The notes under the pieces are model-generated. The model made no database searches and was not told the origin of the DNA. It saw nothing but the letters and a program-made list of their open reading frames with translations. Shown one piece after another: positions 1-64,000 of a stretch of 64,000 nt of DNA. The DNA is from Pseudodesulfovibrio cashew (lineage in GTDB: Bacteria; Desulfobacterota; Desulfovibrionia; Desulfovibrionales; Desulfovibrionaceae): NCBI RefSeq assembly GCF_009762795.1, contig NZ_CP046400.1:2085501-2149500 (forward strand). The letters run 5' to 3'. How positions within the stretch are numbered: the first letter of the stretch is position 1; the number at the start of each line of letters is the position of its first letter. A program made the translations under genes and the position numbers.

Positions 1-20
1 GGAGGAAGTCGTTTAGCGCT

Positions 21-1748
21 CTAGCCTTCTGCCGTCCGGGTGCGCAGCCCGGGGATGAGAATGGTGAACGTGCTGCCTTCCCCCTTGCGGCTCTCAACCG
101 AGAGCTCGCCGCCCAGGGAGTCGATGATGCTGTGGCAGACGGAGAGCCCCAGTCCGGTTCCCTTTCCCGGCGCCTTGGTGGTGAAGAAGGGCAGGAATAT
201 CTTGCTCATGCTCTCCCTGCTCATGCCGCTTCCGTTGTCGGTTACAGTGATGACCGCGTTGTCGCGTTCGTCCCGTCCGGCGGCGACGCTGATGACCCCA
301 CCGCTTGCTCCATGGCGGTCCACCACTGCGTGGATGGCGTTGTTCAGGAGATTGATCATGACCTGCTGCAACTGGCCCGGGTCCGCCTCGACCATGGGCG
401 TCGCCGCGTCCACCTCGCAGCGCAGGTCGATGCCGTGCACCGTGGCCTTGTTTTCCACCATGGCGCCCACCTTGGGCAGGTATCCCGCGAGGTCGATGGG
501 TTGCAGCTGCGGAGCGTCCTGACGGCCGAAGCGGAGTATCTCCCGAGTGATGGCGGCGCACCGGCTTATTTGCAGCTGGAGCTGTTCCGCTATCTCGTTC
601 AGTTCGGTAAATGATGCTTCGTCACCTTTGCCTTCGCCGATATCCCGGACCGTCAGCTCGAGAAGGGCCAGTTCGGTCTTCATGATCTGGAGCGGGTTGT
701 TGATCTCATGGGCGAATCCAGCGGCCATCTCCCCGAGTTCGGCCAGCCGGGCGGCCTGGAGCAACTGCGCTTCAAGCTTGCCCACGGTTTCGGCCTGTTC
801 GTGGAGAGTATCGGACAGCTTGCGGCTGACCACGAAGGCGAGGACCAGGATGACGCCCCCGCCACAGAGCAGGACCAGCAGCACCGTGTAGGCGGCCAGG
901 GCCGTGGAGTGAAAGGCCTCTTCTTCCTTCTGGCGGACAATGAGCCGCCACTTGCCGTCGTTGAGCAAGTTGGAGGCATAGAGATAGCTGTTTTCACCGT
1001 CCTGGCCGGTGAAGGTCATGAGTCCTCCGGATTGTGTCGGGTAATGCTTCGTATCCCGTTCCAGCAGTGCGCCGCCGGACCTCCGCCGGGTCTGGAACCG
1101 TCCCTCGGTGTTGATGATGTATGCCTCGCCCGAGTCGCCTATGCTCACGTCGTCCACCATGGCTCCGAACACGTCGGAGTCGATGGTGGCCCGCAGGACC
1201 CAGGCCTGTGAACCGACGCGCCGGGCCACGGCCACCACCAGATGCGGGATGTTGCGGTAGCCGAGGAAAACGTCGCTGACGAAATAGCCGTTTTTCAGGG
1301 TTTCCCGATACCATTCGGCGGTGGCGTAGTCCCTGCCTGCCAGGGCGTAGGGCCCGTTGTAGGCGGCCTGTTTGCCTGACGGGGCGATGAGTCCCGCGTC
1401 CTTGAAGACGCCGCCGTCCCCGGGAAGCATGGCTTGGAGCGTCTTCTTGGAGGTGTTCTCGGTCAGCAGCTCCGCCGGGATTCGGTTCAGGACTGCTTCC
1501 AGATCGCTCTGCCGTTCCCGGAGAAAGGCGTGAATGAGCTTCTTGTGGTCCACGGCCACGCGGGAAATGGCCGACACCGCCGAGCGTCTGGCCGTATCCG
1601 CGAAGAAATAGAACCCGAGAGCGGCAGAGAGTATCAGCGGCACCGCAGGGACCAGGAGCATGCTCGAAAAGAGCAGACGGTGGATCTTGCGAAACAGGGT
1701 TGCCTTGTCCATGGAGGCTCTGCCAGATTCTTTTGCGCGGTTTGTCAT
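21..1748 (-). CDS. Sensor histidine kinase with periplasmic Cache-type domain
   Basis: Predicted membrane sensor kinase of 575 residues. A first membrane segment lies near residues 30-50, followed by a Cache-like extracytoplasmic domain of about 230 residues and a second membrane segment near 285-310. A short linker, the HisKA H-box (FAHEINNPLQ) and an HATPase domain with N-box (NLLNNAIHA), G1 (DNGSGM) and G2 (GTGLGLSV) motifs follow, so the catalytic core is complete. There is no receiver domain and no adjacent cognate response regulator; the divergent neighbour is an AAA+ regulator without a receiver. The start is uncertain: the first ATG has no clear Shine-Dalgarno, and an in-frame ATG 12 codons later (MDKATLF) is equally possible. 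The ligand is unknown; Cache domains usually bind small organic molecules. Confidence 0.9.
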   Translation of the reverse strand: MTNRAKESGRASMDKATLFRKIHRLLFSSMLLVPAVPLILSAALGFYFFADTARRSAVSAISRVAVDHKKLIHAFLRERQSDLEAVLNRIPAELLTENTSKKTLQAMLPGDGGVFKDAGLIAPSGKQAAYNGPYALAGRDYATAEWYRETLKNGYFVSDVFLGYRNIPHLVVAVARRVGSQAWVLRATIDSDVFGAMVDDVSIGDSGEAYIINTEGRFQTRRRSGGALLERDTKHYPTQSGGLMTFTGQDGENSYLYASNLLNDGKWRLIVRQKEEEAFHSTALAAYTVLLVLLCGGGVILVLAFVVSRKLSDTLHEQAETVGKLEAQLLQAARLAELGEMAAGFAHEINNPLQIMKTELALLELTVRDIGEGKGDEASFTELNEIAEQLQLQISRCAAITREILRFGRQDAPQLQPIDLAGYLPKVGAMVENKATVHGIDLRCEVDAATPMVEADPGQLQQVMINLLNNAIHAVVDRHGASGGVISVAAGRDERDNAVITVTDNGSGMSRESMSKIFLPFFTTKAPGKGTGLGLSVCHSIIDSLGGELSVESRKGEGSTFTILIPGLRTRTAEG

Positions 1749-1848
1749 AATAAATTCTTTTTTTATAATATTTTATAAAATCACGCAAAACTTATGTGCA
1801 AGACTGCGTGTCCGTGTTGTGTTTAGCAAGCCGCATGCCGGAAAAGGT

Positions 1849-1877
1849 TTGACAAAGGGGTTGCGCGGCGATAACCG
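1849..1877 (+). promoter_or_regulatory. Possible sigma70-type promoter for the AAA+ regulator
   Basis: A perfect TTGACA -35 lies at 1849-1854. A poor -10 (TAACCG) follows after 17 bp, about 60 bp before the regulator's ATG. The surrounding divergent intergenic stretch (1749-1939) is AT-rich near the kinase gene. Only the -35 is convincing. Confidence 0.3.
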
Positions 1878-1939
1878 CACAATATGGGCGGGTTTTCGGA
1901 GCGCCTCGTTCCGGTCCCGGTCCGCATAAGGAGAATGCC

Positions 1940-4462
1940 ATGGCCGCTACGATCCCGCCGGAAGAATCCAAACGCTCCGAAAGGTTCCGTGCCGTTCCTA
2001 CGCTAATGCGTAAACTTGGTCTGCGGGGCCGGTTCCTGTTAGCTCTCCTGCCGTCCATCGTGGCCGTTTTGCTGCTGACCGGCTATGCTTCCTATACTGT
2101 TTCCGAGGAATATCTCGACATCGCCCTGCGCCGCTCCGTGTCCGCGAACACCTTGGCCGTGGCCCATGAGATGGAAGGGTTTCTGGAGGACTGCCGGACG
2201 GAGCTGCTGTTCTTCGCCCAGGGGACAATGGATCGGGCGTCGCTGCGCGCTCGCTTCAGTAAGCGCCTGGCCGCCGGAAATACCTCCTGCTTCGAACTGG
2301 GGTTTGTCCCGGCCTCGGGCGGAGAGGCGGTCCTGCTTGTCCGGCAGGGTGAAATCGTCCGCGAGGTTGCCGGAAGCGATCTGGGCAAGGTTCGGCCTTC
2401 CCCCTTTGCCGAACTCGACCGGCTTGGCTCTGTCAAGGCGGGACAGGTGACCGTGTCCGAAGTGCAGGAGGTCTCCTACCCCATGCCTTCGGACTCTGCG
2501 GCCAACCGGTATGAGGACGCCCGCATCATTCGTTTCTACACCGCGTTTCCCGGAGACGGGCAGTCGCCTCCGGGCCTGCTGTTCCTGTCGGTTCGGGCCT
2601 CGGCCTTCAGGAACATTCTTTCCTGGTACAACTCGGAGCAGTCGCCCCTCTGGTCCTTCCCCCGGAGCGATGAGCTGCGCTTCAGCTATTTTCTGAACCG
2701 GGAAGGATGGATCCTGTTCCAGTCCGAGGATTACGCCAAGCCGGACGGCAAACTGACCACCTATTTCGCCAGGGAGGACTTCAGCGGCGCGCTGGGCAAG
2801 GCCGGACACCCGGCTGCCTTCCTGCCCAACCGCAACAATCTGCGCTACTGGCAGGCGGTGGAGGACCTGCGCGCGGGCAGGCAGGGGCTGCGCCTGATCG
2901 CCGATACCCATGGCGGCTCGTCTGAGGTGGACTCCTTCTTTTTCAGCTATGCGCCGGTTGCCTTCCGCGCCGACCCGTCCTCCAAACCGGAGGTTTACGG
3001 CGGCGTGGTCCTGGTGGACCGAAGCCAACTGCCTGCCATCGCCGGGTACAAGAGCCTGGACGTCATGCTCCTGGTCACCCTGGCGGGCATCCTCGTCATC
3101 TCCCTGTTGGTCTACTGGTTCGGACGCATCCTGACCAAGCCCATCCGGGTCCTGGCGGCAGAGGTCAACTCCCTGAGCTCCCTGGAGGACATGGAGGAGA
3201 TTCATCTTCCCTACAGCGGGTATGACATCACCACGCTCCAGAACTCCATCAACAACATCATCCGTCGGGTCAGGCGGCAGGTGGTGGAGATCCAGGCCAA
3301 GGACGAGGCGATCCTCAACGTCAACAAGCGCGAGCGCGCCCCGCTGGAACGTGAGCGGGAGGCTCTGGCCGAGGTGGAACTCAGCCGCATCCCGGAGATT
3401 GTGGGCACCGGCTCGGCCATCTCCGCCATGAAGGTAAATATCCTCAAGGCCGCCCAGGTGGACGTGGACGTGCTCATCACCGGCGAGACCGGCACGGGCA
3501 AGCAATTGGTGGCCGAGGCCGTGCACGGCCACAGCAACCGGGCCGAGAGGCCGTTCATCTCCATCAACTGCGGCGCGCTCGACGAGAACCTGCTGCTCGA
3601 CGCGCTCTTCGGGCACGTCAAGGGCGCGTTTTCCGAGGCCAGGGAAGACCGCAACGGCGCGTTTGTTGAGGCAGACGGCGGTACTCTGTTCCTCGATGAG
3701 ATCCAGTCCGCCTCGCCCAAGGTTCAGCAGTCGCTGCTGCGGGCTCTGGCTTCGCGCAAGATCAAGCCCCTGGGCAGCGACCGTGAAGTTGCCGTGGACG
3801 TGCGCATCATCGCCGCTACCAACGTGGACATCCCTTCGCTCATCGAGCGCAAGTCCTTCCGCGAGGACCTCTATTACCGCCTCAAGGTGGTCTCCATTGC
3901 CACGCCACCCCTGCGGGAGCATCGGGAAAACGTCGCGCTGCTGAGCGTCTACTACCTCAAGCAGGCCGAAGCCCTGGCCGGTCGGGAACACCTCGACCTG
4001 AGCAAGGGCGCATTGGCCAAGCTGATCGGCTACGATTGGCCCGGCAATGTTCGTGAGCTGGTCAATTGCATCACCCGCGCCGCCGTCATGGCGGAAACGG
4101 ACGTGATCCAGCCGGAGGAGATCCGTTTGGAAAACGAGTTGTATTCCGATGCCGCTATCCCCGTTGTCCGGTCTTCCCTGCCGGAAAGCGGCGGCGAGCC
4201 ATCGGTCAGGGAGACCCAGGAGGTGCGGGACGAGCCCGTTTCAGGGGGGGACGAAGCGGAGATGAACGAGCGCCAGCGGGAGGCCTGGGCGATTCTCAGA
4301 GAACGGGATACGGTGACTCGCAGGGAGTACCAGGAGTTGGTCGGCGGCGGCCTTCCTTCGCGCACCGCCATTTACGACTTGCAGGATTTCGTCAAACGCG
4401 GCCTGCTGGTCAAACGGGGCAAGGGACCGTCCACCCGCTACGTGGTGGCTGGCCGGAAGTAG
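1940..4462 (+). CDS. Membrane-anchored AAA+ enhancer-binding-type regulator with altered GAFTGA loop
   Basis: An 840-residue protein with a membrane segment near residues 31-50, an extracytoplasmic sensory region of about 320 residues, a second membrane segment near 375-397, a HAMP-like linker and a sigma54-activator AAA+ domain (about 490-730). Walker A (GETGTGKQ, near 514) and Walker B (GGTLFLDE, near 580) are intact. The L1 loop that normally reads GAFTGA reads GAFSEA near 563-568. The C-terminus (about 775-840) looks like a winged-helix fold rather than the usual Fis-type HTH. Ligand sensing and transcription control are thus fused in one membrane protein instead of being split into kinase and response regulator. 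With the altered loop, sigma54 activation cannot be assumed. Preceded by AAGGAGAATGCC just before the ATG. Confidence 0.85.
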   Translation: MAATIPPEESKRSERFRAVPTLMRKLGLRGRFLLALLPSIVAVLLLTGYASYTVSEEYLDIALRRSVSANTLAVAHEMEGFLEDCRTELLFFAQGTMDRASLRARFSKRLAAGNTSCFELGFVPASGGEAVLLVRQGEIVREVAGSDLGKVRPSPFAELDRLGSVKAGQVTVSEVQEVSYPMPSDSAANRYEDARIIRFYTAFPGDGQSPPGLLFLSVRASAFRNILSWYNSEQSPLWSFPRSDELRFSYFLNREGWILFQSEDYAKPDGKLTTYFAREDFSGALGKAGHPAAFLPNRNNLRYWQAVEDLRAGRQGLRLIADTHGGSSEVDSFFFSYAPVAFRADPSSKPEVYGGVVLVDRSQLPAIAGYKSLDVMLLVTLAGILVISLLVYWFGRILTKPIRVLAAEVNSLSSLEDMEEIHLPYSGYDITTLQNSINNIIRRVRRQVVEIQAKDEAILNVNKRERAPLEREREALAEVELSRIPEIVGTGSAISAMKVNILKAAQVDVDVLITGETGTGKQLVAEAVHGHSNRAERPFISINCGALDENLLLDALFGHVKGAFSEAREDRNGAFVEADGGTLFLDEIQSASPKVQQSLLRALASRKIKPLGSDREVAVDVRIIAATNVDIPSLIERKSFREDLYYRLKVVSIATPPLREHRENVALLSVYYLKQAEALAGREHLDLSKGALAKLIGYDWPGNVRELVNCITRAAVMAETDVIQPEEIRLENELYSDAAIPVVRSSLPESGGEPSVRETQEVRDEPVSGGDEAEMNERQREAWAILRERDTVTRREYQELVGGGLPSRTAIYDLQDFVKRGLLVKRGKGPSTRYVVAGRK

Positions 4463-4483
4463 TTTTCTCTACCTCGTCCCGGG

Positions 4484-6268
4484 TTATTCGGGAAGGGGGA
4501 TGGCGAAAGAGAAGGTGCTTCCCTTGCCCGGCTCGCTTTCCAGCCAGATGCGACCGCCGTGGGCCTCGATGATGTTCTTGCAGATGGGAAGCCCGAGGCC
4601 TGTCCCCTGGGGCTTGTCGGTCAGGGTCTCCCTGCGCTGGTGGAAGCGTTCGAAGACCAGGGCCTGCTCCTCCTCGGGAATGCCGATCCCCGTATCACGG
4701 ATACTGACGATGGCCTCGCCGCCGTCCCTGTATGTCGTGCAGACGACCTCGCCTCCGGCCTCGGTGAACTTGATGGCGTTGGAGAGGAAGTTGATCACGA
4801 CCTGCATCAGCTTGTCATAATCCCCCTTGATCAGGGGAAGCCCCTTCTTCACCACCAGGCGGTAGTCCAGGTCCTTGTCTATGAACAGGCTGGTGCAGGC
4901 GGCAAGGGATTGGCGGAGGAGTTCCTCAACGTCCACCGGCCTCATGTTCCATTCGAACGCGCCGGACTCGAGCTTGGCCAGATCCAGGACGTCGTTGATG
5001 AGGTCGGTCAGTCGAGTGCCCTCGGAGATGATGATGTCGAAATTATTCTCGATTTGCCTGACCACCTTGAGGGGGGCGTCCTCCCCTTCGCCGATGCGCG
5101 GGTAGATGTGGTCGGCCAGGCGCTTGCGATTCATCTTGGTGAAGCCGAGCACCGAGGTCATGGGCGTGCGCAGCTCATGGGAGACCACTGAGAGAAAGTC
5201 CGTCTTGACCTTTTCGGCCCGCTCGGCCTTGGCTCTGGCTTCATTCTGGGATTTGACCATGTCGAAAAAGGATCGGTAGAGCGCGGCGACTTCGTTCCTT
5301 TTGGCGGTCTTGGTATCGAACTTGGGGTTGTTTTCGGCATAACCCTTTATCCGGATGGAGTCCGCGTTGCGGGCCAGTTCCCGGATAGGCTGCACCACCT
5401 GGACCGAGAGGAAACGGCTGAACGCCGCCATGCATATGAGGATCATGACCAGGCTGGCGAAAAAGGTGACGTTGACCAATTGGAAGGGATGCTCGGCCTG
5501 CTGCATGCTTCTGACCAGTTCTCCTTCGAGCGCCAAACCTTCGCTGTCCTGCACGAGTGGGAACTTCGTGGTCATGAATTTCTGCTTCCCGCCATTCTGA
5601 AGGGTCAGGGCAAGCTCATGCCTTCCTGCAGGAGCGCCCAGACGGGCATAATCGGTTCGCCTGAGCCAACTGGAGATGGACGTGGGGCGGCCCGAATGCC
5701 AGATGGCCATGCCCACGTCATATTCCTGATTGATTCGCTTGAAAACCCTCGCACCGGGGAAAGCGGAAAGGGCCACCAGGTAACCAACCGTCTCTTCATG
5801 CTGTCGAATGGGGTTGACGAAGATCACGGACAGGGTCTGGTCCCACGGCAGGAAGGAGGCCGGTCGGGAGGCATCCACCGGGGGGAGCAATATGCTTTCT
5901 CCAGCCTTTGACGAGGCCACGTTCCTTCCGTTGTTATCCAGCAGCCAGAGACAGTCGAACGGGCTATCCTCCTGCTGCTTGTCGAGCAGGGTGCGTGCCT
6001 GGGCCGGGAGATTGAGGTCGAGGACCACTCTGAGCGCATTCTCCTGGGCCAACTGGTGAGCCTGTCCCTTCTTGGCTTCGTAGTCGCTTTCCACCAGCCC
6101 GGCCACATAGCTGGCCATTTTATCCAGGTCGTCGTCGAGGATTTTCTTGACCTGCGACTTGGTGACGGTGACGAACAGGAACGCAATGGCCAGGCACAGG
6201 ATGATTGTCACGCCAAGTCCCAGCATGAGCTGGTTGCGGAGGGAAACGGAAGGGATGTGTTTGTTCAT
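4484..6268 (-). CDS. HAMP sensor histidine kinase
   Basis: A 594-residue kinase: N-terminal membrane segment (about 14-34), periplasmic sensor region (35-265), second membrane segment (about 268-290), HAMP, HisKA with H-box SHELRTPM, and HATPase with NFLSNAIKF, DTGIGIPEE and GTGLGLPICK motifs. It has no receiver. The gene starts 4 bp after the stop of the upstream substrate-binding-protein gene on the same strand, so the two are surely co-transcribed. That arrangement suggests the secreted binding protein presents a ligand to this kinase. It converges with the preceding AAA+ regulator gene, leaving only about 20 bp between the stops. Confidence 0.9.
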   Translation of the reverse strand: MNKHIPSVSLRNQLMLGLGVTIILCLAIAFLFVTVTKSQVKKILDDDLDKMASYVAGLVESDYEAKKGQAHQLAQENALRVVLDLNLPAQARTLLDKQQEDSPFDCLWLLDNNGRNVASSKAGESILLPPVDASRPASFLPWDQTLSVIFVNPIRQHEETVGYLVALSAFPGARVFKRINQEYDVGMAIWHSGRPTSISSWLRRTDYARLGAPAGRHELALTLQNGGKQKFMTTKFPLVQDSEGLALEGELVRSMQQAEHPFQLVNVTFFASLVMILICMAAFSRFLSVQVVQPIRELARNADSIRIKGYAENNPKFDTKTAKRNEVAALYRSFFDMVKSQNEARAKAERAEKVKTDFLSVVSHELRTPMTSVLGFTKMNRKRLADHIYPRIGEGEDAPLKVVRQIENNFDIIISEGTRLTDLINDVLDLAKLESGAFEWNMRPVDVEELLRQSLAACTSLFIDKDLDYRLVVKKGLPLIKGDYDKLMQVVINFLSNAIKFTEAGGEVVCTTYRDGGEAIVSIRDTGIGIPEEEQALVFERFHQRRETLTDKPQGTGLGLPICKNIIEAHGGRIWLESEPGKGSTFSFAIPLPE

Positions 6269-6272
6269 GGGC

Positions 6273-7340
6273 TTACTTCAGCAGCTCCATTTCCTTGTAG
6301 ATCGTATCCGACGCCAGCAGGATGTCCTCGGGGATCGTTATGCCGAGCATGTTGGCCCGGGCCAGGTTGAACACGATGGCGTAATTCGGCGCGTCAACGA
6401 TGGGAAGATCCCCTGCCGGGGTGCCGTTCAGGATGGAGCTGACCTGGGCTCCCGCTACCTTGCCCATGTATTCGAAGTCAACCGAGACGCCTCCGAACAG
6501 GCCTAGTCGGCAGAACCCGTAATTGACCGGGATCTCGGGTTTGACCGAATGCTCGATGGTCCATTTGAAAATCTCGTTGGCCGTGGCGCGCTTTCCTCCG
6601 TCATCCAGTGTCATGGCCACCGGATAGATTGCCTGGACTTCCGGATCGTCGTTGAGTTCGAGGATCAGCTTTTTGTATTCATCAAAATTCCTCGTCGTGC
6701 GGACATCCCACTCGCAGGGCAAGCCTTCCGCCGATTCAATTTCCAGCTGGCGCGTGATGCCCTTGCCGGTGGGGGATACGTCCGTGATGGCCACGACCTT
6801 CTTCAGGCCCTTGAGGACCGTGGCGGCCACCGTCAGGGCGCGTTTGAGGTGGAGTTTTTCATAGACGCCGGTGACGTTGCGGCCGGGGTGCTTCCGTGAG
6901 TCCATGAAATGCCTGATCTTGTCATATGCCTCGGGCTGGCCGTTAAGGCCGCTGAAGACCACGCTGACGTCCTTGCGGCCCACGAGCTTCAGGCCCACAT
7001 GGCGAAAGGCGTTGTCGTCCAGGGTGACGACCACTTTCGGGTGGAGTTTTTCGATCTCGACCATGGCCAGACGGCCTTGTTCCGCGATGGCCTGAGGGGA
7101 GGTGTGGGTGCGCTTCGTGTCCATGTAATAGGACCGAATGGTCACCTTGTCCGGATAGAGGCCGTGGGCCTTCAGGGTCGAGATCACGCCGTCTGCCTGC
7201 GGCTTGCCGCAGACATGGTCCTGCTCATAGCTGTGGACTATGTAGACCAGAGGTGTACTCGCCCAGGCGGTTGAAACGGAAAGGGCAGCAAGGACCAATA
7301 GAGTCGGGATCAGGTAGGACAAACGGAACCATGTACGCAA
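6273..7340 (-). CDS. Secreted ABC-type substrate-binding protein (ABC_sub_bind-like)
   Basis: A 355-residue protein with a clear Sec signal peptide (hydrophobic core LIPTLLVLAALSVS, AxA-type cleavage near residue 27). Its periplasmic-binding fold resembles the ABC substrate-binding family often annotated as TrpX/YtfQ-like. Segments such as VVTLDDNAFRHVG and VVFSGLNGQPEAY match that family in style. No permease or ATPase gene is adjacent; the only partner is the downstream histidine kinase. I infer a sensing rather than a transport role. The start is preceded by GGAGGTATCC, a good ribosome-binding site. Confidence 0.82.
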   Translation of the reverse strand: MRTWFRLSYLIPTLLVLAALSVSTAWASTPLVYIVHSYEQDHVCGKPQADGVISTLKAHGLYPDKVTIRSYYMDTKRTHTSPQAIAEQGRLAMVEIEKLHPKVVVTLDDNAFRHVGLKLVGRKDVSVVFSGLNGQPEAYDKIRHFMDSRKHPGRNVTGVYEKLHLKRALTVAATVLKGLKKVVAITDVSPTGKGITRQLEIESAEGLPCEWDVRTTRNFDEYKKLILELNDDPEVQAIYPVAMTLDDGGKRATANEIFKWTIEHSVKPEIPVNYGFCRLGLFGGVSVDFEYMGKVAGAQVSSILNGTPAGDLPIVDAPNYAIVFNLARANMLGITIPEDILLASDTIYKEMELLK

Positions 7341-7555
7341 AAGGATACCTCCATCATTCTTTGTGACAATCTTGTTACGTTTTAATAGAGACGGTCAATG
7401 ATAAATGGGTAATGCAACGCCGTTTTCGTTTAGCCTCGCCCTATTGGGACGGTGTGGGGAGCAGGGCCATGGACAAGCTGGGCATGGAAGTATACCACTG
7501 ACCGGTCCCTTCCGGCATTGCGCCGGGCGGGAGGTCTTTATGAGAGGAGAGAGAC

Positions 7556-8023
7556 ATGACACCGGCAATCAAGGCGGCAAAAAAAGCCAAAATCGATTTT
7601 ACCGTGCGTGAGTACGAGCATGATCCCGCAGCGGAATCCTATGGTGTCGAGGCCGCCGAAAAACTGGGCGTGGCCCCGGTCCGGGTGTTCAAGACCCTGG
7701 TGGCCGATTGCGGAGGAAACCGGCTGGCCGTGGCCGTGGTGCCTGTCATGCAGCGGCTCGACCTCAAGCTGCTGGCCAAGGCCGTGGGAGTGAAGAAAGC
7801 GGCAATGGCCGAGGTGAAGACCGTGGAGCGGGTGACCGGCTATGTGGTCGGCGGTGTCAGCCCTCTTGGCCAGAAGAAGAGGCTGGATACCGTCATCGAT
7901 GCTTCGGCCGAAGACCTGGAGACCGTATTCGTCAGCGCCGGACGCCGTGGGCTGGACATCGAGCTTTCGCCGCAGGATCTGGCGCGGCTGACCCGTGGCG
8001 GCTTCGCCCCCGTGGCGCGATAA
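7556..8023 (+). CDS. ybaK: Cys-tRNA(Pro)/Cys-tRNA(Cys) deacylase, YbaK/EbsC family
   Basis: A 155-residue cytoplasmic protein of the YbaK/ProX editing family, at normal family length. The N-terminal MTPAIKAAKKAKIDFTV followed by the VFKTLV segment, and the central VVPVMQRLDLKLLAKAVG and GVSPLGQKK regions, are hallmarks. Members hydrolyse mischarged Cys-tRNA(Pro). The ribosome-binding site is GAGGAGAGAGAC directly before the ATG. A monocistronic location is likely. About 210 bp upstream of it hold no gene that I can support. Confidence 0.9.
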   Translation: MTPAIKAAKKAKIDFTVREYEHDPAAESYGVEAAEKLGVAPVRVFKTLVADCGGNRLAVAVVPVMQRLDLKLLAKAVGVKKAAMAEVKTVERVTGYVVGGVSPLGQKKRLDTVIDASAEDLETVFVSAGRRGLDIELSPQDLARLTRGGFAPVAR

Positions 8024-8053
8024 ATCTCACGTCGGAGTCGCGGGTGCACAACA

Positions 8054-8082
8054 TTGACACTCGCGCCATACTGTTTCATGTA
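8054..8082 (+). promoter_or_regulatory. Candidate sigma70 promoter for the TSCPD gene
   Basis: TTGACA at 8054-8059 is followed after 17 bp by a weak CATGTA -10, about 70 bp upstream of the TSCPD ORF. The -35 match is perfect and the -10 is poor. Confidence 0.3.
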
Positions 8083-8149
8083 AGCCCCTTCGCCTGACCC
8101 GAACGGCCCGCCAGGCGGAAGACCGCAAACCGAAACCAGAGAGTGTTCC

Positions 8150-8455
8150 ATGGATTTGAATGAATTGACCATGCAGCCCTTGGCCCCGCTTCACACCCAG
8201 CAGCCCGGCAGCGGCTATTTCGCTCCCAAGGGCGTCTGTTCCAAAGCCATCCGTTTTCGTGTCGAGGCCGGAATTCTGCACGACGTGGTGTTCCAGGGCG
8301 GATGCGACGGCAATCTCAAGGGTATCGGCATGTTGGTGGAAGGTATGCCCGTGGCCGAGGTCGTCGAGCGGCTCGGCGGCATCAACTGCGGCAGCCGTCC
8401 CACCTCCTGCCCGGACCAGCTGGCCCAGGCTCTTCTTCCCTATCTCGAGGACTAG
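8150..8455 (+). CDS. TSCPD domain protein (TIGR03905 type)
   Basis: A 101-residue protein. The signature TSCPD occurs at the C-terminal end (RPTSCPDQLAQAL), with conserved cysteines in VCSKAIRF, GGCDGNLKGI and GINCG. TSCPD domains also occur as C-terminal modules of some vitamin-B12-dependent ribonucleotide reductases. The stand-alone family has no firmly established function, and the cysteine pattern suggests metal binding. It is followed by a strong terminator and so is the last gene of its unit. Confidence 0.85.
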   Translation: MDLNELTMQPLAPLHTQQPGSGYFAPKGVCSKAIRFRVEAGILHDVVFQGGCDGNLKGIGMLVEGMPVAEVVERLGGINCGSRPTSCPDQLAQALLPYLED

Positions 8456-8488
8456 GCTCCCGCGCGGAATGCGCCGTCCTTGAAGACC

Positions 8489-8527
8489 AGGCCCGGCAAA
8501 CGTTAGTCTGCCGGGCCTGTTTCTTTT
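8489..8527 (+). terminator. Rho-independent terminator after the TSCPD gene
   Basis: A perfect 10-bp stem AGGCCCGGCA/TGCCGGGCCT (8489-8498 with 8509-8518) has a 10-nt loop and is followed by GTTTCTTTTC. Confidence 0.85.
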
Positions 8528-8544
8528 CAAATGTGTTTCTCGCT

Positions 8545-9429
8545 CTACGTCTCATCCTGATTGCGTACGGCCCAGACAGAAAAGTCGCGGTTGGGCTTGT
8601 AGCCAACGCCCACGGCCCCCTTGTGGTAATAGAGGCAGTAGGCCCAGTCCGCATCCAGCCCGCTGTCCGTGGCGGACCAGTACGCCTCGCGCACGCCGGT
8701 AAATGGGTGGCCCGCAGGCAGGGCGGGGTCTGACCGGGAACAGTCCGTCAGGGATTCCAGCTCCATGATTTCCGGCAGCCTCCATCGCTGCCCCAGAGCG
8801 TTCACTATCTGTTCCGCCTGCTCGCGGCTGACGAGGCCTGATGCGAGGTCCGCGTTCCGGGTCCACTCCAGTCCGGTCATGATGTCGAGGGTCCCGCTTT
8901 GGGTTACACGGAATCGGGGCTCGGGCCAGGGGGCACCCATGCGCAACTCGCCGTCCTGGCCGGTGCCGTTGCAGAGAATGAGCTCGCCCGAGCCGCCGAA
9001 GCAGGCGGTCTGTCCGGTGGCGAACAGCCCCTCGGACGTGCCGCGTACGGGCCAAACCAGGGAGTCCTCGTCCTTTTTCCCGTAAAACATTCGCCCGCCG
9101 AGCATCTGCACGCGCCAGGCATAGGCCGGGGCCTTGGCCGAGGTGGTGGCGGTCCAGTACCATCCCTGCCAGACCTCCTCGAAGGGGTGCCCCGGCGGCA
9201 GGGCCGGACCGCTGGCGGCGTGGTCGATGAGGGAATAGAGCTCGCGCCTGTTGGGCAGCCGCCAGTCGTCGTGCCCTAGGGCTTGCTTCCGGTTCATCTC
9301 CCTTACGAATTCGAAGGCCTCGCGCCAGGGCAGTCCGGTCACGGAGAGTTGCGCCCGCGCGGGCCAGACAAGGCCGGTCCTGCGGTCCTCCACCAGGTCC
9401 CCGTTTCGTTGAAATCGGTTGTCGGTCAT
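8545..9429 (-). CDS. DUF1566 (Lcl C-terminal-like) protein, two tandem modules
   Basis: A 294-residue protein with two copies of the DUF1566 module. The first has TGLVWPARAQ, DDWRLPNRRELYSLID and GWYWTATTSA. The second has TGLEWTRNAD, RWRLPEIMELESLTD and AYWSATDSG. This family is related to formylglycine-type lectin-like folds and is usually exported. Here no signal peptide is evident at the N-terminus, so location is unclear. The function is unknown. It lies alone between the TSCPD terminator and the alpha/beta hydrolase. Confidence 0.8.
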   Translation of the reverse strand: MTDNRFQRNGDLVEDRRTGLVWPARAQLSVTGLPWREAFEFVREMNRKQALGHDDWRLPNRRELYSLIDHAASGPALPPGHPFEEVWQGWYWTATTSAKAPAYAWRVQMLGGRMFYGKKDEDSLVWPVRGTSEGLFATGQTACFGGSGELILCNGTGQDGELRMGAPWPEPRFRVTQSGTLDIMTGLEWTRNADLASGLVSREQAEQIVNALGQRWRLPEIMELESLTDCSRSDPALPAGHPFTGVREAYWSATDSGLDADWAYCLYYHKGAVGVGYKPNRDFSVWAVRNQDET

Positions 9430-9514
9430 TGTTCGCCGCCTCCAAAATCCAAGTCTAACACCGTGTTGCGGTCATGTCGATGTGAGGTGCGGTCGACATG
9501 GCGTCGGTGGGGGA

Positions 9515-10390
9515 TCAGGAACCTTGCAGGCATGTTTCCATGAAGGCGGCAAGTATGCGGGTGAAGGGTGCATCCGGGTCGTTCAGGTCCCGGAAGCTGG
9601 TGAAGTGGTTGCGGGCCTCCTGGATGACCAGTTCGGCCCGGTTGCCTCCGGCTCGCCATGCTTCCGCGTATGCCTCTGCCTGTCGCTTGAACTCGGAGGA
9701 CTCCTCATCGCCGACGGAGACGAGCATGGGCGGGCCGTCATGGGGGATGTTGCGCAGTGGACTCTGGCCCTCCACCGTGGCCGCGTCGAGTTGCAGCACC
9801 GGCTGCAGCCAGGAGTGGCGCAACGGAGCCAGGTCGAAGAGGCCGCTGATGGGGATCACGCCCTTGATCGCGTTGCGCGGCATGCCGTGTTCCCGCTCCC
9901 AGTCCGTGGCCGCGAGCATTCCGGCCTGCTGTCCTCCGGCCGAGTGGCCGCAGGCGAATATCCTGTCGGGCGAGCCGTTGTACTCTGCGATGCGTGCGTG
10001 GACCCAGGCCGTGGCCGCGCGGGTCTGGCGGGTGATTTCCGGGATGTCCACCGAAGGGCACAGGGAATAGTCGGGGATGACCACGGTCACGCCTCTGGCC
10101 GCCAGTCCCTTCGCCACCAGGCTGAAATCCTTGCTGCTCATGCTGCGCCAGTAGCCGCCGTGAATGAAGATCAGCACAGGCGCGTTTGGGCTTTCGGCTG
10201 GGAAGATGTCCAGGGTCTCGTCGGCTCCGGCGCCATAGGGGATATCGGGCTCGTAGCGCAGGGAGCCGCGTGCCTCGGCGTTGGCCTTGGCGTCGAAGTC
10301 GATATACGGCTTCAGGTCGGCGACCATGCCCACCGCGTTGTATTCCCGGTCTATTTCAGCCTGGCTTGTGAACTCGCCGTAGAGCGCCAT
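9515..10390 (-). CDS. Alpha/beta hydrolase (carboxylesterase/arylformamidase-like)
   Basis: A 291-residue alpha/beta hydrolase. The oxyanion-hole motif HGGYWRSMS and the nucleophile elbow GHSAGG are clear, and a C-terminal His (EARNHFT) can complete the triad. The architecture resembles kynurenine formamidase or BD-FAE-type esterases; the substrate cannot be told. The open frame extends upstream, but the ATG at 10390 is chosen because GGAGAAGGAC precedes it and the protein begins as in homologous families (MALYGEF). Confidence 0.82.
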   Translation of the reverse strand: MALYGEFTSQAEIDREYNAVGMVADLKPYIDFDAKANAEARGSLRYEPDIPYGAGADETLDIFPAESPNAPVLIFIHGGYWRSMSSKDFSLVAKGLAARGVTVVIPDYSLCPSVDIPEITRQTRAATAWVHARIAEYNGSPDRIFACGHSAGGQQAGMLAATDWEREHGMPRNAIKGVIPISGLFDLAPLRHSWLQPVLQLDAATVEGQSPLRNIPHDGPPMLVSVGDEESSEFKRQAEAYAEAWRAGGNRAELVIQEARNHFTSFRDLNDPDAPFTRILAAFMETCLQGS

Positions 10391-10485
10391 GTCCTTCTCC
10401 CCGATTTTGCCGTGTATTTTGGAAAAATACGTGCATACCTTGTGCGCACGTGACTGCTCAAGGAAAAGTTGGCGTGCATAAAGAG

Positions 10486-10511
10486 AAAGGGCCGTCCAAG
10501 GACGGCCCTTT
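10486..10511 (-). terminator. Terminator downstream of katA
   Basis: A perfect 12-bp stem AAAGGGCCGTCC/GGACGGCCCTTT (10486-10497, 10500-10511) lies about 20 bp beyond the catalase stop. In the katA direction the stem ends CCCTTT followed by CTCTTT. Confidence 0.75.
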
Positions 10512-10533
10512 GTTGTTACCGTATTATTAGTCA

Positions 10534-12048
10534 CTATTTGACCGGAGTGGCCGCCACCCGTTCCTCTTGGGACATGGCCGCCAACCGCTTGACCTCGCCG
10601 AGGTCCAGCCCGAGCCCTTGGGCCACGCGGGCACCGTAGTCCTCGTGGGCCAGATGGAAGAGGGCGCACTGCCGAAGCTGGATCGGCTTGGGAATATCCT
10701 TCATGCTGCCCAGGATGTTGTTGACTAGGTTGGTCCGATCCTGTTCGGTCATGACCACGCTGAACAGGGTGCCGGGCTGGGCGAAGTCGCTGTTGGGGTG
10801 GGTGTACTCGTGCCGACCGCCCGGGCCGTCCAGGGGGATGTCCGGCTCAACGGACACGCCGTCCGGTGCCGGGCCGTGGAAGCTGTTGGGCCAGTAGTTG
10901 GGACCGCCACCCCCGTTGGCGTCGACGCGCATGAAGCCATCTCGCTGGTAACTGTTTTCCTTGGCGTTCTTGGCCTGGTTTACCGGGATCAGGTGGTAGT
11001 TGGGCCCAAGCCGGTGGAGATGGGTGTCGTGATAGGAGAAGAGCCGTCCCTGGAGCATCTTGTCGGGCGAGACCCCGATGCCGGGCACCAGGTTGCTCGG
11101 GTTGAAGGCGGCCTGCTCCACTTCGGCGAAGTAGTTCTCCGGGTTGCGGTCGAGCACCAGCTTGCCCACGGTGATGGGCGGGACCTCCTTGTGCGGCCAG
11201 ACCTTGGTGATGTCGAAGATGTCCCACGGGAAATCCTTGGCCTGTTCCGGGGTCATGATCTGCATCTCCAGGGTCCAGGACGGGTAATCCCCGGCCTCGA
11301 TGGCGTCGTACAGGTCGCGGGTGGCGTGATCCGGGTCGGCGCTACGCATGGCGTCCGCTTCCGGGCCGGTCAGGTTTTTGATGCCCTGGTCGGTCTTGAA
11401 GTGGTACTGGACCCAGAAATACTCGCCTTTGTCATTATACCATTTATAGGTGTGGCTGGAGTAGCCGTTCATGTGTCGATAGGTTGCCGGGGTGCCCCGG
11501 TCGGAGAAGAGGACCGTCACCTGATGCAGGGACTCCGGGGTCAGGGACCAGAAGTCCCAGGCCATGGTGGGACTCTTGAGATTGGTGGCCGGGTCGCGTT
11601 TCTGGGTGTGGATGAAGTCGGGAAACTTGAGCGGGTCGCGGATGAAGAAGACCGGGGTGTTGTTGCCGGTCATGTCGTAGTTGCCTTCCTCGGTGTAGAA
11701 CTTGATGGCGAAGCCGCGCGGATCGCGTTCGGCGTCGGCACTGCCTTTTTCGCCGCCCACGGTGGAGAAGCGGGCAAAGACCTCGGTCTTCTTGCCGACC
11801 TTCGAGAGGAAGGCCGCTTTCGTGTACTTGGTTACGTCGGCGGTGACCTCGAAATAGCCGTAGGCCCCTGCACCCTTGGCGTGAACCACGCGTTCCGGGA
11901 TGCGCTCCCGGTCGAAGTGGGCCAGTTTCTCCAACAGATGGACGTCCTGCATCAGTGCCGGGCCGCGGGGGCCGGCAGTGGCGGTGTTCAGGTCGTTGCC
12001 CACAGGGCAGCCGAATGCGCCGGTCATCGTTTTTTTCTTGTCAGCCAT
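10534..12048 (-). CDS. katA: Monofunctional haem catalase
   Basis: A 504-residue haem catalase converting hydrogen peroxide to water and oxygen. Family motifs are present: the distal His region [12 protein letters not shown], the [15 protein letters not shown] region, the Asn in the distal pocket ([11 protein letters not shown]), and the proximal tyrosine segment [14 protein letters not shown]. Length fits small-subunit catalases. No signal peptide is seen, so it is cytoplasmic. It is monocistronic, with its own terminator and a GGGAGAAT ribosome-binding site. In a sulfate reducer it is an oxygen-defence gene. Confidence 0.96.
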
Positions 12049-12247
12049 GGGGATTCTCCCGGATGTTGAGTTGTGCCGCCCGGTTGGATCTGAGGGGACG
12101 GGCCTGCGTCAAAGAGTTGGAGCCACACTAGCATAAACCAGGAATCATTTCCACCAGAGTCGTCCGTATTTTCGCCGGTCGGCATGGGGCGCGATTTTGT
12201 GCTAGAAGGAGAAATCACCCCTTCGAACCAACGGCGTGGAGGAAACG

Positions 12248-13309
12248 ATGCCCATTGATTCTCTAGGTTGGCTTGTCCGTACAGGGCTTGTCTTTGTTCT
12301 TGTCCTGTCCTTTTTGTTTGCCCTGCATCGCCTGAGAAAAGGGCGGGCCGGATGGCGGTCCCTGTGGGTGGAGCTTGAGGCGTCCCGGGGCAGGAGCATT
12401 GTCCGCCTCTCGGCGGCGGCCCTGATCTGCCTGTCGGTGAGCATTCTCATGCCCTTTGCCCGGCTGGAGACGCAGTATGCCTCGCTGGCAGCGTCCCTGC
12501 TCGGAGTGGCCTGGGTTGCCGTGGCGGCCTGGGCGCTGACCGTGGGCGTCTCGGTCACGGTTTTCGTCCTGCTCAGAAAGTACGACCTGGAGAGTCCGGA
12601 CAACCTTCAGGCGAGGCGGATGCACACCCGGATCAAGGTCCTGCAACGCATCTTGGTGGTCATCATCTGGATCGCGGCCATCGCGGGGATGCTGATGCAG
12701 TTCGAGCGGTTCCGAGCCTTGGGCACCACGCTGTTGGCCTCGGCCGGAGTGCTCAGCATCGTCCTCGGCCTCTCGGCGCAGAAGACCTTCGGCGCGGTCA
12801 TTGCGGGCGTGCAGATCGCCCTGTCACAGCCCATCAACCTCGACGACGTGGTCATAGTGGAAGGGGAGTGGGGCAGGATCGAGGAGATCACCTTCACCTA
12901 CGTGGTGGTCAAGATATGGGACCAGCGCCGCCTGGTGCTGCCCGTCTCCTACTTTCTGGAAAAGCCCTTTCAGAACTGGACCCGGAAGACGGCGGCCATC
13001 ACCGGCACCGTGTTCCTGCATGTGGACTACACCACGCCGTTGGCCCCCCTGCGCGAGGAACTCACGCGTTTATGCGAGGCGGCCGGTCCGCTTTGGGACG
13101 GCAAGACGTGCGTGCTCCAGGTCACCGAGGCCGGTCCCGAGACCATCACCCTGCGCGCCCTGGCCGGTGCGCCGGATGCGTCGAGCGCCTGGGACCTGCG
13201 GTGCATGATTCGCGAGGGGCTGATCGATTTCCTGAAGGCGAACCACCCCGAGTGCCTGCCCCGGCGGAGGCTGGTCATGGAGGGGGGCGGCCTCAGGGAC
13301 GATTCCTGA
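12248..13309 (+). CDS. MscS-family small-conductance mechanosensitive channel
   Basis: A 353-residue membrane protein with about five predicted transmembrane segments. The TM3-like pore helix (TTLLASAGVLSIVLGLSAQ) is followed by the beta-domain signature QPINLDDVVIVEGEWGRIEEI and LPVSYFLEKPFQNWTR, typical of MscS/YnaI-type channels. It releases solutes on hypo-osmotic shock. The ATG at 12248 is preferred over an in-frame GTG four codons upstream because GGAGGAAAC sits at the right distance from it. The 3' end overlaps the convergent DUF389 gene by 17 bp. Confidence 0.88.
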   Translation: MPIDSLGWLVRTGLVFVLVLSFLFALHRLRKGRAGWRSLWVELEASRGRSIVRLSAAALICLSVSILMPFARLETQYASLAASLLGVAWVAVAAWALTVGVSVTVFVLLRKYDLESPDNLQARRMHTRIKVLQRILVVIIWIAAIAGMLMQFERFRALGTTLLASAGVLSIVLGLSAQKTFGAVIAGVQIALSQPINLDDVVIVEGEWGRIEEITFTYVVVKIWDQRRLVLPVSYFLEKPFQNWTRKTAAITGTVFLHVDYTTPLAPLREELTRLCEAAGPLWDGKTCVLQVTEAGPETITLRALAGAPDASSAWDLRCMIREGLIDFLKANHPECLPRRRLVMEGGGLRDDS

Positions 13310-14321
13310 AGAGCATCAACGCGACCAGGGCCGCCAGCAGCACGGTCCAGATGGCGGCGGAGCGAAAGATCGCGCTTTTGGCCCGTTCCTTGTCCCACCA
13401 GGAGAGGGGCAGGATGCCCTGGACCAGGAAGGTGACGACCCCGGCGAGATTGAGGCAGATGACGTTGGTCAGGAAGAGCAGCGCGGCCCCGCCCGCTTCC
13501 TGGTAGAGGCCCGCGCCGAGGAACAGTCCGCTGGCCGTGAGCGGCGGCAGCAGGGAGAGGGCGACCATAACTCCCACCAGCGAGGTGGGCACGCCGAGGG
13601 TAAAGGAGATGATGCCCGCGGCCCCGGAGACAATGGCCAAAATGATATCCGAATACTCGGTCACGCTCCGCGCCGCCAGTTCGCCGTTCATCTGCTCCAG
13701 CCCGAAGGCCATGCCCGCGCCTGCCGCGATCACGAAGCAGAGCAGGACGCCCACGGTCAGGGTTTTGAGCGCCTCCAGGCTGAGCTTGGAGTCAGCCAGG
13801 GTGGTGGCCAGGGAGAGTCCCACATTGGGGCCGAGAAGTGGAGCCAGGACCATGGCCCCGATGATGATGGCCACGTTGTCGCGCATCAGCCCGATGACCG
13901 CCACCAGCGAGGCGAAGATGACGAGCATGACATAGTTGGACGAGAGCAGCGTGGTGTCCAGCACGTCCGCGTAGAGTTCCTCGCGGCTGATCCGGTTGTG
14001 CGCCTTGGTCTTCTCCTCGGGAAAGGCGGCCTTGTCCTTCTCCTCCTTGCGGGAGAGGTCGTCCAGGCGGGGCAGGGTAGCCTCGGCCGGGTAGACCACG
14101 ATGCGGTATTTTTCGGTCCAGGCGAAGAGCTGTTCGAGCTTGTCCAGGACATCTTCCGATTCCTGTACCTGAAGCACGATGCGAAAGGAGAGGGATTCCC
14201 CGTCGTCCAGGGGCGTGGCCCAGAAAACGTAGCCTTCATCCGGGCGTTGCGACTCCAGGGACTTGGCCACTTCCTCCTTGTCCTCGCGGGGGGTGACTAT
14301 TTCTATGACGCGCAGGGCCAT
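13293..14321 (-). CDS. DUF389 / TIGR00341 family membrane protein
   Basis: A 342-residue protein with a cytoplasmic N-terminal domain of about 120 residues (MALRVIEIVTPRED...) and a C-terminal DUF389 domain with about six membrane helices. Conserved segments include DNVAIIIGAMVLAPLLGPNVG and GVPTSLVGVMVALSLLPP. The function is unknown; a transport role is often guessed. The ATG at 14321 follows AAGGAG. The longer open frame upstream reads into sequence with no protein-like features and overlaps the divergent glycosyltransferase start, so it was trimmed. Confidence 0.85.
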   Translation of the reverse strand: MALRVIEIVTPREDKEEVAKSLESQRPDEGYVFWATPLDDGESLSFRIVLQVQESEDVLDKLEQLFAWTEKYRIVVYPAEATLPRLDDLSRKEEKDKAAFPEEKTKAHNRISREELYADVLDTTLLSSNYVMLVIFASLVAVIGLMRDNVAIIIGAMVLAPLLGPNVGLSLATTLADSKLSLEALKTLTVGVLLCFVIAAGAGMAFGLEQMNGELAARSVTEYSDIILAIVSGAAGIISFTLGVPTSLVGVMVALSLLPPLTASGLFLGAGLYQEAGGAALLFLTNVICLNLAGVVTFLVQGILPLSWWDKERAKSAIFRSAAIWTVLLAALVALMLFRNRP

Positions 14322-14474
14322 GCGCTGCTCCTTTTCTCTGATTGCGGTCCGAAAACAGGTGAGTGGAGGCGAGTGTAGCCTATCGGCCGGGCAAAGACCA
14401 TGGGGAAAGGGCTCGAACCCGGCCCTCCCTTGCGCCAACCATTTGAATAATCCGCCGATTGCGGGTATTGAGGG

Positions 14475-15773
14475 GTGGTGAAAAACCGCATTCCCCATAG
14501 CGCCGACAGGCTGGCTGTCCTGCCCGAGCCCGGTTTTACCGTCGATCAGGTGGCCCGGTTGGGCGGCGATCTTTCAGGCCTCGTCCTGCTTTGTCATGAG
14601 CGTGACCGGGAGAGCCTGGCCTTGTCGGGCGCAACGCTGATCACCTACGGCGGCATGCATTTCTGCCCTTCACGCCGTGACCTGGAGGAGTTCCGTCCGC
14701 TGGCGGAGCGGTTTGACGCCTGCACCCTGGTCCACCGTTTTCCGGCCCGGAGTCCCAACCATTTTTCGACCGCGCTCAGGCTCCTCGGCTTCCGTCGGGT
14801 GGAGGAGCTCCTGCCCGACGGACAACATCGCACCTCGCCGCAGGGACCGGTTTCCGCAGGGACACCCGAGTCCCTGCTCTTCTCGTTCTGCGGCGGTATA
14901 GGTAATGCCGTGCTCGCCTCGTCCGTGGCGGCCAGCGCGGCACGACATGGGGTGCGCACCCTGTTCTGCCCGGTGGCGGACATCACCGGCACTTCCCTGG
15001 CCCCGCTGTTTGACCCGCCGCCGGAGGGCGTCACCCTGGTAGCGCCCGAGGATATCGGCACTGCGCAGGCCGAGGTCTCCCTGAACGTGGAGTGTCACGA
15101 CCTGCTCGGGCCCGAAGATTTCTGCCATAACCCCTACCGTCTCGGCGCGCCGGGGCACGGGCCCGCTTTCCTGGCCGACTTCGTGCGTAACGTCACCGGA
15201 CTGGACACGGACCTCTCGGCCACCTTTGTGGGCGGGCTGAACGCGTCCATTCCGGAGCGCCTGCAGGGCAGGGTGGTGGTCTGTCCCGGTTCCAAGCCGG
15301 GCTGGGATTCCAAGCGTTGGCCGCACATGAACGAGCTGCTTCGGCGGTTGGACAATCCCGTGGTACTCTGCCGGGAACCGGACCTGGAGGCGTACGGGAC
15401 CCTGCCGTTTCTGGAGCCCATATCCGGGGACGACGCCGAGTTCGTCACTGATTTCGATCTGCCTCGTGTGGCGGTGCTGCTCCGTTCGGCAAAGATGGTG
15501 GTCGCCAATGACTGCGGCCTGGCCCACGTGGCCGCGGCCACGGGAACGCCGACCCTGTTCCTGTTCGGGCCGTCCTCCCTGGAGCAGAATCTCCATCCGC
15601 GCGGCAACGTCCTCAACCTGGCCCTGGACCTGGACTGCCGTCCCTGCCAGGGCAAGACGCAAGGCCCGGGGCGGCTCGCCCCCAACGACTATCACTGCGA
15701 CATCGGCTTCGCCTGCCTGCGCGACCTGAGCGTGGACAAGGTGCTCGAAGCCATGGAGAGGTTGCGGCCATGA
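14475..15773 (+). CDS. Glycosyltransferase family 9 (heptosyltransferase-like)
   Basis: A 432-residue protein with the C-terminal GT9 domain. VVVCPGSKPGWDSKRWP corresponds to the ADP-heptose-binding region, and VVANDCGLAHVAAATGTPTLFLFGPSS is the classic GT9 acceptor/nucleotide motif. The N-terminal domain (FCGGIGNAVLASSVAA) matches heptosyltransferases with GGIGD-type motifs. It probably adds a heptose or related sugar to lipopolysaccharide or another surface glycan. The start is a GTG after TTGAGGG. The stop overlaps the next gene's ATG by 4 bp, so the two are translationally coupled. Confidence 0.85.
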   Translation: MVKNRIPHSADRLAVLPEPGFTVDQVARLGGDLSGLVLLCHERDRESLALSGATLITYGGMHFCPSRRDLEEFRPLAERFDACTLVHRFPARSPNHFSTALRLLGFRRVEELLPDGQHRTSPQGPVSAGTPESLLFSFCGGIGNAVLASSVAASAARHGVRTLFCPVADITGTSLAPLFDPPPEGVTLVAPEDIGTAQAEVSLNVECHDLLGPEDFCHNPYRLGAPGHGPAFLADFVRNVTGLDTDLSATFVGGLNASIPERLQGRVVVCPGSKPGWDSKRWPHMNELLRRLDNPVVLCREPDLEAYGTLPFLEPISGDDAEFVTDFDLPRVAVLLRSAKMVVANDCGLAHVAAATGTPTLFLFGPSSLEQNLHPRGNVLNLALDLDCRPCQGKTQGPGRLAPNDYHCDIGFACLRDLSVDKVLEAMERLRP

Positions 15774-16699
15774 CCAGCCTGCTTTCACCCGGACGGCTCA
15801 TCGTCCTCATCCCGTGCTACAACTGCGAGGCGTTCATCGGCCCGTGCCTGGATTCTCTTCTGGCCCAGACCCATGCGGACTGGACCGCCGTGGTGGCGGA
15901 TGACTGCTCCACGGACGGTACCCGCCAGGTCATCGAAGGCTACTCCGACCCGCGCATCGTGCCGAGCTTCGGGGCGGAGCGGCGGTACCTCATGGGCAAC
16001 ATCGTGGCCAACCTGCGGGCCCTGGATTTGCAGCCCTCGGACGTGGTGGCCGTGCTGGACGGCGACGACATGCTCAAGCCCGAGGCCCTGCCCGAGGTCT
16101 GGGCCGCGCACCGGGCCGGGTACGATCTGGTCTGGACAGACGAGGAACTGCTCGGGGCCGAGGGCCACTCCATCGGCGGGCCACTCAAGCCCAACCTGCC
16201 CGTGCGCAGGCAGGAGTGGTGCGTCTCCCACGTCCGTTCCTTCAAGGGCTACCTCTTCACCCTCATGGATGACGCAGACTTCCGGGACGAAGGCGGGCGC
16301 TATTTCCGCGCCGCCGGAGACCTCTCCCTCTATCTGCCCATGGCCGAGCTGGCCGGGATCGGTAAGACCCGGTTCATCGACAGACAGCTTTACGTCTACC
16401 GTGTGCACGACAACTGCAACTTCAAGGTCAAACGCCAGGAGCAGCTGGACAACAACTGGCTGATTCGCTCCCGCACGCCTTACGAGCCCCAGACCGAGTT
16501 CTTTGATGTGGTTGTGGACGCGGATGGCCTGGAGAAAGCGGCCATTCGTCCCACCGCTCAGGCATTGGAGACCCGTTACCCGGCACCTCTGACCATCTGC
16601 CTGCGTCATCGCATCGCCCGGTCCGAGGAGGATTCCTGGCGCGCCTACCACAACCTCTGGGTTGGAGGGCGAGTCTACCTCAAGAAAGAGCTGGCCTGA
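15770..16699 (+). CDS. Glycosyltransferase family 2
   Basis: A 309-residue GT-A glycosyltransferase. The N-terminal nucleotide-sugar fold is VLIPCYNCEAFIGPCLDSLL with ADDCSTDGT, followed by the DXD-type motif VLDGDDML. No membrane segment is apparent. It is coupled to the preceding GT9 gene (ATGA overlap). The pair probably works on the same surface polysaccharide or LPS core; donor and acceptor are unknown. Confidence 0.88.
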   Translation: MTSLLSPGRLIVLIPCYNCEAFIGPCLDSLLAQTHADWTAVVADDCSTDGTRQVIEGYSDPRIVPSFGAERRYLMGNIVANLRALDLQPSDVVAVLDGDDMLKPEALPEVWAAHRAGYDLVWTDEELLGAEGHSIGGPLKPNLPVRRQEWCVSHVRSFKGYLFTLMDDADFRDEGGRYFRAAGDLSLYLPMAELAGIGKTRFIDRQLYVYRVHDNCNFKVKRQEQLDNNWLIRSRTPYEPQTEFFDVVVDADGLEKAAIRPTAQALETRYPAPLTICLRHRIARSEEDSWRAYHNLWVGGRVYLKKELA

Positions 16700-16854
16700 T
16701 CCGATCGGGCCTTTCTCCCTTCTTCGCTCGTTATTGAATTCTCCCGGCCTCGGGACGGCTCGTTTCCCAACTCCCATCGTCCCCGCAATCATGTGAAATT
16801 TACGATTTTTCGGAACGGAATTGCACGCAGTTTCGGCTATGAAAACATATTGAA

Positions 16855-16890
16855 CAAACGTTTGACATAGAGTTGGAACGGGCTTATCTA
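16855..16890 (+). promoter_or_regulatory. Promoter with palindromic operator for the tetR-RND operon
   Basis: The perfect 10-bp palindrome CAAACGTTTG (16855-16864) overlaps a perfect -35 TTGACA (16862-16867). A weak -10 TATCTA follows after 17 bp (16885-16890). This layout is expected for an autoregulated TetR-type repressor. The rest of the 250 bp between 16700 and 16949 shows no gene. Confidence 0.55.
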
Positions 16891-16949
16891 GTCGGCGTGA
16901 CGATATCGAGTATCGCCACGACAAATGTCGGATGCTTATGAGGGGAGTC

Positions 16950-17633
16950 ATGTCTAACAAAGCAAAACCATTGAGTAAAAAAGCCCAGGGCGAGGAGACT
17001 CGCGCCACGCTTATTCAGACCGGGTCGCGTTTGTTCGCGATCAACGGCTACCACGGCGTGTCCATGCGCACTCTGGCTGCGGAGGCGGGAGTCAATCTGG
17101 CCACAGTGAGCTACCATTTCGGCGGCAAGGCCGGGCTGTACGAGGCCATTCTGCGCCAGCTCATAGCTGTCCGTGACGAGTTTTTTCCGTCGGATGACGC
17201 CGTCCGGGAGCGGGCGGCCAAGTGCCCTGACAGCGTACAGGCCAAGCAGGGGCTGGTCCGTTGGTTTGTCAACGCCTTGGTCCACGGAATCCTGGGCGGC
17301 GGGGAGCATTTCTGGTCCCTGTATCTGATCACCCGGGAGCTGGCCCAGCCCTCGGAATTGTATCCCATGCTGGAAAAGCATTTCTTCGATCCTTCCTTCA
17401 ACGCCCTGCACGCCCTGGTTTCAACGGTGCTGCCCGAGGAAGCCGACCATGAGGAGCGCGTCATCTGCGTTCACGGTCTCATCGGTATGATCCTCAAGTT
17501 TCTGGAAGGGCAGACCATCATTCTTCAACGACTCGGCTGGAACAATTATCAAGGGCGCGGCGTGGAAAAGGTCGCCCAAGTCCTTTCAAAACGCGCTCAA
17601 GGCTTTCTCGGCCTGCCCATGGAGGCAATATAA
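16950..17633 (+). CDS. TetR-family repressor (CecR/YbiH-like C-terminal domain)
   Basis: A 227-residue regulator. The N-terminal TetR HTH is clear (ATLIQTGSRLFAINGYHGVSMRTLA with NLATVSYHFGGKAGLYEAIL). The C-terminal ligand domain resembles the CecR/DUF1956 group, which often controls RND or ABC efflux genes. The ATG at 16950 is preferred over an in-frame ATG six codons earlier because GAGGGGAGTC precedes it. Its stop overlaps the ATG of the downstream periplasmic adaptor (TAATG), so it is the first gene of a regulator-efflux operon. Confidence 0.88.
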   Translation: MSNKAKPLSKKAQGEETRATLIQTGSRLFAINGYHGVSMRTLAAEAGVNLATVSYHFGGKAGLYEAILRQLIAVRDEFFPSDDAVRERAAKCPDSVQAKQGLVRWFVNALVHGILGGGEHFWSLYLITRELAQPSELYPMLEKHFFDPSFNALHALVSTVLPEEADHEERVICVHGLIGMILKFLEGQTIILQRLGWNNYQGRGVEKVAQVLSKRAQGFLGLPMEAI

Positions 17634-18721
17634 TGAAATTTCTGATACCCGTGACTCTGCTTCTGTGCCTCCTGCTGGCATCCTGCAACGATGCGCCCAA
17701 GGACGTGGTGGTCCCTGTCCGTCCGGTCAAGACCACGGTGGTGGATTCCTCCGGCCTGGGACGGCGCTGGACTTTTTCGGGAACGGCCGAGGACGCCCTG
17801 GAGACGGATCTCTCCTTCCGGGTGGCCGGAAAGATCGTTTATTTCCCCGGCGACCAGATCGGACGCCGCTTCGCCGAGGGCGAGGTCATCGCCAAGCTTG
17901 ATCCTTCGGACTTCGAGCTGGCGCTAAGGCAGGCCAGGGCCAATCTGGAGCAGGTGCGGGCCAACTACACCCGTGCCGAGGCCGACATGCGCCGCAACAG
18001 CGAACTCTTCAAGCGCAACGTCATCTCGCGTGGCGAGCTGGACCAGATCCAGGCGGACTTCAAGTCCTATGAAGCCCAGCTCTCGGCCACGTCCAAGCAG
18101 TTGGACATCTCCCGCAAGCAGCTTTCCTACACCACCCTGCACGCGCCTTTCGACGGCTGGATCGGCAGGGTGCAGACCAACATCCACCAGAATGTCAGCG
18201 CGGGCCAGCCCGTGGTCTCCTTCAGCGCGGGGCGTCAGATGAAGATGTACATCGCGGTGCCCGACACCCTCATATCCGAGGTGCACGAAGGCGATCCCGT
18301 GGAGGTCCGCTTCGACGCGCTCCCCGGCCATAACATGCACGGGAAGATCATGGAGGTCAGTGTGGATACCACCACCGGTTCCTCCTATCCGGTCAAGGTC
18401 CACCTCGAAAATGAGAAGCAGCTAGTCAAGGGCGGCATGTCGGGCTACGTCAGCTTCCTCGGCAAGGCCGAAGGCGGCCCGGTTTGCTACCTGCCCCCGG
18501 TGTCCGTGGTCGGCGAGTCCGACGGCACTCGCGCAGTCTGGGTCGTGGACACCGAGACCTCCACCGTCAAGCGCCGTTCCGTGGTGGTCGGCAAGCTCAC
18601 CTCACTGGGGCTTGAGATCCTCGGCGGAGTGAAGCAGGGCGACGTGGTGGTCACCCGCGGCGTGCATCATCTCAAGGACGGGCTCAAGGTCCGCTACTCC
18701 CGAAACGGGACGGAGGGCTAA
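17633..18721 (+). CDS. RND efflux periplasmic adaptor (membrane fusion lipoprotein)
   Basis: A 362-residue adaptor protein with a lipoprotein signal peptide (lipobox LLASC, Cys near residue 18). HlyD/AcrA architecture follows: biotinyl-lipoyl halves (SFRVAGKIVYFPGDQIG and TTLHAPFDGWIGRVQ), an alpha-helical hairpin between them rich in RANLEQVRANYTRAEADM-type sequence, then the beta-barrel and membrane-proximal domains. It links the RND pump encoded immediately downstream to an outer-membrane channel. No TolC homologue is in the operon. Confidence 0.92.
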   Translation: MKFLIPVTLLLCLLLASCNDAPKDVVVPVRPVKTTVVDSSGLGRRWTFSGTAEDALETDLSFRVAGKIVYFPGDQIGRRFAEGEVIAKLDPSDFELALRQARANLEQVRANYTRAEADMRRNSELFKRNVISRGELDQIQADFKSYEAQLSATSKQLDISRKQLSYTTLHAPFDGWIGRVQTNIHQNVSAGQPVVSFSAGRQMKMYIAVPDTLISEVHEGDPVEVRFDALPGHNMHGKIMEVSVDTTTGSSYPVKVHLENEKQLVKGGMSGYVSFLGKAEGGPVCYLPPVSVVGESDGTRAVWVVDTETSTVKRRSVVVGKLTSLGLEILGGVKQGDVVVTRGVHHLKDGLKVRYSRNGTEG

Positions 18722-18723
18722 CC

Positions 18724-21700
18724 GTGAATCTCGCCAAATGGTGCATCGAAAACAATCGCACCGCCCTGGTCCTGTTCCTGATCATCGCTCTGGGCGGGGT
18801 CATGACCTTCATCAGCATCCCCAAGGACGAGGACCCGGATTTCACCATCCGTACCGCCCTGGTGACCACGGTCTTCCCGGGCGCCCCTCCGCAGCGGGTC
18901 GAGGAGCTGGTAACGGACAAGCTCGAGGAGAGCATCCGTGAGATGAGCGAGGTCAAGGTGGTCAAGTCCCAGTCCATGTCGAACCTGTCCATCATCGAGG
19001 TGGAGTTTCTCGATTCCATCAAGAACATGACTCCCATCTGGCAGAAGCTGCGCAACAAGGTGGACGACGCCGCGCCGTCCCTGCCGCCCGAAGCGCAGAC
19101 GCCCATGGTCAATGACGAGTTCGGCGATGTGTTCGGCATTCTCATCGCCATCACCGGCGACGGGTACACATACCGCGAGCTCAAGGACGCGGCGGACGAC
19201 ATGCGCGACCAACTGCTCAAGATCGATGGCGTGGGCAAGGTTGAGCGTTGGGGCGTTCAGGCCGAGCGCATCTATGTGGATTTTACCAACTCGCGCATGG
19301 CGGCCTCCAATATCTCTCCCTTTGCCCTGGCCCAGGTCATCGACCGCCAGAACACCATCCAGCCCTCGGGCTCCAGCAGGGTGGGCAGCGAGCGCATCGT
19401 CATCGAGCCCTCCGGCGAATTCAACTCCGTGGACGACATTTATTCCCTGGCCATCCGTCCCGAGGGTGAAAAGAGTTCGGTCCGGTTGGCCGACGTTACC
19501 AACATCACCCGGGGGTTCGCGGACCCGGCTTCGACCATGGCCCGCTACAACGGCCAGCCCTGCCTCATGCTCGCCCTGTCCATGGCCGACGGAGGCAATA
19601 TCACCGAATTGGGTGAGCGCGTGACTCAGCGGCTGAACGAGCTGAGGGCGAACATGTACATCGGCCTGGACGCCGATGTGGTGGTCTTCCAGCCCGACTA
19701 CGTCAATGAAGCCATCTCCAATTTCATGATCAACCTCCTCGAATCGTTTCTCTTCGTGGTGGTGGTTATCCTGGCTTTCGCCGGGCTCAGGACCGGCCTG
19801 ATCGCCGGTTCCCTGGTGCCCATGGCCATGCTCGGCTGTATCGGGCTCATGCCGTATTTCAACGTGGGGCTCCAGCGCATCTCCATCGCCTCGCTGATCA
19901 TTTCGTTGGGTATCCTCGTGGACAACGGCGTGGTCGTGTCCGAGGCCATCCTGGTCCGTCTGGCCTCCGGCGAGGACCGGCTCAAGGCCGTGACCCATGC
20001 CGTGAGCGAGCTGTGGATGCCGCTTCTGGCCGCGTCCCTGACCACCGTCTTCGCCTTCCTGCCCATTCCCCTGGCGGAGAAACCGGTCGGCGAATTCTGT
20101 CAATCCCTGTTCATCGTCGTCTCCCTGACCCTGATCTGCTCCTGGGGGCTGTCCATGTCCATGGTCCCCATGATGTGCTACTACGTGCTCAAGCCCAAGA
20201 TCAGCATCCCGACCTATGCCGGGCGGCTTTATCGGTCCTACCGGGGCCTGCTCCTGTTCAGCCTGCGCAATCGGACCGTATTTCTGGGCGGTGTCCTGGT
20301 CATGTGCGTCGTGGCCATGTGGGCCTTCCAATTCGTGCCCAAGATGTTCTTCCCGCCCAACGAGCGCGCCCAGTTCACCATCGATTTCTGGCAGCCTTAC
20401 GGCACGGACATCGCCGCTACCAAGGATAGGACGGCCAAGCTGGAGCAGTTCCTGCTGGCCGACGAGGAAGTTGTCAGCGTGGGCACCTTTGTGGGCCACG
20501 GCGGTCCGCGCTGGTACCTGCCGCTCAATCTGGAGCAGATGAACAACAACCTCGCCACCCTTATCGTCAACACCAAGGATATCCCCTCCGTGGACCGGGT
20601 CATCGAGCGGACCGAAGCAGCCCTTGAGGAACATTTTCCCGACGCGGACTGCAGCCTCAAGAAGTTGATGAACGGTCCGCCCGTGGGCGCCAAGCTCCAG
20701 ATCCGCCTTTCCGGGCCGGACATCGAGACGCTGTATTCCCTGCGCGACAAGATCGCGGCCATCGTGGACGAGCAGCACGGCATCACCCGTGTTTGGGACG
20801 ATTGGGGCCAGTGGACCAAGAAAATGCTGGTGGACGTGGACCAGGACAAGGCGCGCGAGGCCGGGATCACCAGTTTCGACGTGGCCGTTTCCCTTCAGAC
20901 TGCCATGAGCGGTCTCCAGGCTTCCAGTTATCGCGAGGGCGACACCATCATTCCCATCATCCTGCGCAACGACGAGGGATTCCGCGAACACCTGGACAGG
21001 ATCGACTCCCTGGATGTCTATGCCTATGAGACCGGCAAGTCCGTACCCCTGAGTCAGGTGGCCACCTCCCGGCTGGACTGGCAGCCCTCTGACATCCGTA
21101 GGCGCGACCAGACCCGGACCATGACCATCAAGGCCGACGTGGCCGACGGCTTCTTCGCCCTGTCCATTCTCAAGGACATCCGGCCCGAGATCGCCAAACT
21201 CATGAAGAGCCCTGACTGGCCGCTCGGCTACACCGTGGAGTACGGCGGCGAGTTCGAGAAGAGCCAGGAATCCCAGGAGGCCATCAATGCCAACATGCCC
21301 CTGGCCATGGGGCTGCTGGTCCTGGTGCTCGTCTTTCAGTTCAATTCAATCCGCCGCCCGCTCATCATCCTGCTGACGTTGCCGCCCATGATGGTCGGCA
21401 TCAGCGCGGGCATGCTCGGCACCAACTCGCCCTTCGGGTTCATGCCCATGCTCGGCATGATTTCCCTGCTCGGCATCATCGTCAACAACGCCATCATGCT
21501 CATCGACCGCATCGAGATACAGCGCGGCCGGGGCATGGACATGGCCAATGCCATCGTGCTCTCGGCCATGGAGCGCGCCAGGCCCATCATCATGACCGCC
21601 ACGACCACCATCATCGGCATGGTGCCGCTCTCCCTCCAGGGAGGCGAGATGTGGCGGCCCATGGCCAACCTGATCATGTCCGGCCTGGCCTTCGCCACGA

Positions 21701-21816
21701 TCCTGACGCTGGTCCTCTGCCCGGTGCTCTATTCCCTGTTCTTCCGCCAGAGGTTCAATGATTACAAGTGGGACCCGGATGTCGTCCGGCAGGGTAGCGA
21801 TATATCCGCGGCCTAG
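18724..21816 (+). CDS. RND-family efflux transporter permease
   Basis: A 1030-residue inner-membrane proton antiporter of the AcrB/MexF superfamily. It has the typical duplicated layout of one helix, a large periplasmic loop and a helix bundle, repeated twice. Helix-4-region sequence ISLGILVDNGVVVSEAI, in the position of the proton-relay region, and PMLGMISLLGIIVNNAIMLIDRIE in the second half are diagnostic. The start is a GTG 3 bp after the adaptor stop, with GGAGGG upstream. The substrate is unknown; the TetR gene in front suggests induction by a toxic compound. Confidence 0.93.
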   Translation: MNLAKWCIENNRTALVLFLIIALGGVMTFISIPKDEDPDFTIRTALVTTVFPGAPPQRVEELVTDKLEESIREMSEVKVVKSQSMSNLSIIEVEFLDSIKNMTPIWQKLRNKVDDAAPSLPPEAQTPMVNDEFGDVFGILIAITGDGYTYRELKDAADDMRDQLLKIDGVGKVERWGVQAERIYVDFTNSRMAASNISPFALAQVIDRQNTIQPSGSSRVGSERIVIEPSGEFNSVDDIYSLAIRPEGEKSSVRLADVTNITRGFADPASTMARYNGQPCLMLALSMADGGNITELGERVTQRLNELRANMYIGLDADVVVFQPDYVNEAISNFMINLLESFLFVVVVILAFAGLRTGLIAGSLVPMAMLGCIGLMPYFNVGLQRISIASLIISLGILVDNGVVVSEAILVRLASGEDRLKAVTHAVSELWMPLLAASLTTVFAFLPIPLAEKPVGEFCQSLFIVVSLTLICSWGLSMSMVPMMCYYVLKPKISIPTYAGRLYRSYRGLLLFSLRNRTVFLGGVLVMCVVAMWAFQFVPKMFFPPNERAQFTIDFWQPYGTDIAATKDRTAKLEQFLLADEEVVSVGTFVGHGGPRWYLPLNLEQMNNNLATLIVNTKDIPSVDRVIERTEAALEEHFPDADCSLKKLMNGPPVGAKLQIRLSGPDIETLYSLRDKIAAIVDEQHGITRVWDDWGQWTKKMLVDVDQDKAREAGITSFDVAVSLQTAMSGLQASSYREGDTIIPIILRNDEGFREHLDRIDSLDVYAYETGKSVPLSQVATSRLDWQPSDIRRRDQTRTMTIKADVADGFFALSILKDIRPEIAKLMKSPDWPLGYTVEYGGEFEKSQESQEAINANMPLAMGLLVLVLVFQFNSIRRPLIILLTLPPMMVGISAGMLGTNSPFGFMPMLGMISLLGIIVNNAIMLIDRIEIQRGRGMDMANAIVLSAMERARPIIMTATTTIIGMVPLSLQGGEMWRPMANLIMSGLAFATILTLVLCPVLYSLFFRQRFNDYKWDPDVVRQGSDISAA

Positions 21817-21835
21817 TCTGTTGCGTAAAGATCTT

Positions 21836-21868
21836 CCCCTCGCACCACGGTGCGAGGGGATTTTTTTT
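21836..21868 (+). terminator. Terminator of the RND operon
   Basis: An 11-bp GC-rich stem CCCCTCGCACC/GGTGCGAGGGG (21836-21846, 21849-21859) is followed by A and eight T residues. Confidence 0.92.
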
Positions 21869-22145
21869 GACACGTGTGGTTAAGCCCATACGGCTGAAAG
21901 TAAGACACAGAGACGCCCATGGCGCCCCATCACAAGTTCGTCCCCCTCTCCCTTCCCGAATCAACATACTATACTGTATATAGTCGGCTCCTCGCCATGT
22001 TCGATGCGCACGTTGTATCCTGAGCGAAGAGGAAATGACGCACAGTCCTCTCCGAAGGAGAAACTCGGTTATTTCATTTGGTTATGAGAGCTTGGCTTTC
22101 GGGGCAGGACGGCAGAGGAGAGTCCCCTCAGCGAATATTACAAAT
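21869..22145. other. Intergenic stretch between RND operon and nifV operon
   Basis: No supportable gene lies here. There is a short AT-rich inverted repeat, ACTATA-N5-TATAGT (21968-21984), which could be an operator. Short reading frames in this stretch run through the adjacent terminator hairpin and look spurious. Confidence 0.5.
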
Positions 22146-22183
22146 AAAGCCCCCTCGCGGCCACGGGCGCGCGAGGGGGCTTT
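22146..22183 (-). terminator. Terminator of the nifV operon
   Basis: A perfect 14-bp stem AAAGCCCCCTCGCG/CGCGAGGGGGCTTT (22146-22159, 22170-22183) with a 10-nt loop. On the minus strand it ends CTTTATTTG. It lies just past the stop of the 284-residue gene. Confidence 0.85.
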
Positions 22184-22204
22184 ATGCTGCGAAGGCTACT
22201 TCCG

Positions 22205-23059
22205 TTACACGGAGCAGCGCATCATTTCGAGAGAGTTGGCCAGTTGCGGCAGGTAGGGCTCGGTAAAGAAGACGTGCTTTTCACGGGGCACGCGGGTTGG
22301 CGGCTGGTTGGCTTTGGTGCGGATGGCAACTTCGGGACCGTTGATGAACACGGTCATGGGCACGATCTCTTCTTCGGCCTCGCTGCACAGGCTTTCACGG
22401 GTCGCGGGGGTGAACACGCTTACTGCGCCGTCCGGATGAATCGCCTTGAGGCGGGTCAGGGTGGTGGTCACGCGCGTCACTTCGCCGTTCTTGTCGAAGA
22501 CAAGAGAATTCTCGTCGCCGTTGACGCCCACTGCGTCCGGATCGAACGCGGTGATTACTCCGGCCGGAGTTTCCACGTGGGCCGGTTTGGCCGGTTCAAC
22601 GGAGCTGACCTTGCCGTCAGGGGTGAAGCTGATGCCGATACGGACTTCCAGGAAGCCCACAGGGGTGGATACGGAAACGGTGTCGCCGGGCCAGAGGGTG
22701 ACGGAGCGGAGCGCCTCGTTTTCATAGAAACTCAGGCTGATTATCCGGGCGGTTATAGACCCGATGGGAGTCTCGATGGTCACGGGTTCGGCCAGGGCGG
22801 CCTCGTCGTCCTGGCTCCAATAGCCCGAAAGTTTGCCGTTGAGCGGGAAAATTCGGTTGATGCCGCCGTTGGAGTGGAAGGTGATCAGCTCGGCGGGGAT
22901 GTCGCCCACAGGGGTGGTGACGAGAGCCTGCTTTTCCAGCGGCAGGGATTTGACCGCGCCGGAGGCGTGGTAGGTAATAGGCAGGATTTCCTTCCTGCGC
23001 AGCTCGTTGTCGGTATGCTGGGGAATGAAGTTGCCGTATTTGGTGCTGATTTCTTTCAT
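22205..23059 (-). CDS. Unknown protein with internal beta-rich repeats, nifV operon
   Basis: A 284-residue soluble protein, not assigned to a characterised family. It is built from repeats of roughly 45-50 residues around a core [ST]TP[VI]G-x-[IL]-x-[AV] followed by a charged stretch and an F-x-x-[ND]-G-x-[VIL] turn. Examples are TTPVGDIPAELITF, ETPIGSITARIISL, STPVGFLEVRIGISF and ETPAGVITAF. It has no signal peptide or membrane segment. The ribosome-binding site is AAGGAGGC. It is the last gene of the nifV operon, so a role linked to nitrogen fixation or its metal supply is plausible, but this is inference from position only. Confidence 0.75.
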   Translation of the reverse strand: MKEISTKYGNFIPQHTDNELRRKEILPITYHASGAVKSLPLEKQALVTTPVGDIPAELITFHSNGGINRIFPLNGKLSGYWSQDDEAALAEPVTIETPIGSITARIISLSFYENEALRSVTLWPGDTVSVSTPVGFLEVRIGISFTPDGKVSSVEPAKPAHVETPAGVITAFDPDAVGVNGDENSLVFDKNGEVTRVTTTLTRLKAIHPDGAVSVFTPATRESLCSEAEEEIVPMTVFINGPEVAIRTKANQPPTRVPREKHVFFTEPYLPQLANSLEMMRCSV

Positions 23060-23074
23060 GATTGCCTCCTTGGC

Positions 23075-23272
23075 CTAGCGGGTTCGGGCTTTGGCGCGGC
23101 AACGTTGGTCACCGGTCAACAGGGGAAGGGCGAAGAGCAGGGCGGCAAGCAGCGAGGCAAGGCCAACGGTGCTTCCGTCGGATTTCAGGATGGACACGAT
23201 GTCGTCGGCATAGGCCGAATTGGACATGAAACAGATCCAGCAGAAACTGTAGCCGAGCTTCTTGAACAGCAT
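23075..23272 (-). CDS. Small hypothetical membrane protein
   Basis: A 65-residue peptide. The N-terminal hydrophobic stretch (FCWICFMSNSAYA) could be a signal segment ending in AYA. A second hydrophobic helix (VGLASLLAALLFALPLL) and a basic tail follow. A perfect AAGGAGG ribosome-binding site, 9 bp upstream, overlaps the end of nifV. It lies between nifV and the repeat protein in one operon, with 15 bp or fewer on either side. The function is unknown. Confidence 0.6.
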   Translation of the reverse strand: MLFKKLGYSFCWICFMSNSAYADDIVSILKSDGSTVGLASLLAALLFALPLLTGDQRCRAKARTR

Positions 23273-23286
23273 ACTTCAGCGCCTCC

Positions 23287-24384
23287 TTAATTTCGCTTCG
23301 CCAGTTCGGCGAATTCCAGTGAAGTCAACGGACGTTCCAGTTCCCAGGCCAGCTTTCTTACTTCTGCGACCAGGGACGGGAGTTCTTGTGCCGGGCAATC
23401 AAGGCCGTTTTCGTCAAGGGCCTGCGCAACGGCTGCGCGCCCGCTTTTCCCGCCAACCGCGACAGTGCGGCGTGCGCCGACGGCGTCCGGGGAATAGGGC
23501 TCGAAAAGGGCCGGAGATTTGCTGAGAGCGTGGGCGTGGATGCCGGACTCACACGCAAAGATATCTTTCCCGGCAATGGGTTTTGTCCTCGGGACAGGTA
23601 CCCCGGCAGCGTGAGACACCGTATGGCAGAGTTCACGAATCCCTTCAGTCTGATAACCATGGCTTTCCTCCTTGATGGCGAGATAGGCGGCAAGTTCTTC
23701 GGTGGCGGCGATGCCGGAGCGCTCTCCAATGCTCAGGACCGAGCAGTCGGCGTAATCGGCGCCCGCGGCCAGGGCGCTCACGGCGTTGCCCGTGGCCATG
23801 CCGAAGTCGTTGTGGCAGTGCACGGCCAGGTCGAGATCCAGCCGCGCGCGGAAGGTCTCAACGAGCCGGGCGGTTTCCCTGGGATTGAGCAGCCCCAGCG
23901 AGTCGGAGAGGCGGACGCGGGATGCGCCCATATCCCCGGCCAGCAGGGCCATGTTCAGGGCGAACTCCTCGTCGGCCCGTGAGATGTCTTCGAGACCTAC
24001 GGAAATGTAGGGAATGCCGAGCAGGGTGGCGGTGAGCACGGTGCTCGCCAGGCGCTGGGCCAACCCTTCGCGGTCGGTGCGCAGCCTGCTGGCGATGTGG
24101 GCGTCGGAAACGGGTACGCCGATGTTCACGCGGTCCACGTTCAGGGCTGCGGCGGTGCGGATATCGGCTTCGCGGCAGGGAGACCAGACGCTGAGTCTGG
24201 TCCGGGCGGCCCGGGGTCTGATGCGCCGGATCAATTCTTCAAGTCCTTCCTGGCCAACCCAGCCCAGTTCAATCTCGTCCACGCCCAGCCTTACCAGGCC
24301 CAGGACGATCTCTTCTCTCTTATCTATAGAGAAGTAGGCTCCGAATAGCTGGGCTCCTTCCCTAAGTGTCGTATCGATCAGCAT
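23287..24384 (-). CDS. nifV: Homocitrate synthase NifV
   Basis: A 365-residue DRE-TIM metallolyase. It condenses acetyl-CoA and 2-oxoglutarate to homocitrate, the organic ligand of FeMo-co. The start MLIDTTLREGAQLFG holds the catalytic D-TTLREG motif; the metal-binding HCHNDFGMATGNA is at about residues 190-202, and GERSG follows. It is short because it lacks the leucine-feedback domain of isopropylmalate synthases, as expected of NifV. The ATG at 24384 follows GGAGAGG and lies about 30 bp after the predicted start site of a sigma54 promoter. It is divergent from nifH. Confidence 0.93.
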   Translation of the reverse strand: MLIDTTLREGAQLFGAYFSIDKREEIVLGLVRLGVDEIELGWVGQEGLEELIRRIRPRAARTRLSVWSPCREADIRTAAALNVDRVNIGVPVSDAHIASRLRTDREGLAQRLASTVLTATLLGIPYISVGLEDISRADEEFALNMALLAGDMGASRVRLSDSLGLLNPRETARLVETFRARLDLDLAVHCHNDFGMATGNAVSALAAGADYADCSVLSIGERSGIAATEELAAYLAIKEESHGYQTEGIRELCHTVSHAAGVPVPRTKPIAGKDIFACESGIHAHALSKSPALFEPYSPDAVGARRTVAVGGKSGRAAVAQALDENGLDCPAQELPSLVAEVRKLAWELERPLTSLEFAELAKRN

Positions 24385-24424
24385 GTCGCCTCTCCGATTG
24401 GTGTTGTCTGTCGCCAATCCATTG

Positions 24425-24440
24425 AGCAGGAACAGTGCCA
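24425..24440 (-). promoter_or_regulatory. Sigma54 (-24/-12) promoter of the nifV operon
   Basis: Minus-strand TGGCACTGTTCCTGCT has GG and GC exactly 10 nt apart and matches the consensus TGGCACG-N4-TTGCW except at positions 7 and 12. Predicted transcription begins near 24414, about 30 bp before the nifV ATG. Confidence 0.8.
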
Positions 24441-24506
24441 AAAGTGTTCGTTTTTATATCAAGCTGTATTTTATGAGCTTTTTGTGCCGATGTGGGTACT
24501 TCGAAT

Positions 24507-24575
24507 CTACATACACTTTTGTAGGCTACAACAACATTGTGGCCTGTTCGCGTAGTAACCTACAATTGTGTAGGT
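24507..24575. promoter_or_regulatory. Cluster of CTACA/TGTAG half-sites between nifV and nifH
   Basis: Five perfect CTACA/TGTAG half-sites plus one CGTAG fall within 68 bp of AT-rich DNA. They include the perfect 18-bp inverted repeat ACCTACA-N4-TGTAGGT (24558-24575), CTACA-N8-TGTAG (24507-24524) and the 11-bp palindrome TGTAGGCTACA (24520-24530). The cluster centre (24541) is equidistant from the two divergent -24/-12 promoters, placing sites about 95-165 bp upstream of both starts, where enhancer proteins bind. No exact NifA site (TGT-N10-ACA) was found here. Confidence 0.6.
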
Positions 24576-24609
24576 AAATATTTTTCATTTTGTTTCCAAA
24601 ATAATATAG

Positions 24610-25533
<924 letters not shown>

Positions 25534-25581
25534 TCGGCAAATCAATTACCAATAAACCAAGCAAGATAGGAGATAGGAAAA

Positions 25582-25935
25582 ATGATGATCATGGTTCGAG
25601 CGATTGTACGGCCCGAGAAAGCGGACGACGTTTTGGCCGCCCTGATGGACAACGGCTTTCCCGCCGTCACCAAGTACTCCGTGGCCGGTCGCGGCAAGCA
25701 GCGCGGCATCAAGATCGGTGAGGTCACTTACGATGAAATCCCCAAGACCATGCTCATGAGCGTCGTCAACGCAGCCGACAAGGACTTCGTCATCGCCACC
25801 ATCATGGACGCTGCCCGCTCCGGCACCAAGGGTGCTTTCGGCGACGGCAAGATCTTCGTCACTGAAGTCGAAGACGTCTACACCATCAGCTCCGGCGTCA
25901 AGGAAACCGCCGCAGCCAGCGAGGAGGCCGCGTAA
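25582..25935 (+). CDS. nifI1: Nitrogenase-specific PII protein NifI1
   Basis: A 117-residue GlnB-family protein (MMIMVRAIVRPEKADDV...). Its place between nifH and nifD identifies it as NifI1 rather than a general PII. With NifI2 it forms a complex that, in methanogens, inhibits nitrogenase post-translationally when ammonium is present and is relieved by 2-oxoglutarate and ATP. Its stop overlaps the nifI2 ATG. The ribosome-binding site is TAGGAGATAGG. Confidence 0.93.
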   Translation: MMIMVRAIVRPEKADDVLAALMDNGFPAVTKYSVAGRGKQRGIKIGEVTYDEIPKTMLMSVVNAADKDFVIATIMDAARSGTKGAFGDGKIFVTEVEDVYTISSGVKETAAASEEAA

Positions 25936-26309
25936 TGAAGGAAGTCATCGCAGTTGTGCGCATGAACATGATGAACCAGACCAAGGCCGCTTTGACCAAG
26001 GCAGGCGTCGACGCCTTCTTCGTCCACGAAGCACAGGGCCGAGGCAAGGGGTTCGTCAATGCCGCAGTCGTCGAAGGCGCGGAGTCCGGCTACGAAGAAG
26101 CCGCCTCGGTCCTCGGTGAAAAAGGCAAGCTCTATCCCAAGCGCATGGTTACCGTCGTTGTCCCCAGCGACATGGTCGAGGACGTGGTGGAAGCCATCAC
26201 CGAAGTCAACCAGACCGGCAAGCCCGGCGACGGCAAGATTTTTGTCCTCCCCATAGGTGACGCTGTCCGCGTCAGAACCTCTGAAACCGGTGAAAAGGCC
26301 ATCGCCTAG
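25935..26309 (+). CDS. nifI2: Nitrogenase-specific PII protein NifI2
   Basis: A 124-residue PII paralogue with a characteristic longer T-loop region (FVHEAQGRGKGFVNAAVVEGAESGYEEA). It is partner of NifI1 in ammonium switch-off of nitrogenase and overlaps it by one base (TAATG). It carries the conserved GDGKIFVLPIGDAVRVRT C-terminal segment of PII proteins. Presence of both genes implies direct post-translational control in this organism. Confidence 0.93.
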   Translation: MKEVIAVVRMNMMNQTKAALTKAGVDAFFVHEAQGRGKGFVNAAVVEGAESGYEEAASVLGEKGKLYPKRMVTVVVPSDMVEDVVEAITEVNQTGKPGDGKIFVLPIGDAVRVRTSETGEKAIA

Positions 26310-26334
26310 GCCGTCGAAGAAGGAGAGAAAATAC

Positions 26335-27972
26335 ATGGCCAAGACGAAAAAGGTTGTGCAGTTCATGCCCACCGATATCAAGGAAGAGCTTCTCGCGAAG
26401 TATCCTCCGAAGGTGGCGAGAAAGCGCGCCAAGCAGATAATGATCAACGAAGCCACGGAAAGCGAGGCGCCGCCGGAAATTCTGGCCAACGTCCGCACCA
26501 TCCCCGGCATCATCACCATGCGCGGTTGCACCTACGCGGGCTGCAAGGGCGTTATCATGGGCCCCACCCGCGACATCGTGAACATCACCCACGGCCCCAT
26601 CGGCTGCGGATTCTACTCCTGGCTTACCCGCCGCAACCAGACCGACGCCGGCGAAGACGGTGAGAACTACATGCCCTACTGTTTCTCCACGGACATGCAG
26701 GACTCCGACATCATCTTCGGCGGTGAGAAGAAGCTCGCGGCCGCCATCCAGGAAGCCTACGACCTCTTCCACCCCAAGGGCATCTGCGTCTTCGCAACCT
26801 GCCCGGTGGGTCTCATCGGTGATGACATTCACGCCGTGTGCAAGAAGAAAAAGGCCGAGTTCGGCGACTGCAACGTCTTCGCCTTCTCCTGTGAAGGCTA
26901 CAAGGGCGTGTCCCAGTCCGCCGGTCACCACATCGCCAACAACCAGGTCTTCACCCACCTCGTGGGCGAAAACACCGAGCCCCGCACTGAGGAATACAAG
27001 ATCAACCTCCTCGGCGAGTACAACATCGGCGGTGACGGTTTCGAGATCGACCGCATCCTCAAGAAGTGCGGCATCACCAACCTCGCCACCTTCTCCGGCA
27101 ACTCCTCTTACGATCAGTTCGCCTCCGCCCAGCACGCCGACCTGAGCTGCGTCATGTGCCACCGTTCCATCAACTACGTGGCCGACATGCTCGAGACCAA
27201 GTACGGCATCCCGTGGATCAAGGTGAACTTCATCGGCGCCGCTTCCACCGCCAAGTCCCTGCGCAAGATCGGCCAGTACTTCGGCGACAAGAAGCTCATC
27301 GACCGCATCGAGGAAGTCATCGCCGAGGAAATGCCGGAAGTTGAGGCTGTTGCCGCCGACGTGCGTCCGCGCACCGAAGGCAAGACCGCCATGCTGTTCG
27401 TCGGTGGTTCCCGCGCTCACCACTATCAGGACCTCTTCTCCGAAATGGGCATGAAGACCCTGTCCGCCGGTTACGAGTTCGCTCACCGCGACGACTACGA
27501 AGGCCGCCAGGTCATCCCGAACCTGACCGTCGACGCCGACTCCCGCAACATTGAGGAAATCGATGTCGAGGCCGATCCGGAACTCTACTCCCCGCGCAAG
27601 AAGCCCGAGGAGATCAAGGCCCTGGAAGACGCCGGTTACCAGTTCAAGCACTACGAGGGCATGAACGACCAGATGGACAAGGGCACCATCATCATCGATG
27701 ACCTCAACCAGTACGAGGCCGAGAAGCTGGTGGAACTGCTCAAGCCGGACATCTTCTGCGCCGGTATCAAGGAGAAGTTCTCCATCCAGAAGTCCGGCGT
27801 TCCCATGAAGCAGCTGCACAGCTACGACTCCGGCGGCCCCTATGCCGGGTTCAAGGGCGCGATCAACTTCTACAAGGAAATCGACCGCCTCGTGAACTCC
27901 AAGGTGTGGTCCTACATGAAGGCCCCCTGGCAGGAAAACCCCGAACTGACCGGCACGTTCGTGTGGGAATAA
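26335..27972 (+). CDS. nifD: Nitrogenase MoFe protein alpha chain NifD
   Basis: A 545-residue catalytic subunit. P-cluster cysteines are seen in MRGCTYAGCKGV, GPIGCGFYSW and TCPVGLIGDD. FeMo-co ligands are the Cys in LSCVMCHRSINY (the HRSIN context corresponds to Cys275 of Azotobacter) and the His in QLHSYDSGGPYAGFKG (His442). An insertion around residues 400-430, relative to Azotobacter NifD, is typical of the anaerobe cluster-III enzymes. No anfG/vnfG gene is adjacent, so this is a molybdenum nitrogenase. The start follows AAGGAGAG. Confidence 0.97.
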   Translation: MAKTKKVVQFMPTDIKEELLAKYPPKVARKRAKQIMINEATESEAPPEILANVRTIPGIITMRGCTYAGCKGVIMGPTRDIVNITHGPIGCGFYSWLTRRNQTDAGEDGENYMPYCFSTDMQDSDIIFGGEKKLAAAIQEAYDLFHPKGICVFATCPVGLIGDDIHAVCKKKKAEFGDCNVFAFSCEGYKGVSQSAGHHIANNQVFTHLVGENTEPRTEEYKINLLGEYNIGGDGFEIDRILKKCGITNLATFSGNSSYDQFASAQHADLSCVMCHRSINYVADMLETKYGIPWIKVNFIGAASTAKSLRKIGQYFGDKKLIDRIEEVIAEEMPEVEAVAADVRPRTEGKTAMLFVGGSRAHHYQDLFSEMGMKTLSAGYEFAHRDDYEGRQVIPNLTVDADSRNIEEIDVEADPELYSPRKKPEEIKALEDAGYQFKHYEGMNDQMDKGTIIIDDLNQYEAEKLVELLKPDIFCAGIKEKFSIQKSGVPMKQLHSYDSGGPYAGFKGAINFYKEIDRLVNSKVWSYMKAPWQENPELTGTFVWE

Positions 27973-27991
27973 ACTAGGGAGATATAAGATA

Positions 27992-29365
27992 ATGTTACTC
28001 AGACATACCCCCACTGAAGTCAAGGAGCGCAAGGCGCTCATGATCAACCCGGCCAAGACGTGCCAGCCCATCGGCGCCATGTACGCGGCCCTCGGTATCC
28101 ACGGATGCCTGCCGCACTCCCACGGCTCCCAGGGCTGCTGCGCCTACCACCGGTCCGCGCTGACCCGCCACTACAAGGAGCCCATCTCCGCGGCGACCAG
28201 CTCGTTCACTGAAGGCGCTTCCGTCTTCGGCGGCCAGGCCAACCTGCTGCAGGCCATCAACAACATCTTCACGGTCTACGACCCGGAAGTGATCGCCGTG
28301 CACACCACCTGCCTGTCCGAGACCATCGGCGACGATCTGCCCCAGATCTTCGACAAGGCCATCAAGACCGGCAAGGTGCCCGAGGGCAAGACCGTTCTCG
28401 GTTGCCCCACTCCGAGCTACGTCGGCTCCCACGTCACCGGGTTCTCCAACATGGTCAAGGCCATGGCCCAGCTGGCCGAGCCCTCCGGCAAGAAGTCCGG
28501 CAAGGTCAACGTCATCCCCGGTTGGGTCGAGCCCTGCGACATGGCCGAGATCAAGCGCCTGGCCGGACTGGTCGGCGTGGACATCACCCTGTTCCCGGAC
28601 ACCTCCGGCGTCCTCGACGCCCCCCTGACCGGCGAATACAAGATGTTCCCCGACGGCGGCGTGACCATTCCGGAGCTCAAGGCCTGCGGCGACGCCGTCG
28701 GCACCCTGGCCCTCGGTGAATGGTGTTCCGCCGACGCAGCCCGCTGGCTCGACTCCAAGTGCAAGGTACCTTGCTCCGTCCTGGACATGCCCTTCGGTCT
28801 CGCTGCCACCGACCGCTTCATCGACGTGCTGCGCACCGTGGCCGGTGTCTCCGTGCCCGACTCGGTCGCCGTCGAACGCGGCCAGCTCGTGGACATGATC
28901 TCCGACATGCACCAGTACTTCTACGGCAAGCGCGTGGCCCTCTACGGCGATCCGGACCAGCTCATCTCCATGGTCGAGTTCCTGCTCACCCTGGACATGA
29001 TCCCCGCCTACGTCGTCACCGGCACCCCGGGCAAGAAGTTCGAGCGCCGCATCAAGGAGCTGTGCGCGGACAAGCCCTTCGAGGTGAAGGTCAAGGCCAA
29101 GGGCGACATGTTCCTGATGCACCAGTGGATCAAGAACGAGCCTGTGGACCTGCTTATCGGCAATACTTACGGCAAGTACATCTCCCGCGACGAGGACATC
29201 CCGCTTCTGCGGTGGGGCTTCCCCATCCTTGATCGCCAGGGTCATCAGTACTTCCCGACAGTTGGCTACAAGGGCGGCCTCCGGTTGCTCGAAAAGATGT
29301 TGACGCTGTTCCTCGATCGCAAGGACCGCGACGATTCTGAACAGACTTTCGAGCTCGTCCTGTAG
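27992..29365 (+). CDS. nifK: Nitrogenase MoFe protein beta chain NifK
   Basis: A 457-residue beta subunit forming the alpha2-beta2 tetramer with NifD. P-cluster cysteines appear in NPAKTCQPIGA, GIHGCLPHSHGSQGCCAYHRS and TTCLSETIGDD. It lacks the about 50-residue N-terminal extension of Azotobacter NifK, as in other cluster-III proteins. It lies 19 bp downstream of nifD with a GGGAGATATAAG ribosome-binding site. A strong hairpin follows its stop. Confidence 0.97.
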   Translation: MLLRHTPTEVKERKALMINPAKTCQPIGAMYAALGIHGCLPHSHGSQGCCAYHRSALTRHYKEPISAATSSFTEGASVFGGQANLLQAINNIFTVYDPEVIAVHTTCLSETIGDDLPQIFDKAIKTGKVPEGKTVLGCPTPSYVGSHVTGFSNMVKAMAQLAEPSGKKSGKVNVIPGWVEPCDMAEIKRLAGLVGVDITLFPDTSGVLDAPLTGEYKMFPDGGVTIPELKACGDAVGTLALGEWCSADAARWLDSKCKVPCSVLDMPFGLAATDRFIDVLRTVAGVSVPDSVAVERGQLVDMISDMHQYFYGKRVALYGDPDQLISMVEFLLTLDMIPAYVVTGTPGKKFERRIKELCADKPFEVKVKAKGDMFLMHQWIKNEPVDLLIGNTYGKYISRDEDIPLLRWGFPILDRQGHQYFPTVGYKGGLRLLEKMLTLFLDRKDRDDSEQTFELVL

Positions 29366-29374
29366 TTACCCCTC

Positions 29375-29409
29375 CCCCGGGGTGGAGACCTTCCCCCTCC
29401 ATCCCGGGG
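29375..29409 (+). other. Intercistronic hairpin after nifK
   Basis: A 13-bp stem with one G-U pair: CCCCGGGGTGGAG (29375-29387) pairs with CTCCATCCCGGGG (29397-29409) around a 9-nt loop. No T-tract follows and the operon continues. It is more likely an mRNA-stabilising or partial-attenuation element that raises nifHDK over the downstream assembly genes. Confidence 0.7.
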
Positions 29410-29438
29410 TCAACCTCAACCCTAGAAGGCAGCCATCC

Positions 29439-30614
29439 ATGACTACCCCTCTTTCCGAATACGCCTCGCATCCCTGCTTCGGGATGGCTTCCCGTCAGAC
29501 CGTGGGCAGGCTGCATCTGCCCGTGGCTCCTCGCGCCAACGCCATGATTCGGTTCGGCAACGGCAAGGCCCAGTCCGAGCCTGCCATGATGCCCGAGGAG
29601 GCTGTCGGCTGGATGGAACAGACCCTGGGGGAAGGCGTCGAAGTGGGCATTGTGGGCATCTCCGGCCCCGGCGACCCCATGGCCGTGCCCGAGCCGACCA
29701 TCCGCACGCTGCGCATGGTGCGCGACAAGCACCCCGATATTTCCCTGTGCCTGACCACCATCGGTCTGGGCGCCGATCTTTACGCTCCCGAGCTGGCCGA
29801 ACTGGGCGTGTCCCATGTCACCCTGCTGGTTGACGCCGTCACCCCGGCCGTGGCCGAGACGCTCTACGCCTGGATTCGTCCCGGCAGGAAGACCGTGCCT
29901 CTGGGCGACTCCGCCAAGGTGCTCGTCGAGGAACAGGCCAAAGCTGTGGCCGCGTTCAAGCAGGCCGGCATCACCGTCAAGATCAACACCACCGTCTACC
30001 CCGGCTACAACGCCGATCATGTGGAGGATATCGCCTCCGCCATGGCCGGGCTGGGCGCCGACATCATGGCCGTTGTGCCTTACTGGCCCGGCGAAGATGA
30101 GGATGAATTTCCCGCCAAGCCCGACATGGAGCTGCTCGCCGAGGTTCGCGACAAGGCCGCCCGGCACATCAGCCTCATGCCCGCCTGGGAAGAGTGCGGC
30201 GAAGGTTTGGTCGGTCGCAAGACGCCCGACGCGAAGGAGGCCGCGACCATGGCCCTGCCCAAGCCGACCAAGGACCGCCCCAATGTTGCCGCGGTCAGCT
30301 CCAACGGCATGGACGTCGACCTGCACTTGGGCCACGCCGTCAAGATTCTCGTCTACGGCCCCCGCGAGGACGGGCTCAACTGCCTGCTGGAGACGCGCGA
30401 GGCCCCTGAACCCGGTTCCGGCTCCTCCCGCTGGGAAACGCTGGCGGAGCTGCTGTCCGACTGCTTTGTCCTGCTGACGGCCAGCGCGGGCCAGAATCCC
30501 CGTGAAATTTTGAGCCGCAGTGGTCTGAACGTAATGATCACCGACGGCGAGATATCCTCTACCGTGGACGTCCTCTACGGTGGCGGCAGGAAAGGCAAAA
30601 AGTGCAAGAAGTAG
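29439..30614 (+). CDS. NifB-like protein lacking the radical-SAM cysteines, with NifX-like C-terminus
   Basis: A 391-residue paralogue of NifB. It aligns with the genuine NifB of this operon over its length: HPCF near the start, GRLHLPVAP, GISGPGDP (the SAM-binding GGE-like loop of NifB), ELGVSHVTLLVDAV, GITVKINTTVYPGYNADHVEDI, and a C-terminal NifX/NafY-like domain (AAVSSNGMDVDLHLGHAVKILVY). The CX3CX2C motif of NifB (CNIQCNYC) is replaced by ANAMIRFG, so no radical-SAM 4Fe4S cluster can form in the normal way. It is intact, well translated-looking and in frame, so probably a functional non-catalytic homologue, for example a scaffold or carrier for a cofactor precursor. That role is inference. 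The start ATG at 29439 has an AGAAGG about 11 bp upstream. Confidence 0.85.
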   Translation: MTTPLSEYASHPCFGMASRQTVGRLHLPVAPRANAMIRFGNGKAQSEPAMMPEEAVGWMEQTLGEGVEVGIVGISGPGDPMAVPEPTIRTLRMVRDKHPDISLCLTTIGLGADLYAPELAELGVSHVTLLVDAVTPAVAETLYAWIRPGRKTVPLGDSAKVLVEEQAKAVAAFKQAGITVKINTTVYPGYNADHVEDIASAMAGLGADIMAVVPYWPGEDEDEFPAKPDMELLAEVRDKAARHISLMPAWEECGEGLVGRKTPDAKEAATMALPKPTKDRPNVAAVSSNGMDVDLHLGHAVKILVYGPREDGLNCLLETREAPEPGSGSSRWETLAELLSDCFVLLTASAGQNPREILSRSGLNVMITDGEISSTVDVLYGGGRKGKKCKK

Positions 30615-30644
30615 AGCAACAAATCACAAGAGGAGAACGAGACA

Positions 30645-30944
30645 ATGGCTACACCCGGTAAAATGATCATCTGCTGTCAGTCCTTCCGCGCCGCGGGAGA
30701 TCCCAAGGGCATCTGTCACAAGCAGACCGACGGCTTTCTGCAGTACATCGAGGAAGAAATTCTGGATCGCGGTCTGGACGCACTGGTCGTGGCCACCACC
30801 TGCCTGAAGCAGTGTGAGAGCGGCCCCATCATGGTTATCCAGCCCGATAACTACTGGTACAAGGGCGTGGATTCCGAAGAAGCCATCGACGAGATTCTGG
30901 ACGCCCTGGAAGAAGGCGAACAGTGCGCGGATTACGCGCTCTAG
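30645..30944 (+). CDS. Thioredoxin-like 2Fe-2S ferredoxin
   Basis: A 99-residue acidic protein of the thioredoxin-fold 2Fe2S ferredoxin family (Clostridium pasteurianum / Shethna-like). Cysteines are in IICCQSFRA, KGICHKQT and TTCLKQCESGP, followed by the conserved IMVIQPDNYWYKGV. Homologues occur in nif clusters and bind the MoFe protein or protect nitrogenase from oxygen. It lies 30 bp behind the NifB-like gene with AAGAGGAGAACGAG upstream. Electron donation or protective complex formation are the likely roles. Confidence 0.87.
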   Translation: MATPGKMIICCQSFRAAGDPKGICHKQTDGFLQYIEEEILDRGLDALVVATTCLKQCESGPIMVIQPDNYWYKGVDSEEAIDEILDALEEGEQCADYAL

Positions 30945-31353
30945 AGAGTTGAGAGAGTCCGATGCCTGATGCCGTCGTCACCCGCCTCGCCTCGCACGCG
31001 GACCCTGCCGGTCCCGCAGGACCTTCCTTAGTGGAAGGGCACCTGAGCGGTCCGGAAATGCTGAACAATGGTCGGGGACGCCTCCTGGCCGCCAGCGGGA
31101 TCGCAATCGGCGTGTGCGTGGAGCGGTTGACGATGTTTACGGCAAAAGGCGGTCCCGCCGTTCTCGCCGAGGGCGGTAACGCCCGGAAAGGGCGGCGGGA
31201 CCAGGGCATTGGAATGGGAATACGGCTTGCCGCCGGGAGCGCCGTGAGGGTGGCGCATCCCCATGCGGACCCAGCCCGGGGGACGGCCCGGGAACATTGT
31301 TCGAGAAACCTGCATTAACCGGCTAACGCTTCCAACTCATCAGGGGAAGAAAA
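30945..31353 (+). ncRNA. Structured, apparently non-coding region between ferredoxin gene and nifE
   Basis: About 400 bp inside the otherwise compact nif operon. A perfect 10-bp stem GGTCCCGCCG/CGGCGGGACC (31151-31160, 31193-31202) encloses a second hairpin GGGCG-GTAA-CGCCC (31171-31184) with a GNRA tetraloop. Further small hairpins are CCTTCC-TTAGT-GGAAGG, CCTGC-N7-GCAGG and CGCAT-CCCC-ATGCG. A 118-codon frame (30962-31318) exists, but it has lower GC3 than neighbouring genes and no recognisable protein feature. It may be a leader, an mRNA-stability element or a small RNA. Confidence 0.45.
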
Positions 31354-32739
31354 ATGAGTACGACCATACTTGAAGAAAGAAAGGATCAGATCCACCGGAC
31401 CGGCGAAGGCGCCATCGACATCGCCTGCAACCGCGAGTCCCTGGCGGGCGCGGTCAGCCAGAGGGCCTGTGTCTTCTGCGGCTCCCGCGTGGTCCTGTAT
31501 CCCATCGCCGACGCCCTGCACCTGGTGCACGGCCCCATCGGCTGCGCCGTCTACACCTGGGACATCCGGGGCTCGCTCTCCAGCGGACCGGAAATCCACA
31601 GGCTCTCCTTTTCCACCGACCTCCAGGAGACCGACGTCATCTTCGGCGGCGAGAAGAAGCTCGAAGCCGCGTTGGACGAGCTCATCGACCGGCACGATCC
31701 CGAGGCGGCATTCGTCTACTCCACCTGCATCGTGGGCCTGATCGGCGACGACCTGGAGGCCGTCTGCCGCAAGATGTCCGAGAAGAAGGGTATCCCGGTG
31801 CTGCCGGTCATGTCCGAAGGATTCAAGGGCAGCAAGCGGGCCGGCTACGAGGCCGCGTGCAACGCCATGTTCCGTCTGATCGGCACGGGCTCCACTGAAG
31901 ACATTTCTCCTGTTTCCGTCAACATCTTCGGTGACTTCAACCTCGCCGGAGAGATCTGGATCATCCGCGAGTATTTCGAGAAGATGGGCGTTCAGGTCGT
32001 GGCCAACGTCACTGGCGATGGCCGCGTCAACGACATCGCTCGTTGTCACGGCGCAGGTCTGAACCTGGTCCAGTGCTCCGGCGCCACCCTGCATCTCGCC
32101 CAGCTGATGGAAGACAAGTTCGGCATTCCCTTCGAGCGGGTCTCCTACCTCGGCATCGAGGACATGGCCGACTCCCTGTACAAGGTCGCCGACTTCTTCA
32201 AGGACAAGGACCCGGGCATCGTGGAGCGGACCCAGAAGCTGGTCAAGGAGGAGCTGGAAAAGCTCATCCCGGAGCTGGCCCGGTACCGCCGCGACCTGGA
32301 AGGCAAGAAGGTCGCCATGTACGTGGGCGGTTCGTTCAAGGCTTTCTCCCTGGTCAAGGCTTTTCGTCACCTCGGCATGCAGGTCGTCCTGGTCGGCTCC
32401 CAGACCGGCACCAAGGAAGACTACGCCGAGCTGGCCCAGATCACCGATCCCGGCACGGTCATCATCGACGACGCCAACCCTCTGGAACTCTCCCACTTCA
32501 TCAAGGAGTTGGACGTGGACGTGTTCGTGGGCGGGGTCAAGGAACGGCCCATCGCCTTCAAGCTCGGCGTGGGATTCTGCGACCACAACCATGAGCGCAA
32601 GGAGGCCCTGGAAGGCTTCAAGGGCATGCTCAACTTCGCCCGCGAGATCCATTCCTCGGCCATGTCCCCGGTCTGGCAGTTCGCGCCCCGCCGCGCGAGC
32701 CGCATCGCCGCAGCCAAGAAGGAGGCCGTCAATGAGTAA
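31354..32739 (+). CDS. nifE: FeMo-cofactor scaffold NifE
   Basis: A 461-residue homologue of NifD that with NifN forms the scaffold on which the NifB-derived cluster matures to FeMo-co. Conserved cysteines are in QRACVFCGSRVV, GPIGCAVYTWD and STCIVGLIGDD. The C-terminal His expected in NifD-like FeMo-co sites is absent as usual. Its end overlaps nifN by 8 bp (ATGAGTAA). The start follows GGGGAAG after the 400-bp structured region. Confidence 0.95.
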   Translation: MSTTILEERKDQIHRTGEGAIDIACNRESLAGAVSQRACVFCGSRVVLYPIADALHLVHGPIGCAVYTWDIRGSLSSGPEIHRLSFSTDLQETDVIFGGEKKLEAALDELIDRHDPEAAFVYSTCIVGLIGDDLEAVCRKMSEKKGIPVLPVMSEGFKGSKRAGYEAACNAMFRLIGTGSTEDISPVSVNIFGDFNLAGEIWIIREYFEKMGVQVVANVTGDGRVNDIARCHGAGLNLVQCSGATLHLAQLMEDKFGIPFERVSYLGIEDMADSLYKVADFFKDKDPGIVERTQKLVKEELEKLIPELARYRRDLEGKKVAMYVGGSFKAFSLVKAFRHLGMQVVLVGSQTGTKEDYAELAQITDPGTVIIDDANPLELSHFIKELDVDVFVGGVKERPIAFKLGVGFCDHNHERKEALEGFKGMLNFAREIHSSAMSPVWQFAPRRASRIAAAKKEAVNE

Positions 32740-34108
32740 CAAGACCAAGACCACCGCACGTCCGAATTACGTTTCGACCACCAACGCCTGCAAGCTGTGT
32801 ACGCCGCTGGGCGCCTCCCTGGCCTTCCGCGGCGTGGAGGGAGCCATTCCGTTCCTGCACGGCTCCCAGGGCTGCGCAACCTACATGCGCCGCTACATCA
32901 TCTCGCATTTCCGCGAGCCTGTGGACATCGCCTCTTCTGCTCTGGGTGAAAAGAACGCCATTTACGGCGGCGGCCCGAACCTGAAGAAGGGCATCCTCAA
33001 TGTCATGAAGAAGTACGAGCCGGCTCTCGTGGGCGTGGCCACCACCTGCCTGACCGAGACCATCGGCGACGACGTCCCCATGAACATCAAGGAGTTCCGC
33101 GCGGAATTCGGCGAGGACCTCGACCTGCCCGAGCTGGTGCAGGTGTCCACCCCCAGCTACAACGGCACCCACACCGACGGCTGGCACGGCGCGGTCCGCT
33201 CCCTGGTCGAGCAGCTCTGCACCACCAAGGCGGACGCCGCCCATCGGGTGAATATCCTGCCCAACATGATTTCCTGTGAGGACGTCCGGCACCTGAAGGA
33301 CATCTGCCGCGACTTCGGCATCGATGCCACCATCCTGCCCGACATCTCTGAGACCCTGGATGGCCCGTCCCTGGAAGACTACGTCAAGATTCCCTCCGGC
33401 GGCACGCCTATCGAGGGCATCAAGACCATGTCCGGCTCCAAGGGAACCATCGAATTCGGCCGATGCCTGCCCAAGGAAACGGGCGGCTCGTCCCTGGAAG
33501 CCGCTTTCGGTGTGAAGAACCACCGCATCGGCCTGCCCATGGGGCTGAGGGAATCCGACCGGCTCTTCGAGGCCCTGGAAGATATCTCCGGCACCCCCAT
33601 GCCCCGGCGCTACGAGCTGGAGCGGGGTCGCCTGGTGGACGCCTACGTGGACGGCCACAAGTACATTTTCGGCAAGCGCGCAGTGGTTTACGGCGAGGAG
33701 GACCTCGTTGTCGGCCTGTGCGCCTTCCTGGCCGAGATCGGCGTGGACGTGGTCCTGGCCGGCACCGGCGCGCGCAACAAGGGGCTGGATGAAGCTATCG
33801 CCGCCGTTACCAACGGCGTTGCCCGCATTGCTCCGGAAGTGCGCGAGGGCGTGGACTTCCATGACATCGCGGCCGAGGCCGAGACCCTGGCACCGGACAT
33901 CCTCATCGGCCACTCCAAGGGTTACCGCTACGCAAAGGCGTGGGGCGTGCCGCTCGTTCGCGTCGGTTTCCCCATCCACGACCGCTTCGGCGGCCAGCGC
34001 ACCCGGCACATCGGGTACGGCGGAACGCTGAACCTGTTCGACCGCGTGGTCAACGCCTTTATCGAAAAGAAGCAGGCCGATTCCTCCATCGGCTACGGAT
34101 ACATCTAG
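32732..34108 (+). CDS. nifN: FeMo-cofactor scaffold NifN
   Basis: A 458-residue NifK-like scaffold subunit. TTNACKLCTPLGASLAFRGVEGA and LHGSQGCATYMRRYI carry the cluster-ligand cysteines, followed by TTCLTETIGDDV. The ATG at 32732 lies within the end of nifE and is preceded by GAAGGAGG, so the two subunits of the NifEN complex are translationally coupled. The longer upstream reading frame is only overlap with nifE. Confidence 0.95.
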   Translation: MSNKTKTTARPNYVSTTNACKLCTPLGASLAFRGVEGAIPFLHGSQGCATYMRRYIISHFREPVDIASSALGEKNAIYGGGPNLKKGILNVMKKYEPALVGVATTCLTETIGDDVPMNIKEFRAEFGEDLDLPELVQVSTPSYNGTHTDGWHGAVRSLVEQLCTTKADAAHRVNILPNMISCEDVRHLKDICRDFGIDATILPDISETLDGPSLEDYVKIPSGGTPIEGIKTMSGSKGTIEFGRCLPKETGGSSLEAAFGVKNHRIGLPMGLRESDRLFEALEDISGTPMPRRYELERGRLVDAYVDGHKYIFGKRAVVYGEEDLVVGLCAFLAEIGVDVVLAGTGARNKGLDEAIAAVTNGVARIAPEVREGVDFHDIAAEAETLAPDILIGHSKGYRYAKAWGVPLVRVGFPIHDRFGGQRTRHIGYGGTLNLFDRVVNAFIEKKQADSSIGYGYI

Positions 34109-34149
34109 GATTCAACTCGACGCTGAGACGAAAGATAAGGAGAGCAGTC

Positions 34150-35424
34150 ATGACCAAGAAGGATACCACCAAGCACCCCTGTTTCAACAAGGCGGAAGCC
34201 GGTTCCTGTGGCCGCGTACACCTGCCGGTGGCGCCCAAGTGCAACATCCAGTGCAACTACTGCAACCGCAAGTACGACTGCGTGAACGAATCCCGGCCCG
34301 GCGTGACCAGCGGCGTTCTCAAGCCGTTCCAGGCCGCCGAGTACATGGACAAGGTCCTTGAGAAGGAGCCTCGCATCACCGTGGCAGGCATCGCCGGTCC
34401 CGGCGATCCCTTTGCCAACCCGGCCGAGACGCTGGAAACCATGCGCCTGCTTAACAAGAAGCACCCCCATCTCCTGTTCTGTCTGTCCAGCAACGGCATG
34501 GGCATCCTGCCCTACCTGGACGACATCGCCGAGCTGGGCGTGTCTCACGTGACCATCACCATCTCTGCCGTGGATCCCAAGATCGGCGCCAAGATCTACT
34601 CCTGGGTCAAGGACGGCAAGGTCGTCTACCGGGGCGAGCAGGGTGCCAAGATTCTCCTGGAGCGCCAGTTGGCCGCCATCAAGGGCCTCAAGGAGCGGGG
34701 CATCACGGTCAAGATCAATTCCATCGTCATCCCCGGCATCAACGACGACCACATCGTCGAGGTCGCCAAGGTCTGCTCCGAGCTGGGCGCGGACATTCAG
34801 AACATGATCCCGCTCAAGCCGACGCAGGACACACCCTTTGCCGAGCTGCCCGAGCCCGGCAGGGAGACCGTGCTGCCTCTGCGCAAGGAAGCGGGCGAAT
34901 ACATCGAGCAGATGACCCACTGCAAGCGTTGCCGCGCCGATGCGGTCGGCCTGCTGAGCGACGACCAGTCCGTGGCCCTGTGCGGGACCCTCCAGGCGTG
35001 CTCCAAGCTCAAGCCTCTGGAAGTCGAGATGGCCAAGCCTTACGTGGCCGTGGCCACCCGTGAGGGCATGCTCGTCAACCAGCATCTGGGCGAGGCCAAG
35101 TCCTTCCAGATCTGGGGCGAGGCCGAGACCGGCGGCTTCCGCATGGTCGAGGAGCGGCCCGCACCGCAGGCCGGTTGCGGTCCCCAGCGCTGGTCCGAAC
35201 TGGCCAAGACCCTGCATGACTGTCGCGCCGTGCTCTGCGCGGCCATGGGCGAGACTCCCAAGATGCTGCTCGAAGAGCACGGCATCCAGGGACACGTGGT
35301 GGACGGCTTCATCGAGGATGCACTCCGGTTCGTCTTCGAGGGTGGCGACATCAACGCGCTCAAGGTTCGCAGGAGCGGCATCGGTTCCGCTGGTTGCGCC
35401 GGTGGCGGCGGGGGATGTGGCTAG
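34150..35424 (+). CDS. nifB: FeMo-cofactor biosynthesis radical-SAM enzyme NifB
   Basis: A 424-residue enzyme that fuses two 4Fe4S clusters and inserts carbide to make NifB-co. The radical-SAM motif CNIQCNYC is intact (residues about 36-43), preceded by HPCFNKAEAGSCGRVHLPVAPK whose additional His/Cys bind the K-clusters; GIAGPGDP follows. A C-terminal NifX-like domain (about 300-410) and a Gly/Cys-rich tail complete it. It is last of the nif operon, with a terminator after it. Ribosome-binding site AAGGAGAG. Confidence 0.97.
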   Translation: MTKKDTTKHPCFNKAEAGSCGRVHLPVAPKCNIQCNYCNRKYDCVNESRPGVTSGVLKPFQAAEYMDKVLEKEPRITVAGIAGPGDPFANPAETLETMRLLNKKHPHLLFCLSSNGMGILPYLDDIAELGVSHVTITISAVDPKIGAKIYSWVKDGKVVYRGEQGAKILLERQLAAIKGLKERGITVKINSIVIPGINDDHIVEVAKVCSELGADIQNMIPLKPTQDTPFAELPEPGRETVLPLRKEAGEYIEQMTHCKRCRADAVGLLSDDQSVALCGTLQACSKLKPLEVEMAKPYVAVATREGMLVNQHLGEAKSFQIWGEAETGGFRMVEERPAPQAGCGPQRWSELAKTLHDCRAVLCAAMGETPKMLLEEHGIQGHVVDGFIEDALRFVFEGGDINALKVRRSGIGSAGCAGGGGGCG

Positions 35425-35451
35425 ATCGAATTGCCGAATAACTGAGAACAG

Positions 35452-35500
35452 GTCAAACCCGGAGCGTATGTTTCAGTGCGTGCGGGTTTGACTTTTTTTT
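35452..35500 (+). terminator. Terminator of the nifH-nifB operon
   Basis: A 10-bp stem GTCAAACCCG/CGGGTTTGAC (35452-35461, 35483-35492) with a 21-nt loop, followed by eight T residues. Confidence 0.9.
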
Positions 35501-35576
35501 CCGGGCCGCTTTGCCCGTTTTCGGGAGATGCGGTGTCGGGTCCATGGGTTCGTTAACCTTCAACGGAGAAGATAAT

Positions 35577-35822
35577 ATGAACAAGGCTACGTTGGAAAAA
35601 GTGTTCGAGTACGCATCCAAGCCGGTGCAGGGGACCATGTCCCGCAAACTGCGCAAGGACATCAAGATTCAGGTCAACGAAGGTGAAGTGTACGCGGACG
35701 CCACCCTGTTCCTCGGTGAGGAATTCGTCCGCGTCACCTGTGTGGCGGACGGCGCTTCCGTCAATACCTACTATGACTGGGAAAGGATCGCCTCTGTGCG
35801 GACCATCGGCCCCGTTGAATAG
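35577..35822 (+). CDS. Small hypothetical protein downstream of nifB
   Basis: An 81-residue soluble, mixed-charge protein (MNKATLEKVFEYASKPVQG...) without membrane segment or cysteine cluster apart from a single Cys. It begins after the nif operon terminator with ribosome-binding site CGGAGAAG and is followed by its own terminator, so it is probably a separate transcript. I do not recognise the family. The GC-rich codon use is normal for the region, supporting a real gene. Confidence 0.6.
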   Translation: MNKATLEKVFEYASKPVQGTMSRKLRKDIKIQVNEGEVYADATLFLGEEFVRVTCVADGASVNTYYDWERIASVRTIGPVE

Positions 35823-35846
35823 CACTCACTGAAACGCGCAAAGAGC

Positions 35847-35882
35847 GAGGCCCGCATCGATGTTCGATGCGGGCCTCTTTTT
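35847..35882. terminator. Bidirectional terminator, first of a near-identical pair
   Basis: A 14-bp stem GAGGCCCGCATCGA/TCGATGCGGGCCTC (35847-35860, 35864-35877) followed by five T residues. It serves the 81-residue gene on the plus strand and probably the 77-residue gene on the minus strand. Confidence 0.88.
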
Positions 35883-35895
35883 CCGGTTGCTCTTA

Positions 35896-36129
35896 TCAGT
35901 AGTGACGCCATGCGCCTGGGGCTTCCCTGTAATACTGGTCCATGTATTCGCTGATCCCAATGCGCACTTCGTTGTCGGTTTCGGTGCGGATGACGTTCAG
36001 GGCTGGATCAAGCCCCACGTCCAAGGCTATGTTTTTCAAGTGGTGCTGGACCTGGTCCGCCCGCAGTTGCAGGGCTTCATCCTCATGGAAACGGTCCCTG
36101 GGGAACCGTGCCGCAGTGATGTAGGTCAT
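35896..36129 (-). CDS. Small hypothetical protein
   Basis: A 77-residue, charged, soluble protein (MTYITAARFPRDRFHEDEALQLRAD...), family not recognised. The ATG at 36129 is chosen because AAAGGAGGAGC, an excellent ribosome-binding site, lies directly upstream; the longer open frame has non-protein-like composition. It is enclosed between two nearly identical terminator hairpins and is therefore an independent transcript. Confidence 0.6.
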   Translation of the reverse strand: MTYITAARFPRDRFHEDEALQLRADQVQHHLKNIALDVGLDPALNVIRTETDNEVRIGISEYMDQYYREAPGAWRHY

Positions 36130-36249
36130 GGCTCCTCCTTTGGGTTGCACCTTGCTTTCAGTTTCAATGAACAGATATGCATATATTATAATCATGAATG
36201 GTGTGTTGGCAAGGACCAGACGGGCGCTCTTTCCGTGGCGGAGCGCAAA

Positions 36250-36285
36250 GAGAGAGGCCCGCATCGGGGAATGCGGGCCTCTCTC
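36250..36285 (-). terminator. Terminator downstream of the molybdoenzyme gene
   Basis: A perfect 15-bp stem GAGAGAGGCCCGCAT/ATGCGGGCCTCTCTC (36250-36264, 36271-36285) with a 6-nt loop, followed on the minus strand by TTTGCG. Its core duplicates the hairpin at 35847-35882. Confidence 0.85.
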
Positions 36286-36319
36286 GTTTGGGGGTTGGTA
36301 AGGAGTTCGGTGTAATGTT

Positions 36320-38401
36320 CTATGCTTTGGCAACGGTGACGAAGTGTTCCTGCATGGCAATGGCGCCGCCACCCTTGTCGTACTTCTTGATGCCCTTGGG
36401 CATGAGCTCGTTGTCGGCGATGCCGTGGCCCTTGGCGCGGGACTCACAGGGCAGGGTGTGCCCGAATCCGTGGACCAGGAAGACCGCGTCCGGATGGACG
36501 AAGTCGGTGACAAAGGCCGTGGTGTCGGCTGAGTAGCCGTTGTTGGAGACCGAGACCCTGTCGCCGGTTTCGATGCCCAGCCCCTTGGCCTTTTCGGTGT
36601 TGATCCACAGCTTGTTCTCGGGCATGCGCTCGAAGAGCAGGGCGTTGTTGACCGTGTGTCCCTGGGTGTGCAGGGCGCAACGGCCGAAGGTGATGCGGAA
36701 CTTGTCCTCGGGCGGGAATTCCGGGGAGACGTAGGGCTTGAGGGAGAGCAGGCCGTCGGCCTCGAGCTTCTCGTCGATGACTTGAATCTTGCCGGACGGG
36801 GTCTTGAAGGAGCCGTCGGTCACGGGCTTGTAGACCGCTTCTGAGGCCAGGGCCACGCTGCCGGTCTCGGCGAAGTCCTCGATGGAGTAGCCGGTGCCTT
36901 CGAGCTGGAACTTCCAGATGTCTTCGATGTTCTCGTAGACCAGGTCGTCCAGGCCGAAGCGCTTGGCCAGTCCGGAGTAGATTTCCCAGATGGCCTTGGT
37001 GTCGTAAATCGGTTCCATGGCCCGTTTGCGCATGACAAAGGAGGGCTTGGGGCCGTTCTTGGTCATGATGGTGTCGTCGCGCTCCAGGTAGGGAGAGATG
37101 GGCAGGACCACGTCGGCGTACCAGGCTGTGTCGGACCAGGAGAAGGTCACGGCCACGAGCAGGTCGAGGTTGTCCCACAGTGATTTGACGTCGGCCACGT
37201 CCGGGAAGGCCATGAGGGGGTCATGCCGCTGGGCGATGTACGCCTTGATGGGGTAGGGCTCACCGGTGACGATGGCCTCGTAGGCCAGGTTCACCAGGCC
37301 AGGGCCGGCGTCATAGTGCTTGCGGCCTTCCATCCACCCCACGCCGTCCACGCGCTTGCCTTCGGGCTTGGGGTAAAGGTTCATGAAGGACTGCAGACCC
37401 TTGGCGCCGACATCGCCGGGCTTGCCCATGAAGGGCAGGCCGCCCTTGGCCCCGATGGAGCCGAGCAGGGCGTTGATCAGGTAAATAGTCCGGGTCATGT
37501 AGAAGGAGTCCGCGTAGCGGGCGGTCATCCAGCCGGGGTGCCAGATCACGGACGGGGCGGCTTCAGCCAGCTCGCGGCAGAACGCCTTGAGCGCCTCGGC
37601 GGACACGCCGGTCTCCCTTTCGGCCCACTCCGGGGTGTATTCCTGGACGAAGTCCTTGAGGGTGTCCAGCCCATCGATCCAGTCGGCAACGAATTTCTTG
37701 TCGTACAGCTCTTCATTAATAAGGACATGGATGACGGCCAGGTTGAAGGCGTAGTCAGTTCCGGGGCGGATCATGAAGAAATTGTCCGCCTTGGTGGCGG
37801 GCACGTTGGCGCGGATGTCGATGACGGTCAGCTTGGCGCCCTTGTCCAGGGCGTTGAGTGCGTTGTTGCACTCGGCCACGTTGATGGCTTCCATGATGTT
37901 GCGCTGCTGGAGCACGATGTGCTTGCAGTTGCCGAGGTCGTAGGAGACGCCCTTGCGGCCGAAGCCGAACACGGAGAGGGCCGCGTTCTGCACGTTGCGT
38001 GCGCAGGCCGAGTCGTGGTTGTTGTAGTTGGCCGTGCCGATGCCGCGCAGGAAGGCGCGGTAGAAATCGCGGAAGGGGCCGCCTCGGTCGGAGAAAAGCA
38101 CGGCATCCTTGCCGTATTCCTTCTGCACGGCCTTGAGCTTGTCGGCCACGTAGTCGAGGGCCTCGTCCCAGGAAACCTGTTTCCACTTGCCCTCGCCGCG
38201 CTCGCCTTGGCGGATCATGGGATACTGAGGGCGTTCCTCATCAAAGGTCAGGGCGGTGCCTGCCGCGCCACGCGGACAGAGCGACCCCTTGAGGGATTTG
38301 GCTCCCTCGATGTAGCGGGCCTTGCCGTCCTCTACCTCCACCTTGATGGGGCAGCGCACGGAGCACATGCCGCAGATGCTGTTTACATATTCCTTACTCA
38401 T
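36320..38401 (-). CDS. Molybdopterin oxidoreductase, PhsA/PsrA-like catalytic subunit
   Basis: A 693-residue Mo/W-bisPGD enzyme of the DMSO-reductase superfamily. The N-terminal 4Fe4S motif (ICGMCSVRCPIKVEVEDG... with LCPRGAAG) and NHDSACARN, where the Cys may be the metal ligand, point to thiosulfate/polysulfide reductase-like members. No Tat signal precedes the Fe-S motif, so unlike PhsA/PsrA it should be cytoplasmic. The divergent four-cluster ferredoxin is the likely electron partner; no NrfD/PsrC membrane anchor is adjacent. The start MSKEYV is chosen after GAGGAGGAGCCG. The substrate is unproven. Confidence 0.85.
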   Translation of the reverse strand: MSKEYVNSICGMCSVRCPIKVEVEDGKARYIEGAKSLKGSLCPRGAAGTALTFDEERPQYPMIRQGERGEGKWKQVSWDEALDYVADKLKAVQKEYGKDAVLFSDRGGPFRDFYRAFLRGIGTANYNNHDSACARNVQNAALSVFGFGRKGVSYDLGNCKHIVLQQRNIMEAINVAECNNALNALDKGAKLTVIDIRANVPATKADNFFMIRPGTDYAFNLAVIHVLINEELYDKKFVADWIDGLDTLKDFVQEYTPEWAERETGVSAEALKAFCRELAEAAPSVIWHPGWMTARYADSFYMTRTIYLINALLGSIGAKGGLPFMGKPGDVGAKGLQSFMNLYPKPEGKRVDGVGWMEGRKHYDAGPGLVNLAYEAIVTGEPYPIKAYIAQRHDPLMAFPDVADVKSLWDNLDLLVAVTFSWSDTAWYADVVLPISPYLERDDTIMTKNGPKPSFVMRKRAMEPIYDTKAIWEIYSGLAKRFGLDDLVYENIEDIWKFQLEGTGYSIEDFAETGSVALASEAVYKPVTDGSFKTPSGKIQVIDEKLEADGLLSLKPYVSPEFPPEDKFRITFGRCALHTQGHTVNNALLFERMPENKLWINTEKAKGLGIETGDRVSVSNNGYSADTTAFVTDFVHPDAVFLVHGFGHTLPCESRAKGHGIADNELMPKGIKKYDKGGGAIAMQEHFVTVAKA

Positions 38402-38490
38402 CGGCTCCTCCTCGGGGGAAATTTCGCGCATTTCTTAACGTAGGTCGGACGCTAGCAACGCGTGTCAATCATCTGCAACCATAACCCGGC

Positions 38491-38508
38491 TTGTGAAACA
38501 TGTCACAT
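38491..38508. promoter_or_regulatory. CRP/FNR-family (HcpR-like) palindrome
   Basis: TTGTGA-N6-TCACAT lies in the divergent region between the molybdoenzyme and ferredoxin genes. The core TGTGA-N6-TCACA is perfectly symmetric and matches the HcpR-type motif described for Desulfovibrio. Confidence 0.65.
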
Positions 38509-38555
38509 TATTTTCTTTTATTTTTTTCCAAAAGGGGTTGATTTTTTAAATTTAT

Positions 38556-38573
38556 ATGAGAAATTTGTCACAA
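38556..38573. promoter_or_regulatory. Second, weaker CRP/FNR-family palindrome
   Basis: ATGAGA-N6-TCACAA, read on the minus strand as TTGTGA-N6-TCTCAT. It is centred 65 bp from the first site. The surrounding sequence is strongly AT-rich, and promoters for both divergent genes likely lie here. Confidence 0.5.
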
Positions 38574-38665
38574 GCCGGACTCCCGTTGACCGAGGATGTT
38601 TTTTTCTTCAAACCGGGACTTAACGTAAGAACTGTGCGCATAAATTCGAGCCAGAGGTGAAAAAG

Positions 38666-39115
38666 ATGGCCATTTACAAGATCAAGTTCGACAAGAAACG
38701 GTGCATTGCCTGCGACGCCTGTCTCGTTCACTGCAAGGTGAAGAACCAGGTGCCCACCGGGATCAGTCTCAACCGCCTCATCGCGGAGGGACCCATCGCC
38801 GACAAGGACGGAAAGCCCACGGCAAAGCTCAAGTACGAGAACTGCAAGCACTGCAAGAAGCCCCAGTGCGTGCCCGCCTGTCCCAACGAGGCGCTCTATG
38901 TGCGCGATGATGGGCTTGTGCTTCTCGATCTGGACAAATGTGATGGCTGCAAGGCCTGCATCGAGGCCTGCCCCTGGAGCATTCCGGTCTTCAATGAGGC
39001 GACCGGCAAGATCATGAAATGCGACTATTGCGTGGACCGGGTGGATGCCGGCGGCACCCCGGCCTGCGTCACCGGATGCACGACCCACGCGCTGGAGTTC
39101 GTGCGGCCGGAGTAA
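38666..39115 (+). CDS. Multi-cluster 4Fe-4S ferredoxin subunit (PsrB/PhsB-like)
   Basis: A 149-residue protein with four Cys clusters of the DMSO-reductase electron-transfer type: CIACDACLVHC, CKHCKKPQCVPAC, CDGCKACIEAC and CDYCVDRVDAGGTPACVTGC. It probably carries electrons to or from the divergently encoded molybdoenzyme. No signal peptide fits a cytoplasmic complex. The ATG at 38666 is preferred over the GTG three codons upstream because AGAGGTG is correctly spaced from it. Confidence 0.9.
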   Translation: MAIYKIKFDKKRCIACDACLVHCKVKNQVPTGISLNRLIAEGPIADKDGKPTAKLKYENCKHCKKPQCVPACPNEALYVRDDGLVLLDLDKCDGCKACIEACPWSIPVFNEATGKIMKCDYCVDRVDAGGTPACVTGCTTHALEFVRPE

Positions 39116-39189
39116 ATATGGCGTCTACCGTGCGGCCCGTGGCCAATCGGTGATTTTTCAGGGAAACAACACTACTACGAGGAGGCAAC

Positions 39190-40317
39190 GTGTCCCGTTC
39201 CAACAAAACTCTCCTGATGCTGGCCTTGGTCGCGGCAGTCTGCTTCATGGCAGCGCCCGCCATGGCCGATCGTCTGGCTGACGCAATCGCCGAAGCCCAG
39301 CCCCAGGGTGAACCCGGTTACCTCGGTATCCCGGGCGGCCCCCAGCTCAACATCATCATCGGTCTGGTATGGGCCGTGTGGGTAGGCTGGATCTTCTCCA
39401 CCGTCGGCGCGTTCGGCGGCATCATGGCCGGTGTCGGTCACATCACCATTTACGGTCTGGGCGACTACGCCAAGTCGTTCAAGAAGACCATGAAGCTGAA
39501 CAAGGTCGTCACCGACTCCATCCGCGTGTCCAACCAGTGGCTCGTCGGTTGTTCCGCCGCTCTGTCCTCCTTCAACTACTACAAGGCCGGCCGCCTGGTG
39601 CTGCCCCTGGGTATCGCCCTGGCCATCGGCTCCGTGGCCGGTTCCTGGCTCGTGCCCTGGCTGACCGCCGGTAAGATCTCCCTGAAGGCTTACCTCGGTT
39701 ACTTCGGCCTCTTCGTCCTGTTCCTGGGCTGCTACCTCCTGTACGAGACCACCCCCAAGGGCCAGGCGAACAAAAAGGCTGCCAAGAAGGCCGCCGAGGC
39801 TTTCCAGAAGTCCGTCAAGGAACAGCAGGCCGGCGGCAACGTCGACATGGCTGAAATGGGCGTCAAGGTCCAGAAGTTCACCCCCACCGCCTGTGAGTTC
39901 AGCTTCTTCGGCGTTGAGTTCAGCTTCAACCCCCTGATCCCGGTCGTCGGCGGTTTCTTCATCGCTGCCATGGCCTCCTTCCTGGGTGTCGGCGGCGGCT
40001 TCCTGCTGGTGCCGTTCCTGACCTCCGTTGCCGGTCTGCCCATGTACCTGGTCGCCGGTACCTCCGCTCTGGCGGTCCTCATCGGCATGGTCAACTCCAT
40101 CGCCTCCTACATGCTGCTCAAGCAGACCCCGGTCGAGTGGGGCCTGATCGGCGCCGAGCTCATCGGTATCGTCATCGGTTCCCTGATCGGACCCAAGACC
40201 TCCAAGTTCATCCCGGACAAGGTCCTGAAGTACATCTTCATCGTCCTCGCTGCCTACGTTGGTATCCGCTACACCACCAAGGGCTTCCTCGGTTACTCCG
40301 TGGTTCCCCCCTTCTAA
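39190..40317 (+). CDS. TauE/SafE family anion exporter
   Basis: A 375-residue inner-membrane protein with an N-terminal signal-like helix ending AMA and about eight further helices. The TauE/SafE family signature GASFLGVGGGFLLVPFL-type sequence (here MASFLGVGGGFLLVPFL) occurs in the second half, and a matching VGAFGGIMAGVGH in the first. Members move sulfite, sulfoacetate or other sulfur-containing anions. Its place behind a PsrB-like ferredoxin and near a PhsA-like enzyme suggests transport of a sulfur oxyanion. Start is GTG after GAGGAGGCAAC. Confidence 0.88.
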   Translation: MSRSNKTLLMLALVAAVCFMAAPAMADRLADAIAEAQPQGEPGYLGIPGGPQLNIIIGLVWAVWVGWIFSTVGAFGGIMAGVGHITIYGLGDYAKSFKKTMKLNKVVTDSIRVSNQWLVGCSAALSSFNYYKAGRLVLPLGIALAIGSVAGSWLVPWLTAGKISLKAYLGYFGLFVLFLGCYLLYETTPKGQANKKAAKKAAEAFQKSVKEQQAGGNVDMAEMGVKVQKFTPTACEFSFFGVEFSFNPLIPVVGGFFIAAMASFLGVGGGFLLVPFLTSVAGLPMYLVAGTSALAVLIGMVNSIASYMLLKQTPVEWGLIGAELIGIVIGSLIGPKTSKFIPDKVLKYIFIVLAAYVGIRYTTKGFLGYSVVPPF

Positions 40318-40342
40318 GTCGCGAATCCGAAGCATGAAAACA

Positions 40343-40367
40343 GGGGCCGCCCGTTGTGGGCGGCCCC
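40343..40367 (+). other. Intercistronic GC hairpin
   Basis: A perfect 10-bp stem GGGGCCGCCC/GGGCGGCCCC (40343-40352, 40358-40367) with a 5-nt loop and no T-tract, between the TauE gene and the next gene. It may attenuate or stabilise the transcript. Confidence 0.55.
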
Positions 40368-40388
40368 GTCAAACCAACAGGACAGACT

Positions 40389-40982
40389 ATGACCGGCCAA
40401 ATGGTATACGAATTTCTCGATCCCTGGATGATCTGGGCCTTCCGCCTGACGGACAATCCCTACGTGGGCTTCGCCATAGGCATCTTCTGGATCTGCCTCA
40501 CCGCCACCATCATCGGCGAGCTGTGCATGGCCGGGGTCTATTTCCTCAATGCCAAGCATTTCGCCAAGATAAACCGGGACATGGTCAGTCATCACAACCT
40601 CTCCGTCCAGGCCATCGGCGTCAAGGACAAGGCCGCCTGGAAGGCCTGCAACTCCATCGCCAACGAGGCCTTCGGCAAAAATTTCTTCTCCCACATCGCG
40701 CTGTTCGCGTCCTCCCTCTGGGTGGTCCCGTTCGGCATCGGCTGGCTCTTCTACCGCTTCGGTCAGGTGGACTTCTCAGTGCCGTTCATCGGTGCGGTGG
40801 GCCCGGCCTTCATCTTCATCCCGGCCTACATCCTGACCCGCTACCTTTTTGAAAAGGCCAAGCCGTGGCTGCCGCTTTTCCGGTTCATCAAGCGGAAGAT
40901 TCGCGAGAACGAAGGCGAGGACAACATGTTGCTGTTCTCGGACCTGGTCAAGCAAGACGAACCGGTTCCCGGCAACTCCTGA
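40389..40982 (+). CDS. Hypothetical inner-membrane protein
   Basis: A 197-residue protein with about three to four hydrophobic helices (IGIFWICLTATIIGELCMAGVYFL, ALFASSLWVVPFGIGWLF, VGPAFIFIPAYILTRYLF) and a charged cytoplasmic tail. Family not recognised. It follows the TauE/SafE gene after a hairpin and precedes a terminator, so it is likely the last gene of the ferredoxin-TauE operon and may work with the exporter. The ATG at 40389 follows AGGACAG. Confidence 0.65.
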   Translation: MTGQMVYEFLDPWMIWAFRLTDNPYVGFAIGIFWICLTATIIGELCMAGVYFLNAKHFAKINRDMVSHHNLSVQAIGVKDKAAWKACNSIANEAFGKNFFSHIALFASSLWVVPFGIGWLFYRFGQVDFSVPFIGAVGPAFIFIPAYILTRYLFEKAKPWLPLFRFIKRKIRENEGEDNMLLFSDLVKQDEPVPGNS

Positions 40983-40996
40983 TCAACGACACCAAG

Positions 40997-41023
40997 AGCC
41001 GCCCTCCGGGGCGGCTTTGTTCT
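40997..41023 (+). terminator. Terminator of the ferredoxin-TauE operon
   Basis: An 8-bp stem AGCCGCCC/GGGCGGCT (40997-41004, 41009-41016) is followed by TTGTTCTTT. Confidence 0.75.
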
Positions 41024-41259
41024 TTGAAGCCTCGAAGGGCGTACGTCAAAAGGGCACGTGCTGCATCCATCGTTACGGCTGATCGATGCCGAACGCATGA
41101 ACCTGTGGATCGCTGCTTTCCGCATCCAACCATCCTTGTCGAAAAGTGCAAGTTCTGAGGAACGGAGAGGAACGCAACGAGCCTCGACTGCCGGGTTTTA
41201 CCTGCCCCGGGGCAAGGACCTAGCTGGTGGTGTCTGCATAACCGCAGGCTCCGGGCAAT
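41024..41259. other. Intergenic stretch without a recognised gene
   Basis: Lies between two convergent terminators. Short frames here have no ribosome-binding site or protein-like composition. Nothing further seen. Confidence 0.5.
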
Positions 41260-41283
41260 AAAAAAGCCGCCCGGAAGGGCGGC
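41260..41283 (-). terminator. Terminator of the PH-like membrane protein gene
   Basis: A 7-bp stem GCCGCCC/GGGCGGC (41266-41272, 41277-41283) with GGAA loop. On the minus strand it is followed by TTTTTTATTG. Confidence 0.85.
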
Positions 41284-41314
41284 CTGTGGATTGCCGTTCA
41301 GGTTTGATCGGAGC

Positions 41315-41827
41315 CTAGCCCCGAATCTTCTCCACTTCCTCCATGAAGCCGGGCAGGTCGGCGGGGCCGAGCAGGTAGAAGCGCTCTTCGGTCTGAAAAC
41401 AGAGCACGTCCGGCCGGTTGGAGACGATCACCGCCTCCCGGTTGTCCTTGACCAGGACAACGCCGGAGCGGTACCCGGCGAAGTGCATGAATTTCTTTGT
41501 CTTGGTGACCTTGAAGGCTTCGTCCGTGGCCAGGTTGGCGGGATAGGTCTTGACCACGGAGGCCCAGGGAATGACCGCGCTGGCAAAGGGCGGGGCGGCC
41601 AGGAGCACTCCTTCGTCGGCCACAGTGATGGAGGCGCGCTTGGGCGTGATGTAGAGCATGTACCAGTAGAAAACGGACAGCGGCCCGGCCACTGCGATGA
41701 GGCAGATGGCGGACCAGAGCAGCCCGGAGTTGAAGCACCAGGCAACAGCGGCCGCCACTGCGGCCACGAAGATGAGGAAGAGCGACAGAATCGTACTGCT
41801 CATGGGAACTTTGTATGTCTTCGCCAC
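41315..41827 (-). CDS. Membrane protein with bacterial PH-like domain
   Basis: A 170-residue protein: two adjacent hydrophobic helices near residues 10-55, then a beta-rich domain with ITPKRASITVADEGVLLAAPPFASAVIPWASV, resembling bacterial PH-domain proteins of the YdbT/PH_10 kind. Function unknown. Start is a GTG at 41827 with GGAGAAATAC upstream; the longer frame upstream overlaps a terminator-like hairpin and has no ribosome-binding site. It is divergent from the PhnD-like operon. Confidence 0.65.
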   Translation of the reverse strand: MAKTYKVPMSSTILSLFLIFVAAVAAAVAWCFNSGLLWSAICLIAVAGPLSVFYWYMLYITPKRASITVADEGVLLAAPPFASAVIPWASVVKTYPANLATDEAFKVTKTKKFMHFAGYRSGVVLVKDNREAVIVSNRPDVLCFQTEERFYLLGPADLPGFMEEVEKIRG

Positions 41828-41977
41828 GTATTTCTCCTTGTTTTGGGTGCGTTGTTGCGCACAGGGACATACATACGGACTATGAAGCTCGTTGCCAAGG
41901 GATATAACGCCTTGGAGTGCATTGCGAAATGGGGTATCGTTGGAGACAACGCCCGGAAAGGGCGGTTTGGAGTGAGG

Positions 41978-42928
41978 ATGCATGAACATGTGATCGCTTT
42001 CGCAGGGAGGCTGCGCGGTTTGGCGGCAGGATTCTGCTGCCTGCTACTGCTCGTCTCGCTGGCGGCCTGCGGGGACAGCGAGCCCGTAGTCAGGGTCGAT
42101 CTCTCCAAGCGGGAGAAGATCACGGCTCCCCAACGCAAGGAGGCCATCACCTACGCCTACCTGCCCCAGTATTCGCACACCATCTCCTTCCAGCGGCACC
42201 GCGCGTTGCTGCAATACCTGCGGGAGACCACCGGCCTGCCCCTGCGACAGATCTTTCCCGACACCTTCGACGAGCACATCGCCATGGTCCAGCGCGGCGA
42301 GATAGACATCTCCTTTTCCAACCCGTTCGTTTACGTAAAGCTGGCCCGGTTCGGGGCCACGGCCTTTGCGCGTACGGTGGAGCCCTCCGGCCAACCCTAT
42401 TTTCAGGGCCAGGTCATCTGCCGCACGGACAACCCGACCATCAGAACCATCGAGGACTGCCGCGGCAAGCGGTGGATCGCGGTGGACCCGCGTTCGGCAG
42501 GCGGCTATCTCTTTCCCCTCGGGCTTTTCTATGACCACGGGATCAGGCTGGGCGATTTCGCCGAGGTGGATTTCGCGCCCGGACCGGGCGGAAAGCAGGA
42601 GAAGGTGGTCCTGGCGGTCCATGCCGGGGCCTACGACATAGGCACCATTCGACGGGGCGCGCTCGACGTGGTGGCCGGAAAGATCGATCTCACCAACATC
42701 CGCATCCTGGCCGAAACCAGGCCTTTCCCCGGCTGGGTTTATGCCGCGCGAAAGGGGCTCGATCCAGACATAGTCTCCCGAATCGCCTCGGCCATGTTCG
42801 AACTGGACAAGCCGGGCGGCGGACATGAGGGCATCCTCGAAGCGGCGGGCATGCGCGGCATCCTGCCCGCCAAGGACGCCGACTACGACTCGGTCCGTGA
42901 TCTGGCCGACAAACTGGGCTTCAAGTAG
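41978..42928 (+). CDS. PhnD-like phosphate/phosphonate-type binding lipoprotein
   Basis: A 316-residue lipoprotein (lipobox LAAC near residue 28) of the PhnD/PtxB periplasmic-binding family. Segments AYLPQYSHTISFQRHRALLQYL, GEIDISFSNPFVYVKLARFGA and GKRWIAVDPRSAGGYLFP fit the family. No transporter permease or ATPase is adjacent. It is followed 8 bp later by a sensor kinase gene, so it probably serves as the kinase's ligand-binding partner. The start is ambiguous between ATG 41978 and a GTG two codons upstream. Confidence 0.82.
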   Translation: MHEHVIAFAGRLRGLAAGFCCLLLLVSLAACGDSEPVVRVDLSKREKITAPQRKEAITYAYLPQYSHTISFQRHRALLQYLRETTGLPLRQIFPDTFDEHIAMVQRGEIDISFSNPFVYVKLARFGATAFARTVEPSGQPYFQGQVICRTDNPTIRTIEDCRGKRWIAVDPRSAGGYLFPLGLFYDHGIRLGDFAEVDFAPGPGGKQEKVVLAVHAGAYDIGTIRRGALDVVAGKIDLTNIRILAETRPFPGWVYAARKGLDPDIVSRIASAMFELDKPGGGHEGILEAAGMRGILPAKDADYDSVRDLADKLGFK

Positions 42929-42936
42929 GGGTGGGC

Positions 42937-45030
42937 ATGCGTCTGTTTTCACGCCTGAAGTTCCGCACCAAGCTCAACCTGGGCATCTCCGCCATCCTGA
43001 TCATCATGGCGATTCTGCTCTTGCCGCTGGTGGGCAACATGACCTCCAACACGTTGGTGGAGGAGTCCAAGAAGCGCGGCTCGGCCCTGGCCGAATCCAT
43101 GGCTTCCCAGGCGGTTGAGCCGCTTCTGGCCAAGGATTTCCTGCGGCTCAAGAACATGGTCGACGAGAAGATCGCCGTGGGCGATGTGGTCTACGTCTTT
43201 GTCCAGGACAACAACGGGCACGTGCTCGCGCATACTTTTCACGGGGGATTTCCCACCGACCTGATCCGGGCCAACTCCGTGGGCAACGGGCTCAAGGTGC
43301 ACATCCAGCTTCTGGCCGACGGCATCGGCCGCATCTATGACTTCGCCTCGCCGGTGGCCGTGGACAACAACCGCATCGGCACCGTTCGAATCGGCCTCTC
43401 CAAGACGCGCATCGACGCCACGGTCAACCGGCAGTTGACCACCATGGCCATGCTGGTGGCCGGGGTGCTTTTCCTGGCCACCCTTCTGGGTACGCTTTTC
43501 GCTCGCCAGGTGGCCAACCGGTTGGCCGTACTGCGCGAGCACGCCGAGGCCATGCTCATGGGCAACCTGGACGCCCACTCCGGCCCGACCAGCGGTACCC
43601 ACTGCTGGGAGAGGCAGCAGTGCGGATTGACCGTATGCCCGGCCTACGGCGAGACCAAGCGACGCTGCTGGTATATCGCCGGGACCATGTGCCCGGACTG
43701 CAAGGGCAAGGAGGTCCCCAAGAGCGGGATGTCCTCCTGCCAGAACTGCCGCGTCTATCGTGAGAGTGCCGGCGACGAGCTGCAGGACCTTGCCGAGACC
43801 TTCGACGTCATGGCCCTTTCCCTCAAGACGCACATCGAGGAGCTGCGCGACGCCGAGGCCAACCTTCGCGACCAGCAGCGCCTCACGCGCACCATTCTGG
43901 ACGTGACCCCGGATCGCGTCTCCCTGGTGGATACCACCATGCGCTACCAGGGCGCGAACAAGAGCTTCGCCGAGCATGTGGGCATGAGCCTGGAAAAGAT
44001 CGTTGGCAAGACCGACTTCGATTTCTTCGAGGAAAAGGTGGCCGAGGAGCGCCACCTGGCCGGACGCGACATCCTCCAGTCCGGGGAGCGGTTGGACACC
44101 CAGCAGATGGTCATGGACGGAGACAAGGAACGCTGGTTCCACGTGGTCTGCATCCCGGTCCATGGCGAGGACGGGCGGATCACCGGCCTGCTCCGCAACG
44201 AGCGCGACATAACGGACATCAAGGGATACGAGAAACAGCTCATCCAGGCCCAGAAGATGGAGTCGCTGGGTCTGTTGGCAGGTGGCGTGGCCCACGAGAT
44301 CAATACGCCGCTGGGCATTATCCTCGGCTATTCCCAGCTCCTTCAGGAAGACGTGGAGGACGGCTCCCAGATCCAGCAGGACCTCGGAATCATCGAGAAG
44401 CAGACCCAGGTGTGCAAGAAGATCGTGGCGGACCTGCTCGGGTTCTCGCGCCAGTCCCATTCCGCCAAGCGGGAAATGTGCTTCAACAACTCGGTCATGG
44501 AGGCCGTCTCCCTGGTCCGGCATACCTTCGAGCTGGACAAGGTGGTGATCGTCACCGAGCTCGACGACCGGTATCCCATCATCTACGGCGACCCGGAGAA
44601 GCTCAAGCAGGTCTGGATCAATCTGCTCAACAACAGCCGCGACGCCATCGGCAAGAACGGCGTCATCCTTATCCGCACCAAACTGGATACCCCCAACGGC
44701 GTGGTCTCCCTCTGGCTGGCGGACAGCGGCATGGGCATAGACAAGGAAGACCTGAAGAACATTTTCGACCCGTTCTACTCCACCAAGCCGGTGGGCGTGG
44801 GAACGGGGCTCGGCCTGTCCGTATCCTTCGGCATCATAGAGGATCACGGCGGGCATATCTCTGCATCCAGCCCGGTTCCGGAGGAGATCAACTTTCCTGA
44901 GAACGAAGGATGCGAGTACGGCCCCGGCACCGTTTTCGAGGTGGTGCTGCCGTTGGATCACAGCGACGGCACCCCGACCAGATCCGTCGGGGATAATGAA
45001 ATCAAGCCCAACGGGGACGATATCCCCTAA
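42937..45030 (+). CDS. PAS sensor histidine kinase with cysteine-rich insert
   Basis: A 697-residue kinase: membrane segment near 15-35, periplasmic domain of about 130 residues, second membrane segment near 170-190, HAMP, a Cys-rich insert, a coiled linker, a PAS domain (ILDVTPDRVSLVDTTMRY...), HisKA (VAHEINTPLG) and HATPase (NLLNNSRDA, DSGMGI, GTGLGLSVSF). The insert at about residues 225-275 has nine cysteines in CWERQQCGLTVC, RRCWYIAGTMCPDC and SSCQNC, resembling a two-CW type module; it may hold an Fe-S cluster or metal. It is cytoplasmic, just below the membrane. Start ATG 42937 chosen; an in-frame GTG lies 2 codons upstream. Confidence 0.88.
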   Translation: MRLFSRLKFRTKLNLGISAILIIMAILLLPLVGNMTSNTLVEESKKRGSALAESMASQAVEPLLAKDFLRLKNMVDEKIAVGDVVYVFVQDNNGHVLAHTFHGGFPTDLIRANSVGNGLKVHIQLLADGIGRIYDFASPVAVDNNRIGTVRIGLSKTRIDATVNRQLTTMAMLVAGVLFLATLLGTLFARQVANRLAVLREHAEAMLMGNLDAHSGPTSGTHCWERQQCGLTVCPAYGETKRRCWYIAGTMCPDCKGKEVPKSGMSSCQNCRVYRESAGDELQDLAETFDVMALSLKTHIEELRDAEANLRDQQRLTRTILDVTPDRVSLVDTTMRYQGANKSFAEHVGMSLEKIVGKTDFDFFEEKVAEERHLAGRDILQSGERLDTQQMVMDGDKERWFHVVCIPVHGEDGRITGLLRNERDITDIKGYEKQLIQAQKMESLGLLAGGVAHEINTPLGIILGYSQLLQEDVEDGSQIQQDLGIIEKQTQVCKKIVADLLGFSRQSHSAKREMCFNNSVMEAVSLVRHTFELDKVVIVTELDDRYPIIYGDPEKLKQVWINLLNNSRDAIGKNGVILIRTKLDTPNGVVSLWLADSGMGIDKEDLKNIFDPFYSTKPVGVGTGLGLSVSFGIIEDHGGHISASSPVPEEINFPENEGCEYGPGTVFEVVLPLDHSDGTPTRSVGDNEIKPNGDDIP

Positions 45031-45039
45031 GGAGGAATC

Positions 45040-45399
45040 ATGGCCAATATTATCGTTGTGGACGACATCTCGGACGCGGGCCTGCTGGTCAAACGCATTC
45101 TGGAAAGGAAGGGACACACGGTCAATGCCTTCACCGAGGAGGAGGATGCCCTGAAGTTTGCGGGAGGCAACCCCGTGGACCTCGCCATCCTGGACATCAA
45201 GCTGAAGAAGATGACCGGGGTGGAGGTGCTGGAGGAGCTCAAGAAGGTCAGCCCGGACATCAAGGCGATCATGCTCACCGGCTATCCCACCCTGGAGACC
45301 GCTCGGGAGTCGTTGCGACTGGGCGCTCAGGAGTATTGCGTCAAGCCCATCAACAAGGACGAACTGGAAACCAAGGTGGCGGAAGTCATCGGCGCCTAG
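45040..45399 (+). CDS. Single-domain response regulator
   Basis: A 119-residue stand-alone receiver. The phospho-acceptor Asp lies in DLAILDIKLKKMTG, with acidic pair VVDDIS at the N-terminus, conserved Thr in MLTGYPT and Lys in YCVKPIN. It has no output domain, so it probably passes phosphate to or controls a partner protein. It lies 9 bp after the kinase gene with AAGGAGG upstream and is the likely cognate receiver. Confidence 0.92.
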   Translation: MANIIVVDDISDAGLLVKRILERKGHTVNAFTEEEDALKFAGGNPVDLAILDIKLKKMTGVEVLEELKKVSPDIKAIMLTGYPTLETARESLRLGAQEYCVKPINKDELETKVAEVIGA

Positions 45400-45438
45400 G
45401 CGGATACGGCCCGCTCCCATCGGAACCAAGGAAGATTC

Positions 45439-47901
45439 ATGCAGCTTACCCAGCTTTTCAAACACTGGTCCTATCAGGTCTTCGCCCCCGGCACGCTGCT
45501 GCGGCGCAAGTACGAGGCGTTCAAGTCCCTCCTCAAGCACGACGCCATCGCCCTGGAGCTCATCGCCGACCTGGAGGAGATGTTCTACGGCGAAACCCTG
45601 GCCGATCGGCAGCGGGCAAACCACCTGGCTGCCAGGCTCTCCGAGGCAGTAGGGACCATGGCAGGGCAGTTGGTGGAGATGAACCCTACCGGCTACATGG
45701 ATCTGCCGGAGTATTTCCGCAAGATCGACTTCTACGTGCGCATGGCCCTGGAGCTGGACATGCCCGAGGTGGGGCCGCCGTATATCCTCTCTTTGGAGGA
45801 CGCGGGGTCCTTCCCCAAGCTGGCCGGGGGCAAGGCGTCCAACCTGGGCCGCGCCGCCAACGTTGAAGGCATCCCGGTGCCCAAGGGGTTCGTGATTACC
45901 GCCAACGCCTACAACTATTTCATCGATTACAACGGGCTGAACGAGGACATCGAGGCGTGTCTGCGCCAGATGGTGGTAGGCGACCGGGACCTGCTGGCCC
46001 GGCTGACCCTGGAGGTGCAGGAGCTGATCATGTCGGGCGAGGTTCCCGAGGAGATCGCCCGGGGCATCCGCTTCGCGGTGTCCGAGATCATCGAGGGCGA
46101 AGACCTTATCGCCGTGCGCTCCAGCGCCCTTGCCGAGGACGGCGAAATTTCCTTTGCCGGTCAGTACGCCAGCGAGCTCAACGTGGAGCCCAACGACGTG
46201 CTGGAGGCGTACAAGCGGGTCATGGCGGGCAAGTACTGCCCTCGCGCCGTGTCCTACCGTATCGCCAACGGGCTGACCGACTCGGAGACGGCCATGGCCG
46301 TGCTGGTCCTGCCCATGGTGGACGCGGACAACGCGGGCGTGGTCTATTCCATGGACCCGGACTGCTGGGGCGGCAACTCCATCGGCATCTATGGTGTGCG
46401 CGGTCTTGGAGAGGGCTTGGTGGACGGCTCCATTTCACCGGCCAAGGCGACCCTGACACGGGGAGACACGCCCGTGCTCGACACGGATTGCACCCCGGAT
46501 GCAGGCGGCCTGCCGAGCGAGGAGACGTTGTTGCAATTGGCCCGACACGCCATGACCCTGGAGGAGGCCTTTGGTTGTCCTCAGGACATCGAGTGGGCCG
46601 AGGACGTCACCGGCAAGCTCTATATTTTGCAGACCAGGCCGTTGCAACGGGAGCGCAAGGGTGCCGAGGTCCATCAGGACCCGGTGGGCGTGAAGCCATG
46701 GGCCGAAGGCCTGGAGCGGGCGTCTGCCGGGGTGGGCTGCGGCGAGGTCTACTACGCCCCCACGGGCGAGAAGATCGCCCGCATCCCCGAGGGCGCGGTG
46801 GTCATCACCCCGACCCTCAAGCCGTCCCTGCTCACCTTCATCAACAAGATGAGCGCGGTCATTTCCTCAACCGGCAGCCGGGCCAGCCACTTCGCGTCCG
46901 TGGCGCGGGAGATGGGCGTCCCGGTGCTGGTGGGTAAGCTAGACGAGGAGCTCGAACCGGGCGAGGTCGTCACCGTGGATGGCGCTTCTGGCATCATCTA
47001 CATGGGGTGCGTCGAGTCCCTGCTGACCCGCGCCCGGGGCGGCAAGATCGCGCCCAGGCGCGTCGTCGAACAGTACGAAAAGGTTGTGCCGATCACGGTC
47101 CGCCTCAACCTGACCAACCCGGAGGCGGAAAACTTCACGCCCGAAGGGTGCAGGTCCATGCATGACGTGGTCCGCTTCTGCCACGAGAAGTCCGTGGGCG
47201 AGATGTTTTCCATCGTGGACAAGCGGGGGCGGGGCATGTACGCGGCCAAGCGGCTGAAGACCAACCTCCCCCTGGTCATGTATCTTCTCGACCTGGGAGA
47301 CGGTCTCTTTTCCGGGAAGGAGAAGGAGAAGCTGGTCACCCCCCAGGACATCAAGAGCCGCCCCATGTGGGCGCTCTGGTACGGGCTCTCTGACGAGCGC
47401 GTGCAGTGGCCGAACAAACTGACGCACATGGACTGGGAGGAGTTCGACAAGGTGGCCGGAGGCATCTTCAGCTTCGACTCCAAGCTCCTGGCCAGCTACG
47501 GCCTCATCTCCGATGACTATCTCCACCTGATGATCCGCTTCGGCTACCACTTCTCGGTGGTGGACTCCATTTGCGGGCCGGATACAGGGGCCAACTACAT
47601 CAATTTCCGTTTCAAGGGCGGCGGGGCCGGATTCGACCAACGCCTCCTGCGCCTGGAGTTCATTCGGCGCGTGCTGGAGCGCTACGGTTTCGAAACTTCG
47701 ACCCGCGGGGACATGATCGACGCCAGATGCGCCCGCCTCGGGGAGAACGATACGCGTCGCCTCCTGGCCCGGCTTGGCTATCTCATGGCCATGACCCGGC
47801 TCATGGACATGCGCCTGGATGACGAGGAACAGGTGGAAGCGGAAGTGGAACGGTTCATTGCAGACGCGGAGAATCGGGATGTTCGGAAAGAAAGCATGTA
47901 A
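45439..47901 (+). CDS. PPDK/PEP-synthase-like phosphotransferase without PEP barrel
   Basis: An 820-residue protein. An N-terminal helical region of about 110 residues precedes an ATP-grasp PPDK_N domain (KLAGGKASNLGRAANVEGIPVPKGFVIT, then AVRSSALAEDGEISFAGQ). A mobile phosphohistidine domain follows with STGSRASHFASVAREMGVPVLVG, whose His is the predicted phospho-carrier. The PEP/pyruvate-binding TIM barrel of PpsA and PPDK is absent; instead about 290 residues of unfamiliar sequence follow. The phosphate acceptor is therefore unknown. It lies in an operon between a response regulator and a phosphatase, which suggests a phosphorylation-control circuit rather than gluconeogenesis. Confidence 0.82.
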   Translation: MQLTQLFKHWSYQVFAPGTLLRRKYEAFKSLLKHDAIALELIADLEEMFYGETLADRQRANHLAARLSEAVGTMAGQLVEMNPTGYMDLPEYFRKIDFYVRMALELDMPEVGPPYILSLEDAGSFPKLAGGKASNLGRAANVEGIPVPKGFVITANAYNYFIDYNGLNEDIEACLRQMVVGDRDLLARLTLEVQELIMSGEVPEEIARGIRFAVSEIIEGEDLIAVRSSALAEDGEISFAGQYASELNVEPNDVLEAYKRVMAGKYCPRAVSYRIANGLTDSETAMAVLVLPMVDADNAGVVYSMDPDCWGGNSIGIYGVRGLGEGLVDGSISPAKATLTRGDTPVLDTDCTPDAGGLPSEETLLQLARHAMTLEEAFGCPQDIEWAEDVTGKLYILQTRPLQRERKGAEVHQDPVGVKPWAEGLERASAGVGCGEVYYAPTGEKIARIPEGAVVITPTLKPSLLTFINKMSAVISSTGSRASHFASVAREMGVPVLVGKLDEELEPGEVVTVDGASGIIYMGCVESLLTRARGGKIAPRRVVEQYEKVVPITVRLNLTNPEAENFTPEGCRSMHDVVRFCHEKSVGEMFSIVDKRGRGMYAAKRLKTNLPLVMYLLDLGDGLFSGKEKEKLVTPQDIKSRPMWALWYGLSDERVQWPNKLTHMDWEEFDKVAGGIFSFDSKLLASYGLISDDYLHLMIRFGYHFSVVDSICGPDTGANYINFRFKGGGAGFDQRLLRLEFIRRVLERYGFETSTRGDMIDARCARLGENDTRRLLARLGYLMAMTRLMDMRLDDEEQVEAEVERFIADAENRDVRKESM

Positions 47902-48961
47902 GGGACCGGTCTACCAGGTGACCTGGGTCACGGATCAGCTCGGCGTGGGGCAGGCTCCCATGAGCCACCCGCAGCTCGACGCCATCCGGGCTCAGGGTAT
48001 CGACGCGATCCTCAACCTCTGCGGAGAATTCTGCGATCTGCATGACATCGAGGCGGATGCGGGTTTCGAGGTACATTACCTGCCCCTGGAAGACGAGGAG
48101 GCCCCCGGTCTCATCGAGCTGGAAAAGGCTCTGGAGTGGCTGGACGAGGCCATCTATCTGGGCAAGAAGGTGCTCATTCACTGTCGCCACGGCATCGGAC
48201 GCACCGGCACCGTGCTCAATTCCTACCTGTTGCGGCGGGGCCTGGGCCACAAGCTGGCAGGCAAGGCCCTCAAGAAGCTGCGGAGCAAGCCCGCCAATTT
48301 CGTACAGTGGCGCACCGTGCGCAAGTACGGCAAGAAGTCGGGTCAGCTCACCGTGCGAGAGCCGAGCCTCGAGTTCAAGCGACTGGTGGACCTTTCGCCG
48401 TTCTTCAACGACTACAACGAGGTCGTGGAGCGGGTGGAGGAGTTCGTGGGCGAGCAGGGCGCGGGACACGCCTGCGGCCTGGACCACGACCAGTGCTGTC
48501 ACACCCCGGTCCGCCTCTCGCTGGCCGAGGCGGTGCACATCAGCCACCGGATCAACATCGAGCTGACCAACGAAAAACGGATCGAGGTCATCGAGCGGGC
48601 CGTGGAGACGGCCCAGGCCGAACGAAAGACCGCATCGGCCATCGGCACCGAGGGAGAGAGCAGCGAATACTGCCTGTCCGAGGCGGGCGCGGTCTGTCCG
48701 TTGCTGGAAGAGGGCGTTTGCATGCTCTTTTCCCACCGCCCCATCCAGTGCCGGGTTTTCGGCCATGACCAGAGCATGGACGGCGAGTTGTGGTCCTCGC
48801 TGCTCACGCCCGCATTGGAAAAGATATCCTCGGAGATCTGGTTTGCCTACACGGGCTCTCTGGCCTCCTGTCTGCCGCTGTTCTCCCTGCCCGACGTGGT
48901 CTCAGGCAAGTTCATGGAGACCATCTTCAAGCTGATGATGGAGCAGGGGCTGGATTCCTGA
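47879..48961 (+). CDS. Dual-specificity phosphatase fused to YkgJ-like metal-binding domain
   Basis: A 360-residue fusion. The N-terminal half (about 1-160) is a DSP/tyrosine-phosphatase fold with the P-loop HCRHGIGRTG (C-X5-R intact). The C-terminal half resembles the YkgJ/UPF0153 zinc- or iron-chelating domain, with CGLDHDQCCHTP, later AVCPLLEEGVCMLFSHRPIQCRVFGHD. The start overlaps the upstream gene by 23 bp, so translation is coupled. It may reverse a phosphorylation made by the adjacent PPDK-like enzyme, with activity gated by metal or redox state; that link is inferred from position. Confidence 0.8.
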   Translation: MFGKKACKGPVYQVTWVTDQLGVGQAPMSHPQLDAIRAQGIDAILNLCGEFCDLHDIEADAGFEVHYLPLEDEEAPGLIELEKALEWLDEAIYLGKKVLIHCRHGIGRTGTVLNSYLLRRGLGHKLAGKALKKLRSKPANFVQWRTVRKYGKKSGQLTVREPSLEFKRLVDLSPFFNDYNEVVERVEEFVGEQGAGHACGLDHDQCCHTPVRLSLAEAVHISHRINIELTNEKRIEVIERAVETAQAERKTASAIGTEGESSEYCLSEAGAVCPLLEEGVCMLFSHRPIQCRVFGHDQSMDGELWSSLLTPALEKISSEIWFAYTGSLASCLPLFSLPDVVSGKFMETIFKLMMEQGLDS

Positions 48962-48997
48962 CCTCCCGCACTCCGCGCCGCCGGTCCTTCCGGGCGG

Positions 48998-50347
48998 CTA
49001 TGCCGGGTCCACCAGGATGGCGACCACGTCCATGACGTTGGTCCGGGTCGGCCCGGTTCTGAGCAGGGTCCCCGCATTGTCGAAGAACGCGTAGGCGTTG
49101 TTGTCATTCAGGTATTCGCGTGCGGCCAGGGACTGCTCGTCAGAGCGGGCCACGGTGTCCGGCAGGACCAGCGCGCCGGCCGCGTCCGTGGGGCCGTCCG
49201 TGCCGTCGGTGCCGAGGCTCATGACGGCCACGCGCTCGCGGCAGTGCTGCATGCCCGAGAGCTCCACCACTGCGGCCAGGGCCAGTTCCTGGTTGCGTCC
49301 GCCCAGTCCCTTGCCCTTGATCGTTACCGTTGTCTCGCCTCCGGCCAGCAGGCAGACTGGCGGCTGTATGCCGTGTTTCCCTTCGCAGTATTCACCGGCC
49401 AGGCGAATGAGGTCTGCGGCCACTTCCCTGGCCTCGCCCTGCATGGCTCCATCAACCACGATCGGCGTGTAGCCCATCTCCCGCGCCGCTTCGGCCGCTC
49501 CGGCCACGGCCATGCCGTTGCCCGCGACGATGACGTTGCGCACCTTTTGGAAACACGGATCGTCCGCCTTGAGGGTCTCCGGGATGTCGCCCGAGCAGCC
49601 TCCGGCAATGACCTTGGTCACCTCATCCGGGGCCTTGCTGCACAGGGCGTATTTGTCCAGGGTGGCCTGGCAGTCAAGGAAGGTGGACGCGTCCGGCGCG
49701 GTGGGGCCGGAGCCGATGACGTCCAGGGCGTCACCCACCACGTCCGAGATGATCAGCGAGCAGACCGTGGCCGGTTCCAGCGCCTTGGCCAGCCGACCGC
49801 CCTTGAACAGGGAGAGGTGCTTGCGGATGGCGTTGATCTCGCCGATGTCCGCCCCGCACTCCAGCAGGCGGCGGGTGACGTCCTGCTTGATGCGCAGGGT
49901 GACCGGCGGGCAGGGGGCCGGGACCAGGGCGCTCGCCCCTCCCGAGAGCAGGCAGAAGACCAGGTCGCGCTCCGTGGCGCCCTTGGCCAGGGAGAGGAGC
50001 TCTCGCGCCGCGCGTTCCCCGGCCAGGTCCGGGACCGGATGGCCGGATTCGAGCACGCGCGTTCTGGTGAGGGGCAGGTCGTGGCCGTACTTGGTGGCGA
50101 CAATGCCGCCGTGCAGATCGTCGCCGAGGAGGTCCTCCATGGTTTCGGCCATGGCCGCCGAGGCCTTGCCCGCGCCCAGGAGAAAGATGCGTTCGTATTG
50201 CTTGAGGTCGTAATCGCAGCCGTCCACGGTGAGGATGTCTCCCTTGCGGGAGACGGCCGCGCGGATGGCCGGGTCCGGTGCCACGGCCTCTATGGTCCTG
50301 TCCACGATGCGCATGAGCTGCGTCTTTTTTTCCAGGTAGGTTGTCAT
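48998..50347 (-). CDS. Glycerate 2-kinase (GckA/MOFRL type)
   Basis: A 449-residue glycerate kinase of the DUF4147/MOFRL family. It carries the N-terminal glycine-rich LLGAGKASAAMAE, CLLSGGASALV and the MOFRL segment MSLGTDGTDGPTDAAGA with NRN-type GGRNQELAL. It makes 2-phosphoglycerate from D-glycerate. Downstream of a D-2-hydroxyacid dehydrogenase in the same operon, so the pair can convert hydroxypyruvate to 2-phosphoglycerate. Start MTTYLEKK at 50347 is preferred; the longer frame is upstream sequence with poor composition. Confidence 0.9.
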   Translation of the reverse strand: MTTYLEKKTQLMRIVDRTIEAVAPDPAIRAAVSRKGDILTVDGCDYDLKQYERIFLLGAGKASAAMAETMEDLLGDDLHGGIVATKYGHDLPLTRTRVLESGHPVPDLAGERAARELLSLAKGATERDLVFCLLSGGASALVPAPCPPVTLRIKQDVTRRLLECGADIGEINAIRKHLSLFKGGRLAKALEPATVCSLIISDVVGDALDVIGSGPTAPDASTFLDCQATLDKYALCSKAPDEVTKVIAGGCSGDIPETLKADDPCFQKVRNVIVAGNGMAVAGAAEAAREMGYTPIVVDGAMQGEAREVAADLIRLAGEYCEGKHGIQPPVCLLAGGETTVTIKGKGLGGRNQELALAAVVELSGMQHCRERVAVMSLGTDGTDGPTDAAGALVLPDTVARSDEQSLAAREYLNDNNAYAFFDNAGTLLRTGPTRTNVMDVVAILVDPA

Positions 50348-50467
50348 TGATATTCCGTTCGGGCGGTTTGTGGTTTTGAGGTGGTGAGATAACGGACACG
50401 CGCGAGGGAGCGGTGCGCCGGAGCGCTCCATTCCCTTTTTCCATAATATGCCGTGTCCCGAGTCTCG

Positions 50468-51451
50468 TCAGCCCTTGAAGAGCTCCGGGTTGAGGCAGGT
50501 CTCGGGTTGTTTACCCCTGAGCATAGCGGTCAGGTTGCGTGCGGCGAGAGTGGCCATGTCCGTGCGCGAAGAGATGGTGGCCGAGCCCACGTGCGGCAAC
50601 ACGATGACGTTGTCCAGCTCTGCCAGGCCCGGATCCATGGCGGGTTCGTTTTCGTAGACGTCCAGCCCGGCTCCTGCGATCTGACCGCTCTTCAGGGCGG
50701 CGGCCAGGTCTGCCTCCTTGATCACCGGCCCGCGCGCGGTGTTCACTATGTAGGCGGTCTCCTTCATGCGCGCAAAGGCCGAGGCGTCGAAGAGGTGCCT
50801 GGTGCCGTCCGTCAGCGGACAGTGCAGGGATATGAAATCGGATTCCTCCAGCAGACGGTCGAAGGTGACCAGCTCGGCGTTCAGTTCGTCTTCGAGCACC
50901 GCGTTGTGGCGGCCCGAGGAACTGGTATAGAGGACTTTCATGTTGAACCCGCGGGACATCAGGGCCATGGCCGTACCGATGCGCCCCGCGCCCACGATGC
51001 CCAGGGTCTTGCCCTTGACGTCGCCGCCGATGAACTGAAGCGGACCCCAGCCGGTCCACGCGCCCGAGCGCATGACCTTGTCCGTCTCCACTATGCGCCG
51101 GGCCACCCCGAAGAGCAGCGCCCAGGCAAGCTCCGCCGTGGCGTCGGTGAGCACGCCCGGGGTGTTGGAGACAGGGATTCCGCGCCGTGTGGCTTCGGCC
51201 ACGTCGATGTTGTCGAAGCCCACCGCGTAGTTGGCGTACCCCTTCAGGCGGGCGGCCGCGTCGAAGAATTCCCCGTCGATCCTGTCGGAGAGCATGCCGA
51301 TGACGCCATCGTAGGCGGCGGCTTTTTCGAGCAGCTCGGCGCGGGTGAGGGGAGCGTCTTCCGGGTTGATGTCCACTTCGGCCACTTCCGCCAGCAGGTC
51401 GAGTCCGGCCTGGGGAATCCGCCGGGTCACGTATACCGAATGGGGTTTCAT
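50468..51451 (-). CDS. D-2-hydroxyacid dehydrogenase (hydroxypyruvate/glyoxylate reductase-like)
   Basis: A 327-residue NAD(P)-dependent dehydrogenase. The nucleotide motif GKTLGIVGAGRIGTAMA (GxGxxG) is followed by catalytic Arg in NTARGPVIKE, a Glu in YENEPAMDPGL and the His in LPHVGSAT. Together these make up the R-E-H triad of the family. It probably reduces hydroxypyruvate or glyoxylate to glycerate or glycolate and supplies the neighbouring glycerate kinase. It begins 4 bp after the ATL gene stop. Confidence 0.92.
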   Translation of the reverse strand: MKPHSVYVTRRIPQAGLDLLAEVAEVDINPEDAPLTRAELLEKAAAYDGVIGMLSDRIDGEFFDAAARLKGYANYAVGFDNIDVAEATRRGIPVSNTPGVLTDATAELAWALLFGVARRIVETDKVMRSGAWTGWGPLQFIGGDVKGKTLGIVGAGRIGTAMALMSRGFNMKVLYTSSSGRHNAVLEDELNAELVTFDRLLEESDFISLHCPLTDGTRHLFDASAFARMKETAYIVNTARGPVIKEADLAAALKSGQIAGAGLDVYENEPAMDPGLAELDNVIVLPHVGSATISSRTDMATLAARNLTAMLRGKQPETCLNPELFKG

Positions 51452-51455
51452 ATCA

Positions 51456-51806
51456 TTATCCTTGTGGTTGGTCGTTGTTGCAGGGGGCGGCGTCCGCTTG
51501 CGGCCGCCACAGCCAGCGCTTCAGTTCCACGCGGTCCCGTTGGTCGAAGGTCACGCCCTCGGCCTCCAGCAGCTCCCGCTGGAGGTCGCCGCCGCGTTGG
51601 GCGGGGAGGCCGATGCTGCCGTCCTTGCGGATGACCCGGTGCCAGGGAAGGCCCTCCTTGCGCGAGGACGAATGGAGGATGCGGACGACCTGCCGGGCTG
51701 CTCTGGGAGATCCGGCCATGGCCGCCACCGCACCGTAGGTGGTTACCTTGCCCCGGGGGATGGCGTGGATGCGTTCGATGACGCGCCGGGTGAACGGGAG
51801 AGTCAT
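51456..51806 (-). CDS. Alkyltransferase-like protein (ATL), MGMT homologue without active Cys
   Basis: A 116-residue protein with only the DNA-binding domain of O6-alkylguanine-DNA alkyltransferase (IPRGKVTTYGAVAAMAG, RQVVRILH). The catalytic PCHRV is PWHRV, so the acceptor Cys is replaced by Trp. Such ATL proteins bind alkylated bases and pass them to nucleotide excision repair. First gene of the leftward operon. The ATG at 51806 lacks a strong ribosome-binding site, so the exact start is uncertain. Confidence 0.88.
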   Translation of the reverse strand: MTLPFTRRVIERIHAIPRGKVTTYGAVAAMAGSPRAARQVVRILHSSSRKEGLPWHRVIRKDGSIGLPAQRGGDLQRELLEAEGVTFDQRDRVELKRWLWRPQADAAPCNNDQPQG

Positions 51807-52005
51807 GCTCGCATGGTAGCGATATGAGGGAGTGCAGTCCAGTCCCGGGCGCATTCGGGTTGTGTCGTTTCCGTTTCGAAATGAGGCGAGATTTCCCACC
51901 GGTTGGGTGGGAATCAGCCTTTTTTTGTTTTTTTTACCCCTCCCCGAGAGTCCTTGCCAACAGTGCGCTCTGCGAGTTTTTGAAAATAGAGATCATTCCT
52001 GAAAT

Positions 52006-52027
52006 CGATATTTATACATTAATATCG
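52006..52027. other. AT-rich inverted repeat upstream of hmc
   Basis: A perfect 7-bp inverted repeat CGATATT/AATATCG separated by 8 bp, in an AT-rich tract between the ATL gene and the hmc promoter. Possible operator. The rest of 51807-52074 shows no gene. Confidence 0.4.
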
Positions 52028-52074
52028 GCAAATTAAAAAACCTACCAACTTAGTTACAAAAATCACGAAAAGGG

Positions 52075-52171
52075 TTGACGAAGGGCTTGCTGGTAACATA
52101 CCGAGCCGGTAGGGTTTAAAACCTACACAACCAGTAGGAATTTAAACCCACCGGTTGCGTAGGATTTTGGA
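52075..52171 (+). promoter_or_regulatory. hmc promoter region with three 25-bp iterons
   Basis: TTGACG (52075-52080) may be the -35, with a weak CATACC about 16 bp on. Three direct repeats begin at 52097, 52122 and 52147, exactly 25 bp apart. Each starts with a 17-bp inverted repeat: CATAC-N7-GTAGG, CCTAC-N7-GTAGG and CCCAC-N7-GTAGG; a T/A-rich tail follows, most clearly in the first two units. They overlap and follow the putative -10, as expected for a repressor operator. A degenerate CCTAC-N7-GTTAC lies at 52041-52057. The leader from 52172 to 52325 holds no gene. Confidence 0.7.
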
Positions 52172-52325
52172 ACCGGATTTGTGCGGCGGTTTTCGCGGAT
52201 GCCTGAGCGACAAGGCAAGGACGCGACGGGGGGTCCCGAGGGAGCCCGTAAACCGGGCCCGGAGGGCAGCGCCGGACAGAACCAGGTTCACAGCCAACAA
52301 CGCTTTTGAGGAAAGGGATCGACAC

Positions 52326-53957
52326 ATGGCAAACGGTAAAAGGGTATTGCGATTCAGTGCCATCCTGATTGCGCTGGCGGGCGTGCTGGTCTTCCATCTG
52401 GAAGCCATGGGCATGCTGGACTCCACGGCGGAAGCCGAGGGGCGGCCTGATGTGATCATGATCGACACCATCGCGCGGTTTGGGGAGCTGGAGCAGCCAG
52501 CGGCCGTGTTCAAACACGACGTGCACACCAAGGCCCTGAAGGCACAGGGCAAGAGCTGCGAAGCCTGTCACAGCAAGGACGCCAAGGGGAACATGACCCT
52601 GACGTTCAAGGGTGTGGAAGGCGACGGAACGTCCGAACTCGGCGCTTCCGACATCAAGAAAATTTATCACGACGGCTGTATCACCTGCCACAATGACACG
52701 GCAGAGAAGAATCTCGAGTCCGGTCCCGCAGTGGGCGAGTGCCGCAGCTGTCACCAGGAAAAGCCCGAAACCGGCGTGATGCGCGCCGATGCGGGCATGG
52801 ACAACGTCCTGCACTACGCCCACTGGAGCTCCAAGGAGATCCCGGCTGACAAGGGCAAGGACACCAATTGCGGCGCCTGCCACAAGAAGTCCGGTGAAGA
52901 GGACAGCTGGCGCGTCGCGGCCGAGAAGTCCGGCGAGCCCCTGGACGAGGTCTTCCACTCCAAGTGTGTGACCTGTCACCAGAGCCTGGCCGACAAGAAG
53001 GCCGAGAAGACCGGCCCGGTCAAGTGCGCCGGTTGTCACGGCACCGCCGAGATCGCGGACCGCAAGGCCGAAGAGGCCAAGAAGCTGGCTGCCATGGGAG
53101 GCGTGCTGCCGCGCCTGCCGAGAAAGCAGCCCGACCTGTTGATGGTTATGCCCAAACTCGAAGAGGGCGCTAAAATAGACGATAAGCCGTCCGGCATGGC
53201 TCCGGTTGCCTTCAACCACAAGTTCCACGAGGAAAACGTGGACTCATGCCGTACGTGCCATCACAAATCCGTGCAGGCCTGTTCCAGTTGCCATACCCAG
53301 CTGGGTGTTGAGAAGGACGGGGTTGTCAGTCTTGACCAGGCCATGCACGTTGTGATGAGTGACCGCTCCTGTATCGGCTGCCATGCCAAGGAGCAGGAAA
53401 AGCCCGAATGCGCCGGGTGTCACTCCCTGCGCACCGCGGACAAGCCCGCTTCCGATGCCTCCTGCAAGACCTGCCACGTCACCCCGCGTGACGCCGAAGG
53501 CAACGCTCTGGCCCTGGCCGGTGCGCCCAAGGAGATGAAGGAAGCCGTGGCCGGACAGATCATTGCCGAACGTCCGCAGACCCACGCGGTTCCCGCAGTG
53601 GACGCCATCCCCGAGTTCGTGACCATCGGCGCCATCGCCGACAAGTTCCAGGCGAGCAAGATGCCGCACCGGAAGATCGTGCTCAAGATGCTGGACAACA
53701 TCAAGGACAGCAAGCTGGCCTCCACCTTCCACGCCACTCCCGAGGCCGTGTGCGGTGCCTGCCACCACAACAGCCCGGCGACCCTGACGCCGCCCAAGTG
53801 CTCCAGCTGCCACGCCGTGGCCACGGACCTCGTTTCCGGTAAGCCCGGTCTCAAGGCCGCCTACCATGGGCAGTGCATGCGTTGCCATACTGAAATGAAG
53901 CTCGAAAAGCCCGCCGCCACCAACTGCGTCGCGTGCCACGAGAAAAAAACCAACTAG
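52326..53957 (+). CDS. hmcA: High-molecular-weight cytochrome c HmcA
   Basis: A 543-residue periplasmic multihaem cytochrome c with an N-terminal export signal (VLRFSAILIALAGVLVF). Counting CXXCH motifs gives 15, grouped 3 + 3 + 5 + 4 along the chain, in class III cytochrome-like domains. Size and downstream genes match HmcA of the Hmc complex, which links periplasmic hydrogenase/c3 electrons to the membrane and cytoplasm. The start MANGKRVL at 52326 is chosen (AGGAAAGGG upstream); the 57 extra upstream codons are Arg-rich and overlap the promoter leader. D. vulgaris HmcA is described with 16 haems, one more than I count. Confidence 0.95.
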   Translation: MANGKRVLRFSAILIALAGVLVFHLEAMGMLDSTAEAEGRPDVIMIDTIARFGELEQPAAVFKHDVHTKALKAQGKSCEACHSKDAKGNMTLTFKGVEGDGTSELGASDIKKIYHDGCITCHNDTAEKNLESGPAVGECRSCHQEKPETGVMRADAGMDNVLHYAHWSSKEIPADKGKDTNCGACHKKSGEEDSWRVAAEKSGEPLDEVFHSKCVTCHQSLADKKAEKTGPVKCAGCHGTAEIADRKAEEAKKLAAMGGVLPRLPRKQPDLLMVMPKLEEGAKIDDKPSGMAPVAFNHKFHEENVDSCRTCHHKSVQACSSCHTQLGVEKDGVVSLDQAMHVVMSDRSCIGCHAKEQEKPECAGCHSLRTADKPASDASCKTCHVTPRDAEGNALALAGAPKEMKEAVAGQIIAERPQTHAVPAVDAIPEFVTIGAIADKFQASKMPHRKIVLKMLDNIKDSKLASTFHATPEAVCGACHHNSPATLTPPKCSSCHAVATDLVSGKPGLKAAYHGQCMRCHTEMKLEKPAATNCVACHEKKTN

Positions 53958-53975
53958 CCCAAGGAGATCGACATA

Positions 53976-55031
53976 ATGTTACGCAGAACATTCCTCGGAC
54001 TGTTGGGCGCCGCAGGCGCGAGTGCCGCGCTTCCCAAGTCGGCCAAGGCCGGAGGACACGAGTTCCAGCCTCACCCGGACACGCATGGGGTGTTGTTTGA
54101 CGCCACCCGCTGCATCGGCTGCCGCCGTTGCGAGAAGGCGTGCAACGAAGTCAACGACCTGCCCGCTCCCGACAAACCGTTCGACGACCTCTCCGTCCTG
54201 GAGCAGGAACGCCGGACCACCGAGAAGGCCTATACGGTCGTCAACAAATACGCGGGCAAAGGCGGCCCGGTCTTTCGCAAGACCCAGTGCAACCACTGCC
54301 TGGAACCCGCCTGCGCCTCGGCCTGCTTCGTGCGGGCCTTCAAGAAGCTGCCCAACGGCGCAGTGGTCTACGACGCCTCCGTGTGCGTCGGCTGCCGCTA
54401 CTGCATGGTCGCCTGTCCCTTCGGGATCCCGGCCTACGAATACGACGAGCCGATCACTCCCCGGGTCATGAAGTGCACCATGTGCGCCCCGCGCCTGGCC
54501 GAGGGCAAGCTCCCCGGCTGCGTGGAGATCTGCCCCAAGGAAGCCCTGGTGTACGGTCCGCGCGAAGAGCTGATCAAGGTTGCCCGCGAGCGCATTCGCC
54601 GCTTCCCGGAACGCTACCTGGATCACGTCTACGGTGAAAAGGAAATGGGCGGCACCAGCTGGCTGTATATCTCCGGCGAGCCCTTCTCCAACATCGGCCT
54701 GCGCGAGGACCTTGGCACCAAGTCGGCTCCCGAGCTGACCGCCGGCGCCCTGGCCGCCGTGCCCATGGTCGTTGGCCTGTGGCCCGTGGTCCTTGGCGGC
54801 ATCTGGGCAGTGACCCAGCGCAACGCCAAGATCGCCAATCAGGAAAGGGTGATGGCCGTCAAGGATGCCCTGACCAAGGCCGGTTCCGAGGCCGAGAAGA
54901 AACTCGCCGACGAGCTCTCCAAGGCCGAGGTGGCCAACAAGCGCCGCATCGAGGTCGAGGTCAAGAAGGCCGTTGAGGAGGCGCTCTCCGCCAAGGACGA
55001 CGATGCCGAAAACAATGAGGAGGAGTCCTAG
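53976..55031 (+). CDS. hmcB: Hmc complex iron-sulfur protein HmcB
   Basis: A 351-residue periplasm-facing ferredoxin-like subunit. A twin-arginine-type leader ([15 protein letters not shown]) precedes four cysteine clusters: [35 protein letters not shown] and CTMCAP-N7-PGCVEIC. A membrane helix near residues 255-280 and a charged helical tail ([20 protein letters not shown]) follow. It transfers electrons between HmcA and the membrane subunits. Ends directly at the hmcC ATG. Confidence 0.94.
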
Positions 55032-56204
55032 ATGTCTGTCGACAACGCCGCTCCCAAAAAGTCGTTTTTTACGCCATTCAACCTCATCGCCACGATGATC
55101 CTCATAGCGGGTGTCGTCGTCTCGGTGATGCGGTTCACCGGCGGCCTCGGCGCCGTCACCAACCTTGACCAGAACAATCCGTGGGGCATCTGGATCGGTT
55201 TCGACCTGCTCTGCGGTGTGGCACTGGCCGCCGGTGGTTACACCACCTCCGCCGCCTGCTACATCTTCGGTCTCAAGAAGTTCCACGCCGGCGTCCGTCC
55301 GGCGATCCTGACCGCCTTCCTGGGCTACGCCCTGGTGGTCTTCGCACTCGGCTACGACGTCGGTCGCCCCTGGCGACTGCCGTACCCCATCTTCGTCCAG
55401 CAGGGCACCACGTCCCTGCTGTTTGAAGTAGGCCTGTGCGTCATGCTCTACCTGACCGTGCTGTTCATCGAGTTCTCGCCCGCCGCCCTCGAGTGGCTGG
55501 GCATGAGAAAGATCCGCAACATCGTGGTCAAGATGACCCTCGCCCTGACCATCTTCGGCGTGGTTCTGTCCACCCTGCACCAGTCCTCCCTGGGCGCGCT
55601 GTTCACCATCGCCCCCTCGAAGCTGCATCCGCTCTGGTACTCCCAGTACCTGCCGCTGTTCTTCTTCGTGTCGAGTATCTGCGCGGGCATGTCCATGGTC
55701 ATCTTTGAGGGTACCCTCTCCCACAAGCCCATGCACCACTTGATGGATGCGGAGTACCTGGACAATCACGACGGCCTTATTCTTGGATTCGGTAAGGCCA
55801 CTTCCATCGTGTTGTTCGGGTACTTCGCCATCAAGGTCATCGGCCTGGCCTACGACAACAACTGGCACTACCTGACCACCGGCTACGGCGCGTGGTTCAT
55901 GGTCGAGATGCTCGGTTTCGTGGCCCTGCCGTCCTTCCTGTACGCCATCGGCGTCCGGGACAGGAACATAACGTTGATCAAGTGGGCCGCCGGACTCACC
56001 GTCCTCGGCATCGTCGTCAACCGGTTCAACATCTCCATGGTGGCCTTCAACTACCACCTGCCTGCTGCACTGCGGTACTTCCCGAGCTGGGGCGAGATCA
56101 CCATCTCCCTGTTCGTGGTTACCATCGGCGTTGTCGTGTTCCGGTTCATCACCACCCGGATGCCCATCTTCTTCGAGCATCCCGATTACAAGGACGAACA
56201 CTAG
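55032..56204 (+). CDS. hmcC: Hmc complex NrfD-like integral membrane subunit HmcC
   Basis: A 390-residue polytopic protein with about ten transmembrane helices of the NrfD/PsrC family (PWGIWIGFDLLCGVALAAGGYTTSA is characteristic). It probably handles quinone or proton-coupled electron transfer in the complex. Translationally coupled to hmcB with no gap. Followed 10 bp later by the tiny hmcD gene. Confidence 0.94.
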   Translation: MSVDNAAPKKSFFTPFNLIATMILIAGVVVSVMRFTGGLGAVTNLDQNNPWGIWIGFDLLCGVALAAGGYTTSAACYIFGLKKFHAGVRPAILTAFLGYALVVFALGYDVGRPWRLPYPIFVQQGTTSLLFEVGLCVMLYLTVLFIEFSPAALEWLGMRKIRNIVVKMTLALTIFGVVLSTLHQSSLGALFTIAPSKLHPLWYSQYLPLFFFVSSICAGMSMVIFEGTLSHKPMHHLMDAEYLDNHDGLILGFGKATSIVLFGYFAIKVIGLAYDNNWHYLTTGYGAWFMVEMLGFVALPSFLYAIGVRDRNITLIKWAAGLTVLGIVVNRFNISMVAFNYHLPAALRYFPSWGEITISLFVVTIGVVVFRFITTRMPIFFEHPDYKDEH

Positions 56205-56214
56205 GAGGTACGTC

Positions 56215-56346
56215 ATGGAATTCTACAGTCTTCAGGAATACTACACCTTCACCAAGGGCGTCGTGTACCTGCTCATGGGCGGAATTCTCGTAGGGGCGAC
56301 CCTCTACTGGCAGTTCCTCCTCGGCGGCAACAAGAAGGACGACTAG
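56215..56346 (+). CDS. hmcD: Hmc complex small membrane subunit HmcD
   Basis: A 43-residue single-helix protein (helix GVVYLLMGGILVGATLYWQFLL, then a basic-acidic tail GGNKKDD). Its place between hmcC and hmcE matches the small HmcD subunit of Desulfovibrio. Ribosome-binding site AGGAGGTACGTC. Confidence 0.88.
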   Translation: MEFYSLQEYYTFTKGVVYLLMGGILVGATLYWQFLLGGNKKDD

Positions 56347-56398
56347 GCTCACGCCGTCGTTTCGCAATCAACGATATGACATTCAAGGAGAAGCGGAA

Positions 56399-57076
56399 AT
56401 GTACGATTTCCTGACAGGGCCGATGCTCTGGGCGACGTTTCTCGTCAGCTTCGGCGGCCTGATAGTGCGAGCCATCATGTATGTGAAGGGTCTCAGCTGG
56501 CAGCTCGACCGAGTGGCCTACCGCCCCCACATGAGCTATGGCATGCGCGGAGCCGTTCGCTCCATCCTGGCCTTCATCATCCCGTTTAAAGCCCGGCTGT
56601 GGCGCACGCGCCCCGGCTTCACCATCATCTTCTTCGCCTTCCACATCGGGCTGCTGGTCACCCCGATCTTCCTGGAGGCGCACAACGTGATGCTGCAAAA
56701 GGCATTCGGCGTGTCCCTGCCGACGCTGCCCACCGGCGTGGCCGACGGCCTGGCCTGGGTCTGCCTGGTCGGCGGGCTGTTCATGGTCCTTCGTCGCATC
56801 GCCTTCCCGGAGGTGCGCATCATCACCACGGCCTATGACTACCTGCTGCTGGTCATCACCGTGCTGCCGTTCATCACCGGATTGATCGCCCGCTACGAGA
56901 TGGGCGACTACAACTTCTGGCTGACGGCGCACATCCTGACCGGTGAAATCTGGCTGCTCAGCCTGCCCTTCACCAAGCTCAGCCACGCCATCCTGTTCTT
57001 CATGTCCCGCATGCAGCTGGGCATGGACTACGGCATCAAGCGCGGCGGCATGAAGGGCTCCGACATGGCCTGGTAA
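56399..57076 (+). CDS. hmcE: Hmc complex b-type cytochrome subunit HmcE
   Basis: A 225-residue membrane protein with about five helices, related to NarI-like b-type haem subunits. Candidate axial histidines occur in FFAFHIGLLVTPIFLEAHN and LTAHILTGEIW / KLSHAILFF. It passes electrons across the membrane to the cytoplasmic HmcF. Start follows AAGGAGAAGCGGAA. Confidence 0.92.
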   Translation: MYDFLTGPMLWATFLVSFGGLIVRAIMYVKGLSWQLDRVAYRPHMSYGMRGAVRSILAFIIPFKARLWRTRPGFTIIFFAFHIGLLVTPIFLEAHNVMLQKAFGVSLPTLPTGVADGLAWVCLVGGLFMVLRRIAFPEVRIITTAYDYLLLVITVLPFITGLIARYEMGDYNFWLTAHILTGEIWLLSLPFTKLSHAILFFMSRMQLGMDYGIKRGGMKGSDMAW

Positions 57077-57109
57077 CCGGGCGATACTGCCAAAGAATGG
57101 AGAAGCACA

Positions 57110-58501
57110 ATGCCTGAAGGAAAATTCTGCAACAAGACGCCCATCACCACCGAAGAGCAGCTCAAGGCCACTCTCGGGGATAAGGGCGGCAAGCAATACT
57201 ACGAAGAAATGAACCACCTGGACGTGGATTCTGAGAAGCTCTGGGGAGCCATTCAGAAGACCATGAAGTCCAGGACCAAAACCTGGTTGGAAATCTGCGC
57301 TCACTGCGGCCTCTGCGCCGAGTCCTGCTTCCTCTACCAGGTCAACGGACGGGTGCCCGAACAGGTGCCTTCCTACAAGATCCAGTCCACGCTCGGCCAG
57401 ATGGTCAAGAAGAAGGGCAAGGTCGACAACGAGTTCATGCAGATGTGCATGGAGACCGCCTGGTCCAAGTGCACCTGCTGCAATCGTTGCGGCATGTACT
57501 GCCCCCACGGCATCGACATGGGCGTCATGTTCAGCTACCTGCGCGGCCTGCTCTACTCCCAGGGCTTCGTGCCGTGGGAGCTGAAGATCGGCGCGGGCAT
57601 GCACCGCGTCTACCGCGCCCAGATGGACGTCACCATGGAAGACTGGGTCGAGACCTGCGAGTGGATGGCCGAGGAGACCGAGGAAGAATGGCCCGGTCTG
57701 GAAATCCCCGTGGACAAGGAAGACGCTGACATCATGTACACCTGCAACGCCCGTGAGCCCAAGCACTACCCGGAAGATATCGCCGAAGCGGCCATTCTCT
57801 TCCACGTGGCGGGCGAGAACTGGACCGTGCCTTCCGAGGGCTGGGAGCAGACCTCCCTGTCCATGTTCGCCGGTGACTGGGAATGCTGCAAGGACAACGT
57901 CGTCAACGTCTACAGCGCCATCGAGCGGCTGCGTCCCAAGCGGGCCATCGGCACCGAGTGCGGTCACGCGCACCGCGCCACCGTCATCGAGGGCCCGTAC
58001 TGGGCCGGACGTGAGGATGGACAGCCCCCGGCACCGTATATCCACTACGTCGAATGGCTGGCCGAGGCCCTGCGCACCGGCAAGCTCAAGATTGACCCGG
58101 CCAAGCGGATCAAAGAGCCCGTCACGCTGCAGGACTCCTGCAACTACGTGCGTAACCAGGGCCTCAAGGACGTGACGCGCGAGATCATCAGCTACATCGT
58201 CGAGCCCGGCTACTTCGTGGAGATGGCCCCCAACAAGGAGCACAACTACTGCTGCGGCGGTGGTGGCGGCTTCAACGGCATCGGCCTGTACCGCGAGCAG
58301 CGCAACGTGGCCCTGCGCAAGAAGAAGCAGCAGATCCTCGATACCGGCTGCAAGCTGGTCATCGCGCCCTGCCACAACTGCTGGGACGCCATCCGGGACC
58401 TGGAAGAAGAGTACGAGATCGGTATCCGCTGGTCCTTCCTCAAGCCGCTGGTCATCGGCATGCTCGACGTGCCGGAGCACCTGCTGCCCAAAGACGAGTA
58501 A
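57110..58501 (+). CDS. hmcF: Hmc complex cytoplasmic Fe-S subunit HmcF (HdrD-like)
   Basis: A 463-residue cytoplasmic protein with two ferredoxin-like clusters ([11 protein letters not shown] and [11 protein letters not shown]) and a CCG domain ([12 protein letters not shown] with APCHNCWD) related to heterodisulfide reductase HdrD. It is the cytoplasmic exit of the Hmc complex and may reduce a disulfide or a ferredoxin partner. It lies 33 bp after hmcE. Ends the structural hmc genes. Confidence 0.94.
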
Positions 58502-58552
58502 CCATGGCCGGCCGCCTTCGGGCGGCTGAGAGTCAAACCTTCGAGGTGAGAT

Positions 58553-59440
58553 ATGTTCAAGAAGATTCTTTTGGCAACCAGCGGTGCTCCGTCCACCTTC
58601 GGTGCCGCCCGCGTCGCCTTTGACATGGCCAAACGCTACGGGGCCGAAGTCGTGGTTCTCAACGTCATGGGCGTGCCCACCAAGGCCTTTTCCCAGGTCG
58701 TCAACGACGTCCGTACCGGAGAAGAGGTCGAGGTCGACGACGAGTACCGGTCCTGGGTCGAGGAGGAGCTCAAGACCACGTTCGAGAAGCAGTTCGAGAC
58801 CGTGGAATTCTCCAAGCTCGTGCTGACCACCGGCGTTCCGCACCGTGAAATCCTGCGCTGCGCCCGCGACGAGGACGTGGATATGATCGTCATGGGCGCC
58901 AGCTCCGGCGATTCCAATGTCTACCGCAAGGGGTATCCCGGCTCCACACTGCAGCGCGTGGCCAAGGCCGCCCGCTGCCCGGTGATGACCGTGCACCGCG
59001 AGACCGCGTCCTACTGGGGCGGTTTCAGCAACATCGTCTTCGCCACCGACTTCTCCAAGCAGGCGGCAAGCGCATTCAAGTTCTCGCTGAACGCCGCCAA
59101 GGAGCTCGATAGCGACCTGACCATCCTGCACGCCCTGGACATCAGCGGCAAGGTGCTGGATCAGAACGAGATCGAGGACCGGCTTATCGCTGCCCGCGAG
59201 CGCATCCGGGGTACCTACGACCTGGGCGACTTCAAGAATTGCGACATCGAGGTTTGGGAAGGTGTTCCCTACGTTGAAATAGTCAAGATGGCACGCGAAC
59301 GGTCCGCCGACCTCATCGTCATGGCGCACCACATCCGCGAGCTGGACCCGGAAAAGGCGCGGATCGGCTCCACCATGGAGCAGGTCATCCTGCGCGCCGG
59401 CTGTCCGGTGATCAGCGTGTCCAAGCCTGACAAGGTATAG
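58553..59440 (+). CDS. Tandem universal stress protein
   Basis: A 295-residue protein of two UspA domains. The N-terminal one starts MFKKILLATSGAPSTFGAARVAFDMA and ends near 145 with GASSGDSNVYRKGYPGSTLQRVAKAARCPVMTV. The second starts NIVFATDFSKQAASAFKFSLNAAKEL and ends GSTMEQVILRAGCPVISVSKP. The G-2X-G-9X-G(S/T) nucleotide motif is recognisable in both in modified form. It follows hmcF by about 50 bp and is likely co-transcribed; role in redox or starvation stress is inferred. Confidence 0.9.
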   Translation: MFKKILLATSGAPSTFGAARVAFDMAKRYGAEVVVLNVMGVPTKAFSQVVNDVRTGEEVEVDDEYRSWVEEELKTTFEKQFETVEFSKLVLTTGVPHREILRCARDEDVDMIVMGASSGDSNVYRKGYPGSTLQRVAKAARCPVMTVHRETASYWGGFSNIVFATDFSKQAASAFKFSLNAAKELDSDLTILHALDISGKVLDQNEIEDRLIAARERIRGTYDLGDFKNCDIEVWEGVPYVEIVKMARERSADLIVMAHHIRELDPEKARIGSTMEQVILRAGCPVISVSKPDKV

Positions 59441-59459
59441 AGAGCGATAACGCGTCAAC

Positions 59460-59527
59460 GTGCCCGGTGAGGGCCGGGCACATAATATTAATGCCGCGAC
59501 CGGCCTTGGCGGGAGCGGTCGCGGCAT
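59460..59527 (+). other. Two intercistronic hairpins between usp and rrf1-like gene
   Basis: GTGCCCGG/CCGGGCAC (59460-59467, 59474-59481) and a perfect 12-bp stem ATGCCGCGACCG/CGGTCGCGGCAT (59491-59502, 59516-59527). No T-tract follows either. They may reduce read-through from hmc into the regulatory genes or protect mRNA ends. Confidence 0.6.
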
Positions 59528-59571
59528 AGTCAAGAATCACCGTGTGATTCATGTCTACCAGGAGGGTTATT

Positions 59572-59925
59572 ATGTCCAAGAAGATTCTTATCATCGACGA
59601 CGACAAGGAAATCCGCTCGTATTTGTCCGAACTGCTCGGCGACAACGGGTATGAGACCGTGACCGCCAACGACGGTTCCGAGGCCGTGGAGATCGCCAAG
59701 CGGGAAAAGCCGGATCTCGTTACGCTGGACCTGGAGATGCCCAACGAATGGGGCCCCCGGTTCTACCGCAAAATGACCCAGGACGAAGAGCTGAAGCGTA
59801 CGCCCGTGGTGGTCATCAGCGGCCTCAACGCGATCAAATACGCTATTCCCAAGGCGGTAGCAAGCCTTACGAAGCCTTTCGAACCGGCTCAATTGCTGAA
59901 AATTGTCAAGGACACCATTGGATAG
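59572..59925 (+). CDS. Single-domain response regulator, Rrf1-like (copy 1)
   Basis: A 117-residue receiver. Acidic pair IIDDDK, phospho-Asp in LVTLDLEMPNEWG, Thr/Ser in VVISGL and Lys in SLTKPFEP. It has the unusual EMPNEWGPRFYRKM after the phospho-Asp, shared with the next gene. In D. vulgaris a receiver (rrf1) sits directly behind hmcF. The ATG at 59572 is chosen because GGAGGG precedes it. No output domain. Confidence 0.88.
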   Translation: MSKKILIIDDDKEIRSYLSELLGDNGYETVTANDGSEAVEIAKREKPDLVTLDLEMPNEWGPRFYRKMTQDEELKRTPVVVISGLNAIKYAIPKAVASLTKPFEPAQLLKIVKDTIG

Positions 59926-60072
59926 CCAATCGGTTTGGGGTTGATTCATACCGGTCCGCGCGCCGCGAGGCGTGCGGGCCAACTTTTCAGACTTGGACAA
60001 GCGCGCGGCTTGAGTATACGTTGCACGGGTTGAGGGGGTTCGCCCCCGGCACCGAGAACACAGGTAGGGCAG

Positions 60073-60429
60073 ATGCCGAAGAAAATCATGGTGGTGGATG
60101 ACGATCCGGATATCGTCGACTACCTCGTCAACGTATTCGAAGATCACGGTTATGAGACCTGCCGCGCGTCGGACGGGATTTCGGCGTACGATGTGGCCCT
60201 GGCAGAGAAGCCGGACCTCATCACGCTGGATATCGAGATGCCCCACGAGTGGGGGCCCCGGTTTTACCGCCGGTTGACGAGTGAGGAGGAGTTCTCCGAC
60301 ATCCCGGTGATAGTCATCAGCGGGCTGTCCGGGATTCATCTGGCCATCCGCAGGGCAGTGGCGACCATCAAGAAGCCGTTTGACCCCGCCGATGTGATCC
60401 AGATAGTGCGAGAGGCCCTGGGCGAATAG
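60073..60429 (+). CDS. Single-domain response regulator, Rrf1-like (copy 2)
   Basis: A 118-residue receiver clearly paralogous to the previous gene: VVDDDPD, LITLDIEMPHEWGPRFYRRL, VIVISGLSG and TIKKPFDP. The two probably arose by tandem duplication and may split signals from the downstream kinases. The 147-bp gap in front shows no gene. Start ATG follows TAGGGCAG. Confidence 0.88.
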   Translation: MPKKIMVVDDDPDIVDYLVNVFEDHGYETCRASDGISAYDVALAEKPDLITLDIEMPHEWGPRFYRRLTSEEEFSDIPVIVISGLSGIHLAIRRAVATIKKPFDPADVIQIVREALGE

Positions 60430-60518
60430 CCCGGGCCGGTGAACCTTGCGATTTGCGGAAGCCGTGCCGCCTACGGGGGCGAGGCCGGCAATCCGCTGAA
60501 GGTGCCTTTGGGGGTAAG

Positions 60519-62435
60519 ATGGGGTTCAGCAAGTTGATGCTCGTGGATGACGAGGAGGGTGTCCGGCGTTTTCTGGGGCTCTCTCTCATGGACATGGGAT
60601 ACCAGGTGGAGACTGCCGGTGACGGCGAGTCCGCCCTGGCCCTGTTCGAGACATTTCGTCCGCAGGTCGTATTCACAGACATCAAGATGCCTGTCATGGA
60701 CGGCATCGAGCTGCTTCGGCGGATCAAGGCCGATTCTCCTGACACCGAAGTGATCATGATCACCGGCCACGGTGACATGGACATGGCCATCGAGTCCCTC
60801 AAGCATGGGGCCTCGGACTTCATCACCAAGCCCATCAATAACGACGTGCTGGAAATCTCCCTGGATCGCGCCAGGGAGCGGTTTTCCATGCGCATGCAGC
60901 TCCGCGAGTATACCGAAAATCTCGAACGGCTCGTGGAGGAGAAAACCAGCCGCATCATCGAGCTGGAACGCCAGAACGCCGCATGCCAGGTCGTCCAGGG
61001 GCTCTCCTCGGCCCTGTCCAGCGCCGCCCAGGAGGTCGAGACCGGTTCCGGCCTGTTCAACGAGCTTCCCTGTCTGGTCTCCATTCACAACCGCTATCTG
61101 GAGATCGTGGCCCACAACAAGCTCTTCGAGGAGCGACTGGGCAACCACGTGGGCTCCAACAGCTTTGATATCTATTCCGACCGCAACTCTCCGGGCAACG
61201 CCTGCCCGGTGCAGAAGACCTTCGAGACGGGCAAGGGCCAGCGCTCCAAGGAAAATTTCCTCTCCAGGGACGGGGACGAGATCCCGGTCACGGTCTACAC
61301 CGCTCCCATCCCGGACAAGGATGGCAACATCGAGCTGGTGCTCGACATCTCCGTGGACATGACCGAGCTCAAGCGTCTCGAAGACGAATTGCTCACGGCC
61401 CAGTACAAGTACCAGCGTCTCTTCGATGACGCTCCCTGCTACATTACCGTACAGAATCCGGACCTGACCATTGCCGAGGCGAACCGGAAGTTCGTCAGGG
61501 ACTTTGGCGATGTGGCCGGAAAATTCTGCTTCGACACCTACAAGCACCGCGAGAACCCCTGTCCGGATTGCCTGGTGGCCAAGACCCTCAAGGACGGCGA
61601 GCCCCGGCAGCGGGAGACCGTGGTCACCACCCTGACCGGCGAGCAGAAGAACATGCTGGTCCAGTCCGCGCCCATTTACGACGCCTCGGGCCGGGTTATC
61701 CAGGCCATGGAGCTGTCGACGGACATCACCGAAATCCGCAAGTTGCAGGATCACCTGACTTCCCTGGGTATCATGCTCGGTTCCATGTCCCACGGCGTCA
61801 AGGGCATGCTTACCTCGCTTGATGGAGGCATCTACCGGTTGGAGTCCGGGCTGCGCAAGGGAGACGAGCAGCGCGTGCAGGACGCCACCAAGACGCTGAA
61901 GTCCATGATCGGTCGCGTCAAGAAGATGGTCCTGGACATTTTGTACTACGCCAAGTCCCGCGAGCTGGAGACCGAAAGCGTGGACGCCAGCGTCTTCCTG
62001 CGGGATACGGCGGAGATCGGTGGGGCCAAGGCGGAGGTGTCGGGCGTGGAGTTCGTCTGCGACGTGCCCGACGGGCTTGGTGACATCCAGGCCGACACCG
62101 CGGCCCTCTCCGCGGCGCTGGTCAATTTCCTGGAAAACGGAGTGGATGCCTGCGACGGTCGCGGTGTTGACGGCGGTGGCCGCCTGGAGTTCTCGGCCCG
62201 GCGGGAGAACGGCAACCTGGTCATCACGGTCGCGGATAATGGCATGGGCATGGACCAGGAGACGAAGGATAAGATCTTCACCCTGTTCTTCTCCTCCAAG
62301 GGCAAGCGAGGCACCGGCATCGGATTGTTCATCTCCAACCAGACCATCGAACGGCACGGCGGGACCATTCGAGTGGATTCGTCGCCGGACACGGGGTCGA
62401 TTTTCACCATAATTCTGCCTGACCGGCTCAGTTGA
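60519..62435 (+). CDS. Receiver-PAS-histidine kinase hybrid
   Basis: A 638-residue soluble protein. Receiver at 1-120 (phospho-Asp in VVFTDIKMPVMDG, Lys in FITKPIN), a coiled linker, two PAS-like domains and a histidine kinase core (SMSHGVKGML H-box; HATPase with NFLENGVDA, DNGMGMD and GTGIGLFISN). Each PAS holds cysteine pairs (GNACPVQ, NPCPDC), which may bind a metal or sense redox. It has no membrane segment. It lies between the Rrf1-like receivers and rrf2, so is probably part of the same control circuit. ATG at 60519 is chosen; upstream codons read through a GC-rich non-coding stretch. Confidence 0.87.
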   Translation: MGFSKLMLVDDEEGVRRFLGLSLMDMGYQVETAGDGESALALFETFRPQVVFTDIKMPVMDGIELLRRIKADSPDTEVIMITGHGDMDMAIESLKHGASDFITKPINNDVLEISLDRARERFSMRMQLREYTENLERLVEEKTSRIIELERQNAACQVVQGLSSALSSAAQEVETGSGLFNELPCLVSIHNRYLEIVAHNKLFEERLGNHVGSNSFDIYSDRNSPGNACPVQKTFETGKGQRSKENFLSRDGDEIPVTVYTAPIPDKDGNIELVLDISVDMTELKRLEDELLTAQYKYQRLFDDAPCYITVQNPDLTIAEANRKFVRDFGDVAGKFCFDTYKHRENPCPDCLVAKTLKDGEPRQRETVVTTLTGEQKNMLVQSAPIYDASGRVIQAMELSTDITEIRKLQDHLTSLGIMLGSMSHGVKGMLTSLDGGIYRLESGLRKGDEQRVQDATKTLKSMIGRVKKMVLDILYYAKSRELETESVDASVFLRDTAEIGGAKAEVSGVEFVCDVPDGLGDIQADTAALSAALVNFLENGVDACDGRGVDGGGRLEFSARRENGNLVITVADNGMGMDQETKDKIFTLFFSSKGKRGTGIGLFISNQTIERHGGTIRVDSSPDTGSIFTIILPDRLS

Positions 62436-62565
62436 GCCTTGGGCCGCGCATCGGCCTCCGGCACCTCCGCTCCCGGCTGATTGTCAGGAGCCGCCCGCTG
62501 TGGTATGCCGGTTCCTCACGGGGCGCGGCTTCCGCTCTCCTTTTTCGCTTTTCGAGTACGCCGCA

Positions 62566-63006
62566 ATGAAACTGACCACACGAAGCCGTTACGGAACCCG
62601 CCTCCTCCTCGACATCGCCCTGCACAGCCAGGACGGCAGCCCCGTGCCCAGCAAAGACACGGCACGGAGGGAAGGGCTGTCGCTCAAGTACCTGGAGCGG
62701 CTCATTCAGATGCTCAAGCAGGCGGGCTACGTCAAGGGTAAGCGCGGCCCCAACGGGGGCAACGTGCTGATCCGCGAGCCTGCGGACATCTCCATCGGTG
62801 AAGTGGCCCGGATTCTTGACGGCGAGGAACAGGTTCTGGGGTGTGAGGGGGATGTCACCACCTGCCCGCGTGCCGCCGTCTGTCTCAAACGGTCCATCTG
62901 GGACGACGCCAGCATGGCCATGTACAAGATGCTCGACTCCTATTCCCTGGCAGACCTGATGAAGGACGCGTATCTGTGTCCGCATAATCCGCCGCAAGAG
63001 GAATAG
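62566..63006 (+). CDS. rrf2: Rrf2-family transcriptional regulator
   Basis: A 146-residue winged-helix regulator (MKLTTRSRYGTRLLLDIA, then LSLKYLERLIQMLKQAGYVKGKRGPNGG, the Rrf2 signature). Cysteines C-X6-C-X5-C (GCEGDVTTCPRAAVC) can ligate an Fe-S cluster as in IscR and NsrR. D. vulgaris Rrf2 is named from this locus, and loss of rrf1-rrf2 raises hmc expression there. It is the obvious candidate to bind the iterons at the hmc promoter. The ATG at 62566 fits the family N-terminus although the ribosome-binding site is poor. Confidence 0.93.
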   Translation: MKLTTRSRYGTRLLLDIALHSQDGSPVPSKDTARREGLSLKYLERLIQMLKQAGYVKGKRGPNGGNVLIREPADISIGEVARILDGEEQVLGCEGDVTTCPRAAVCLKRSIWDDASMAMYKMLDSYSLADLMKDAYLCPHNPPQEE

Positions 63007-63055
63007 ACGCCCGACCGCGATCGGAAACAACCAAGGCCATGAGGGAGGCTGCACG

Positions 63056-64000
63056 TTGTTCAAGAGATTTCGAGAAAGCCTGATTGCCAAGATGATCCTG
63101 TCCGGGGGAGTGACGCTGCTGCTCTGCGTATTCCTGTGGACGGGATTCAACGTTTTCTACTTCAAGCGTAATGTGGAAGACAACGTCATGTCCGACATCG
63201 CCATGTTGTCGGACACGATCATGCTCGGCCTGCACTACGCCATGATGCTCGACTCCGAGAAGGACATCGAGGAGAACATCAACAATATCAGCAAGCAGGA
63301 AGACATCCGCAATATCCGCGTCTACAACAAGGAAGGGCGCATCGTTTTTTCCAATATCCCGGAGGAGGTGGGGACCACCATCGACCGGACGGCCCCTTCC
63401 TGCCGGAGCTGCCACCAGTACGATCCGCCGCCCGCGACCATGCCCCTGTCCGAACGCAGCCGGATGTTCAAGTCGGGGGGTGAGCGGCTGATGGGCATCA
63501 TGACGCCCATTCCCAATTCCGAGGGGTGTTCGCCCGGGCCGTGTCACGTGCACAGCAACGACGAGAAGGTCCTGGGCCTGCTGGACGTGAGCCTGAACAT
63601 GGACAAGAAGAACGCCATGATCGCCACCTTCGAGCAGGTCAACGTGGGCATCTCCGTGGTGGTTTTCGTGGCCACGTTCATCGCCCTGTTCGTCTTCACC
63701 TACAAATTTATCTTCCGGCCCATCACGCGCTACATCAAGGCTACGCGGGGCATCAGCGAGGGGTATGCCTTTTCGCCCATCGACGTGGAGCAGGCCGACG
63801 AGATCGGGACCCTGGGACAGGCCTTCAACATCATGGGCCAGCGTGTTTCGGAAAAGCACCGCGAGCTGATGGAGCAGCGGGAGGAATTCCGCAACCTGTT
63901 CGACAACGTGCCTTGTCTGGTCAGCGTGGTGGACAGGGATTTCCGGGTGGTGCAGCACAACAACGCCTACGAGCGCCACTTCGGCCTGCCCATGGGCAAC
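63056..64000 (+). CDS. Sensor kinase-type protein with two c-type haem motifs (3' end outside window)
   Basis: The reading frame is open to the window edge (315 codons seen). Membrane segment near residues 13-35, periplasmic domain to about 197, second membrane segment about 199-222, HAMP, and the start of a PAS domain (LFDNVPCLVSVVDRDFRVV) near 290. The periplasmic domain carries CRSCH (residues 116-120) and CSPGPCH (158-164), CXXCH and CX4CH haem-c motifs. It should therefore bind haem covalently and sense redox state or a gas. Start is TTG at 63056 with GAGGGAGGCTGCACG upstream. Kinase domains are presumed to lie beyond 64000 and were not seen. Confidence 0.82.
   Translation, partial: MFKRFRESLIAKMILSGGVTLLLCVFLWTGFNVFYFKRNVEDNVMSDIAMLSDTIMLGLHYAMMLDSEKDIEENINNISKQEDIRNIRVYNKEGRIVFSNIPEEVGTTIDRTAPSCRSCHQYDPPPATMPLSERSRMFKSGGERLMGIMTPIPNSEGCSPGPCHVHSNDEKVLGLLDVSLNMDKKNAMIATFEQVNVGISVVVFVATFIALFVFTYKFIFRPITRYIKATRGISEGYAFSPIDVEQADEIGTLGQAFNIMGQRVSEKHRELMEQREEFRNLFDNVPCLVSVVDRDFRVVQHNNAYERHFGLPMGN

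Follow-up and report, generated by a model that had tools for sequence, protein, structure and literature searches.

A conserved NifB pseudoenzyme encoded beside nifK in nitrogen-fixing sulfate reducers is probably a cluster carrier

What role is played in a nif operon by a relative of the maturase NifB that has lost the radical-SAM cysteines and is encoded alongside a canonical NifB? The question was raised by a gene of Pseudodesulfovibrio cashew located in the window, that is, the whole stretch of 64,000 nucleotides that was analysed (NZ_CP046400.1, positions 2,085,501 to 2,149,500; coordinates below are those of the window). An earlier note, made from the sequence alone, had described an intact NifB paralogue between nifK and a ferredoxin gene, and this was confirmed: the gene, referred to here as the slot gene (29439..30614, + strand), opens with an ATG at 29439, closes with a stop codon that ends at 30614, and encodes 391 amino acids. 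It is separated by 73 bp from the upstream nifK (27992..29365, +; TIGR01286 score above cut-off) and by 30 bp from the downstream gene for a 2Fe-2S thioredoxin-like ferredoxin (30645..30944, +; NF041612 50.7 bits, below the cut-off of 150). The gene order was found to be nifV (on the − strand), nifH, nifI1, nifI2, nifD, nifK, the slot gene, the 2Fe-2S ferredoxin gene, nifE, nifN, nifB, and an 80-aa ORF, with nifI1 and nifI2 encoding PII proteins by Pfam and named by position; at three other loci (L097, L109, and L118) the matches to nifI1 and nifI2 stand the other way round. The 80-aa ORF behind nifB (35580-35822) has neither a Pfam nor an NCBIfam match and is conserved in several relatives. 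The source genome consists of one 3.9-Mb contig with a tool-estimated completeness of 100%, and its only NifB-like matches are the slot protein and the product of the canonical nifB of the operon (34150..35424, +).

The nif genes were also scanned for transcription signals. The sigma-54 consensus is matched exactly at a site before nifH (24643..24657, +), and a scan allowing one mismatch gave 3 matches in the window against 5.57 expected by chance, such that chance would yield matches of this kind no more rarely. No sigma-70 promoter-like site was detected on the + strand inside the operon, and no terminator-like site on the + strand across 24575-35465; the strongest such site is a hairpin 3′ of the 80-aa ORF (35847..35877, +). 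As 10 terminator-like sites were found against a shuffle mean of 9.2, little weight attaches to the lack of them inside the operon. The GC3 of the slot gene (0.83) compares with 0.86-0.90 for nifD, nifK, nifE, nifN, and nifB and 0.72-0.77 for nifH, nifV, and the ferredoxin gene. We infer that the slot gene belongs to the transcription unit of the nif operon.

Comparison with the operon NifB by BLASTP (35% identity over 393 columns, E 5e-83) bore out the proposed homology along the length of the slot protein, with GISGPGDP and a NifX-like C-terminus (PF02579 above cut-off). When scored with the NCBIfam nifB model TIGR01290 (cut-off 343.65), the operon NifB reached 385 bits and the slot protein 171.5, and the Pfam radical-SAM match of the latter starts at profile position 51. 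The CX3CX2C site (29535..29558, +) is occupied by A33, I37, and G40, while HPCF is present, both as read earlier. The absent cysteine of GSCGR, in turn, did not prove to be a significant loss, for solved NifB chains read DRVGR (7bi7) and HAFGR (6y1x) at this place, which holds no cluster ligand. The K-cluster ligands of the Methanothermobacter NifB (7BI7) are C18, H31, C115, C260, and C263 (PMC9692996). By this assignment, four of the five are kept in the window slot protein: C13 of HPCF (29475..29477, +) aligns with C18, H26 (29514..29516, +) with H31, and C104 (29748..29750, +) with C115, and W250 and C253 (30186..30197, +) replace C260 and C263. The ligands of the Methanosarcina NifB have been assigned partly otherwise, including a loop cysteine (PMC7145814) that is also missing from the window slot protein, as is the loop bearing RKYDC...E in NifB (C62/E65 in the Methanotrix enzyme).

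To place these losses in context, 84 full-length slot proteins (partial L173 and L177 left out, and the window protein counted apart) were compared with 73 NifB chosen by best match and length. All eight NifB cluster ligands were found together in 0 of the 84 slot proteins versus 73/73 NifB, every site being occupied in every NifB, and the radical-SAM triad was retained in 4/84 versus 73/73. At the K-cluster sites, cysteine or histidine aligned with C18, H31, C115, C260, and C263 was detected in 55, 50, 42, 5, and 61 of the 84 slot proteins, respectively; the four ligands kept in the window protein occur together in 32/84 and all five in none. The HPC motif, present in the window protein, is found in 34/84 slot proteins versus 73/73 NifB. 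Unlike the operon NifB, the window slot protein does not have ExRP, AGPG, or Cx2CRxDAxG (12/84, 16/84, and 2/84 slot proteins), while TxTxN is missing from both (2/84 slot proteins, 44/73 NifB); it further differs from NifB in its place in the operon and in its basic tail. This loss of ligands, as read from the aligned sequences, argues against NifB-co synthesis by the slot protein.

The ligands were not lost in a uniform manner. On a quick tree with long branches, the radical-SAM triad changed 1 time and each of the four K-cluster ligands 7-9 times. The four triad-bearing slot proteins group in a single clade, in which two kinds occur: (i) those of G015 and G055, in which H31, C260, and C263 are present and C18, C115, and the loop glutamate are gone; and (ii) those of G010 and G051, in which all five K-cluster ligands are gone and the histidine of the NifX-like domain is present. 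The two loss patterns imply that the enzyme was disabled in more than one way with the cofactor histidine unchanged. Since only 32/84 barrels have the four K-cluster ligands, the cluster site of the barrel is not general, and a conserved barrel pocket with fixed substitutions, which the earlier note had named as a mark of function, was not upheld as the defining feature by the ligand counts and the quick tree. The proteins of G051 and G010 (L180 and L184) might still bind SAM.

What is fixed in the slot proteins is the NifX-like domain, its cofactor histidine, and the place 3′ of nifK, and nearly so the basic tail. The NifX-like (Nitro_FeMo-Co) domain extends over about residues 281-383 (30279..30587, +; Pfam PF02579 34.5 bits, cut-off 26.3). 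Its H296 (30324..30326, +) aligns with H35 of NifX and H121 of NafY and is histidine in 84/84 slot proteins; the aligned position is also histidine in 73/73 NifB. By eye, only 2 of the 5 other PF02579 proteins of the source genome have the cofactor histidine, and thus this residue is not a given in the domain. The protein ends in a basic tail, LYGGGRKGKKCKK (30573..30611, +), and the mean net charge of the last 15 residues was +4.35 in the 84 slot proteins (82/84 positive) versus +0.21 in the 73 NifB. The nifX model TIGR02663 (cut-off 112 bits) gave no match to the C-terminal domain of the slot protein at E 0.1 and none above cut-off in the source genome, with the control genomes likewise giving no positive. 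In a fold search the N-terminal domain was found to be a NifB barrel, and because the full-length search returned barrels only, the NifX-like domain was modelled alone; the five models were uneven, the best having a pLDDT of 78 and the remainder 53-64, and their structural scores against NafY and NifX were tied. By sequence profile the best PDB match of the domain was NafY, by a margin of 6 bits over NifX.

The occurrence of the slot gene was examined in the family and beyond. The earlier note had proposed to check whether the cysteine-free form recurs beside nifK in other Desulfovibrionaceae; the slot gene was found directly 3′ of nifK in 64 of 199 family genomes (the source genome G000, 53 loci L071-L123, and 10 further loci), with some NifB-like match in 125/199. 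A further 23 loci, which lie outside the family or have no placement, hold it in the same position: L032-L039, of Desulfobulbaceae, Desulfocapsaceae, and unplaced MAGs, from a scan of genome contigs reaching close relatives, and L124-L138, from a search of the phylum Desulfobacterota (395 genomes) in which the place after nifK was read in 15 slot-like-scoring genomes outside the family and a few others, so that divergent slot genes may be missed. The ferredoxin gene comes next in every slot locus of the main set that was read, except L039, where the contig ends, and at several loci the nifK-slot-ferredoxin order is intact while nifE-nifN-nifB are located elsewhere. The slot gene is not universal. 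Among 30 loci read 3′ of nifK, the slot gene was detected in 10, the ferredoxin gene directly in 19, and a contig end in 1 (L176); with G088, the one read of at least 12 further nifK places of the family, this brings the nif-bearing family genomes in which the ferredoxin gene directly follows nifK to at least 20. A congener of the source (G178) has neither a slot match nor a nifK match. Two Nitratidesulfovibrio vulgaris plasmids also have the ferredoxin gene directly after nifK, and from these D. vulgaris Hildenborough, whose nif cluster supports growth on N2 (PMC10102598), is inferred to be without a slot gene as well. On one of the plasmids (strain DP4, L041) an antiviral reverse transcriptase, drt2, is annotated just behind the nif cluster (11871-13154); on the other (RCH1, L040) the nifB match at 8200-13500 is in two pieces, and the gene table, which omits pseudogenes, has the C-terminal part only and no nifE.

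Since relatives with nif and no slot gene exist, nitrogen fixation as such does not require this gene; its function may be dispensable, or the role may be covered by the NifX-like domain of NifB itself. Substitution for a missing nifX was rejected as the whole explanation, as nifX was found above cut-off in 0 of 60 hand-picked family genomes, slot gene or not, in a test whose control genomes also gave no match above cut-off and hence no positive control. These genomes were picked as 28 without and 32 with the slot gene, and four of the 28 (G010, G043, G051, and G090) carry it. At L160 (G106:C28), a nifX-like gene (93.6 bits, below cut-off) is located directly behind a second nifK-like gene (57% identity), perhaps part of another nitrogenase set.

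Selection on the slot gene was compared with that on nifB. In 14 close pairs the slot gene had a dN/dS of 0.08-0.41, against 0.03-0.32 for NifB, and its value was the higher one in 13/14; of the 15 pairs given, L119/L121 had no slot value, its slot copies being labelled NifB, and L080/L082 was near saturation. At 61 loci with both genes (1830 pairs), mean identity in the slot proteins was 45.8% for the barrel and 58.0% for the NifX-like domain, versus 68.8% and 61.8% in NifB; thus, the better conserved domain switched from the barrel in NifB to the NifX-like domain in the slot proteins. A 78-protein tree was rooted on three NifB of proteobacteria. The 37 slot proteins that it includes are monophyletic (100/100) and split into forms with the radical-SAM triad (100/100) and forms without (99/90). 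This tree is the careful one, with L145, a duplicate, and four short 'B' fragments left out before tree building; its outside NifB were picked by HPC, GPG, and CX3CX2C and are uninformative on motif loss. The sister of the slot clade is the NifB of G232, G473, and G575 (99/94). In these three genomes (L205, L203, and L204) a canonical nifB is positioned directly 5′ of a 2Fe-2S ferredoxin gene, which suggests, with the caveat of a long branch, an origin of the slot gene from a nifB-ferredoxin pair relocated to the 3′ side of nifK. At L203 and L204 a single ORF of some 2.7 kb holds the nifE match and a distinct nifN is missing, which looks like a nifE-nifN fusion. The slot genes of G132 (L104) and G096 (L106) cluster with slot genes of other families, and their NifB with NifB of their own family, the 78-protein tree covering both slot genes and the NifB of G132 and the quick tree the remaining placement; this is a sign that the slot gene alone may have been exchanged.

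The gene beside nifK is therefore a real and conserved NifB pseudoenzyme, of the NifX/NafY kind but built on NifB. With slightly better than an even chance, we propose that it is a nitrogenase-cofactor metallochaperone in which the C-terminal NifX-like domain would bind NifB-co or FeMo-co via H296, as NifX does via H35 and NafY via H121, and the barrel, no longer making carbide, would act as a docking or targeting domain, as the sterile-alpha-motif domain does in NafY. NafY, the Azotobacter FeMo-co chaperone, is described in a reference title as having a cofactor domain tethered to a targeting domain; the slot protein has the same plan with a NifB barrel at its N-terminus, and identity to NafY in the structural alignment is about 20%. 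NifX, a carrier of NifB-co, shares the domain fold; it differs in being small and in its tail, which binds a positive patch on NifE (PMC13128457). NifY and NafX have the NifX fold without the cofactor histidine (PMC13128457), and a NifY-type placeholder was rejected because the slot proteins keep this residue. The slot protein would hold apo-NifDK and deliver cofactor to it. This NifDK side is more likely than the NifB-to-NifEN step, given the place 3′ of nifK, the profile score nearer NafY than NifX, and a basic tail unsuited to the positive NifE site. In other diazotrophs, nifY follows nifK and nifT. Consistent with the metallochaperone reading are the lost catalytic ligand set, purifying selection, the constraint moved to the NifX-like domain, the invariant histidine, and the nifK linkage; weighing against it are the nif-bearing family genomes that do without the gene, the uneven domain models, the tied structural scores and small sequence margin, the histidine shared with all 73 NifB, and the higher slot dN/dS. 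The earlier idea of a non-catalytic NifB that carries or chaperones cofactor thus survives as the best reading, without a barrel pocket kept in general.

Other readings were weighed against the same data. Pseudoenzymes often regulate their parent enzyme, and a canonical NifB is present in the same locus for each of the 61 matched slot loci, such that a dead barrel pairing with NifB, or competing for Fe-S donors or NifEN, could meter cofactor synthesis; this is unlikely, however, as constraint has shifted away from the barrel, and where nifE-nifN-nifB are elsewhere the slot gene stays with nifK and the ferredoxin gene and not with nifB. The ligands kept in the window protein and in 32/84 relatives could instead hold a 4Fe-4S pair or an 8Fe cluster, with the barrel feeding or storing it for NifB. 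We regard this scaffold as more doubtful still: 52/84 slot proteins are without the four ligands and none has all five, each ligand changed repeatedly, four slot proteins have the SAM cysteines yet lost K-cluster ligands, and the assignment in PMC7145814 leaves the pocket even less complete. Equally speculative, or slightly more so, is a two-site metallochaperone, in which the vacated K-cluster chamber of a fossil maturase (4/5 ligands in this lineage) would take an 8Fe cluster and pass it through the NifX-like domain to apo-NifDK, with the ferredoxin in the same step; on this reading the duplication would also have yielded the G010/G051 form, as a second product with its own chemistry. A relic under relaxed selection or a sequencing artefact is extremely improbable. 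The raised dN/dS and the operons missing the slot gene would fit a relic, but dN/dS does not exceed 0.41, and the slot proteins form one clade, keep a fixed place, and share invariant NifX-like-domain residues; the frame is open in the 84 full-length relatives, which come from several families. Of the outcomes that the earlier note had set against its reading, absence from related operons was seen in part and frameshifts in none of the 84; its view that the copy is not decaying agrees with these values, and sequencing errors hiding the cysteines are implausible, since the 84 relatives also lack the full ligand set. Both error and decay were accordingly rejected.

Proteins of a similar description have appeared before. 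A 2017 survey excluded 28% of putative NifB, most without CX3CX2C and each with a NifX domain, as mis-named NifX (PMC5715403); the slot proteins resemble that set by description. Paenibacillus NifB3 and NifB4 are extra, non-essential copies, perhaps pseudogenes, and the NifB3 of two strains, without Cx2CRxDAxG and the NifX domain, is the reverse of the slot protein (PMC8287671). In a literature search by titles, abstract starts, and passages, which most subscription papers lay beyond, no published description of a CX3CX2C-less NifB 3′ of nifK was recognised.

It is an open question how the nitrogenase cofactor travels between its scaffolds, and the carriers compared here (NifX and NafY) come from Azotobacter. 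A NifB without catalysis but with a grip on cofactor points to the maturase itself as a possible evolutionary source of a carrier. The slot proteins also provide a natural separation-of-function series for dissecting NifB, with the SAM cysteines kept and K-cluster ligands lost, and the reverse, and the slot gene is a part to consider for nif sets in engineering. For these sulfate reducers, counts of nifB genes overcount maturases: many that fix nitrogen keep a dead NifB copy beside the nitrogenase genes, probably as a cluster carrier.
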